Virus record (IMG/VR): IMGVR_UViG_3300007363_000020
Span: 1 to 34,314 of that record
Source of the DNA: a virus
Reading direction: 5' to 3' (one strand)
Length of the DNA: 34,314 nucleotides
Numbering within the stretch: position 1 is the first letter of the stretch; each line of letters starts with the position of its first letter. Below, in pieces: positions 1 through 34,314 of the stretch. Below the pieces are notes generated by a model, which saw only the letters and a list, made by a program, of their open reading frames with translations, did no database searches and had not been told where the DNA came from. The translations under genes were made by a program, and so were the position numbers.

Positions 1-80
1 GATTATCAGCGCCTTTAAGGTGTATCGTTGCACCGTTAAGCAGAGTTATTTTAAGTTCACTCTCGTTCGGCTTTTTTTTC
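1..80. repeat. terminal direct repeat, left copy (contig circularisation overlap)
   Basis: The first 80 bases are identical to 34235-34314. The repeat lies inside the terL reading frame, and joining the ends over one copy gives a continuous gene, so it is best read as the assembly overlap of a circular or circularly permuted genome with a 34,234-bp unit. A physical terminal repeat within terL is less likely. Confidence 0.95.
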
Positions 81-310
81 ATCAGTTCAACTGGTATCAT
101 TCTGTTCAAAATATCCCAGGCCAATTCTTTAGCTTGGCCATACGTAGGGGCAACGTACCAATAAACCCCGTCTTTGTTCTTTAGAGCGTTGTAAAACAAA
201 ATCACGCACGCTAAAACTGTCTTACCAAACCGCCTTCCGGCGGCTATTACCTTAAACCTCGATAAACTCTGAAATACGATTCCCTGCTTCGCATGGAGTT
301 TGATTTTCAT
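1..310 (-). CDS. terL: terminase large subunit, N-terminal part (continues at the right end of the window)
   Basis: This is the ATPase start of the DNA-packaging motor. The frame opens at an ATG at 308-310 and reads M-K-I-K-L-H-A-K-Q, then the Walker A motif GRRFGKT at about residues 25-31, the usual form in phage large terminases. It runs off the left edge and continues at 34234 in the same frame. Together the parts give 1302 nt, 433 aa plus stop, a normal TerL length. The start overlaps the upstream 111-aa gene by 59 bp. It is the only ATG before Walker A, and only a weak GAG lies upstream, so translation may be coupled to the upstream gene. Confidence 0.93.
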   Translation of the reverse strand, partial: MKIKLHAKQGIVFQSLSRFKVIAAGRRFGKTVLACVILFYNALKNKDGVYWYVAPTYGQAKELAWDILNRMIPVELMKKKPNESELKITLLNGATIHLKGADN

Positions 311-587
311 TTGCTATCTCAATCTGAAGCTTGAATGACCCGTCTGGTCCGGGGCCTTTAACCTCATTGGGAATCTGTTTAATCTGCACCTGCTCGGCAA
401 AATTCAAAACTCGGTCATAGGCTTTTCTGAGCCATCCTAAATCCTCGTTGTCTTTCGTAATCAGAACATTCTCAATGCCGATTTTTTTAACCTTACCGAT
501 TACAAAAGAGACAAAACCGGCATGGGCTTCTATAGCGTTTAGCCGGATTTGATCATTTCTATTTGTAAGTGCTTGCTTTAAGCGCAT
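252..587 (-). CDS. unknown protein before terL; positional candidate for small terminase
   Basis: A 111-aa soluble protein directly upstream of and overlapping terL. The position is where a small terminase subunit normally sits, and the length is plausible. I see no clear helix-turn-helix, so the assignment rests on position only. The N-terminal half is charged and helical; the C-terminal half is richer in beta-type sequence and Gly/Pro. The start ATG has a weak AGG about 13 bases upstream and lies inside a 19-codon upstream reading frame, which suggests coupled translation. Confidence 0.6.
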   Translation of the reverse strand: MRLKQALTNRNDQIRLNAIEAHAGFVSFVIGKVKKIGIENVLITKDNEDLGWLRKAYDRVLNFAEQVQIKQIPNEVKGPGPDGSFKLQIEIANENQTPCEAGNRISEFIEV

Positions 588-637
588 TTGCGAATATTAC
601 CTATAATTAAAAGCGTTTCCCCTGTGAAGCTTTCCAT
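578..637 (-). CDS. possible 19-aa leader peptide
   Basis: A very short frame that starts at the stop of the 58-aa zinc protein (TGATG overlap), with a good GAGGTGG Shine-Dalgarno, and ends just inside the start of the 111-aa gene. It may only couple translation between its neighbours. Its reality cannot be judged from composition because it is too short. Confidence 0.3.
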   Translation of the reverse strand: MESFTGETLLIIGNIRKCA

Positions 638-813
638 CAATCCACCTCATCAACCGCGCGTACCTTTGCCCCGCATAGCTGACATATCGAAAAAGTCCCG
701 CCGTTAATTTCAATCCACTCGTTTTTTATTACTGGATGCCCTTCAGAGCATTTCCAGTAGCCTTTAAAAGGCGGCCTGACAATCCTATCGACTTTAGGAT
801 AGACCGCAGGCAT
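637..813 (-). CDS. 58-aa zinc-ribbon-like protein
   Basis: A small protein with two cysteine-containing knuckles (W-K-C-S-E-G-H-P and C-Q-L-C-G) about 27 residues apart, suggesting one bound zinc. It overlaps the end of the preceding membrane-protein gene by 20 bp and ends in the ATG of the 19-aa leader. It belongs to the packaging-side operon that begins at 1263. Function is unknown. Confidence 0.65.
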   Translation of the reverse strand: MPAVYPKVDRIVRPPFKGYWKCSEGHPVIKNEWIEINGGTFSICQLCGAKVRAVDEVD

Positions 814-1099
814 CGCTTTCTTTCTTCGCGTATTGCCACTGACTTACCTTTCGGACGATCAGGATTAAGAACGCTCCCGCGAGAGTAAGCTGTCCAGCGC
901 CGATGTTATAAGGTCTAAAATCAGGGTAAAGGCCCAAATAAAAACAAAGATTATGAGCGAGATCAGCCCCAAGAGAAGCGATAACGACTGCCGAGTAAAT
1001 CCATATATCCTCGATAAAAAACTGCTCAGAGAGCCTTTTGAATCGTTTAGCTTCGCCATTGAATAGCCTGAGCCGGTCAGAAAGTCTTTCAGATGCCAT
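794..1099 (-). CDS. 101-aa membrane protein with two predicted spans
   Basis: Starts at the third Met of the longest frame, because that ATG overlaps the stop of the 54-aa gene (TAATG), which signals coupling. A basic N-terminus of about 30 residues is followed by hydrophobic stretches near residues 33-57 and 69-84 and a charged C-terminus. A two-span topology next to a second small membrane protein, at the head of the late operon, would fit a holin or antiholin, but no family was recognised. Confidence 0.6.
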   Translation of the reverse strand: MASERLSDRLRLFNGEAKRFKRLSEQFFIEDIWIYSAVVIASLGADLAHNLCFYLGLYPDFRPYNIGAGQLTLAGAFLILIVRKVSQWQYAKKESDACGLS

Positions 1100-1263
1100 T
1101 ACCATTTTTTAGAAATTGATTTGTAAGCATCAAAAACCAATGCCAAACAGATTGAAATTGCTATAAAAGTCACGATTGAGTCTATAGCCTCATTTAGAAC
1201 CTGAACCAAACCTGCGGAAGCATCCACGGCGCTGCGCCTTTCTTGATAGCCTTTAATCTCCAT
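1099..1263 (-). CDS. 54-aa single-span membrane protein, first gene of the late operon
   Basis: Basic/polar N-terminus, then one hydrophobic segment around residues 33-46 and a short basic tail ending S-K-K-W. It is the first gene after the intrinsic terminator at 1308-1350, so it should be expressed only when that terminator is read through. It is coupled to the next membrane protein by a TAATG overlap. A role in lysis timing is possible but unproven. Confidence 0.55.
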   Translation of the reverse strand: MEIKGYQERRSAVDASAGLVQVLNEAIDSIVTFIAISICLALVFDAYKSISKKW

Positions 1264-1307
1264 ACTCGGTATCTTCTCGCAAGTAACCTTAAAGTCTTAA
1301 AGGCCAT

Positions 1308-1350
1308 AAAAAAGAAAGGCCGCCGGAGAGTTTTAGTCTCCTGACGGCCT
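1308..1350 (-). terminator. intrinsic terminator before the late operon (tR'-like)
   Basis: On the minus strand a GC-rich hairpin (AGGCCG/CGGCCT outer stem, GGAGA/TCTCC inner stem, 7-nt loop) is followed directly by TTCTTTTTT. It separates the end of the early genes and the short leader RNA from the late genes. Confidence 0.9.
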
Positions 1351-1438
1351 GAAATGACAATCGTGCAGGATTGTCGATTTAATAAGAGTTTCCCCTATAT
1401 TAAATTCAGCCCTGCACGACTGAATTGGTTAATTTTTA
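1308..1438 (-). ncRNA. ~130-nt structured leader/small RNA (lambda 6S-like)
   Basis: The RNA predicted from the promoter at 1445-1472 to the terminator at 1308-1350 has no convincing ORF. In order it holds hairpin A (AATTCAG at 1403-1409 with CTGAATT at 1420-1426), a middle hairpin (TTTAATA 1378-1384 with TATTAAA 1398-1404), hairpin C (GACAATC 1356-1362 with GATTGTC 1369-1375) and the terminator hairpin. The loops of A (CCTGCACG) and C (CGTGCAGG core) are complementary, allowing a kissing interaction or an alternative long pairing. A and the middle hairpin share two bases. Its position copies the lambda pR'-tR' late control region; it could also act in trans as an sRNA. Confidence 0.7.
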
Positions 1439-1444
1439 TAGCGA

Positions 1445-1472
1445 ATTATGGCAAACCTATACGTCATGTCAA
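1445..1472 (-). promoter_or_regulatory. strong sigma-70-type promoter of the leader RNA / late genes
   Basis: Minus strand: -35 TTGACA (complement of 1467-1472), 16-bp spacer, -10 CATAAT (complement of 1445-1450). Predicted start is near 1438. The -35 is perfect and the -10 matches 5 of 6. It overlaps the region just after the last early gene. Confidence 0.75.
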
Positions 1473-1478
1473 AACAAA

Positions 1479-1811
1479 TCAATCAATTGATTCTTTTAAA
1501 TTATCACTAAAATCAATCCTGTTTGGTGTCATCCCTAATTTATTTATGCTTTGACCGTTAAAATCTTGCTCTCCGTATTCTCTAGTATTTGTATATACTT
1601 TACCGTATGAAGGCTTTCCGTTTCTGTATCTAATCCCCAATTTTTTAAATACCTGCTCAGCCCCTTCTTTGTTGAAAATGATCTCAAGTTCAGCCCAAAT
1701 CTCTTGAGCAATATTGTAAAAGTCCTCTCTTTTTGCCGGAGCCGCGCTTGCCTGATTCTTCTCAAAAAGATAATCAAACAGATCCAACCGGGGGGAATTG
1801 TGATTTCTCAT
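1479..1811 (-). CDS. 110-aa unknown protein, last early gene
   Basis: A soluble, charged protein with no recognised domain: an N-terminal linker rich in Ala, a helical middle with many Glu and Asp, and a Gly/Tyr-rich part. It is the last gene before the late promoter and terminator, the place where lambda-type phages keep the antiterminator Q. That makes it a positional candidate for a late regulator, but I see no zinc finger or HTH to support it. Confidence 0.6.
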   Translation of the reverse strand: MRNHNSPRLDLFDYLFEKNQASAAPAKREDFYNIAQEIWAELEIIFNKEGAEQVFKKLGIRYRNGKPSYGKVYTNTREYGEQDFNGQSINKLGMTPNRIDFSDNLKESID

Positions 1812-1852
1812 TCTAATCCTTTCAAGTAAGCCTCCGTTTCATCTTGCAAGTT

Positions 1853-2278
1853 TCACCTGTATTTGTCTACTTCACCTAGCAACTCAAGCAAAACTTCGTA
1901 AGTATATCTCCCGCCATCAACGCATTTTTCAATTTTCCTAGTTATTAGTCTCTTGAAGTGCATGTTTGCGGCATCCAGAATGTTTCCTCTAGCGGTTTCA
2001 GGGTCCCAATTTAACTCAATTCCCCTAGTTTTTAATTCTAAAGACAAACCGTCTCCCGGTTCTTCCGAAACTTCTGCTTCTTTTGAAACTAATGGATACC
2101 CGCAAAAGCTACAGAATTTCTCCGTCACAAGATCACTGTCGTGATGGCCGCAACTTTGAATAGCCTTTTGCTTTTTCTTTAACCACCATGAGAAAAGAAA
2201 TAGCATGAACCTATCAATCGCACTTTCCGCGTATGCCTTTTCCCACCAAGTTCTTCTCACGGCTTCACTTTCCCACAT
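1853..2278 (-). CDS. 141-aa protein with a zinc-ribbon segment
   Basis: The N-terminal 40 residues are aromatic and partly hydrophobic (M-L-F-L-F-S-W-W), then C-G-H-H and C-S-F-C-G form a likely zinc site around residues 43-60. The C-terminal half is helical and charged. Its start overlaps the end of the DnaJ-finger gene by 14 bp. Function is unknown; being near the end of the early operon, it could be regulatory. Confidence 0.6.
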   Translation of the reverse strand: MWESEAVRRTWWEKAYAESAIDRFMLFLFSWWLKKKQKAIQSCGHHDSDLVTEKFCSFCGYPLVSKEAEVSEEPGDGLSLELKTRGIELNWDPETARGNILDAANMHFKRLITRKIEKCVDGGRYTYEVLLELLGEVDKYR

Positions 2279-2474
2279 CCTGTCCTCCTGAAATTATTAA
2301 ATCCTTGATGTCAATATACTGATCTGGTGTTGGGATTATCATTGTACCGCTACAAACATTACAAGTGTAAGACATAGCGGAAGATGACCATTCCTGCTGG
2401 TCTCCCGAAATATACGGAGGCTTTGACACTCGCCCCTGACCATCACACTTTGGACACTTCTGCCAAATCTTCAC
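2265..2474 (-). CDS. 69-aa DnaJ-type zinc-finger protein
   Basis: Two knuckles, C-P-K-C-D-G-Q-G near residues 8-15 and C-N-V-C-S-G near 38-43, match half of the DnaJ central zinc finger (CxxCxGxG repeats). It has no J domain. Such stand-alone fingers are common in phage early regions, with no settled role. It overlaps the genes on either side by a few bases. Confidence 0.65.
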   Translation of the reverse strand: MKIWQKCPKCDGQGRVSKPPYISGDQQEWSSSAMSYTCNVCSGTMIIPTPDQYIDIKDLIISGGQDVGK

Positions 2475-2914
2475 GCCTGTCCTCCCTTTATCTCGTCTGT
2501 TAATTCGTTTTTCTTATCGTCGATCAAATGCTTTAGTTTTTCAGTAGCCTGAACGCAAACGGAATGGCATTGTCTTATATATAGCTCAACCCATTCTGGT
2601 TTTAAGACAGCCTCATGCTCTTGGATGCAAGATTCGAGTCTTTTTTTAATATCCAGTAATGCGTTTTTCAAATCTTCAATTTTGCTCCAAGCTGAAACGC
2701 AAGCGTCCATTCTTTCGCTTGATTCTTCATACATTCTCTGAATCTCTAAAGAATATTGATCTTTTAGAGCTGTTAGTTGTCTAATAACCTCTGAAGATGT
2801 TTCACGATCTGATTTTATAACCTCAGAAATTGCGTCGATTAAACGCTGTTTGTAATCCCCATTAGGAGCATAAGTTATTACCAATCCTTCGGCTATTTCT
2901 TTTGGGTTCATCAT
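2471..2914 (-). CDS. 147-aa coiled-coil unknown protein
   Basis: The ATG at 2914 is chosen because GGAGG lies six bases upstream and the start overlaps the previous stop (TAATG); longer upstream reading is overlap with that gene. The protein is mostly helical, with heptad-like stretches through residues 20-130. It has three cysteines without zinc-knuckle spacing and an acidic/basic tail. It ends in the motif I-K-G-G, like its upstream neighbour (EQIKGGW versus DEIKGGQA), hinting at related translation-coupling sequence. Function is unknown. Confidence 0.6.
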   Translation of the reverse strand: MMNPKEIAEGLVITYAPNGDYKQRLIDAISEVIKSDRETSSEVIRQLTALKDQYSLEIQRMYEESSERMDACVSAWSKIEDLKNALLDIKKRLESCIQEHEAVLKPEWVELYIRQCHSVCVQATEKLKHLIDDKKNELTDEIKGGQA

Positions 2915-3498
2915 TACCATCCTCCCTTTATCTGTTCGAGGGCTTGCTTGGCGATACTCGCTTGAGGATTCAATTCTTCCCAAGTCTTCCCATGTGGATC
3001 TGAATTAGTTTTTTGTTTTCCATACGTTGTTGTTCCAATGCTGATAATTATATCCAACGTCTCCACCGCCATCTTAAGTTTGGATTCAAGATCACTAACT
3101 AATTTTCTGTATTCCGCAATCTTTTCGTTAAGTTTCATGTTGGAATCCTCAGCATTTCCCCACTGATGTTTAAATAGCACTACTTCTTTCTCCAACTCCC
3201 TAATCCTCTCCTGCGCATTAACCAATCCAAGTCTCAGCGTTCCATCTGGAATAGCCCATCCCTCGTCACGGATAATATTTGAAAGTCTTTGGATCTCGGC
3301 GTCACGGCGGGTGAGGGCGTCCTCGATCTTTTTTGAAATAAAATCATGGACATGTTCTGCTAAAACTGTAGACCAAGCCTCGCCCCATCCTTGAAAATAA
3401 TCCCTTGCGCTTGCAGACTGCTTTACAAACATGTTGGCGATTTCATTTTTTAATTCTCCGACACTAATAATTCCATTCACTTCTTCCTTCGGGGTCAT
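2914..3498 (-). CDS. 194-aa coiled-coil unknown protein
   Basis: A soluble protein. The N-terminal 60 residues are globular; a long charged coiled coil covers roughly residues 62-150, with a W-rich break (DEGWAIPDGT) near 80. The C-terminal part contains K-T-W-E-E-L-N-P. Domains of this sort occur in phage early operons as accessory proteins of unknown role. The start overlaps the previous gene by 4 bp (ATGA type). Confidence 0.6.
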   Translation of the reverse strand: MTPKEEVNGIISVGELKNEIANMFVKQSASARDYFQGWGEAWSTVLAEHVHDFISKKIEDALTRRDAEIQRLSNIIRDEGWAIPDGTLRLGLVNAQERIRELEKEVVLFKHQWGNAEDSNMKLNEKIAEYRKLVSDLESKLKMAVETLDIIISIGTTTYGKQKTNSDPHGKTWEELNPQASIAKQALEQIKGGW

Positions 3499-3746
3499 GT
3501 GGTCTCCTTATGGTTGTTTAGGGCTTGTGCATGATCGGGGCAATAATCAATATTTATCCCAACTTTTTTTGAATGAAAATCACACATCGGTGCATCACAA
3601 GTCTTTTTTCCTTTGGGGAAATCACACAATTTGGTTCTCGCTTTATCGCACCACTTACACCGTTTTGTCTTTCCGCTTGTGCAGATAAATCCCTGAGCTA
3701 TAATTTTTCCCGCTCCATCCTTTTGCTCGAAATGATTACAACCCAT
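3495..3746 (-). CDS. 83-aa cysteine-rich zinc-binding phage protein
   Basis: The pattern RCKWC...KLCD...KTCDAPMCDFH...DYCPDH (residues 29-71) is a recurrent small-protein pattern in phages and prophages, with paired Cys/His sites expected to bind two zincs. No function is established for it. The start is the ATG after AAGGTG; it overlaps the preceding gene by 11 bp. Confidence 0.7.
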   Translation of the reverse strand: MGCNHFEQKDGAGKIIAQGFICTSGKTKRCKWCDKARTKLCDFPKGKKTCDAPMCDFHSKKVGINIDYCPDHAQALNNHKETT

Positions 3747-3966
3747 GCATCACCTTCCCGTCTGGTATAAATTCTATTTGATTCCCCCAATTATCAAGCA
3801 GAAACCATCCTTCTTTTCTTTTTCCACCAGAAAAAGCCCTTGAGTCTTTAAATTCATCAGGAGCCGCATCTTTGTGGAAAGGGTCTAACCCTCGCTCGTA
3901 GTTATCGCCGTAGAATGGATTCGGTTCGGGCTTATTATCTTTATCAATTACTTTACCTTTCTTCAT
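3736..3966 (-). CDS. 76-aa unknown protein
   Basis: Small, soluble and rich in Lys, Asp and Pro, with a C-terminal part that looks like a small beta fold (GWFLLDNWGNQIEFIPDG). No family recognised. Its start overlaps the previous stop by 4 bp, so it is part of the coupled early gene string. Confidence 0.55.
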   Translation of the reverse strand: MKKGKVIDKDNKPEPNPFYGDNYERGLDPFHKDAAPDEFKDSRAFSGGKRKEGWFLLDNWGNQIEFIPDGKVMHGL

Positions 3967-4241
3967 GCCCCCTCCTTCTCCCGCAGAGTGCGGATTGCTT
4001 GGGCTATATTAGTCCCCGCTATTCTTGTTGCTGTTTTCCAATTTGAGCTTCCGTCTGTATCTTTGTAATCTTCAGCTATCTTCTCCGCTTCCAAAAGAGT
4101 CTGCTCCCGGACTTGTTTTAGGGCTTTTACAATACGCTTCTCAATTTGTTTTTGATCAGTACAAGAATAAGCAACTTCAACCTCATTAAAAGTTGTTCTA
4201 TCTAACAATATTTCCCTCGCCAACCCCTCAAGAGTTTTCAT
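3963..4241 (-). CDS. 92-aa helical unknown protein
   Basis: The start at 4241 is chosen because AGGAGGGAGG lies just upstream and the ATG overlaps the stop of the 55-aa gene (ATGA). The protein is charged and helical (E, K, R rich) with no zinc site or HTH that I can see. Function is unknown. Confidence 0.6.
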   Translation of the reverse strand: MKTLEGLAREILLDRTTFNEVEVAYSCTDQKQIEKRIVKALKQVREQTLLEAEKIAEDYKDTDGSSNWKTATRIAGTNIAQAIRTLREKEGA

Positions 4242-4405
4242 TTCCTCCCTCCTTTCACCGGGACTGAGTAGGTTATTTCGCATGGCAAGCAGCTGAAACC
4301 GTCAGACAAATATTCAGTAACGTCGATCAGATACACACCCACAACTTTCTTTGGATTTTTATTCCTAACCGAAACCCACGCCTTCACCACCCGCTTCTTT
4401 CTCAT
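4238..4405 (-). CDS. 55-aa basic unknown protein
   Basis: A short gene with a very strong Shine-Dalgarno (AAGGAGGAG, 4 bases before ATG) and an ATGA overlap with the next gene. The N-terminus is strongly basic (M-R-K-K-R); a later C-L-P-C pair could hold a metal or a disulfide. Function is unknown. Confidence 0.6.
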   Translation of the reverse strand: MRKKRVVKAWVSVRNKNPKKVVGVYLIDVTEYLSDGFSCLPCEITYSVPVKGGRK

Positions 4406-4677
4406 TTCTCCTCCTTCAATTTTAAAGAACGGCTCGGTTACTCACGCACACATTCGACCGATAGTTTCCAATGTGACACCGTTCTAATAAACTCCCTATA
4501 CAACACGCTTTATTAGAGACCTTATTCTAATAAAATTAACCGCTTTAAAACTGGGCGGTAGTGATTCAGCAGTTTGTTTCAGCAACCCGGGGAACTTATT
4601 TACGCTGAAGTCATGCATCTCCACCACTACCGCTTTAAACTCTTCCCCGCTTGCGAGGCTAGGGATTGACTACTTTT
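4406..4677. other. structured intergenic stretch with nested dyads
   Basis: This 272-bp stretch holds at most one 40-aa frame. It contains an outer dyad GCGGTAGTG (4555-4563) with CACTACCGC (4625-4633), with an inner TTCAGC/GCTGAA pair (4565-4570, 4604-4609). A second dyad is GAACGG (4427-4432) with CCGTTC (4479-4484), enclosing CACATT/AATGTG (4449-4454, 4470-4475). ACCGCTTTAAA is repeated directly at 4539 and 4629, exactly 90 bp apart. No T-run follows either dyad, so these are not ordinary terminators. Confidence 0.5.
4496..4618 (-). CDS. possible 40-aa basic peptide
   Basis: The ATG at 4616-4618 follows GGTGGAG, but with only one base between, which is too close for an ideal Shine-Dalgarno; in-frame GTGs upstream are alternatives. 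The peptide has a hydrophilic N-terminus and a basic tail (I-R-I-R-S-L-I-K-R). It sits on the nested dyad, so the region may be RNA rather than protein coding. Confidence 0.3.
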   Translation of the reverse strand: MHDFSVNKFPGLLKQTAESLPPSFKAVNFIRIRSLIKRVV

Positions 4678-4932
4678 TTACTCTGCCGTCCAAAGTTCAA
4701 GAGTTTGATATTTCTCCAAATCTTTCAATAGCTTTTTTGCGTCATTACAACCCCCATCAATTAATCCTTCTAGCCATTGAGAGTAATCAGCGTATTTTAT
4801 GGTAATCGGATCGTTAGAAATAGACCCGTCATTACCAAATAATTTCTTAGATATAATCCACTTTAGACTTACGCTTCCTGTTCCAACTGGCTTAACAGGC
4901 TCAACAATATTCCAGTATAAATTTGTACTCAC
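4678..4932 (-). CDS. 84-aa unknown protein
   Basis: Soluble, with a beta-like first half (W-N-I-V-E-P-V, S-V-S-L-K-W-I-I) and a helical acidic second half. No family recognised. It starts about 26 bases after the 3' end of the tRNA-like element, with GGAGGAAGTG as a good Shine-Dalgarno. Confidence 0.6.
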   Translation of the reverse strand: MSTNLYWNIVEPVKPVGTGSVSLKWIISKKLFGNDGSISNDPITIKYADYSQWLEGLIDGGCNDAKKLLKDLEKYQTLELWTAE

Positions 4933-4957
4933 ACTTCCTCCGCTTAAAGTTATTCTA

Positions 4958-5081
4958 GGGACTAGGCAGGATTCGATACCTGCAAACTCACCATTACCCC
5001 AAGACGGTTACACTACTGGCTTCACTCAGACCTTGGGTTCCTTTCAGCCAACGTAATTGCGTTATCTTCCGCCACTAGCCC
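4958..5081 (-). ncRNA. tRNA-like element of ~123 nt
   Basis: On the minus strand the ends form a 7-bp acceptor-like stem (GGGCTAG, 5075-5081; CTAGTCC, 4959-4965; one G-U pair). Directly next to the 3' strand is a T-arm-like hairpin, GCAGG / 8-nt loop TATCGAAT / CCTGC (4966-4983), close to the GGTTCGAATCC signature but with one extra base. A short GCG/CGC D-like stem follows the 5' strand. The place of the anticodon arm is taken by ATTAC/GTAAT (5053-5057, 4993-4997) stacked on CCCAAG/CTTGGG (5032-5037, 4998-5003), with a 15-nt bulge and 28-nt loop. No normal anticodon loop is evident. It could be a decayed or interrupted tRNA or a tRNA mimic. Confidence 0.5.
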
Positions 5082-5103
5082 TAGAAAATCTTTGGGGTGT
5101 CAG

Positions 5104-5463
5104 TTAACTAGACTTCGAACTCGTTTTCTGCGAATCGTTCCATTTCGTGTACAAATCTTGAAGTTGAGATTTTATATCTTCTAAGAAATTGTTCACTTCC
5201 TCCGTATGAAGCTTGACGGAGCTGATTAAGCAATCCGATGCTTCCTTGGAGATAAGCGTTACTCTGCGATCCTTGTTGAGCTGATAGTTGTCCCAACAAT
5301 GCGTTACTGCCGATATTAAGATCTTCAAACAACCCCATAAAACACCCCCCTTGACAGCTACGGTTAATAACTGCATCCCCCAATACGCTACAATTCCCCA
5401 GACAGTCATTTGACCGCCCGTTTTAATCATTTCAAGTAACGCCTTTAATACCTCTTGCTCCAT
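5104..5463 (-). CDS. 119-aa membrane-anchored protein with coiled-coil tail
   Basis: One or two hydrophobic segments around residues 19-52 are followed by a charged helical C-terminal half (residues 70-110) that looks like a coiled coil. The organisation (N-terminal span, cytoplasmic or periplasmic helix) is seen in several small phage membrane proteins, but none specifically matches. The start ATG has a GGAGGAATAAC Shine-Dalgarno. A second overlapping frame here is taken as a shadow. Confidence 0.6.
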   Translation of the reverse strand: MEQEVLKALLEMIKTGGQMTVWGIVAYWGMQLLTVAVKGGVLWGCLKILISAVTHCWDNYQLNKDRRVTLISKEASDCLISSVKLHTEEVNNFLEDIKSQLQDLYTKWNDSQKTSSKSS

Positions 5464-5464
5464 G

Positions 5465-5824
5465 TTATTCCTCCCTCAGTTTCTTTAGAAGATCAGACTT
5501 AGAAATCACATCCTCATAAGGCCCAGGAGTTTCTGGGCTGTAAGGAAACAAAACGGAAGTTACTTTAAGTCTCTCCACCAACTCAACGAACCATTCTTTT
5601 GCCCTCTTAGCTGTTGATTGCCAATTCATAACACTCATTCCTGGATGTGAATATGGGAAATTATCCATTAAAATTTCCCATAGCTTCTTAGGCTCGGAGG
5701 GTCTAGGGGTTCCGCACTCAGGACAAAACTTAAAAACAGCCTCAGAAATCCCTTTTCTGTTTCCGCACAAATAATCCGTGTATTTACCTTCGACTATTTT
5801 AATATGCTCACACCACTCACTCAT
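5465..5824 (-). CDS. 119-aa protein with N-terminal zinc ribbon
   Basis: The start at 5824 follows AAGGAT; the longer frame only overlaps the DUF1064-like gene. Residues 4-45 contain W-C-E-H and F-C-P-E-C-G, a zinc-ribbon of the kind found in many small phage proteins. The rest is helical with a W-rich core and a charged tail. Function is unknown. Confidence 0.65.
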   Translation of the reverse strand: MSEWCEHIKIVEGKYTDYLCGNRKGISEAVFKFCPECGTPRPSEPKKLWEILMDNFPYSHPGMSVMNWQSTAKRAKEWFVELVERLKVTSVLFPYSPETPGPYEDVISKSDLLKKLREE

Positions 5825-5853
5825 TTGACGATCCTTTCTTAGTTCCTTGCGGG

Positions 5854-6285
5854 TTAAATCAAATCCCTGTACGTTTTCACTTCGTAAACGATCTCTGGAT
5901 AATTCCAACTCAATAACGCTACTTTCAATTCCCACTCCCGCGTCCGAAATCCCTTGTACTCCTGCAAAACCTCGCGGCCGTCTTTGTACCTCACAACAAA
6001 ATCAACCTTGTGATAACCGCAGGAGTTTCCTTTCGAGTCCTTGAGATAGAAAATCTTCTGCGTTTCGTAGTCGGCTATCTCCCCAACTTTCCGCAAAATT
6101 CTAAGCTTATTGCAATACTGCGCTTCCTCTCCGGAGTCGTGCGTCCGAGGAATTCCAGAAGCCCGGCAGCCGCCTAAACACTCTTTCCTGTTCTTCTGGA
6201 TTCTCGGCTTCTTCCCAAATTCGTGACGCTCCCCGGTTACATGGTCTATTATCACGGATTTTTTACGGCTTCTGAACCAGGTCAT
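5854..6285 (-). CDS. DUF1064-like nuclease-fold protein
   Basis: The pattern DSGEEAQYCNKLRIL...GEI....Q.....DFVVRYKDGREVLQEYKG (residues 50-113) fits the phage DUF1064 family, thought to have a PD-(D/E)xK nuclease-like fold: a Glu in the EEA helix, the Asp of VDFVV and E-Y-K as candidate metal-site residues. Such proteins sit near replication genes and may act on branched or phage DNA. The family assignment is from memory of motif spacing. The start overlaps the previous stop by 4 bp. Confidence 0.65.
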   Translation of the reverse strand: MTWFRSRKKSVIIDHVTGERHEFGKKPRIQKNRKECLGGCRASGIPRTHDSGEEAQYCNKLRILRKVGEIADYETQKIFYLKDSKGNSCGYHKVDFVVRYKDGREVLQEYKGFRTREWELKVALLSWNYPEIVYEVKTYRDLI

Positions 6286-6722
6286 GCCGCCACCCCTGGA
6301 TGCCTAAAATCCATTAACCTCAACTCGCAAGCCTCGACGTATTCACTTATTCCCAAAATCTGAAAATGCTCTTTCATCTCGGTCAAAAATTTAATATCCG
6401 AAAGATTTTGAGAAGCGTATTCATGCTTTGTTTTTAAATACCCTGCAAACTCCGGCTTCTCGATGATCGCGCGCCAAACCTTAGCCCGCTTTTCAACTTC
6501 CTCGGTCTTGGGTATGTCGTGGTATTTGTTTATCATCTCCATGTACCCTCTAGGCATTGGCGGCTCATACCGTGGCCGGTAATGCTTAAAGCAGTCATGT
6601 TGCATCGCCCTTGTGTAAACCGCTGTAAGCAGCTCTTTCAAGTCCCCGCACTCCATCCTGAGTTTTACCCACTCAGAAGGCGCGTATTTCTCGAACGAGT
6701 TCAGCGCATCTGTCCTCTGCAT
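6282..6722 (-). CDS. 146-aa unknown protein next to the replication gene
   Basis: A soluble, helical, slightly basic protein, P-R rich around residues 48-60. It overlaps the replication initiator-like gene by 50 bp, so it is made with it and probably serves DNA replication (loader or accessory), but no helicase-loader ATPase motif is present. Confidence 0.6.
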   Translation of the reverse strand: MQRTDALNSFEKYAPSEWVKLRMECGDLKELLTAVYTRAMQHDCFKHYRPRYEPPMPRGYMEMINKYHDIPKTEEVEKRAKVWRAIIEKPEFAGYLKTKHEYASQNLSDIKFLTEMKEHFQILGISEYVEACELRLMDFRHPGVAA

Positions 6723-7362
6723 TTTTACTCCTTTCTGGCTCTGTGTAGTTTTCCCAATCTCGCCAAGAGTTAAACCATGTCTTTCCGTCCTGCGCCTGTT
6801 TCCACGTGTTTACCTGAAGATGCTTCAAGTAGCGGCTTAATGCTTGCCGAATAGCTTGGAGGTCGTCCTCGGTCTTTACGCTTCCGCAGAATTTCTCGAA
6901 AGCCTTAGTCTTTCCTGCCTTGTTTGGGTACTGCGCCCAAATTTCTAAAAATTGATCTTCTTTTTCTTTTTTATTACCATTACTCTCTTTATACTTATTC
7001 TTTCCTGGGTTAACCCTGGGTAAACCCAGGGTATTTAAGCCCTCTTTTTCTAGGATTGGTAAAACCCTCTTACTCATAGAGTTCTTTTCATCTAGGCTTC
7101 CATATTGAAAATTTAGGAATTTAGGAATAAACCACTTCTCACCGCCTGAAATAATCTCAATTCGACCATTAGAGGCCTTTAAAAACCCTTCCCAATCCAA
7201 TGAATGACCAAAACAAAACTCAGCAAGCCGCTTGTTTACTTTCCAGATTCCAGCGTGATCGCATTTATCCAATAAATAGATCCAGATAAGCTTGTGTTCG
7301 TCTTTCAAATCCAAAAACCAGGGATCTTCCCACTTCTCGGAATCGGTTAATCTTTTAGCCAT
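6673..7362 (-). CDS. phage replication initiator-like protein
   Basis: A 229-aa protein of the two-domain phage replication type. Residues 1-90 (W-F-L-D-L, H-K-L-I-W-I-Y-L-L-D-K-C-D-H-A-G-I-W) match the N-terminal winged-helix layout of phage replisome organisers. A low-complexity Lys/Asn linker (about 115-135) is followed by a C-terminal domain with FLEIWAQYPNKAGKTKAFEKF and W-K-Q-A...T-W-F-N-S-W-R-D-W-E-N-Y, the common phage replication C-terminal pattern. It should bind the origin and recruit host helicase. The DNA for the linker carries phased CCTGGG repeats next to an AT-rich tract, as in lambda gene O. Confidence 0.75.
   Translation of the reverse strand: MAKRLTDSEKWEDPWFLDLKDEHKLIWIYLLDKCDHAGIWKVNKRLAEFCFGHSLDWEGFLKASNGRIEIISGGEKWFIPKFLNFQYGSLDEKNSMSKRVLPILEKEGLNTLGLPRVNPGKNKYKESNGNKKEKEDQFLEIWAQYPNKAGKTKAFEKFCGSVKTEDDLQAIRQALSRYLKHLQVNTWKQAQDGKTWFNSWRDWENYTEPERSKNAEDRCAELVREIRAF
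6947..7033. other. candidate replication origin inside the initiator gene
   Basis: Three CCTGGG cores lie about one helical turn apart (7004-7009, 7015-7020, and inverted at 7025-7030), each followed by T-rich bases. They directly flank a pyrimidine/AT-rich tract (6947-7003). This arrangement, in the linker-coding part of the initiator gene, resembles the lambda ori inside O. Confidence 0.45.
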
Positions 7363-7381
7363 TTTATTTCCCTATTTTTCC

Positions 7382-7657
7382 TCAAGCCGCGTTATATTGG
7401 TTACTAGTCGGAAATAGATTCGCTTGGACTTTGTAGGAGTCAGAAGTGACCAATTTCATCTGATACCAGTAAATCGCCGGATTAACTTTGTCCTTCCAGC
7501 CTTTAATCTCGTAACCGTCTTTTTTGATGTCGTAAATTCGCGCCCCAACCCTCGCAAGCCCTAAATGACTCCCGCCATAGACTCTATCCATGATCTCAAT
7601 CGTGGAATGAGGCTCACCGTCTGAAAGGAGTAAAAAAAGCTTTGCGGATTGGCTCAT
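7382..7657 (-). CDS. 91-aa winged-helix DNA-binding protein
   Basis: The segment LFLLLSDGEPHSTIEIMDRV...ARVGARIYDIKKDGYEI (residues 7-52) reads as a winged helix: helix 1, a short turn, helices 2 and 3 and a wing, as in small phage/prophage HTH proteins that control helix-turn-helix operons. It sits between the NinB-like and initiator genes and could be a regulator of the early operon. It starts directly after the upstream stop. Confidence 0.65.
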   Translation of the reverse strand: MSQSAKLFLLLSDGEPHSTIEIMDRVYGGSHLGLARVGARIYDIKKDGYEIKGWKDKVNPAIYWYQMKLVTSDSYKVQANLFPTSNQYNAA

Positions 7658-8062
7658 TTAGGCGGCGGTTCTCTCTTTGTGTTCGTTCCAAAAAGACGAA
7701 TCATCTATCTCGAAAAAATCACGGACAAAACTCTGCACCTTCTCGAAGTATTCCCCGAAGTCAACCTTGTTTAAATCCGCTGTGCTTGGTTCTTCTCCGG
7801 GTACTTCCGCGAGCAGGTGGGCTTTTAAATTCAAATGTAGAGCGTAGGCGTCGTAATGCCCTTGTTCTTTAAGCCCGGCATGATTGATAAGCCATTGAAG
7901 GTAGGCGAAATAGAGGGCGTTCTGCGGTAAACTGCGCTGCGCTCCCCAACGGACGTTTAAGTCCTGCCCCTCTTTCGGGAGCTTTCCGTTTAACTGGACT
8001 AGACAAAGCATCTTTCCGTCTTTGATCCCCACCTTTAAAGCCTTACCTTTCACGCCGGACAT
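7658..8062 (-). CDS. NinB-like / recombination-associated protein
   Basis: Contains W-G-A-Q-R-S-L-P-Q-N-A-L-Y-F-A-Y-L (residues 39-55) and a following helical domain, resembling phage NinB-type or recombination-associated proteins that open with an R-S-x-x-Q-N motif and stand next to exonuclease genes. NinB (lambda Orf) helps load recombinases at SSB-coated DNA. Context with annealing protein, exonuclease and SSB-like gene supports a recombination role. The match is by short motif only. Confidence 0.5.
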   Translation of the reverse strand: MSGVKGKALKVGIKDGKMLCLVQLNGKLPKEGQDLNVRWGAQRSLPQNALYFAYLQWLINHAGLKEQGHYDAYALHLNLKAHLLAEVPGEEPSTADLNKVDFGEYFEKVQSFVRDFFEIDDSSFWNEHKERTAA

Positions 8063-8277
8063 TAGAAAGGAGTCTCCATATCGGCTCCAAATTCGTCCGT
8101 TTTTGGCGCTTCTTTTTTGGTTTCTTCAAAAATGCTAATCAAAACTCCCGGCATCTGGTACAGCTTGGCGTAGTCCTTCCCGGCCTTGCTTGTGAAAATC
8201 TCTCCTATCCGATTCCACCGCATTTTCTTTTCACCGTTTGACTCGTAAGGCTCGCCGACACACAAGAATTTTTTCAT
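8062..8277 (-). CDS. 71-aa SSB-like small protein
   Basis: The core K-K-F-L-C-V-G-E-P...M-R-W-N-R-I-G-E-I-F-T...K-L-Y-Q-M-P-G is a short beta-rich domain found in small phage and bacterial proteins with no settled function. The C-terminus ends acidic-plus-Phe (A-D-M-E-T-P-F), like the SSB tip (D-D-D-I-P-F) that recruits repair enzymes. Its position between exonuclease and NinB-like genes fits ssDNA work. Too short for a full SSB fold. Confidence 0.5.
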   Translation of the reverse strand: MKKFLCVGEPYESNGEKKMRWNRIGEIFTSKAGKDYAKLYQMPGVLISIFEETKKEAPKTDEFGADMETPF

Positions 8278-8870
8278 TTAATCTTCTCCACTATTTTTTC
8301 GAGGTCGTTGCAAAATGTTTCGAGGTAGGATTCAAGAGCCTTTAAAAACTTCTCATCACGCTCAACCCGGACGATTAAGGGGCGAAGTCCGCGAGAATAA
8401 GAAATTAAATCGCACCACTTCCGGCCTGTGACTAAAAGCTGACCCTGTACCTGTTGCAGGTAATCCTGATAGAGATTGTTTTCCAAAAGGTAGGAAACGT
8501 GAGAAGAAGGAAGCGGGCATTTGACTTCCAGAAGCCCTTCGGCACCAACGAGGCGATCAGGCGAACACCCAAACCGCCTAGATTCATGCAGGACAAAACC
8601 AACCTCCTGAACCTCAACCCCCTGCGTCAATTCATAGTACGCAACGGCTTCGCCTTCGTTCTCAATCCCTTTCAGCATGGCTTGGCTCTGAAAGGATTCC
8701 TCTTTGATTCCTGAAACCTTCTCGGCGGCCAAACTGTAAAGGTACTTCTGCGCCTGCTTTGACGGTTCCCCTTTCGTGGTTATCAGCTTGTCAAAATTCG
8801 AGGCCGAAGGTATTCCCGCCCGAACCGCGAGCCATTCAGCGCTTCCTTGTTGGCAATCAATCGTAATCAT
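8274..8870 (-). CDS. YqaJ/lambda-exonuclease-type recombination nuclease
   Basis: A 198-aa 5'-3' exonuclease of the YqaJ/lambda Exo family (PD-(D/E)xK fold). Motifs: G-S-x-x-W-L-x-x-R at residues 9-17, the E-rich helix near 68-80, the catalytic trio C-S-P-D-R-L (D105) and L-L-E-V-K-C-P (E115, K117), and Q-V-Q-G-Q-L near 140-145. It makes 3' overhangs from double-strand ends for the partner ERF annealing protein, which is encoded just upstream with a 4-bp overlap. The length is normal for the family. Confidence 0.92.
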   Translation of the reverse strand: MITIDCQQGSAEWLAVRAGIPSASNFDKLITTKGEPSKQAQKYLYSLAAEKVSGIKEESFQSQAMLKGIENEGEAVAYYELTQGVEVQEVGFVLHESRRFGCSPDRLVGAEGLLEVKCPLPSSHVSYLLENNLYQDYLQQVQGQLLVTGRKWCDLISYSRGLRPLIVRVERDEKFLKALESYLETFCNDLEKIVEKIK

Positions 8871-9586
8871 TTTTTCACCTCTCTTGATTTCAACATCGTT
8901 ATAGCTTCCTGATAGCGAGCCTTCGGCATATCCTCAAGCGTTTCGACTTTGAAAAACTTTAAAAACTTGGCCTCGTCGATGTTTAAGGCCAGAAGGTATT
9001 CGCTGATCGTCAAAGCCTGTTTTTCGTCGATTGTTTCCGTCTGGATATTGGCGTCATCGTCTTGTTCTTCCGTTGCAAGCCCGGTCAGAGCCAAAATCGT
9101 GTAGCGTTCCAGATAGCTGACCGTTGAGCCAATCGCCTGAATAGCGTTCTTTGAGCCGGAAGCATCAGCCGGAGCCTTGAGCGTGGTAGATTCTGAATGC
9201 CCTTTTTCGTGCGTAATCCGGCAGGTCACGGAAATAAGGCTCTCACTCTGAGCCGTTTCCCAAGACGCCGAAAGACCGTACTGAGAAAGCGCCTTGTTGA
9301 TCTTCTCGCAGACGTTGGCTAGCGTGGCGTGCTTGTAAGACGTTTTCCCCGCGCCAAAGGAAACAGACTTATCCTTGTAAATCTGCGGCGGGTTAGCCTT
9401 GAAACAGCTCATGGCTTGGTGATACGCCTTCTTCGCTTCGTTCGCTTCCCAACGCTCTTGAATATCCAGAAGCTTTGAAAGCTTCTCAAGGTCTGCTCCA
9501 CCCTCTACGGCAAGCCGGATCATGTCTGCCGGTGTGTTGCCCCTTTGAATCTCTTTTGACTGTTTTTTTTCTATTGTTGCGTCCAT
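8867..9586 (-). CDS. erf: ERF-family single-strand annealing protein
   Basis: Matches the Erf superfamily: F-K-A-N-P-P-Q-I-x-K-D, the Y-K-H-A-T-L-A-N-V segment (residues 82-90), L-S-x-Y-G-L-S-A-S-W, and the strongly typical S-K-N-A-I-Q-A-I-G-S-T-V-S-Y-L-E-R-Y stretch (about 144-161) followed by G-L-A-T-E-E-Q-D-D-D-A-N. It anneals complementary single strands, circularising or recombining phage DNA together with the exonuclease. The C-terminal 65 residues form a separate helical domain that probably contacts SSB or the exonuclease. Confidence 0.92.
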   Translation of the reverse strand: MDATIEKKQSKEIQRGNTPADMIRLAVEGGADLEKLSKLLDIQERWEANEAKKAYHQAMSCFKANPPQIYKDKSVSFGAGKTSYKHATLANVCEKINKALSQYGLSASWETAQSESLISVTCRITHEKGHSESTTLKAPADASGSKNAIQAIGSTVSYLERYTILALTGLATEEQDDDANIQTETIDEKQALTISEYLLALNIDEAKFLKFFKVETLEDMPKARYQEAITMLKSREVKK

Positions 9587-9702
9587 GTTATTTCCCCCAT
9601 TTTTATTTTGATTCGCCCTTCGTCGAAGTAGGCGTTTGAAAACTCAACGAAAATATTTGCGTTCTGCTTCTCCGTCTGCTCCTTCCATTCGTCGTAAGTC
9701 AT
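9571..9702 (-). CDS. 43-aa unknown protein
   Basis: Begins at ATG after a GGGGGG Shine-Dalgarno and overlaps the start of erf by 16 bp. It is acidic and helical at first, then basic (G-R-I-K-I-K). Function is unknown; it may just couple expression into erf. Confidence 0.5.
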   Translation of the reverse strand: MTYDEWKEQTEKQNANIFVEFSNAYFDEGRIKIKMGEITWTQQ

Positions 9703-9911
9703 ACCCCCCAGGCCCCATTCATAATCCGTAAAAACTCGTCATGAGTTGCGTGTTTTCGGTTTTCACGGTAAACAATCAGCTTATCGATCTTCTCGACCAT
9801 TTGAGCCGCGCCAAATTCTTCAATAATCAAACCACGCAGAAGGTAAAGATCGTCCGTTTCAAGACTCGCGCAAAACTTTTCAAACTTCTCATAGAGTCCG
9901 TTTAGATTCAT
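9699..9911 (-). CDS. 70-aa unknown helical protein
   Basis: The start at 9911 has GGAGG nine bases upstream, just at the stop of the zinc protein; a longer frame here is only overlap. It is charged and helical, with L-Y-E-K-F-E-K-F-C-A-S-L-E-T-D-D-L. No family recognised. Confidence 0.55.
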   Translation of the reverse strand: MNLNGLYEKFEKFCASLETDDLYLLRGLIIEEFGAAQMVEKIDKLIVYRENRKHATHDEFLRIMNGAWGV

Positions 9912-9912
9912 G

Positions 9913-10224
9913 TTAGCGGTCCTCCCAGCATTCCGGCTCCGAGCGCGGATCATTCGGCTCGATGTTCTCCCCGCAATAAAGGCAGGTATTCTCATCAATT
10001 TCCTGATGCTCACATTCATAGTCGCAATCGACGCAAACCCCTTTATGAAATTCAGGATGGTTGCAGAATGTTCTAACGTGCTTAATGAACATTTCATCAG
10101 CCTCTTGTTGGCTGCGGGCAAAAAACGACATTTCTTGACCTGTTGAAAGAATAAAATCGTATTTTTTTAAAAGATTCGATTTCATGTCTGTTGAAACGAT
10201 TTTCAACGCATCTAAAAAGTTCAT
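9913..10224 (-). CDS. 103-aa zinc-ribbon protein
   Basis: The N-terminal 55 residues are helical; the C-terminal half holds four cysteine pairs or single cysteines with H and D (C-N-H, C-V-D-C, Y-E-C-E-H, C-L-Y-C-G) that would make one or two zinc ribbons. It has a strong GGAGGTG Shine-Dalgarno. Function is unknown; a DNA-binding or protein-contact role is usual for such ribbons. Confidence 0.65.
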   Translation of the reverse strand: MNFLDALKIVSTDMKSNLLKKYDFILSTGQEMSFFARSQQEADEMFIKHVRTFCNHPEFHKGVCVDCDYECEHQEIDENTCLYCGENIEPNDPRSEPECWEDR

Positions 10225-10370
10225 TTTGACACCTCCGCATTTTTCAAGGCTCTTTTTAAAACCATGCGCGTTTTTGGCATAGGCAGCTTGAATATTTCAA
10301 ACACCAAAAGAGCAAGATTGACGGCGTAGATCAGTTCTTTAATTTTGGCCTGAGATTTATCCTTTTTCAC
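10221..10370 (-). CDS. 49-aa basic protein with GTG start
   Basis: A GTG start overlapping the RlpA-like stop (GTGA), with GAGGTG five bases upstream, and an ATGA overlap with the next gene. It is basic at both ends, with a short hydrophobic stretch (I-Y-A-V-N-L-A-L-L-V-F) in the middle. Function is unknown. Confidence 0.5.
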   Translation of the reverse strand: MKKDKSQAKIKELIYAVNLALLVFEIFKLPMPKTRMVLKRALKNAEVSK

Positions 10371-10882
10371 TTGATCACCTCAACGCGCACAGGAAACTCT
10401 CCCCATGTCGCGCCACGCTTACCGCCAAGAGCGTCAAAGGCCGCAGGCGTGAGGTCGATGATGACCCCGCGCCTTGCGGGTTTCTTCCCCGGTCCGTAGT
10501 CGTTATGCTTGACCACAATAGACTTCTTCGTTTTCAGATTTGTCACTTTGTAATTGGAGCCGAATTTCCTTGATCTCAAAGCTGCCGTAAAACACTTCTC
10601 GCAGAGCCTTTCCCCCGATGCAGTTATCCCGGTGTTCCCCTCCGCTTTCGTCGATTGGACGCTGTACCAGGTAGCTATTCCTGTTTCCGCATGAGCGCGA
10701 GGCGAGAAAAGAGACTGGATCAGCGTGAGTGCTGACAATATGAGCAACGTATGAGCAACTAACCAAAATGCGTTTCTTTTCTTTTGCAAGTTCTGGCGTT
10801 TCTGGAAGGCATGAAAGGCTTGCCCATAAATGACCTTTTCTAATTGCTTCGTCGATTTGTTGGTAAGATCGTTCGTCCACAT
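10367..10882 (-). CDS. RlpA-like double-psi beta-barrel protein, membrane-anchored
   Basis: The 171-aa protein has a basic cytoplasmic N-terminus (residues 1-38), a hydrophobic span (39-60) and an A-H-A/E site at 65-66. A C-terminal domain (68-170) follows with the RlpA pattern: G-I-A-T-W-Y, T-A-S-G-E, Y-K-V-T-N-L, the H-N-D-Y-G-P-G loop and I-I-D-L. RlpA proteins are lytic transglycosylases that cut naked glycan strands at the septum. Here it could act as a signal-anchored lysin or remodel the wall during lysogeny. It is the first gene after the attP-side terminator and starts the early operon, away from the lysis-like genes. Start chosen for GGGGGTGG upstream. Confidence 0.75.
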   Translation of the reverse strand: MWTNDLTNKSTKQLEKVIYGQAFHAFQKRQNLQKKRNAFWLVAHTLLILSALTLIQSLFSPRAHAETGIATWYSVQSTKAEGNTGITASGERLCEKCFTAALRSRKFGSNYKVTNLKTKKSIVVKHNDYGPGKKPARRGVIIDLTPAAFDALGGKRGATWGEFPVRVEVIK

Positions 10883-10954
10883 CTACCACCCCCTATTTAC
10901 ATAGACCCACGATGGAGTCTCACTCGTTAATCAGGGGAAACTGGACTAGGTAGG

Positions 10955-10991
10955 AAAAACAAAAACCCGAATCAAGTTTCCCTGATTCGGG
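10955..10991 (-). terminator. intrinsic terminator after the zinc-ribbon/attP transcript
   Basis: On the minus strand, stem CCCGAATCA/TGATTCGGG (10966-10974 and 10983-10991) with an 8-nt loop is followed by TTTTTGTTTTT (10955-10965). It ends transcripts from the lysogeny side before the early operon. Confidence 0.88.
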
Positions 10992-11092
10992 TTTGCTGAC
11001 TTTATCTAATTTTTGTAATTTAAGCGGGATACGGGAATCGAACCCGTATAACAGGCTCAGGAATACAAAAAAGAGAGGTCAGCAAACCCGAA
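10986..11092. other. attP: candidate attP: tRNA-Gly 3' end inside a 15-bp inverted repeat
   Basis: On the minus strand, 11024-11047 reads as a tRNA T-arm and acceptor 3' strand (ACGGG-TTCGATT-CCCGT then ATCCCGC and discriminator T), most like tRNA-Gly, whose acceptor is GCGGGAx and which has U73. No 5' half is present, so it is not a tRNA gene. Phages commonly carry the 3' end of the tRNA they integrate into. A 15-bp perfect inverted repeat (TTCGGGTTTGCTGAC at 10986-11000, complement at 11078-11092) is centred exactly on the T-loop dyad at 11039, as arm sites could be. The integrase gene lies 380 bp away. Confidence 0.7.
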
Positions 11093-11227
11093 CGGAGTAG
11101 AAGGAGCCACGTCAGCACGACGAAGTAGGGATAGGGTGCCCCGGAAGGTTATTCCACCAACGTGACCCCGAAAAGGGGTCTTAACTTCCTCGTTTAACTT
11201 CCCTATTTTATTCGTCGTTTTTTTCAT
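11057..11227 (-). CDS. possible 56-aa peptide overlapping attP
   Basis: A frame starting M-K-K-T-T-N-K and ending in F-L-Y-S within the attP region. It has no strong Shine-Dalgarno at useful distance (GGAG is 13 bases away). A hairpin (GACCCC/GGGGTC) lies within. It could be read from the zinc-ribbon promoter. Weak case. Confidence 0.25.
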   Translation of the reverse strand: MKKTTNKIGKLNEEVKTPFRGHVGGITFRGTLSLLRRADVAPSTPFGFADLSFLYS

Positions 11228-11247
11228 GGCTGTTATTTTACTCCGCA

Positions 11248-11382
11248 CTACTGTTTCGTCAATACTGATTTTTTCTTTAATTCTTTTTTCCAGTTGTACT
11301 GCTTACACGCCGGACAAGCTTTAGGATCTGCAATTCTAACGATCCACTTATGCCCGCATTTTTTACATTCAGCGTTTTTCAT
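11248..11382 (-). CDS. 44-aa zinc-ribbon microprotein
   Basis: Starts at the ATG after GGGGG; the longer frame would be translated from promoter sequence. It has the two knuckles C-K-K-C-G-H-K-W and A-C-P-A-C-K-Q-Y (residues 5-28), a classic zinc ribbon, then a basic tail (K-K-E-L-K-K-K). It lies between integrase and attP with its own near-consensus promoter, so it should be expressed in the prophage state. It could be a recombination directionality factor, a regulator or a toxin/antitoxin-type ribbon; I cannot choose between them. Confidence 0.7.
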   Translation of the reverse strand: MKNAECKKCGHKWIVRIADPKACPACKQYNWKKELKKKSVLTKQ

Positions 11383-11401
11383 GTTACCCCCGACAGAAAT
11401 A

Positions 11402-11430
11402 AGTATAATTATAATCATAATAAATGTCAA
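11402..11430 (-). promoter_or_regulatory. near-consensus sigma-70 promoter of the zinc-ribbon gene
   Basis: Minus strand: -35 TTGACA (complement of 11425-11430), 17-bp AT-rich spacer, -10 TATACT (complement of 11402-11407). Predicted start near 11395, about 13 bases before the start codon. The transcript would pass through attP to the terminator at 10955-10991. Confidence 0.8.
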
Positions 11431-11474
11431 CACTATTTTTCATATTTTTTTATCGCTCCAAAACCCTTGATGTA

Positions 11475-12359
11475 TTAGGCTTTTTGGGCTTGTGGGAAGA
11501 ATTTGTTGAAGATGTCTAACGAAGCATCAGCCGACACGTGGACGTATCTCGCTGTCATATCAAGGCTCTGGTGGCCGAGCCACTTTTGTACGATAATTTC
11601 GCTAATTCCAGCAGAAATCCACCGTATACCCGTGGAGTGCCGGAATTGATGGGGCGAAAGGCGCATTAGCGGACGCAAAGGGCTTTGCCTCATTCCGATA
11701 TTTGCGATCACTTTCTGCAATCCCGAAACGGTCATCGGCTCGTTTTGAGCGTTGATAAACCAAACCCTATTATGCCCGCGGCGAACTAGCTTTTCCTTGA
11801 GATCGGTCAATAACTGGCAGGTTTTTGCCGTGATCGGCACCGAGCGGTAAGAATAGCTCCCCTTGCTGACCTCGTAGGGAATCGTGACTAAGCGTCTTTC
11901 GAGGTCGATATTATCGTGCGTCAGCTGTGCGATTTCCCCTATTCTTGCGCCTGAATCCCATAAAAGGTAAAGAAGGCTCAATTCTGATAGGGATAGGCTA
12001 GGATCGTCGATAATGCTGAAAAAATCGGCTTCGGTGAGGTATTTCGGGGTTTTCGCTCGAGGTTTCTTCCAATCGGCGAAGGGATAGGGATTATCCGGCC
12101 TGTAGCCTTCCCGCTGCAGCCACCTGAAAAAGTGCCGGACGCAGATCGAGTATTTATAAACGGTACCCTGTGACCATTGATAATGCTCCTTGAGATCCCG
12201 CACCGTATCATTTATTTGCTTATAGGATAGCTCACCGCGAACGTCCAGACGCTTCCCAACGTCATCGGCGATCTGCATGTAGTCTTTGACAGACCTGGGC
12301 TTCAGGCATTTTTCTTCGGTAAGGTATTTAAGATAGGATTGTTTGATTGCCTCGTCCAT
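11475..12359 (-). CDS. int: tyrosine-recombinase integrase
   Basis: A 294-aa site-specific recombinase of the phage integrase/XerC-D class. Residues 1-100 hold the SAM-like core-binding domain; the catalytic domain follows with R139 (D-S-G-A-R-I-G-E-I), H237-x-x-R240 (S-P-H-Q-F-R-H-S-T-G), H263 (L-G-H) and nucleophile Y272 (A-R-Y-V-H-V-S). All catalytic residues are present, so it is likely active. It would integrate the phage at the tRNA-Gly-like attP. It lacks a long N-terminal arm-binding domain. No good Shine-Dalgarno precedes the ATG, consistent with the near-leaderless promoter at 12370-12399. Confidence 0.95.
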   Translation of the reverse strand: MDEAIKQSYLKYLTEEKCLKPRSVKDYMQIADDVGKRLDVRGELSYKQINDTVRDLKEHYQWSQGTVYKYSICVRHFFRWLQREGYRPDNPYPFADWKKPRAKTPKYLTEADFFSIIDDPSLSLSELSLLYLLWDSGARIGEIAQLTHDNIDLERRLVTIPYEVSKGSYSYRSVPITAKTCQLLTDLKEKLVRRGHNRVWFINAQNEPMTVSGLQKVIANIGMRQSPLRPLMRLSPHQFRHSTGIRWISAGISEIIVQKWLGHQSLDMTARYVHVSADASLDIFNKFFPQAQKA

Positions 12360-12369
12360 GAGGCTTACG

Positions 12370-12399
12370 ATTATTCACAGATTTTGGATTCTGTGTAAA
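12370..12399 (-). promoter_or_regulatory. putative int promoter with an operator-like dyad
   Basis: Minus strand: -35 TTTACA (complement of 12394-12399), 18-bp spacer, -10 AATAAT (complement of 12370-12375). An inverted repeat CACAGA-N8-TCTGTG (12376-12395) fills the spacer and overlaps the -35 by two bases. The predicted start, near 12363, is only about four bases before the int ATG. Confidence 0.5.
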
Positions 12400-12470
12400 A
12401 CTTTTTCGGAGGTCTTGAAATTTTATCTTCTTATGCTAGGTTTATTTCGGATGCCAAAAGATTTAAACTT

Positions 12471-12959
12471 TTATAGTGTTTGAATTGTAAGGATTGCCGA
12501 AGCCACGGCGCCGATGCTTAGACCCGTCAGGCACTCGGCTATTTTCCAATAGAACCCAAATCTTTTAGAAGCAACCATACCAAACCCAAAAACAAGGCTG
12601 CAAACGCCACTAAGCTGAAGCAGTACCACAAGAGAGCCAAATCGCAGAGCCAGGGGAAACTGGCAGAATCCATACAGGAATCCCAAGAGGAATACATAAG
12701 GCCAATATAGCGTTTTAAGGCGTCTTGCAAAATCGTCACCGTATCCAGGGCCAAACCCGATCAGCCCAAACGTCAGCCCCGCGTAAAGCGCGAATTGCCA
12801 CCCAGAAAGGCCGTAGGAATAAGCGAAAGCGCAAAGGACAGCCGGAACCCCTAGCTTTCTCAAAAGTTTTAGCCCAGACCCGCCAAGCCCCCAAAGAGCC
12901 GCCGTTATGAACGGAAGGCACAAAATAACATCGTGATCGAAGAAAAAAAAATGTTTCAC
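12471..12959 (-). CDS. 162-aa multi-span membrane protein
   Basis: Very hydrophobic; four or five predicted spans with Gly/Phe/Leu-rich composition and an R-R-L-K loop near residue 79-82. It is the last gene of the late block and follows the smaller membrane protein with a few bases between. The size and span number exceed typical holins. It could be an exclusion or lysogenic-conversion protein; no family recognised. Confidence 0.6.
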   Translation of the reverse strand: MKHFFFFDHDVILCLPFITAALWGLGGSGLKLLRKLGVPAVLCAFAYSYGLSGWQFALYAGLTFGLIGFGPGYGDDFARRLKTLYWPYVFLLGFLYGFCQFPLALRFGSLVVLLQLSGVCSLVFGFGMVASKRFGFYWKIAECLTGLSIGAVASAILTIQTL

Positions 12960-12965
12960 GTTAAA

Positions 12966-13331
12966 CTAAATATGAAAGACAAAATGAAGGAAAAGGTACA
13001 CCGCAAACAAAAGCCAAGACAAGTAACACGCCCATGCTTTTAAAGGCGAATATTCCGGCTTTGTCTTGTCGTTCAAAGCCCAATTATCCCGGCTAATCGT
13101 GCGCTTGTTGCTGAATCTCCCAACCCCGTAAAGCAACCCGGCCACAATCCCGCCAAAAGCCAAGCTGATTGAAATATTGAGAATATTCCCCGGCTGAAGA
13201 ATCCCCAAAAGCTCGGCTCCCACAACGACCATGCAAATTGCCGTCCAAGCAAAGCACCAAGTCCACCGCTTAGCCCAAGCGTGAGCGCCCATTAAAATGA
13301 AATAAGGAATTAAGATTTTTACAGCGTCCAT
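12966..13331 (-). CDS. 121-aa membrane protein
   Basis: The start at 13331 is chosen: GGGGAGATA lies before the ATG, which overlaps the lipoprotein stop (TAATG). Three hydrophobic segments (about residues 5-15, 22-42 and 48-66) plus a C-terminal W/F/L-rich one. Function is unknown; it belongs to the string of small envelope proteins at the end of the late operon. Confidence 0.6.
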   Translation of the reverse strand: MDAVKILIPYFILMGAHAWAKRWTWCFAWTAICMVVVGAELLGILQPGNILNISISLAFGGIVAGLLYGVGRFSNKRTISRDNWALNDKTKPEYSPLKAWACYLSWLLFAVYLFLHFVFHI

Positions 13332-13558
13332 TATCTCCCCTTTTCTATTCGGTTCCACGCATCAAGAGACAGCCAGTAACCGTCCTTCTGCGTGATGACG
13401 TTGTAAGTTTTTCCTTCGTCCGTTGGGAGAGCCACGTTGTTTATAATTACGCCCTTTGGTATTCGAATCATATCCTCAACCCCGCCGACTACTGCCGGGC
13501 GAGAATGAGCGCAACCGCTAAGCGCCGCGCTTAGTATTAAGATCGTCCAAAAACGCAT
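13331..13558 (-). CDS. 75-aa outer-membrane-type lipoprotein (o-spanin candidate)
   Basis: The N-terminal signal of 15 residues ends in the lipobox L-S-G-C (C16), so a ~60-aa lipidated protein would be exported. The start was chosen at M-R-F-W because AAGGGGGAT precedes it. The gene begins inside the upstream 65-aa gene in another frame (41-bp overlap), the layout typical of Rz/Rz1 spanin pairs. However, the mature part is not Pro-rich and contains a beta-like GYWLSLDAW segment, so spanin function is only a positional guess. Confidence 0.65.
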   Translation of the reverse strand: MRFWTILILSAALSGCAHSRPAVVGGVEDMIRIPKGVIINNVALPTDEGKTYNVITQKDGYWLSLDAWNRIEKGR

Positions 13559-13715
13559 CGTAATCCCCCTTTTTGACATCAGTATCCATTCGCTTTTGAG
13601 CATCTTCTTTCTTTTGATTCTTCGCCCGCCGGCGGTCAACCCAATACGTTGACCACGGCGTCACGAAGTCCAGAATCTTTTTTAGTAACTCAATCGCCCC
13701 GGTTATCCAGTCCAT
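13518..13715 (-). CDS. 65-aa small protein overlapping the lipoprotein gene
   Basis: An amphipathic N-terminus (I-T-G-A-I-E-L-L-K-K-I-L-D-F-V) is followed by W-S-T-Y-W-V-D-R-R-R and a highly charged tail. No clear membrane span of normal length, so it is not a standard Rz i-spanin. It is placed directly after the holin-like gene with one base between, in the lysis-like cassette. Confidence 0.55.
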   Translation of the reverse strand: MDWITGAIELLKKILDFVTPWSTYWVDRRRAKNQKKEDAQKRMDTDVKKGDYDAFLDDLNTKRGA

Positions 13716-13716
13716 T

Positions 13717-13923
13717 TTATTTCTTCTGGAAAATCTTGTTGGCTACGAATTTTCCAAGCAATTCGGCTAGGTCGTTATCCCATTTCCACGGTGTATAGGG
13801 AGCGATCAAGCTGATGACGCCTTCAACGCCTTTCAAAAATGCTCCAAGAGCAACGATAGCCACAAGAATCTGCGCCCAAATTTCACCTGAATGTGCAATT
13901 ACAAACTTGACCAATTCGATCAT
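13717..13923 (-). CDS. 68-aa holin-like small membrane protein
   Basis: One hydrophobic segment (residues 15-42) followed by A-P-Y-T-P-W-K-W-D-N-D-L and an amphipathic basic tail. This layout (short N-term, span, T-P-x-x-D-D-like turn, helix) is common among small phage membrane proteins in lysis or tail-end positions, often called holin-like. It has a very strong AAGGAGGAATCAAA Shine-Dalgarno and an ATGA overlap upstream. Confidence 0.55.
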   Translation of the reverse strand: MIELVKFVIAHSGEIWAQILVAIVALGAFLKGVEGVISLIAPYTPWKWDNDLAELLGKFVANKIFQKK

Positions 13924-14066
13924 TTTGATTCCTCCTTTATTAACTCCAGTTCAAATTCGTTGATTTGTTCTAAAAGCTCGTTGCGTCCTATCGTTCCAGA
14001 AAACTGCTGGTGAGCAAATAGCTTCGCTTTTCTCAATAAAGATAAAGCCCGATCTAGCTTGTTCAT
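13920..14066 (-). CDS. 48-aa helical unknown protein
   Basis: A charged, fully helical small protein with ATGA overlaps at both ends (next to the TM/coiled-coil gene and the holin-like gene). A longer frame at the same place in another register is a shadow. Function unknown; position suggests lysis cassette. Confidence 0.55.
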   Translation of the reverse strand: MNKLDRALSLLRKAKLFAHQQFSGTIGRNELLEQINEFELELIKEESK

Positions 14067-14302
14067 TTAATCCCGATAATCGCCGCATGAGCCGATAAAG
14101 CCTCAGAGTGCGAATCAACCTTTTCCCACAGCTTCGATATTTGCTTGTCTCTTTTTTCAAACTCGGTGTCGATCTTAACCAAAGCTAAAAGAATATTATT
14201 AAGCGTTGCGCTTACTTTAGACGCCCACCAGACAGTCGCAAAGGCATGCGCTAAAATTGCAATTACTATTCCCGTCAGTGAAATTATGTTTCCGGCGCTC
14301 AT
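14063..14302 (-). CDS. 79-aa membrane-anchored coiled-coil protein
   Basis: An N-terminal span (about residues 5-28) and then a heptad-like charged helix (E-F-E-K-R-D-K-Q-I-S-K-L-W-E-K-V-D) to the end. This is the architecture of i-spanins (Rz) and of XhlA-type proteins. It starts with an ATG overlapping the stop of the 181-aa secreted protein. Either reading would fit the lysis-like cassette. Confidence 0.6.
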   Translation of the reverse strand: MSAGNIISLTGIVIAILAHAFATVWWASKVSATLNNILLALVKIDTEFEKRDKQISKLWEKVDSHSEALSAHAAIIGIK

Positions 14303-14844
14303 GTGTTTGGATCAGTCTCCGCATCAATCTGGGCTTTAGTGGCTCCCACAACCTGCGCCCAGGTGCGGTTTGGAAGCGTTGTTGTGTTCGGGATATTCCC
14401 TTTATTGATAACTTCATTCACCTTCGCCCTCGTTTCAATCAGCGAGGCCATCACAACCCTAAAAGCGTTCCGCATGGCTTTTGCGTCCGGCGTGTCATTA
14501 GTTAAATAGCTTTTAGCGTTAGTCTTTAAATTATCCGTTATCTGTTGTGCCCAAGCATCATCTACCGCAACCTTCTCGGCGGGACTCATTTCAACAGGAT
14601 AACCGTTCATTTTTTTTAAATATCTTTTATCTACGGTTTTTAGTAAATCCCTAACCATTTCGTATTTTTGTTGAGTGACGTTTTGCCCCAAATCGTAATA
14701 ATCGCAACCCGGAACAGCATTACCACGCAAAGAGAAATTAGATACATTGTTGTTTTGGTCATAACATACCGAAATCCCCGCATATAAAGGAGTAGAAATC
14801 GACAAACCAATTAAAATCGCTGTATTAAAAATTACTCGTTTCAT
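14299..14844 (-). CDS. 181-aa exported protein, tail-fibre-region
   Basis: The start at 14844 follows AGGAGA; it gives a clean Sec signal peptide (basic M-K-R, hydrophobic core, P-L-Y-A/G cleavage near residue 22). The mature part begins with a C-Y-D-Q-N-N-N beta segment and continues as a helical domain with M-S-P-A-E-K-V-A-V-D-D and a C-terminal T-K-A-Q-I-D-A-E. It closes the fibre-like gene group. Function is unknown; a fibre-associated or chaperone-like role is possible. Confidence 0.65.
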   Translation of the reverse strand: MKRVIFNTAILIGLSISTPLYAGISVCYDQNNNVSNFSLRGNAVPGCDYYDLGQNVTQQKYEMVRDLLKTVDKRYLKKMNGYPVEMSPAEKVAVDDAWAQQITDNLKTNAKSYLTNDTPDAKAMRNAFRVVMASLIETRAKVNEVINKGNIPNTTTLPNRTWAQVVGATKAQIDAETDPNT

Positions 14845-14872
14845 GCTAGGGGTTCTCCTATAAAATATTTGT

Positions 14873-15640
14873 TCATAATGGCAATCCACCACCAAACATT
14901 ACTGGTGGCCCAGAAGCTGATCCGTCAACATTACCGTTCACAGTTCCGCTTTTTGCGTTTGAACTTAAATCCCTGTGAGTATTACTTCCGTCCCACATTG
15001 GATCGAAAAAAACTAATCCGCCTGGAACAGCAGAGGGATTAAACATTAACTCAGCCATTGATACGGCTGTGATTTGTTCATTGAAAATTAGAAGATTGCT
15101 CATTTCTCCAGAGTAGTAAGTTGTTCCATTTGGTGAACACGCTCCTGTATGTTGAGTCCCTATCATTAAATCGCAAGTAGTACTTGTATTTATTGCTCTG
15201 GCTGTGCTTGACGCTGTTCCGTCATCTGTGTTATTTACATAATGAACTACATCAGTAATGTTTGTTCCTGTCAAAACAGAACAAACCCAATACCAAGTGC
15301 TTCCGTTGCTAACATCGGTAGTATTGGCAACTTCGTTTCCAGAGTTCACCTCCGTTCTCAATCTGTCTGTGGAGTCGTTTATTTTGAATCGGTACCCACT
15401 TCCGGCTGTTCCGGTGTCCGCATCTCCCCACGATGAAATAGTCAAAAATCCGGAAGAATCATTTGCTTTTATCCAAGAACATATGCTTCTTTTAGAAGTA
15501 CCAGAAACAGGAATGAAAGTTCCCCAAGTTAAATAATCTCCAGAACCATCAAAAGTAGAGCTTGCTCCAGTTTTAGCCTGAGCATTAAAAGAAAATAAAA
15601 ATAAGTATAAAAATATTATTACTAATATTTTTTTACGCAC
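14873..15640 (-). CDS. LamG/concanavalin-like secreted protein
   Basis: A 255-aa protein with a Sec signal peptide (M-R-K-K, long hydrophobic core, N-A-Q-A/K near 22). A LamG-like jelly roll follows: F-D-G-S-G-D-Y-L, I-C-S-W-I-K-A-N-D, W-Y-W-V-C-S-V, and the terminal G-E-M-S-N-L-L-I-F-N-E-Q-I-T typical of the family. LamG folds bind sugars or proteins, so it is a good candidate receptor-binding or decoration domain. The N-terminus overlaps the upstream fibre gene by 8 bp. The C-terminus ends F-G-G-G-L-P-L. Confidence 0.75.
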   Translation of the reverse strand: MRKKILVIIFLYLFLFSFNAQAKTGASSTFDGSGDYLTWGTFIPVSGTSKRSICSWIKANDSSGFLTISSWGDADTGTAGSGYRFKINDSTDRLRTEVNSGNEVANTTDVSNGSTWYWVCSVLTGTNITDVVHYVNNTDDGTASSTARAINTSTTCDLMIGTQHTGACSPNGTTYYSGEMSNLLIFNEQITAVSMAELMFNPSAVPGGLVFFDPMWDGSNTHRDLSSNAKSGTVNGNVDGSASGPPVMFGGGLPL

Positions 15641-17213
15641 GTGGTATGCTCACTCCAAAATTAACCGCTAAACTGTCCTGGCTTGCCGTATCTGAAGAAT
15701 TGCTCCCCTCTCGGCAAAAAACACCCATAACATCTTCGGATGCCGACCATCCGGCAGTTGTTGTGTCCGTTGTCCAGTCAGCTCTTGAGATTTTCCCAAT
15801 TCCAGATTGAACAGCCTGAGCCGATGCCGTAACAACAGTAGCCGCAACGTCAGTAGAAGCCCCAGGTGAAGCTCCGGCGTTGTGTCTGAATGACCAAACA
15901 ACATTACCCGTATCTAAAACTGAATTTTTAAAATCAACAAATATATCAACCACACCCCCAGATTGAACGTCCGGGGGAACATGGAAATTTACAGTCCTGC
16001 ACTCTGGAGTGGCAGAATCAAAAGCAACCGTTAATTCATCAAAGCTAACCGCGTTTGCTAATTTTGATATTGGCGGGATTGAATCTCCAACAGCCTCAAG
16101 CGGAAGCGTTGCTGAAGCAGGCCAGAAATATTCCTTTTTAGGTTTAGAGCTTCCTGAAGGAGTAGCCCAAGTCCCGTCACCTCGCCAATAAGTCGAAGAT
16201 GAAGCTGAAGTCCCGCTGTTTAAGTTTGTAACCGGCAAGTTTCCAGTTACGTCAGCAGAGGCTAAATTAACAGCCCTTGCTGCTGCGTCCTGATTTCCGG
16301 CGTTGATATGCACAAAGCCTGTGCCTGTTGGTACGGTACCCGCTCCCCCCGTCTGATCCGTCCCGCAGGAGAAAGCGTTTGTTGCGTTATCGTAAAGAAG
16401 CTTTGAGGTCGTGGCATTTGAACACGAAGGAAGCGCAGGAAAGTCAAATCCAGTTCCGAGATTATTCCCAACCGCTACAGCGTCACTTGAAATCGTCGTG
16501 GCACCCAACCCACCGTTACCGATGCCAACCGTTCCAAGCCCCAAACTGATAGCCGCGCCCTCACTTCCGGCGGCTCCACCAGAAAGCGGTGAGGTTGTCG
16601 CTACGCTTGCAACATAATTCCCGCTCGTTTCAGTCCCCAAAGCCACGCAGTCGGTACAAGCAACGCCAGTCGCATTTCCTGCTTCAGCATCTCCGGCGGC
16701 GTAGTTTCCAGTCGTGTCAGTTCCTAAAGCTACGGAATCCGGCTGAATCGTGGTCGTGGTACCGCCCGCTGATGTTGCAACGTCACCAGTTAGAGCCTTT
16801 GTTGACACCCCGCCATCCGCGCGCACCGTAAAGACGTTAGTATCAAAAGAGGCAATCCCTGGAGCCGTGGTCGTGGCAATATCCCCAGAAACCTTAATCT
16901 TGGTACCGGCCACAACCGAGGCCTTCAATCCCGTTGTAAAATCAATCGTATCCGCTGAAACAAGAAAAACACCATCTTCTGAAGTTCTGATCGTTCCTCC
17001 ACCGGCCACGGAGTCATCAGCGGCACAAGCCCACCTCGTGCCGTTGTACTTTAAAATCTGACCATTAGCGCAAGTCGTTACCTGCACATCATCAACCGAA
17101 GAAACCCCAACATAATCAAGCTTCCCAGTAAATGCGTTGTAGGTAGTCTTATACCCCGCAAAAGCCGGAGTCGAAGCGATCAAAAACAGAGCAAGAAGAA
17201 TGTATTTTTTCAT
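15633..17213 (-). CDS. long tail-fibre-like protein with signal peptide
   Basis: The 526-aa protein starts with a textbook signal peptide (M-K-K-Y-I-L-L-A-L..., P-A-F-A/G at 19). It then carries beta-rich, Thr/Gly/Ala-rich fibre repeats: V-A-L-G-T-x-T-x-G-N-Y occurs twice (about residues 160 and 190), along with G-G-L-G-A-T-T-I and S-G-T-S-A-S-S-S-T-Y-W-R-G-D-G-T-W, all common in phage tail fibres from metagenomes. The C-terminal 150 residues form a different, globular domain, probably the receptor tip. Its start overlaps the previous stop (TAATG). Confidence 0.75.
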   Translation of the reverse strand: MKKYILLALFLIASTPAFAGYKTTYNAFTGKLDYVGVSSVDDVQVTTCANGQILKYNGTRWACAADDSVAGGGTIRTSEDGVFLVSADTIDFTTGLKASVVAGTKIKVSGDIATTTAPGIASFDTNVFTVRADGGVSTKALTGDVATSAGGTTTTIQPDSVALGTDTTGNYAAGDAEAGNATGVACTDCVALGTETSGNYVASVATTSPLSGGAAGSEGAAISLGLGTVGIGNGGLGATTISSDAVAVGNNLGTGFDFPALPSCSNATTSKLLYDNATNAFSCGTDQTGGAGTVPTGTGFVHINAGNQDAAARAVNLASADVTGNLPVTNLNSGTSASSSTYWRGDGTWATPSGSSKPKKEYFWPASATLPLEAVGDSIPPISKLANAVSFDELTVAFDSATPECRTVNFHVPPDVQSGGVVDIFVDFKNSVLDTGNVVWSFRHNAGASPGASTDVAATVVTASAQAVQSGIGKISRADWTTDTTTAGWSASEDVMGVFCREGSNSSDTASQDSLAVNFGVSIPRA

Positions 17214-17458
17214 TATGAATAGACGTATCCCGTTCTATCGTTCCAGACGAAGTTAAAATCCGCAGAGCCTCCGGCGAATTGAATATCCGTAATGAATCCT
17301 CCGGCGTCATACGTCAGCTTCTTGATCTGCCACTTGGACGCAGTCTTAGCGGTGCCAGGCAGAGCAAGGCCGATATATTCATCATTCCCGTTCGCGTCTT
17401 TTGACTTCGCTGTGGTGTAAAGCAGTTCCCCGGCGATAAGGTTATTTTGCGATCCCAT
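17213..17458 (-). CDS. 81-aa small beta-rich tail protein
   Basis: Sequence of the type A-S-K-W-Q-I-K-K-L-T-Y-D-A-G-G...D-F-N-F-V-W-N-D-R-T-G-Y-V-Y, a pattern I know from small proteins next to fibre genes in metagenomic phages (tail/fibre-associated). Function is unproven. It is placed between the coiled-coil protein and the long fibre gene, with stop/start overlaps on both sides. Confidence 0.6.
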   Translation of the reverse strand: MGSQNNLIAGELLYTTAKSKDANGNDEYIGLALPGTAKTASKWQIKKLTYDAGGFITDIQFAGGSADFNFVWNDRTGYVYS

Positions 17459-17892
17459 TATTTGAGCCTTTCAATTCCCTCAAAAACGCTCTTAATAAAC
17501 GCCTCACGCTTCAGGATGTCGGCTTCTTTGGCCTTAATCGCTTCCTCGCGCTCAAAAAGAGCCTTCCGGGTATTCCCGCTTTCTTTACGGCTTTCCTCAA
17601 GTCTTGAAAGCTCGTATTGAATCTCCCCGCGTTGACGGGCGATTCCTTCCTCTGTCTTTCTGAGGCTGTTGATCAAATCAGAGGTCTTTTTCTGCTCGGC
17701 CAGAAGGTCGTTCTTCTTCTTTCCGATTTCTTCGTTGATCTTCTGCGCTTCAGATTTTAAAACGTCAACCTTCCTTTCCTCGCCCTTTCTCCAGTCCGTG
17801 ATTTTGGCCTTTTCTGACTCTAGGCGGTCGATTTCTCCCCGCAGATTCTTTAAATGCTCGCTCTTGATTGCCACTTCCGTTTCTGATGCCAT
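17458..17892 (-). CDS. 144-aa coiled-coil protein
   Basis: Almost wholly a charged coiled coil (heptads through residues 8-130), with a short non-helical end. This could be a tail-fibre chaperone, a fibre connector or a tail rod. It is the first late gene downstream of the plus-strand microprotein cassette, with AAAGGAGAAG as a good Shine-Dalgarno. Confidence 0.65.
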   Translation of the reverse strand: MASETEVAIKSEHLKNLRGEIDRLESEKAKITDWRKGEERKVDVLKSEAQKINEEIGKKKNDLLAEQKKTSDLINSLRKTEEGIARQRGEIQYELSRLEESRKESGNTRKALFEREEAIKAKEADILKREAFIKSVFEGIERLK

Positions 17893-17911
17893 TTTCTTCT
17901 CCTTTTTAATT

Positions 17912-17940
17912 TTTACACAAAATTTTAAAGCTGTTGTAAT
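17912..17940 (+). promoter_or_regulatory. plus-strand sigma-70-type promoter of the microprotein cassette
   Basis: -35 TTTACA at 17912-17917, 17-bp spacer, -10 TGTAAT at 17935-17940; each element matches the consensus at 5 of 6. The predicted start, near 17947, leaves a ~27-base leader with AGGGGG before the first ATG. A dyad ATCCCC...GGGGAT (17943-17948, 17961-17966) overlaps the start and the Shine-Dalgarno and could be an operator. Confidence 0.65.
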
Positions 17941-17973
17941 CTATCCCCGCAATCCGATAGGGGGATCAGTTAA

Positions 17974-18087
17974 ATGAAAACAAAAGACAAGCTTTTTTGG
18001 GAAACCATATGGTCTTTCTTTTTATTCGGAGTTTTATTGATCTTTATCCTTTTTTTGGGCATTTGGTTAATCATTGATTTGCTCTAA
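17974..18087 (+). CDS. 37-aa single-span membrane microprotein 1
   Basis: Plus strand: short basic N-terminus (M-K-T-K-D-K), then a hydrophobic segment from about residue 11 to 34 (F, L, I, W rich), ending I-D-L-L. Shine-Dalgarno AGGGGG, 9 bases from ATG. It is the first of three small membrane proteins facing opposite to every other gene. Type I toxin-like peptides, phage exclusion proteins and holin-like microproteins all look like this; sequence alone does not choose. Confidence 0.6.
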   Translation: MKTKDKLFWETIWSFFLFGVLLIFILFLGIWLIIDLL

Positions 18088-18088
18088 A

Positions 18089-18157
18089 ATGCTTTGCATT
18101 ATAGGAATCGTTTCTTTGATTTTTTTATTTGTATATCATTGGTTAAATTCTGATTAG
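18089..18157 (+). CDS. 22-aa hydrophobic microprotein 2
   Basis: Its ATG begins one base after the TAA of microprotein 1, so translation could re-initiate; it has no separate Shine-Dalgarno. A single hydrophobic stretch (I-I-G-I-V-S-L-I-F-L-F-V-Y) ends in a polar tail. Support is the coding layout of the cassette only. Confidence 0.4.
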   Translation: MLCIIGIVSLIFLFVYHWLNSD

Positions 18158-18169
18158 CCAGGAGAGAAC

Positions 18170-18238
18170 ATGGCTTGGGTATTGTTAATTGTTGTTTTTT
18201 TAATATGGTACATATCTTCATTTTGGTTCGATAATTAG
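18170..18238 (+). CDS. 22-aa hydrophobic microprotein 3
   Basis: AGGAGAG lies 4 bases before the ATG, a very good Shine-Dalgarno for so small a frame. The peptide is nearly all hydrophobic/aromatic (V-L-L-I-V-V-F-L-I-W-Y-I), with a short polar end. Its last codons overlap the end of the ejection-protein gene on the other strand by 4 bases. Confidence 0.55.
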   Translation: MAWVLLIVVFLIWYISSFWFDN

Positions 18239-19551
18239 CCTAAACGCCTAGAAACCTCACGAAGAGCAGGGCTCAAAACATTCCCAAATGTTTTAGCTCT
18301 CAAAATGTTCTTGGCTAATCCAGTTACGAAATATGGACTTCTCAATAAATCTATTGCCCTATCTCCAGCCAATACACCTGCCGCCGCAATCGGATTTCCT
18401 ACAGCCGCTAAACTCCCAGCCCCCATTCCTGCCAACTTTGGAAGGATTACACTCCTCTGAGAATTAGCCAGTGCTTGCATCAATGATTTTTTAGCTTGGA
18501 TAGCATTGGATTCTTTTTTCAAAATTGGCAATGTTTCCGGCTCAGCTTGTCCAATCTGTTTTTTAATTAGAGAAGCAATCTTTCTTCTTGCTTCCGTTGC
18601 ACCTGGGTTTTCGCTAATGTTTCTATTAAAAGCTGATTCTGGAGTTTCCGAATAAATTGCTTTTTTAATTTCTTGACCACCTGTCAAATCAAGCCCTAAC
18701 ATATCAGGCTCTTCAACTATTTTTTTTACCGGAACACCCAATGAATCTTGAGAATAAACAACTGATTGTTTCATTGGTAATCTTTTCAAAAATTGCTCTT
18801 TAATGTTACTTACCGAAGAAACATCCTCTGGTTTTAACCCAAGAGTTGCATTCTGTTTAGTCGAATCTAGAGAGTTAATTATATCTTGAGCATTTATTCT
18901 TTTTTTGCTTCCGCTGATGATTTTCCCAATCTGTTTCTCTGACTGTTTGATAATATCATCAGCTTTTCCAATCATTCCCTCTCGGCTTCCGTAGATTCCA
19001 GACTCAAGAGCATCTAAGCCCAATCTAGGATTTTTTTTAAGAGCCTGAACGCTTGGACGAATTACGCTGTTCATAATCCTATTGGCTACGGGTTCAGCCA
19101 AACGCCCCAATCCTCGCGCAGCCCCCTCAAACGCCGCAGTTCCAGCGGCTTCTCCTGCTAGGTCGTTTACAATACCTGGGGCTTTCGGTAGTCCGATAGC
19201 GTTTCCGAGCGTACCAAATAATTGACGTGGCTGGCTGTCTCTGGTTCCTCGGATTGCTTTAACTCCTTGACGCATGGCCTGTCCGGCTGTCGCACCCGCA
19301 ACGCTTCCACCAAATGAATTTACGCCAGGAATCGATGAGCCCACAACCTGACCGAGCATGGGGATAGTATCTTCCGGGTTTTGACCGCCCCCCGCCAAAA
19401 ACATTGGGCCTCCTCCTGCGTCAAGAATCTTGTCCTTGAATGTTCTCTTTCTCGCCGGAATGACTTCAGGCGTCACCGTTTTAACAGGCTCATCGTCTAA
19501 AAATCTTCCCTTGTACGTCTTTGAGGGTGCTTCGTCTAAGAATCTTCCCAT
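18235..19551 (-). CDS. 438-aa ejection/internal virion protein
   Basis: Largest of three ejection-type proteins in a row. The N-terminus repeats G-R-F-L-D-x-x-P twice (residues 2-22). It is followed by Gly/Ala-rich, membrane-active segments (G-S-V-A-G-A-T-A-G-Q-A, E-A-A-G-T-A-A-F-E-G-A-A-R-G-L) and a C-terminal Ala/Gly stretch (G-M-G-A-G-S-L-A-A-V-G-N-P-I-A-A-A-G-V-L). Proteins of this sort leave the virion with the DNA and form a channel in the cell envelope (P22 gp16/gp20/gp7 functional group). No enzyme motif is seen. Confidence 0.7.
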   Translation of the reverse strand: MGRFLDEAPSKTYKGRFLDDEPVKTVTPEVIPARKRTFKDKILDAGGGPMFLAGGGQNPEDTIPMLGQVVGSSIPGVNSFGGSVAGATAGQAMRQGVKAIRGTRDSQPRQLFGTLGNAIGLPKAPGIVNDLAGEAAGTAAFEGAARGLGRLAEPVANRIMNSVIRPSVQALKKNPRLGLDALESGIYGSREGMIGKADDIIKQSEKQIGKIISGSKKRINAQDIINSLDSTKQNATLGLKPEDVSSVSNIKEQFLKRLPMKQSVVYSQDSLGVPVKKIVEEPDMLGLDLTGGQEIKKAIYSETPESAFNRNISENPGATEARRKIASLIKKQIGQAEPETLPILKKESNAIQAKKSLMQALANSQRSVILPKLAGMGAGSLAAVGNPIAAAGVLAGDRAIDLLRSPYFVTGLAKNILRAKTFGNVLSPALREVSRRLG

Positions 19552-20372
19552 TAGATTTGATACCTCCGACCTTGAACCGTTACAACGCTTCCAGAAGGAA
19601 GACCAGAAGCGTCCGCTTCCTCTGGTGAGTTAAAAGATTGCCCCACCCGATCCGATACTTGGCCGCTTACTCCTTGATTCGATGGAACGGCAGACCCGCC
19701 ATTCAAAACTTTTCGATGCACGTTTTCAAGATCATCCAAGTATTTCATCGCCTGATCAGGACTAAGCTTTCTGTTTAAAACAGTAGAGGCGCTTTGCAAA
19801 AGGGCTAGTTCTTTTTCGCTCAACGCTCCGAATCCAGTTGATCCTGTTCTGCTAGCCTGTTTCAATTTTGTCATGGTGTCCAAAACGGCCTGAGAGGTAA
19901 GCTTTTTTATATTAGCTTCCCAATTTGACCGCCTGTCATATTCTCCAGGTAAAAGAGTTTTCGGGTCCCATGTAGAAGAAATGTCTCCAAAACGTCCAAA
20001 ATAATCCTTCCCCTTTTTCACTTCTCCGATCGTCTTGATAATGTCCTCAGCCGATGATCTTAAATTTTCATCCTGATTTTCTTTTACCTGTTGCGCTTGT
20101 GCTTGCTTGCCTCTCATTTCATCAAGCTTTGCTTGCTGAAGTTCATTCAGTGGCTTTGGCTGTCCCGCGGGAGATAAAGTCAAATCCTTAACAAGCCTCC
20201 CGCTCGCCTGGTCTCTGACATAACCCGCCGGAGCCGGATCGCTTAAAGACTTCATCTTTTGAAGTTCCATCAGAGTTTTCATCTGACTCAGTGACCTGTT
20301 AGTATTGGCGTTTCTTACAGCCGTGTAATTCTTAACGCCTTCAACAATTCCCTCTCCCAATGTTCTAGCCAT
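19551..20372 (-). CDS. 273-aa ejection/internal virion protein
   Basis: A mostly helical protein: an N-terminal amphipathic start, a long coiled region (residues 60-120), then T-K-L-K-Q-A-S-R-T-G-S-T-G-F-G-A-L-S-E-K-E-L-A-L-L, a pattern frequent in P22-like ejection-side proteins, and a C-terminal F-N-S-P-E-E-A-D-A-S-G-L-P-S-G-S-V-V. It lies between the two other ejection proteins, which supports the role. It overlaps the next gene by 1 bp. Confidence 0.65.
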   Translation of the reverse strand: MARTLGEGIVEGVKNYTAVRNANTNRSLSQMKTLMELQKMKSLSDPAPAGYVRDQASGRLVKDLTLSPAGQPKPLNELQQAKLDEMRGKQAQAQQVKENQDENLRSSAEDIIKTIGEVKKGKDYFGRFGDISSTWDPKTLLPGEYDRRSNWEANIKKLTSQAVLDTMTKLKQASRTGSTGFGALSEKELALLQSASTVLNRKLSPDQAMKYLDDLENVHRKVLNGGSAVPSNQGVSGQVSDRVGQSFNSPEEADASGLPSGSVVTVQGRRYQI

Positions 20373-20374
20373 GA

Positions 20375-21214
20375 TTAAACCCCTGCCGTTTTGTAGCGTT
20401 TGGATAGTGCCGCTTGATATGATCCGCCAGGCATTAAATAAGACAGCGCCTGATTATCAACAAACGGCGTAGACTTTGGAGCGTTATGATTAGCCCCGCC
20501 ACGCAAAGCGCTGATTAAAGCCGAGTTGTACGCCCCATCTTGCCCCATTCCGTAAACTGACATCCCGGTGTTTATCGCATCACCAAACGGATCAGAATAG
20601 GCGTTGAAATCCTGCATCTGGTTTCCGTAGTTTGCGTTCTGCGCCGCATTTTCGGAGTTGTAAACTGACAAATCAAAGTCGGCCACTTTGTTTTCCTGCC
20701 CAAAGTTCTGAGTGTTCAGGTTTTGTAGACCGCCGGTCGCTTCCCGCTTTTCAGCGTTCCGAGTCGCTAAATCTTCAATGTCGTATTGATTAAAATACTT
20801 ATTCCTCTCCCGGTTTTGATCCTGCTTGTACCTTCCCAAAAGAGCATCCCGCGCGGCCAAGTTTCGAGACAACCCCATCCCCGAAAGTTCGTTGTTTATG
20901 TCCGCAACATTTCGATCATCGCGCTGCGCCTGGTTAATGTCGTAGTTTTCTTTCAGCTCTGTCAGACGTTTCGGATCAAAGCCAACGTCCTGCCCCTGGC
21001 TTCGGCGCATAAGCGTGTCCGTGATCATCTGCTGAACATTCCGCAGGTTATCGTGATAAATCCCGCCGTTGTCCGTGTAATTAACGTGAGGCGGGCGATA
21101 GCCGGAATACGCCTGAAAACTTGGAACTGATGGCCTGTTTCTGTTTCTAAGCGCTGAAGATAGCAGACTAAGACCTCCAGTTGCTCCAGCTAGTGCAATT
21201 TTTCCAGCTTTCAT
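20375..21214 (-). CDS. 279-aa ejection/internal virion protein
   Basis: The N-terminus has a hydrophobic Gly/Ala/Leu stretch (about residues 5-21), then Asn/Gln/Tyr-rich, low-complexity helical sequence (N-Y-D-I-N-Q-A-Q-R-D-D-R) to the end. Such N/Q-rich internal virion proteins are common next to P22-like ejection genes. It starts the ejection trio. No signal peptidase site, so a virion role is preferred over export. Confidence 0.65.
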   Translation of the reverse strand: MKAGKIALAGATGGLSLLSSALRNRNRPSVPSFQAYSGYRPPHVNYTDNGGIYHDNLRNVQQMITDTLMRRSQGQDVGFDPKRLTELKENYDINQAQRDDRNVADINNELSGMGLSRNLAARDALLGRYKQDQNRERNKYFNQYDIEDLATRNAEKREATGGLQNLNTQNFGQENKVADFDLSVYNSENAAQNANYGNQMQDFNAYSDPFGDAINTGMSVYGMGQDGAYNSALISALRGGANHNAPKSTPFVDNQALSYLMPGGSYQAALSKRYKTAGV

Positions 21215-21229
21215 TATTAAATCTCCTTA

Positions 21230-21451
21230 TTATGAAAAAATAGATTTCAAAACAACGCCATCAATCTTTGTGTACTGGTAAACAACCCCGCCAATCTTCG
21301 CCCAGACAATCCCGCCCTCTGGTATTTCTGAATCCGTTGGCACGCTATCCCAAAGCTTCGTATAACCTTTGATGTTCTCAACGTGAAGGCCATGCTGTAA
21401 TGCCTCAAGATTCTTGTCCTGCGGGTTTTGGTTATTCCACATTTCCGTCAC
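21230..21451 (-). CDS. 73-aa small tail-region protein
   Basis: An N-terminal polar part (W-N-N-Q-N-P-Q-D-K) and a beta-rich C-terminal half (G-I-V-W-A-K-I-G-G-V-V-Y-Q-Y-T-K). It overlaps the secreted 116-aa gene by 20 bp. Probably a small tail or fibre accessory; no family recognised. Confidence 0.55.
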   Translation of the reverse strand: MTEMWNNQNPQDKNLEALQHGLHVENIKGYTKLWDSVPTDSEIPEGGIVWAKIGGVVYQYTKIDGVVLKSIFS

Positions 21452-21782
21452 TCACAATTTCCGTCAAAGCTTGGATGTCATCGTTTGAAAGGCTTAGTTT
21501 TGCCTTCAAAGCCTGTTTTCTTGATTTTCTGGCAACCTTCTCAGCCTGTTTCGCAGCCTTAAACTCCTGAACGGCCTGCTGAATGTCATCATCCGTTGGC
21601 AAGGGATCGCTTGTTCTCCATCCGCAAATTGTCATTTTTGGATTTTTAGAGTTTGGATTGTCCTGGCAAGTGTCAGCCACTGGTCCGTACTTCCAATCCA
21701 AAACCTCAGCAAGTGACGGCTCCTTTGCAAAGGCAACCCCGGAAATAATCAAAAATGGAATTACAAATAAAATCTTTTTCAT
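21432..21782 (-). CDS. 116-aa exported protein
   Basis: A clean signal peptide (M-K-K-I-L-F-V-I-P-F..., V-A-F-A/K at 19) precedes a small domain with two cysteines (D-T-C-Q-D, T-I-C-G-W), which could form a disulfide in the periplasm. A charged helical tail ends A-L-K-A-K-L-S-L-S-N-D-D-I-Q-A-L. The tail resembles the C-terminal helix seen in fibre accessory proteins. Its role is unknown. Confidence 0.65.
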   Translation of the reverse strand: MKKILFVIPFLIISGVAFAKEPSLAEVLDWKYGPVADTCQDNPNSKNPKMTICGWRTSDPLPTDDDIQQAVQEFKAAKQAEKVARKSRKQALKAKLSLSNDDIQALTEIVSDGNVE

Positions 21783-23275
21783 GACTCATACTCCTCAAGG
21801 TCAAAACTGCTAATGAGATACCCGCCATCGACTCTCGAGCCGTTTATCCCGTTTACTGTGGTCGTGGCCGAAGCCCCGCCGATGCGTAACTGATAAGCTT
21901 GCTCTGAAGTAGAAAGCGCAGGAACATCGCATCTGATGGTAATAGGAACAGGATATTGAGTTGTAGCCGTGTACACGGTAAACCCGGTGCAAACCGCATC
22001 CGGCTGAGAATCCTTGAAAACTGCGATTGTCTCCGAGATGCTTCCCGTGGTGTTGGATGCGTAGATATTCGCATTGATCCTGATCCGGTTAGCGCTTGAG
22101 GTAGGCGTAATGAAAAGCCTAGCCCATGATGAGCCTTCCGTAATCTGCGGAGGCGTGTCATCGTTGGGAATCGTGGCCGATGTTGTCCAAACAGCCCCGC
22201 TTTGATAACGCTTTCTTTGCCTAACCGCTCCCTGATAGCTGACCGAAGTCGTATCAAAAGAGGCATTAAAAAGCCCCGTTGTATCGGTCGAAACCTCGCC
22301 AATTCTTCTTGAGTTTGTCGTGCCTGACGGTGCGGTCGATGACGTGGATAAAATCCCTGTTATTTGATTTGTCGCGTCCTGATCGCCAACGGCGTAGATA
22401 TAATAGTTTTTATTGGCAATCAACGTACCCGAATCAATGCCTGATCGGCTGCTCGCGGGATCGGCTATGATTGACGAATCAATAGAAAGCACGCTTGAAA
22501 GCGTTCGGTATTGGCCGTTGATGTAAGCCGAGCCAACGCCGATATTTACCTTTGTCGTGCTATTGCTTGTGATCGCCAGGCCGTTTTCCCAACCCCCGGC
22601 TCCGTTTGTGAAAATATCACCCAAAGAAGCTTCTCCCTGAGCGTCACGGATTCCTGAGAACGGTCCATCGGTGCAGGTCGTGGTCCGTAAATCCGTAACC
22701 GTAGAAATTTGAGCCGAATCCGTTGAAACCCGAGCCAATCGGATGGCGTCCGCTGTGACGGATGGCGCTGAACTCCCAATCGCCTGTTCTAGGTAATTAA
22801 AGTTTCCATTCTTGTCCAGGTCAATCCACGTCCATTTTGAAGCCGTGAAAGTGTGCGCCGTAGACGATGCCTTCTTGATTCGGTATCCCGCCGGGTAAGC
22901 CGTTCCAGAAGGTATGCTACCGATCAAGGTGCCGGAAGTGGTCGAAGGCAGAAGCCCGGTGTATACGAACTCACAAGCCGCTCCCTCGTATGTTCTGATG
23001 CGAGGGTTTGCATCGTCGGCCATGTTTTCTTCAGCAATCGTATCAGCTTGAATCTGTCCGCTTGATTGATTGGTGCCGGTAGATGCCCCGCTGATGTTGT
23101 TAATCCCGTCAACCATCGCCTGGCGGTCTCTGTTGAGGTGTCCAACAATGTCGGCCTCTCCCTCGACGTAGTTTGACTCCAGACTGACAATAGCTGACCA
23201 CGCTTGACTACTGGTGACTATCAATGACAAGATAAAACAAATAGAAAACAATGCTTTTTTAGTTAAGCGATACAC
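21779..23275 (-). CDS. 498-aa exported tail-fibre/adhesin-like protein
   Basis: The start is GTG with GGAGCGC upstream. A signal peptide (residues 1-26, S-Q-A-W-S-A/I) is followed by beta-rich sequence with N-L-E-S-N-Y-V-E-G-E-A, I-R-T-Y-E-G, many T-S-T-T stretches and an E-E-Y-E-S end, resembling phage fibre or stalk proteins. It follows the gp10-like gene with a 17-bp overlap. The N-terminal region would attach to the tail, the rest would be a fibre. Assignment by composition and context. Confidence 0.65.
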   Translation of the reverse strand: MYRLTKKALFSICFILSLIVTSSQAWSAIVSLESNYVEGEADIVGHLNRDRQAMVDGINNISGASTGTNQSSGQIQADTIAEENMADDANPRIRTYEGAACEFVYTGLLPSTTSGTLIGSIPSGTAYPAGYRIKKASSTAHTFTASKWTWIDLDKNGNFNYLEQAIGSSAPSVTADAIRLARVSTDSAQISTVTDLRTTTCTDGPFSGIRDAQGEASLGDIFTNGAGGWENGLAITSNSTTKVNIGVGSAYINGQYRTLSSVLSIDSSIIADPASSRSGIDSGTLIANKNYYIYAVGDQDATNQITGILSTSSTAPSGTTNSRRIGEVSTDTTGLFNASFDTTSVSYQGAVRQRKRYQSGAVWTTSATIPNDDTPPQITEGSSWARLFITPTSSANRIRINANIYASNTTGSISETIAVFKDSQPDAVCTGFTVYTATTQYPVPITIRCDVPALSTSEQAYQLRIGGASATTTVNGINGSRVDGGYLISSFDLEEYES

Positions 23276-24794
23276 TTTGCGCTCCTTTTATCATTCTCAC
23301 CGGCACCGCCTCGAAGCTGATCTCGTTCAGCTCTGAGTAGGTTTTTGGCGTATAGTTAGAAATCACGATCTGAATGCCTGGAGAAAGAATGTTTTTAATC
23401 ATTTTGGTCACGCCGTATCTGCTTAGATTGATTGGCGTATAACCAAGATTTACAGCCGATAAACTCTCGCTTCCGTCATCCAAGTAAAGCTGTTCTGAGT
23501 CATAAATCTCGTTTAAATGACTTCTCAAAAATTGAACCGTCAAAGCGTTTGAATTTGAGGGCGGGTATTTAAAAAAGAAATCCCTGAACCGCTTCATCCA
23601 TTCATCCCCAAACTTCGCCCCTTTGTATTCCGTGTTGCGAATAAGCCCAGAAACAAGGACCGTTGGAATCAAATCGCCATTGTCAGACGTGTCCGCGGCG
23701 TGTTGCGTGAGAAAATCGCCAACCCTGAAAACCCAGGAGCCGGATTGATAGGTGTCTCCGAAAATATGCTGACCCCGGAAAATTCTAGTATTCAAAACGG
23801 CAGACGCCGAAAAGCCGTAGGTATGCGGTCCGTAGAAGTTCGGGTATCCTGTTTGTTCGTTTTTGATGATCGTATCAACGTGAAAAGTGAAATTGTTCTT
23901 TGGAGAACTGTCCACGGCGAACGATATTTTGTAGATATTGTTCACATGCTCGGCGCAGGCTTCGTGAATCAGATTATTATTGATTCGATCAAGAAACGGC
24001 TCCACGTCAAAGCTTAAAAGCGATGAGGTTTGACCATTGAAAGAATAAAGACCTCGGCCAAGCGCGGGAGAAAACCCAAGTCCCCAGAAATCCGTACCGA
24101 CCTGCTTAATCGTCTTTGGAGCAATCCACCCGACAACCGTTGGACTCTTTTCAAAGCGCCAGTTTTGAGCCGGACCATTGACGTACTGAATCCAAGTCGA
24201 ATTTGTCATAAAATAGACAAGGCGCCCGTTCAAAAAACCTAGCTTCTCGATCACATCGCCATCAGTCGGCGGCATCTCGGCCACGTTTAGAGCGTTCCAT
24301 TCAATCGGCACTCCCCCCGTGGTCACAATGTCATCAGTCCAGATGACTTGATTCTCAACATCCGCAGAAATAGCGAATGCCCGGTTAGTTTCCTTTGAAA
24401 AAATGATGTCTTTAACGGATGGACCATTCTTGACTTTGGTAATCGTGTTCCCGTCATACTGCAAAAGCCCGTCCGGGTGAGCGATGAACATATTCGTATC
24501 AACCAGGCATGAAAATCCTGTCTTGTTCGGCGTGAGATTCGTAATCAAAGCCGTGAATTCGTTCGTTCCCTCGTTCCTGACAAGGATTTTGTCATCAACG
24601 GCAACAAGAATCCTCGCAACGTCCAATTCATTGTTGTAATAAGCGAAAATCTGATGCGGGGGATTCGTACCCAAAGACGTACCGTGATACTTTACCGACC
24701 CCTGAATCTGTCTATAGGTTTCAGAGTGGTCATAGTCGTAATTCTGCATCAAATACCACTGATTGAGGGGCGTATCATAAGGATTTAACCTCAT
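23259..24794 (-). CDS. 511-aa tail protein, gp10-like (packaged-DNA stabilisation)
   Basis: The start at 24794 is chosen because GGAGGCGTGAAT precedes it; 12 more upstream codons have no Shine-Dalgarno. The sequence is beta-rich, with repeated blade-like units (I-L-V-A-V-D-D-K-I-L-V-R-N-E-G-T, H-P-D-G-L-L-Q-Y-D-G-N-T-I, R-G-L-Y-S-F-N-G-Q-T), as expected for a beta-propeller of the P22 gp10 / T7 gp12-type tail-knob proteins. It would close the portal after packaging. Family named by layout, not by an exact motif. Confidence 0.65.
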   Translation of the reverse strand: MRLNPYDTPLNQWYLMQNYDYDHSETYRQIQGSVKYHGTSLGTNPPHQIFAYYNNELDVARILVAVDDKILVRNEGTNEFTALITNLTPNKTGFSCLVDTNMFIAHPDGLLQYDGNTITKVKNGPSVKDIIFSKETNRAFAISADVENQVIWTDDIVTTGGVPIEWNALNVAEMPPTDGDVIEKLGFLNGRLVYFMTNSTWIQYVNGPAQNWRFEKSPTVVGWIAPKTIKQVGTDFWGLGFSPALGRGLYSFNGQTSSLLSFDVEPFLDRINNNLIHEACAEHVNNIYKISFAVDSSPKNNFTFHVDTIIKNEQTGYPNFYGPHTYGFSASAVLNTRIFRGQHIFGDTYQSGSWVFRVGDFLTQHAADTSDNGDLIPTVLVSGLIRNTEYKGAKFGDEWMKRFRDFFFKYPPSNSNALTVQFLRSHLNEIYDSEQLYLDDGSESLSAVNLGYTPINLSRYGVTKMIKNILSPGIQIVISNYTPKTYSELNEISFEAVPVRMIKGAQSVSLN

Positions 24795-24823
24795 ATTCAC
24801 GCCTCCTGCCGGGCTATATTGCA

Positions 24824-25369
24824 TTAACAACTCGCATTGGTTAGGATTCCGCTAGAAAAAGTAAAAGAACATGTGCCGGTCGTGTAAGTGCTTGTCTTTG
24901 GGATTGTTCCTGCCACGTTGACGCTTGTGATCGTAAGCTTTGAGACAGTGGCATCATTCGCTGACACGGTTCCTACGATCTTGACCTGGCTATCCTGGCG
25001 CCACGGCACGCCAATCGTGTAAACATTGTCATTCGATACTCCCGCCAATACCTGATTGCCTCTTGAATCCGTCCAGGCCGCAAACTGATTTCGGTTAAGC
25101 CTGATCACGTCCTGAGAACTGGCAACATTTCTAAGGCTGAATAGGCCGCCGGAATCAAAAGACGCGTAATTCGTGACACCGCCAAGATCGGTCTCACCAA
25201 GCAAACGGGAGTAAAGGTCAGAGCGCAAAACCTGAGTCGCTTCAATCGAGGTCAAAACTACCGTAGAATTGGCAGAGACTACGCCCGTTCCACCCTCAGA
25301 GCGCCAAGCAAAGGCGCTTTTAGCGCAGAGCAGTAAAAGAATAATCCAGAGAATCGACGCTTTTTTCAT
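24824..25369 (-). CDS. 181-aa exported protein, tail region
   Basis: Start at the Met giving M-K-K-A-S-I-L-W-I-I-L-L (GAGGC upstream); an alternative ATG four codons earlier is possible. Signal peptide with S-A-F-A/W at about 21. The mature part is Ser/Thr/Asn-rich and beta-like, and ends T-G-T-C-S-F-T-F-S-S-G-I-L-T-N-A-S-C, similar to C-termini of fibre proteins. It overlaps the O-antigen ligase-like gene by 50 bp, so it is made with it. Confidence 0.65.
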   Translation of the reverse strand: MKKASILWIILLLLCAKSAFAWRSEGGTGVVSANSTVVLTSIEATQVLRSDLYSRLLGETDLGGVTNYASFDSGGLFSLRNVASSQDVIRLNRNQFAAWTDSRGNQVLAGVSNDNVYTIGVPWRQDSQVKIVGTVSANDATVSKLTITSVNVAGTIPKTSTYTTGTCSFTFSSGILTNASC

Positions 25370-26486
25370 CAAATGCCTCATTGTTTTTATAAATGACTTC
25401 TTTCGTTGATCTGTGCGCTTGAGCCAGTGCTAAAATGTAAATCCCAATACCTGCAAACCTTCCAACGTGAAACGGAAAATGAAAAAATGAGCAGATGAAT
25501 AAAGACAAAAGGCAGGCTGAAATGATATGCCCGTTGTAATTAAGCTTAAAATTGCGAAACATATCCTTGAAATAAGCATAGAGAAACAAAGCCCCCGCGA
25601 TTCCCTGCTCAAATAAAAACTGAATGAACTCGTTATGCGCCCAAGCCCACTGCTGAGGCTGTCCGTTTTCTTGAATAGTCACGAATTTCGTCACGTTCCA
25701 ATGCCCTAGACCATAGCCAAAATAGGGATGCGTCTTTAGAACGGCGATGCCCGCCCACCAGATTTTTAAACGCTTATCAAATTCCCCCGTTGGCAGGTCT
25801 TTGAAAATGATGTAATAAGCGCAGGCGCCGATCACTGTAGGCATCAGCACCCAGAAAGCCTTGCGGTGACGAAAAAAAGCCAGATAAAGAAATGAGATTG
25901 CCCCGGCGCCAATCGTGGTAGAAGCTTTTGAGCAGATAAACAAAGGCACCAAAGCCAGGCAATACCAAGGGCTTAGAGCGTAAATAAAAGGCAGTACAAT
26001 CGCCGCCAAAAGGCCGAGAGCGAAGCGAATACCCATGAATCCAACAATATCAACCTGGGGCATTTTGTCGTAATTCATGCTCGAAAATATGGGATCAATG
26101 TTCACGAACTGCAAAGCCATAAGACCAATGTTGAAAGCCACAAGGCACAGAAACAATTTCCCAATTTTCTTGAATCCAAAGTCAAGGCGCTCGGCGATAA
26201 TCTTGATGGTCAAAATACCGAGAAATAAATTCATCAGCGTCAATCTTCCAGGCACGTCAAACGACACAAAAAACGTATGCAGAACGCAATAAGCCAAAAG
26301 CGCGGCCATAAAAGCGTTTGATATTTTTCGCTTTGCCGGAACTACCCAGGAAATTGCAAGCCAGATGTAGGCCGAGTATTGAATAAAAGCCTCCTGGGGC
26401 ATATAGGAACTCATCCCAGGCCAATAGAACACGGTAGAGGCCACAAGATAGAATCTTAGAAAAACATCAAAGATCATGTCGGTCAT
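25320..26486 (-). CDS. O-antigen ligase/polymerase-like membrane protein (WaaL/Wzy family)
   Basis: The 388-aa protein has about ten hydrophobic segments and the Wzy_C/WaaL signature: R-L-K-I-W-W-A-G-I-A-V-L-K-T-H-P-Y-F-G-Y-G (residues 239-259), then A-H-N-E-F-I-Q-F-L-F-E-Q-G-I-A-G (283-298), a conserved periplasmic loop with H284. Such proteins join or polymerise lipid-linked polysaccharide at the outer face of the inner membrane. In a phage this would alter the O-antigen (serotype conversion) and may block superinfection. Unusually, it sits inside the head-tail gene string with ATGA overlaps. Confidence 0.85.
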   Translation of the reverse strand: MTDMIFDVFLRFYLVASTVFYWPGMSSYMPQEAFIQYSAYIWLAISWVVPAKRKISNAFMAALLAYCVLHTFFVSFDVPGRLTLMNLFLGILTIKIIAERLDFGFKKIGKLFLCLVAFNIGLMALQFVNIDPIFSSMNYDKMPQVDIVGFMGIRFALGLLAAIVLPFIYALSPWYCLALVPLFICSKASTTIGAGAISFLYLAFFRHRKAFWVLMPTVIGACAYYIIFKDLPTGEFDKRLKIWWAGIAVLKTHPYFGYGLGHWNVTKFVTIQENGQPQQWAWAHNEFIQFLFEQGIAGALFLYAYFKDMFRNFKLNYNGHIISACLLSLFICSFFHFPFHVGRFAGIGIYILALAQAHRSTKEVIYKNNEAFDEKSVDSLDYSFTALR

Positions 26487-27661
26487 GGTGCAAAATCCAC
26501 GTCTAAAATCTTAGTTCCGTCGATGATCCCAAATCCAGTCTCGAAGCCTTCCTCGTTCGGGATCGTTCTCCACAGCGAAGCGTCATCAGCGTCAGCCTTA
26601 AATGTCATCAGCCCTCTTTCAATTTTAGAAGTCAGAGCATCAGGAAGGCTCATGCCTGCCCATCCCCTAAGATCAGCCTCGGTCATGTAGCAAATAAGCC
26701 TGTAAAACTTCTCAGGAAGGAAAATTCTGTCAGTGTCAGTCCACAGCCTCGGATGCTTCATGTAAAAGCGATAAGGCAAGGTTTCTGACGATCCTGGGGT
26801 TCTCCATACGAGGATTGACTGGCGCTCGATTACGAGTTCGGCAGGGGCAAAAATCGCCACGTTCTGAGTGTTCGCCAAATTGCGAACGACCACTTTCCCG
26901 CCAGTCCTGTCTGATTTTGTAACACTCGTTAAAACGCCAAAGGTCTTTGAGGTTTGAACAGCGTTTGAGCCGTCTAAAATAACGTCCTCAGAGTCCACCT
27001 GCCCGCCAACATAGCCCTGGATGCAGACGTGCTGACCAATATCCCCAACTTTGTAAGAAACTCCAGACGCCGAAGGACCACGGTACACGTCAGTCAAATT
27101 CACCTGAGTCGATGAGATGTACTCCCCGATTTTGTAGATCGTTGACTCACCGCTCCTTTGAAAATTTAAGCCAACGTCCGTAATTGAAAAGATAGGGTTC
27201 GTGCAGGTAATCAGCCGCGAGCCGTCTATGACTTTCACAGTTCCTGAAGTCTTGCTTGAGAAGCTTGAATAAACTTCAAGCCGGGAGTCTGCGTTTAACT
27301 GCTCATCAACTCCCGAAAAATCTCCAAAAGTGTAAATGTAAGGAACGCCCTGTGAGTTTTGATAATTCCTCGTGTATCTAAAAAATTCGATAGGGTCCTT
27401 ATAAACCATGCACCGGGGATTACTCGAAGGACCTCGGAAAGAGTTCGGCACGAATTTGTCAAAATGCTTGTTTAAAACGTACTGCTCCGATCCCGGCACC
27501 GTCACCAATGAATCAGATGACTGACGGTAATCAGCTTTCACCAGATACCACAGCTCTTGAATGTTATCGTTCGCATAACCACGGGCAAGATTCATGTGCT
27601 CGTAGTCCATAGGAAGCTCCGACCTCTGAAGCGCCTGTCTGATGATCAATCCAAAACTCAT
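26483..27661 (-). CDS. 392-aa head-tail adaptor-like protein
   Basis: The N-terminal 100 residues (F-G-L-I-I-R-Q-A-L-Q-R-S-E-L-P, A-N-D-N-I-Q-E-L-W-Y-L) and the C-terminal part (L-P-E-K-F-Y-R-L-I-C-Y-M-T-E-A-D-L-R-G-W-A) match the head-tail adaptor pattern that follows the capsid genes in podophages. The middle (130-300) is an inserted beta-rich Ig-like region. The adaptor would dock under the portal ring and carry the tail. Its end overlaps the O-antigen ligase-like start. Confidence 0.65.
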   Translation of the reverse strand: MSFGLIIRQALQRSELPMDYEHMNLARGYANDNIQELWYLVKADYRQSSDSLVTVPGSEQYVLNKHFDKFVPNSFRGPSSNPRCMVYKDPIEFFRYTRNYQNSQGVPYIYTFGDFSGVDEQLNADSRLEVYSSFSSKTSGTVKVIDGSRLITCTNPIFSITDVGLNFQRSGESTIYKIGEYISSTQVNLTDVYRGPSASGVSYKVGDIGQHVCIQGYVGGQVDSEDVILDGSNAVQTSKTFGVLTSVTKSDRTGGKVVVRNLANTQNVAIFAPAELVIERQSILVWRTPGSSETLPYRFYMKHPRLWTDTDRIFLPEKFYRLICYMTEADLRGWAGMSLPDALTSKIERGLMTFKADADDASLWRTIPNEEGFETGFGIIDGTKILDVDFAP

Positions 27662-27677
27662 AGAATCCTTTTGAAGA

Positions 27678-27705
27678 AGGGCGGGAGCCTTTCGACCCCC
27701 GCCCT
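27678..27705 (-). other. intergenic hairpin without T-run
   Basis: AGGGCGGG (27678-27685) pairs with CCCGCCCT (27698-27705) with a 12-nt loop, between the decoration gene and the adaptor. The bases after it on the minus strand are TTCTTCAAAAGG, so it is not a standard terminator; it may stabilise the upstream mRNA or slow transcription. Confidence 0.6.
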
Positions 27706-27710
27706 AATTG

Positions 27711-28208
27711 TTAAACTACTCTTACAAATGCCGCCCGCGTTGCACTTCCGTTAGAACTAGAAGTCTGCAATGCAACAGCAACAGGCTCAGAGCTGCGAAT
27801 CACTATGCCCGGAGCCGCCACGTTACCGCTCGCAACGACGAACAACTCGTCACCCGAAGCGATACCGCCAGTTGTACGCACAAGCCCGTATCCACGCACA
27901 AGCACCATCGCACTGTCACCAGATTTGATGGGACCTTGAGCAAAACCGGCTACCCACACGTTATTTGTGGAAGCCGTGGACACCTTGACCTGATACGAGC
28001 CCTGTTTAGGCGTGGTAGCGTCGAGTTCGTACACGAGAGCCGTACCCGTAGAAACAAGAGTCGTTTCCTGCGAAGATACGGTAACTTTTGTGTAGCAAGC
28101 CTCTGGACCACCAAGCGCCTGTGACGTTTCGCAAACAAGAGCAAAACTCTTGGGAGCGAAAATCAACGCAAGAACAGCGACAAATAGAAGATTTCTAAGT
28201 GTTTTCAT
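27711..28208 (-). CDS. 165-aa capsid-decoration-like protein with signal peptide
   Basis: Located directly after the major capsid gene (ATG overlaps its stop region), the normal place for a head decoration protein. It is beta-rich and Thr/Ser/Val-rich, with G-D-S-A-M-V-L-V-R-G-Y-G-L-V-R and V-A-A-P-G-I-V-I-R, in line with trimeric decoration folds. It nevertheless starts with a clean Sec signal (M-K-T-L-R-N-L-L..., S-F-A/L near 24), so it would be exported. It has two cysteines near the mature N-terminus. Confidence 0.7.
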   Translation of the reverse strand: MKTLRNLLFVAVLALIFAPKSFALVCETSQALGGPEACYTKVTVSSQETTLVSTGTALVYELDATTPKQGSYQVKVSTASTNNVWVAGFAQGPIKSGDSAMVLVRGYGLVRTTGGIASGDELFVVASGNVAAPGIVIRSSEPVAVALQTSSSNGSATRAAFVRVV

Positions 28209-29212
28209 TAGAAACCTCCCCCGGTGTAAACGCCGTTAAACTTCGGCGCACCCGTAGTCAGCTGACCGCCAGTCGTACACAGCGCGCGTTGCAAATCTTG
28301 CTGGTACGCATCCAAGAAGTCAGACATTTTGAAGTTCTTGTTTTTCAGGACCTTGAATTTCATGTATTTGGTGTTGATCATGTAAAAGTGACCCGCAAGG
28401 ACGTTATCCCCATAGGACACTTTGCAATCCACCATGAACACCAAATGCGGATAACCGCCTCCGGCCTTTTTCTGAATGTCAACGAAACGCTCATTTGCCT
28501 GCAACGAAATGTTGTAAGCGGAGAAGATCGTTCGAGTCATCAGACACAGGTTAGGGCGATCATTGCCGAAGGAAGAAGCAAGGTACAGATCAGTCATCGC
28601 TTGACGCCCAGCGTTCGACGTATTCCACGCCGTAGCTGAAGCAATCGAGGTAGAAACTACCTGGTTCCTTGTTTTGGCGTTGACAGCAAGAGACCGATCA
28701 ATACCAGTTCCAAAAATCGTGGAGGTGTTGGTATCAGATACAATGTCCTGCAAACCAAGCCAGTTTCCCTGGTTTTTTGTTCGGCCAGTCGGGATCGTAT
28801 TGTTCGCCCCGCAGAGGTAAGCGTCCAATTCGTTATACTTGGACTCTTTCATCTGCTGAATGCGGGCATCCAACAATTTCACCGCAGCCTGGTCTCCAGC
28901 GTTCATCGCAAGTTCAGTACCCGCCATGAACACAGAGCCGTAAATAAAAGCAGGAGTGTATTGAAATTTATCAATACCGCCCTGCTGTGACACGTCTAAG
29001 GTGTCGGTTCCTACGTATGCTCCAACAGCAAGAGAATCTCCAGTAAGAGACGGCTCGGAAAAACTACGTCCGCCATCTTCCACGGTCTCCAGGTTGCCGG
29101 ACTCGCGAATCTCATTTAAGAGAGGAATGCGGTCAGGCAGACCTGAGTAGAGCGTGTTGGAGATTTTCTCTTTTGTCGTAGCAAACAACGCTTTCAGATC
29201 AACTTCTGCCAT
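28208..29212 (-). CDS. major capsid protein, HK97-fold type
   Basis: A 334-aa protein following the scaffold gene. The A-F-I-Y-G-S-V-F-M-A-G-T-E-L-A-M-N region and the terminal L-D-A-Y-Q-Q-D-L-Q-R-A-L...G-A-P-K-F-N-G-V-Y-T-G-G are typical of podophage HK97-like capsids (P-domain and C-terminal end). It forms the icosahedral head shell. Length and gene order are normal. Confidence 0.85.
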   Translation of the reverse strand: MAEVDLKALFATTKEKISNTLYSGLPDRIPLLNEIRESGNLETVEDGGRSFSEPSLTGDSLAVGAYVGTDTLDVSQQGGIDKFQYTPAFIYGSVFMAGTELAMNAGDQAAVKLLDARIQQMKESKYNELDAYLCGANNTIPTGRTKNQGNWLGLQDIVSDTNTSTIFGTGIDRSLAVNAKTRNQVVSTSIASATAWNTSNAGRQAMTDLYLASSFGNDRPNLCLMTRTIFSAYNISLQANERFVDIQKKAGGGYPHLVFMVDCKVSYGDNVLAGHFYMINTKYMKFKVLKNKNFKMSDFLDAYQQDLQRALCTTGGQLTTGAPKFNGVYTGGGF

Positions 29213-29221
29213 TGTCTACTC

Positions 29222-30244
29222 CTAAGAGAGGCTATTTACGCCTTGTTGTAAAATTCCCAATACGGTCTTAGGCTCAGGTTCCTCGGCAGAAGAAATCTTT
29301 GAAGCGGGAGCTTTCGGAGTTTTTTTGCTTAGGTTGTTAGCTGACTGCAAAACCTGACGGGCTACGGATGCTTTCGTCTTTCCTTGTTTAGCCTGTGCCA
29401 AGTCATAAGCCTCGTCGAGCGTCATTTTTGGCTTACCGTCTTTGCCCAATATGGACATTAGATCAGCCATGATCTCGAAATCGTCCTGGGTAATTTTGAC
29501 GCCGGATTTCTCCTTTGCCGTTACCCAAGTGTCAACCTCAGCCTCTGCCTTTTGAGCGACTTCCGCTTGTTGGCGCTCTAAAGCCGCTTTCTTTTCCGCT
29601 TCTGACTGACCGCGAAATTGCTGAAGTTCCTGCTTCAGTTTCGCAATCTCGTTTTGAAGTGGTAAGAGTTCCGGCGCTGACTGATTTTGACCGCCCTGAC
29701 TTAGTGCAGCTAAAGGACCGACTGGAGCCTGGCCCTTAGCCAATAGATTTACGTCATTAACAAACTGCAAAATGGAATCCTGAACGGCAGAATCACCGCC
29801 CTGAAAAACGGTCCATAGATTGCGAAATGCCTCCATAGACCCTTGATCCGGCTTGCCTTTGCCCCAGAATTCCTCGTCCGCTTTTTGTCTCGCCTCAAAT
29901 TCTTTCCTTGCCTCAGAAATTTCCTGAGTCTTTCTGGTGTAGTCCGATTGCCGAAGCCAACCTTCTTTTAAAACTGGATTACGCTCAAGAAACTCAATGA
30001 ACTCATCCTCGCTTTTTATGGGAAGTTTGGTTTTCGGATCGATCAACAGCTCTAAAAATGGAGGCTCATCAGCTTCTTGAGTTTGTTCCACTTTCTGAGT
30101 TTGCCCAGCTTCAGGACTATCTTCAGGGGTAGCCTGACTCCCCTTGAGTGCATTACCCAAAATGTCAGAAATGCTCTCGACGGATGCCTCCGGCTGCGAG
30201 CTTGTTTCTTCCACTTCGATTTCCGCTTGCTCGGTTCCTTGCAT
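29222..30244 (-). CDS. scaffolding protein
   Basis: The 340-aa protein just upstream of the capsid gene is highly charged, with an acidic, Gln/Ser/Pro-rich N-terminus and a long coiled coil (residues 185-240: Q-N-E-I-A-K-L-K-Q-E-L-Q-Q-F). A conserved L-R-Q-S-D-Y-T-R-K-T-Q segment (about 97-107) is common in podophage scaffolds, and the C-terminal end is basic/helical (capsid-binding). It guides prohead assembly and leaves before packaging. Confidence 0.85.
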   Translation of the reverse strand: MQGTEQAEIEVEETSSQPEASVESISDILGNALKGSQATPEDSPEAGQTQKVEQTQEADEPPFLELLIDPKTKLPIKSEDEFIEFLERNPVLKEGWLRQSDYTRKTQEISEARKEFEARQKADEEFWGKGKPDQGSMEAFRNLWTVFQGGDSAVQDSILQFVNDVNLLAKGQAPVGPLAALSQGGQNQSAPELLPLQNEIAKLKQELQQFRGQSEAEKKAALERQQAEVAQKAEAEVDTWVTAKEKSGVKITQDDFEIMADLMSILGKDGKPKMTLDEAYDLAQAKQGKTKASVARQVLQSANNLSKKTPKAPASKISSAEEPEPKTVLGILQQGVNSLS

Positions 30245-30294
30245 TGTGTTTCCCTTCTGTTTGGAGTTCCCTCGCGGGATTATTCCGTTGTGTT

Positions 30295-30342
30295 AAAACA
30301 AAAAAGGCGCATCCGCATAACCGAAGCTATGCAAATGCGCCT
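30295..30342 (-). terminator. strong intrinsic terminator between packaging and capsid genes
   Basis: AGGCGCAT/ATGCGCCT (outer stem, 8 bp) and a TGCATA/TATGC inner stem close a C(UUCG)G tetraloop, followed by TTTTTGTTTT on the minus strand. It sits 50 bp upstream of the scaffold start, so scaffold and capsid genes must have their own promoter or depend on read-through. Confidence 0.88.
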
Positions 30343-30388
30343 GATTGGGGCTTTCGCCCGAATGAAGCCAGTACTGCTTATTTTTTCA

Positions 30389-30490
30389 TTACACTTTTGT
30401 AAGTGTCTCGATCACCCTTTTCTCAAATCCCGGAAACAATTTCTCAAACGTCCTTATCAGCCCAAGAACGTGCGTCAACGCTTCTCGCAA
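30389..30490 (-). CDS. possible 33-aa peptide with TTG start
   Basis: Begins with TTG overlapping the stop of the 51-aa gene (TAATTG) after a GGGG; helical and charged. Weak case; it could be part of the leader before the terminator. Confidence 0.3.
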   Translation of the reverse strand: MREALTHVLGLIRTFEKLFPGFEKRVIETLTKV

Positions 30491-30646
30491 TTAGAATTTC
30501 CCCATATCTTCCATTTCCTCTTGCGCTTTAGTCTCAGCGTGACCTTTGGGGAGATTCTTCACGCGTTTAGGAAATTTAGGATTCGCTTTATAGGCGTCTT
30601 TTGACTTCTGTTTCGCCTTGTTACTCAGCGCTTTGTGAATGCTCAT
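30491..30646 (-). CDS. 51-aa basic protein
   Basis: Lys-rich, with K-A-L-S-N-K-A-K-Q-K-S-K and G-H-A-E-T-K; GAGGGAAAA upstream. It overlaps the 69-aa gene by 26 bp. Function unknown; such small basic proteins often occur next to scaffold genes. Confidence 0.5.
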   Translation of the reverse strand: MSIHKALSNKAKQKSKDAYKANPKFPKRVKNLPKGHAETKAQEEMEDMGKF

Positions 30647-30830
30647 TTTTCCCTCTTTTTTTAGGCTTTGCTTCGGTTTCAGTCTTTACGGATTCGATTT
30701 TTTCAGGGATGAACTTATTTTCTCTATCATCCCAAAGCTTCAACACAATCGTCCGCAAGGCTTTTAAATCGAGATGGTACGGATCAAATGGCCTGGATCT
30801 TAAAATCTCTAAAGCTTCCTGCTCTGTCAT
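30621..30830 (-). CDS. 69-aa unknown protein
   Basis: Acidic N-terminal half (T-E-Q-E-A-L-E-I-L-R-S-R-P-F-D-P-Y-H-L-D) and a basic tail (K-P-K-K-R-G-K-N). It starts within the stop of the 102-aa gene (ATGA). Position between portal and scaffold suggests a head-assembly accessory; no family recognised. Confidence 0.55.
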   Translation of the reverse strand: MTEQEALEILRSRPFDPYHLDLKALRTIVLKLWDDRENKFIPEKIESVKTETEAKPKKRGKNEHSQSAE

Positions 30831-31135
30831 CTTATTTTCCCCGCTTTTAGTCGTTTTAGGCCGTCAACGATGATCGGCTCAAAGTTCTGTTTCTCTTGTT
30901 TAAAAACACTCTCAATCGGCTCATTACCAATGCACGCAAGCCCCTTCTTCTTTGCCCACTTCTCGCCCTCGTGATAGGTGTTAAACTCACGCATCAGGGT
31001 TTTGTTAAATCTCTTTCGCTCGGCGTATCCGTTCTGATAACCATAAATTTTCACGTTACAGCTGCGGCAGGCTCCCGTGGCCTTGCCCTCTTTTACCGTG
31101 ATATTTCCATGTTCGCAAATCTGCGTCAAAAGCAT
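30827..31135 (-). CDS. 102-aa unknown zinc-type protein near portal
   Basis: C-E-H and C-R-S-C-N near residues 7-26 form a possible zinc site, followed by a basic helical part. It starts where the portal gene ends. It could be a head-assembly or maturation accessory; no match to a known family. Confidence 0.55.
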   Translation of the reverse strand: MLLTQICEHGNITVKEGKATGACRSCNVKIYGYQNGYAERKRFNKTLMREFNTYHEGEKWAKKKGLACIGNEPIESVFKQEKQNFEPIIVDGLKRLKAGKIR

Positions 31136-33243
31136 TACTGCTGTGCCGAGGCCATAAGCCCCGCCCCCTGATGAATTGGTGACTTTGCCGGGCTTTTCAT
31201 TGGCTTGCCCGACTTCTTAGCTTCAACTCTCGCCTGTAATTCTTCGAGCATCCCGATCAGCGGGCTTCCTTGCCCTGAGATTCCAGGCGCCGTCTGCTCA
31301 AATGTTGCCATCAGCTTGTCATCGCTGAAAATTTGAGCCAAACGATTAAGGGATTTCTCATCATCTCCTAGTTCATTTGGGTTCATCGGCACGCCGTGGA
31401 CCGCGTAATCAGTTACCTGCTGATCGATCTCGCGGATCGGCACCGGGATAGTCAAGTCTGAGGTGTTCCGCATGTCCAAGTTCTGAGTGTAAAGCTGTAA
31501 AACCTTCTGGCCGTTCAGCATCTGCCCGGTCTGCTTCAAAATCGGAGGAAGGATAGTTGCCATATCCCCGACAATCTCACGCACCTGCTGACGCTTTAAA
31601 GCCTTATTCGGAGGAAGAAAGCTTGTCACGTCAATGTCAGCCTTAAACTTCCCCTGTAGGCTGTCAGCCGTCACACCTGGACGAGAAATCTTCTCCCCAG
31701 TGAACTTGTCAACAATCGTCAAGTCTTTTGGCTTCTGCATGTTCCTCTGCCGAAGCTTCGCCCAATCGTAGAAAATGTCCTTCAGGAAGTCTTTGAATTT
31801 ATCAATGTAATCCCCATTTTCTGTTGAGTCTGTCTGCTGAATGTTCTCGGATTCCGTGGCCGTTTTCTTTTGGTTTATGATTGACGGTTGAGAAAAGGAC
31901 GGTCTCCGAGAAAGGTTGTCAAATATCTGCCGCGCTAATGCTAGCATCGCCTCGTGATCCTGGCTCAACGGCTGATCTACTATCTGATTGACTACGGTTC
32001 TGACATCGATTCCGGGGGGCAAGTTCTCAACTCCCAAAACCTCAAGATCGCTGTTTCTGATCCACTTCTCAATCTCAGCCTTCTCCATCCCGCTTTGACC
32101 TGTTTTCACAAGGTAGCGAGTGGACGCCTTTTTAATGTGCCGGTTAAGCTTTGAGAAGATATTGTCAATAATCTGTAAGATTGGCTCAAGAATCCACGCC
32201 TCGGACGGAGGTACAAAAGAATCCGCCGCATCGTTAAGCTGTAGAATATGTATCGGGAATCCGCGGTCATCGTAGCCGTGGCCTTTATCCCAATCAGAAT
32301 AGTCCAGGTATTTGCCTTCCAACGCCGGATCATCAGACAGCACCAGGCGCTTTATCGGAGTGTCATCGGACCCGCGAATAAACCCTACATAGACTTTCGC
32401 ATGGAGCATGTCATCTCTGAGTTCATTCTTTTCTTTCTCATTGTCTCTAAGTTCAGCATCGATAAGGCTTTTATAGCTTGCCCCTTTGATCTGCTTCACC
32501 AGCTCCTGGTCAAGCGTGGGGTCATTCTTCAGAGTCTCAAGGGATACAATGTCACAGTAGCCTAGATACGGCGCCTGTTTATGATTCCAAAACGTAATGT
32601 ACGTTGGCCGAATGATATTCTCCGGCCTGATCTTTGTGATCATCACTTGATCCGTAATGACCTGCGGGATCATCATCGGCTGACCGCTGTCATCCATCAC
32701 CGGCTGACCGTTCTCATCGGTGAGAGGTTCCCCTGTAGGCTTCTGCTGATAGTCATAATCGATATAGATGGCCGCCATTGACGAAAGATTCTCATCGACA
32801 AGCGATGACCTGAAAATGTTCTTTAACTCGCTCTCACGGTCACTTATGTCATCATTCACCACCTGCTGAAGGTTCTCAACCCCCGCCACTTCCTGCGGGT
32901 CCTTGTCGTTTCTGGCCGTAAGGTCAATCTCAGGATTGCGGAAGAATATCGAGGCGATGAATTCTTTCACGTCTTTGTACAGCAGATTGATGTCGTTATG
33001 ATTTACCCGCATCTTTGCAGACGATGAAAGCGAGTGGACGTTTGAATATCCGATCTCCGAATTATACCGGCGCTTCGCCTGGCGATATTTCGGATAAATC
33101 TCCTTGCGATGATAGGACAGCACGAACTTAAACCGTGACAGCCACTTCCTAACCTCATCAGGGCTAAGATCGGGCTTTTTTAACGGCTGTTTATTTTCCT
33201 GATCGTCAATAGCCGAAAGATTGAACGTCTGCGCGTCATCCAT
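31135..33243 (-). CDS. portal protein (podovirus/P22-type length)
   Basis: The 702-aa protein after terL, in the standard place for a portal. Features are K-E-F-I-A-S-I-F-F-R-N-P-E-I-D-L (about residues 92-107), a long helical wing and stem region, R-P-E-N-I-I-R-P (about 211-218), and K-A-S-T-R-Y-L-V-K-T-G-Q. The length is close to that of P22-like portals (about 725 aa). It forms the dodecameric DNA gateway that docks TerL. Its ATG overlaps the terL stop. Confidence 0.85.
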   Translation of the reverse strand: MDDAQTFNLSAIDDQENKQPLKKPDLSPDEVRKWLSRFKFVLSYHRKEIYPKYRQAKRRYNSEIGYSNVHSLSSSAKMRVNHNDINLLYKDVKEFIASIFFRNPEIDLTARNDKDPQEVAGVENLQQVVNDDISDRESELKNIFRSSLVDENLSSMAAIYIDYDYQQKPTGEPLTDENGQPVMDDSGQPMMIPQVITDQVMITKIRPENIIRPTYITFWNHKQAPYLGYCDIVSLETLKNDPTLDQELVKQIKGASYKSLIDAELRDNEKEKNELRDDMLHAKVYVGFIRGSDDTPIKRLVLSDDPALEGKYLDYSDWDKGHGYDDRGFPIHILQLNDAADSFVPPSEAWILEPILQIIDNIFSKLNRHIKKASTRYLVKTGQSGMEKAEIEKWIRNSDLEVLGVENLPPGIDVRTVVNQIVDQPLSQDHEAMLALARQIFDNLSRRPSFSQPSIINQKKTATESENIQQTDSTENGDYIDKFKDFLKDIFYDWAKLRQRNMQKPKDLTIVDKFTGEKISRPGVTADSLQGKFKADIDVTSFLPPNKALKRQQVREIVGDMATILPPILKQTGQMLNGQKVLQLYTQNLDMRNTSDLTIPVPIREIDQQVTDYAVHGVPMNPNELGDDEKSLNRLAQIFSDDKLMATFEQTAPGISGQGSPLIGMLEELQARVEAKKSGKPMKSPAKSPIHQGAGLMASAQQ

Positions 33244-34314
33244 TATTCGTAGATTTCCTCAAGCTGTCTGTTAAATTCCTGTGACTTCTCTTGCTGTTTC
33301 TCAAACCAAGCCTCTGTACCCTCTTTAATCGCTACAGTTTTAACCGCCTTTGACTTTCTGGACATCACGATATACCGCATAGCATCGCAGGCGTGATCGA
33401 AGCTTTTATAGGGCTTTGGCGTTAAAATTCCGCTATTTGTTTCGCGCTCATCAGACCAGTGATACTTCTCAATTTCCTGAATCAGATTGGTGCAGTTTCT
33501 GAAAATCTTCAGCTTGCCGGCTCTAAAATACTCAGCGACTCGGTTAATCCCGGCGTTGACGTCATTCTCAGCAGGCCAGGCGTGGATTCCGTTGTCGGCA
33601 TACTCATCGAACAATCCAAACAACTGCCCGGCTCTCGGAACATTCTTGATCTTGGCCGCGGGATCGATGTACCATGCACCAGGATTCCAGTCTCTAATCG
33701 CCTCGCTTACCTCACTAGCCCTCTTGTTCTGCTCGTAATACTCGCTGACGATATAAATACATCCGTACTCGTCAATCACGGCCTTGAGCGCCGCAGTCGT
33801 GCCTGACATTGCCGTATCAATCGCAGAAACGCTCTCCCACCAGTTCGGGATTTCAAAAGGATCAATAACGCACAGCTTCTCGTCGAACTCCGGCCAAACA
33901 AGGCCAGTAAAATCCTCGAATGAAGCCTCGTATTCCTGACGGAAATAGCGGTCAGTCATCGTGTCCTGAGCCGCCTTTATTTCTGATCTAGGTATAAAAG
34001 GGTTATCCTCAGTTTTAAACTGCCAGGATTCGTAGCCGTCCTCTTTTCTTTGCCCCTTCATCCACAAATCCCAAAAATAGTCTTTCCCTTGAGGCGTGCT
34101 GATAAACACCGCGAATCCCTGATAGTCAGAAAGTGAAGGTCGGAGAATTTCTTCCCATACCCGCTTATTGTTTCTGATCTTTGCCACTTCATCGATGATG
34201 ATTCCTCTCAACCCTCTACCGACTAGCGTTTCTGGATTATCAGCGCCTTTAAGGTGTATCGTTGCACCGTTAAGCAGAGTTATTTTAAGTTCACTCTCGT
34301 TCGGCTTTTTTTTC
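33243..34314 (-). CDS. terL: terminase large subunit, C-terminal part (starts at 310 across the circular junction)
   Basis: This part carries the rest of the packaging ATPase and the headful or cutting nuclease. Numbered in the joined 433-aa protein, Walker B is IIIDE (D118-E119). The coupling motif ISTPQG follows at about 148-153. An RNase H-fold nuclease domain follows with acidic residues near D243 (AIDTAMSG), D294 (YIDPAA) and D387 (HACDAMRY). TerL moves DNA through the portal into the prohead and cuts concatemers. Its stop overlaps the portal start (TAATG), so the two are translationally coupled. The nuclease signature is typical of phage TerL; which end-generating strategy is used cannot be told from the protein alone. 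Confidence 0.95.
   Translation of the reverse strand, partial: KKKPNESELKITLLNGATIHLKGADNPETLVGRGLRGIIIDEVAKIRNNKRVWEEILRPSLSDYQGFAVFISTPQGKDYFWDLWMKGQRKEDGYESWQFKTEDNPFIPRSEIKAAQDTMTDRYFRQEYEASFEDFTGLVWPEFDEKLCVIDPFEIPNWWESVSAIDTAMSGTTAALKAVIDEYGCIYIVSEYYEQNKRASEVSEAIRDWNPGAWYIDPAAKIKNVPRAGQLFGLFDEYADNGIHAWPAENDVNAGINRVAEYFRAGKLKIFRNCTNLIQEIEKYHWSDERETNSGILTPKPYKSFDHACDAMRYIVMSRKSKAVKTVAIKEGTEAWFEKQQEKSQEFNRQLEEIYE
34235..34314. repeat. terminal direct repeat, right copy
   Basis: Exact copy of bases 1-80. It marks the point where the contig closes on itself inside terL. Confidence 0.95.

Follow-up and report, generated by a model that had tools for sequence, protein, structure and literature searches.

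What does the gap behind the last ejection-type gene of this phage encode, on the strand that opposes its late operon? The window, that is, the whole stretch of 34,314 nt that was analysed (IMG/VR record IMGVR_UViG_3300007363_000020), had been described in a sequence-only reading as carrying there a cassette of three microproteins, in a setting where all other genes lie on the minus strand. The frame, Shine-Dalgarno (SD) and promoter coordinates of that reading all hold on re-checking of the letters (Table 1), and its statement on strand agrees with the ORF map of the window, which is a map of open frames rather than of gene calls. We arrive at a tentative best reading of the cassette as an accessory, self-promoted moron that would encode three single-span microproteins, with superinfection exclusion as their most likely role.

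Three tandem hydrophobic frames in a late-gene gap

On the plus strand of the gap, a promoter-like site is followed by three tandem ATG frames that fill nearly all of the remaining space. Frame 2 starts one base past the stop of frame 1 (junction TAA-A-ATG), frame 3 starts 12 bases past the stop of frame 2, and the 3′ end of frame 3 lies 4 nt within the convergent gene; the inter-frame gaps of 1 and 12 nt represent operon-like packing. An alternative in-frame TTG for frame 2 is located at 18074. Each frame consists of one hydrophobic stretch, with best 19-residue Kyte-Doolittle means of 3.1, 2.4 and 2.2 for frames 1, 2 and 3, respectively. Elsewhere in the window, two more hydrophobic frames, of 32 and 29 aa and both without an SD, were identified at 11226-11470 (+), adjoining the integrase gene.

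Table 1. Features of the cassette and its flanking genes (window coordinates)
Feature	Coordinates	Strand	Description
Gap			342 bp, between minus-strand late genes 17458-17892 and 18235-19551
Next late gene	17458-17892	-	144 aa, coiled-coil-like
Promoter-like site	17912-17940	+	TTTACA-17-TGTAAT; TTTACA 17912-17917, TGTAAT 17935-17940; 10/12 match
Inverted repeat	17941-17960	+	CTATC-N10-GATAG, at expected transcription start
SD of frame 1	17959-17964	+	AGGGGG, 9 nt spacing
Frame 1	17974-18087	+	37 aa, MKTKDKLFWETIWSFFLFGVLLIFILFLGIWLIIDLL; single span, basic N-terminus
Frame 2	18089-18157	+	22 aa, MLCIIGIVSLIFLFVYHWLNSD; single span, no SD
Minus-strand TATAAT	18103-18098	-	perfect -10, weak -35 (9/12 site), reads into frame 1
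SD of frame 3	18160-18166	+	AGGAGAG
Frame 3	18170-18238	+	22 aa, MAWVLLIVVFLIWYISSFWFDN; single span
Last ejection-type gene	18235-19551	-	438 aa, convergent with cassette
Ejection-type gene	19551-20372	-	273 aa, weak match to PHROG 2534

Chance controls

T makes up 44% of the plus strand of the gap, so that hydrophobic frames are expected there more often than usual, and T-rich spacer DNA could have yielded such open frames by chance. Because a T-rich strand favours hydrophobic frames, the shuffling in the first control preserved dinucleotides. Among 617,669 such shuffles of the region, 19% contained at least one transmembrane (TM) frame and 0.4% at least two; at least three non-overlapping TM frames appeared in 8 shuffles, at least two TM frames with an SD in 42, and three TM frames together with two ribosome sites in none. 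The second control covered both strands of the window and other loci (2.46 Mb strand-bases, mostly from other phages and partly richer in GC) and yielded 163 TM frames of 20-60 aa. Ten of these are preceded by a ribosome site, two of the ten being in the cassette, which is also the sole cluster of three TM frames within 350 nt.

A chance origin would be consistent with the T content of the gap, with the lack of any homologue of the frames, with the missing SD of frame 2 and with thresholds for TM frames and promoters that were chosen after the frames had been seen. We nevertheless consider it very unlikely, given that no shuffle reproduced the cassette, that no second cluster occurs in 2.46 Mb strand-bases and that the promoter-like site is both unique and correctly placed. 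The three-microprotein cassette of the sequence-only reading is thus borne out, far beyond chance in both controls, and it is quite probably translated.

Promoter, leader and minus-strand signals

The promoter-like site includes an extended TG at 17932-17933, one base 5′ of the second hexamer, and is the only plus-strand site in the 34-kb window with at least 10/12 matches and an extended TG. Shuffles gave such a site in 0.025% of cases for the 81-nt leader and in 1% for the whole region. Because the thresholds were set post hoc and position 2 of the -10 hexamer is G, not the key A, we regard the site as a good candidate promoter rather than as a fact; a stricter promoter scan listed no site. 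The SD of the minus-strand gene 17458-17892 sits between that gene and the candidate promoter. A search for a plus-strand intrinsic terminator downstream of the cassette, as far as 18700, found none.

The inverted repeat at the expected transcription start might act as an operator or as a translation hairpin. It was rejected as a repeated phage operator, no second exact copy being present in the window. In the RNA, CCCC/GGGG arms can pair across the frame 1 ribosome site, and the fold of this leader hairpin is no stronger than that of shuffles (z -0.92). The minus-strand TATAAT, one of 12 on both strands of the window, could either start an antisense RNA or serve as an internal late promoter.

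These signals bear on the main rival of the exclusion reading, namely, a type I toxin-like cassette, in which one or more of the peptides would depolarise or perforate the membrane and would be held in check both by an antisense RNA and by a hairpin that blocks the SD, in the service of prophage maintenance or abortive infection. Type I toxins of the IbsC, TisB and Hok/Fst classes are single-span peptides of about 19-50 aa. The cassette peptides are typical of them in size and in their single span, the CCCC/GGGG hairpin can cover the frame 1 ribosome site, and the minus-strand TATAAT could give rise to an RNA complementary to the whole of frame 1. However, the hairpin does not stand out from shuffles, the antisense promoter is weak and its hexamer is common in the window, and the antisense RNA is only putative; furthermore, three different spans in one operon would be an unusual layout for such toxins, and neither Rfam nor the protein families returned a match. 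We therefore consider a toxin role unlikely; this variant, which the sequence-only reading had also offered, is backed by nothing more specific than peptide size and one weak promoter-like site on the minus strand.

Relatives of the phage and the equivalent gap

Searches for homologues of frames 1-3 in PHROGs, Pfam and NCBIfam returned only matches with E >= 0.1, and Rfam returned no match for the cassette region. Five window proteins and alignments, run against IMG/VR, detected no close relative of the phage, nor did searches of GTDB genomes, phage DNA and protein sequences and plasmids. The MCP relatives (25-29% identity) have only head genes in common with the window phage. Locus L091 contains the upstream tail genes but has no detected homologue of the ejection genes and no gap at the comparable place.

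The syntenic relative is one IMG/VR contig, IMGVR_UViG_3300020045_006843, in which the late gene order is kept, with about 24-29% identity for the terminase, the tail genes and three ejection-region genes. Its 435-aa ejection gene, at the equivalent place, encodes a protein 26% identical to the 438-aa protein of the window, and the gene behind the ejection region is alike in place and length, with an identity of 19%, which is below proof of homology. Behind the 435-aa ejection gene there is a gap of 67 bp, from which the cassette and its DNA are absent, so that absence from relatives is read here from a single, distant phage.

The only copy of TGNTATAAT (an extended -10) in the record of the relative sits in this 67-bp gap, in antisense orientation (L090 9380-9440; record 17252-17341, minus), and occurs there in 0.5% of gap shuffles. 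It lies six bases before the ATG of MYILVALIALAFITSDQAS, a 19-aa hydrophobic frame. The relative is thus like the window phage in its late gene order, in the antisense extended -10 and in a hydrophobic frame within the gap, and unlike it in the smaller gap and in the single frame, which has no SD, would be leaderless and runs into the ejection gene. This comparison suggests that both phages have an antisense promoter slot in common, in which the small membrane frames differ, although it is one case and may be a coincidence.

An antisense promoter-like site in the equivalent gap of both phages could also point to regulation, whereby the plus-strand transcript, and not the peptides, would lower late expression in the lysogen by pairing or by collision with transcription of the ejection gene. 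The lack of a terminator behind the cassette and the lack of conservation of the peptides are consistent with such a regulator, which would leave three tandem spans with ribosome sites unexplained and which we consider quite improbable.

Genes flanking the cassette

The two ejection-type genes that precede the cassette in the late operon were compared with those of P22. The label of PHROG 2534, which is weakly matched by the 273-aa product, is “released from the phage upon host infection”; as a link from this gene to P22 gp20, the match was weakened, the matched profile segments being non-overlapping. Profile comparison of the 438-aa and 273-aa products with P22 gp16 and gp20 yielded no match, and the AlphaFold2 model of the 438-aa protein, with a pLDDT of 33, was set aside.

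Given that short single-span peptides here adjoin a long late operon, for which candidate lysis genes were identified by eye at 12471-14302, the peptides might instead tune lysis or the envelope late in infection, as partners of a holin or antiholin. However, the cassette is read in the direction opposite to late transcription, 4 kb separate it from the lysis region, and several membrane proteins are already encoded in the late operon, making this role quite unlikely.

The slot behind the ejection genes in P22-type phages

In P22, gene 16 is followed after 22 bp by sieA, which is on the other strand (convergent) and has its own promoter. SieA is an inner-membrane protein that blocks DNA injection (PMC2629481, PMC10883804). 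P22-like phages differ from one another in the stretch between genes 16 and 9, which has been named the ant moron, and the morphogenetic clusters are noted to contain no other morons (PMC2629481). Among seven further P22-type phages, six (Proteus Brookers, Vibrio 1.036.O, Emek, PVA1, D277 g1 and UPF_BP1) have an antisense gene in first place behind the gp16 homologue, the exception being APSE-3, in which the tailspike lies directly behind the gp16 homologue. The products of most of these antisense genes are exported proteins, lipoproteins or membrane proteins, as judged, partly by eye, from a signal, lipoprotein or membrane segment. The correspondence between the window slot and that of P22 is one of position and gene type rather than of proven descent.

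Like sieA, the cassette is accessory, lies directly behind the last ejection gene in convergent orientation, and has its own (predicted) promoter and predicted inner-membrane products. SieA, in contrast, is one protein of 162-164 aa with three predicted spans, whereas the cassette encodes three separate single-span peptides with no sequence similarity to it. The motif FxRYPxEAxxFNK of SieA types A-C (PMC10883804) is absent from the 22-37 aa cassette peptides, and the window gap, unlike the P22 slot, contains no mnt, arc or ant genes. Comparable layouts occur in two Vibrio phages: in D277 g1, the product of the antisense gene directly behind the gp16 homologue (VPHD277G1_0021) has 61 aa and an N-terminal span, and in 1.036.O the slot holds an operon of four small antisense genes. 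Both share with the cassette small antisense genes at this place, with a membrane span in one of them, although their proteins are larger and without sequence similarity to the cassette peptides.

A probable accessory moron and a possible exclusion function

The moron interpretation, which the sequence-only reading had drawn from the layout, gains support from the cassette's own predicted promoter and ribosome sites, from its absence from the sole syntenic relative and from its position in the counterpart of the best-documented moron slot of P22-type phages. Morons often, but not always, carry a terminator of their own, and none was found here; the definition of a moron asks only for usually independent expression, and a terminator is not a strict requirement (PMC2629481). 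The cassette is probably an accessory moron. A moron in a known moron slot is familiar; what would be new is that three microproteins take the place of one larger protein.

Exclusion is the best guess for its function because of the position and the membrane nature of the products, and exclusion at the injection step, by analogy with SieA, is a reasonable possibility that we hold at somewhat less than even chances. In this scheme, a moron would have entered in antisense orientation, immediately behind the last ejection-type gene. Transcription would start at about 17946 from the extended -10 promoter and proceed toward the late operon while that operon is silent, presumably in the lysogen. Frame 1 would be translated from its own ribosome site, frame 2 probably by coupled re-initiation at TAA-A-ATG, and frame 3 from its strong ribosome site. 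The three peptides would then insert in the inner membrane and might prevent the DNA-injection conduit of similar superinfecting phages from being completed, as SieA of P22 does from the matching slot. The transcription start is deduced from sequence, the later steps of the mechanism are drawn by analogy, and we infer translation, prophage expression, membrane insertion and exclusion alike. A split exclusion factor, in which the three microproteins would assemble in the inner membrane into one unit that does the work of the three-span SieA in the SieA slot, is highly improbable; the slot of the relative, by comparison, has a single leaderless span of 19 aa.

Several findings count against this scheme. 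A length of 22 residues is short for a stable span plus any soluble part; no frame has a homologue or resembles SieA, and the ejection genes do not match gp16 or gp20 of P22; the candidate -10 lacks the key A, and the cassette is not followed by a detectable plus-strand terminator. An integrase gene in the window counts in favour of the scheme, but no repressor gene was identified there. The terminase frame (33243-34314, minus) runs off the contig end just upstream of a Walker B-like motif; the window is therefore a fragment that may lack repressor genes.

Gene finders drop frames as short as these, and apparently empty phage slots may hold working cassettes. If the peptides do exclude phages, 22-37 residues would suffice for exclusion at the membrane, and more such factors could be sought in the antisense slot that follows the ejection genes across unrelated short-tailed phages.

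Other features of the window

Within the late (virion) operon, we identified a gene for a Wzy_C-type O-antigen ligase/polymerase-like membrane protein (25320-26486, minus), of which a 29% identical copy is present at the matching place in IMGVR_UViG_3300020045_006843 (L088 9946-11163); it may be a receptor-altering gene that the late operon has retained. An RlpA/DPBB-type lytic transglycosylase with an N-terminal membrane segment, a possible endolysin, is encoded at 10367-10882 (minus), adjoining the replication/integrase region.

Several virion or tail-type genes at 14299-17213 and 21432-23275 (minus), as well as in the relative (L088/L089), encode proteins that by eye have the look of an N-terminal cleavable signal peptide (e.g., MKKYILLALFLIASTPAFAG). 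Signal peptides are unusual for proteins that assemble in the cytoplasm. The structural protein encoded at 21779-23275 (minus) gave sub-threshold matches to the second domain of Mtd and the C-terminal domain of Pgp3, and contains a TAHTFTASK motif common to tail proteins of other phages.
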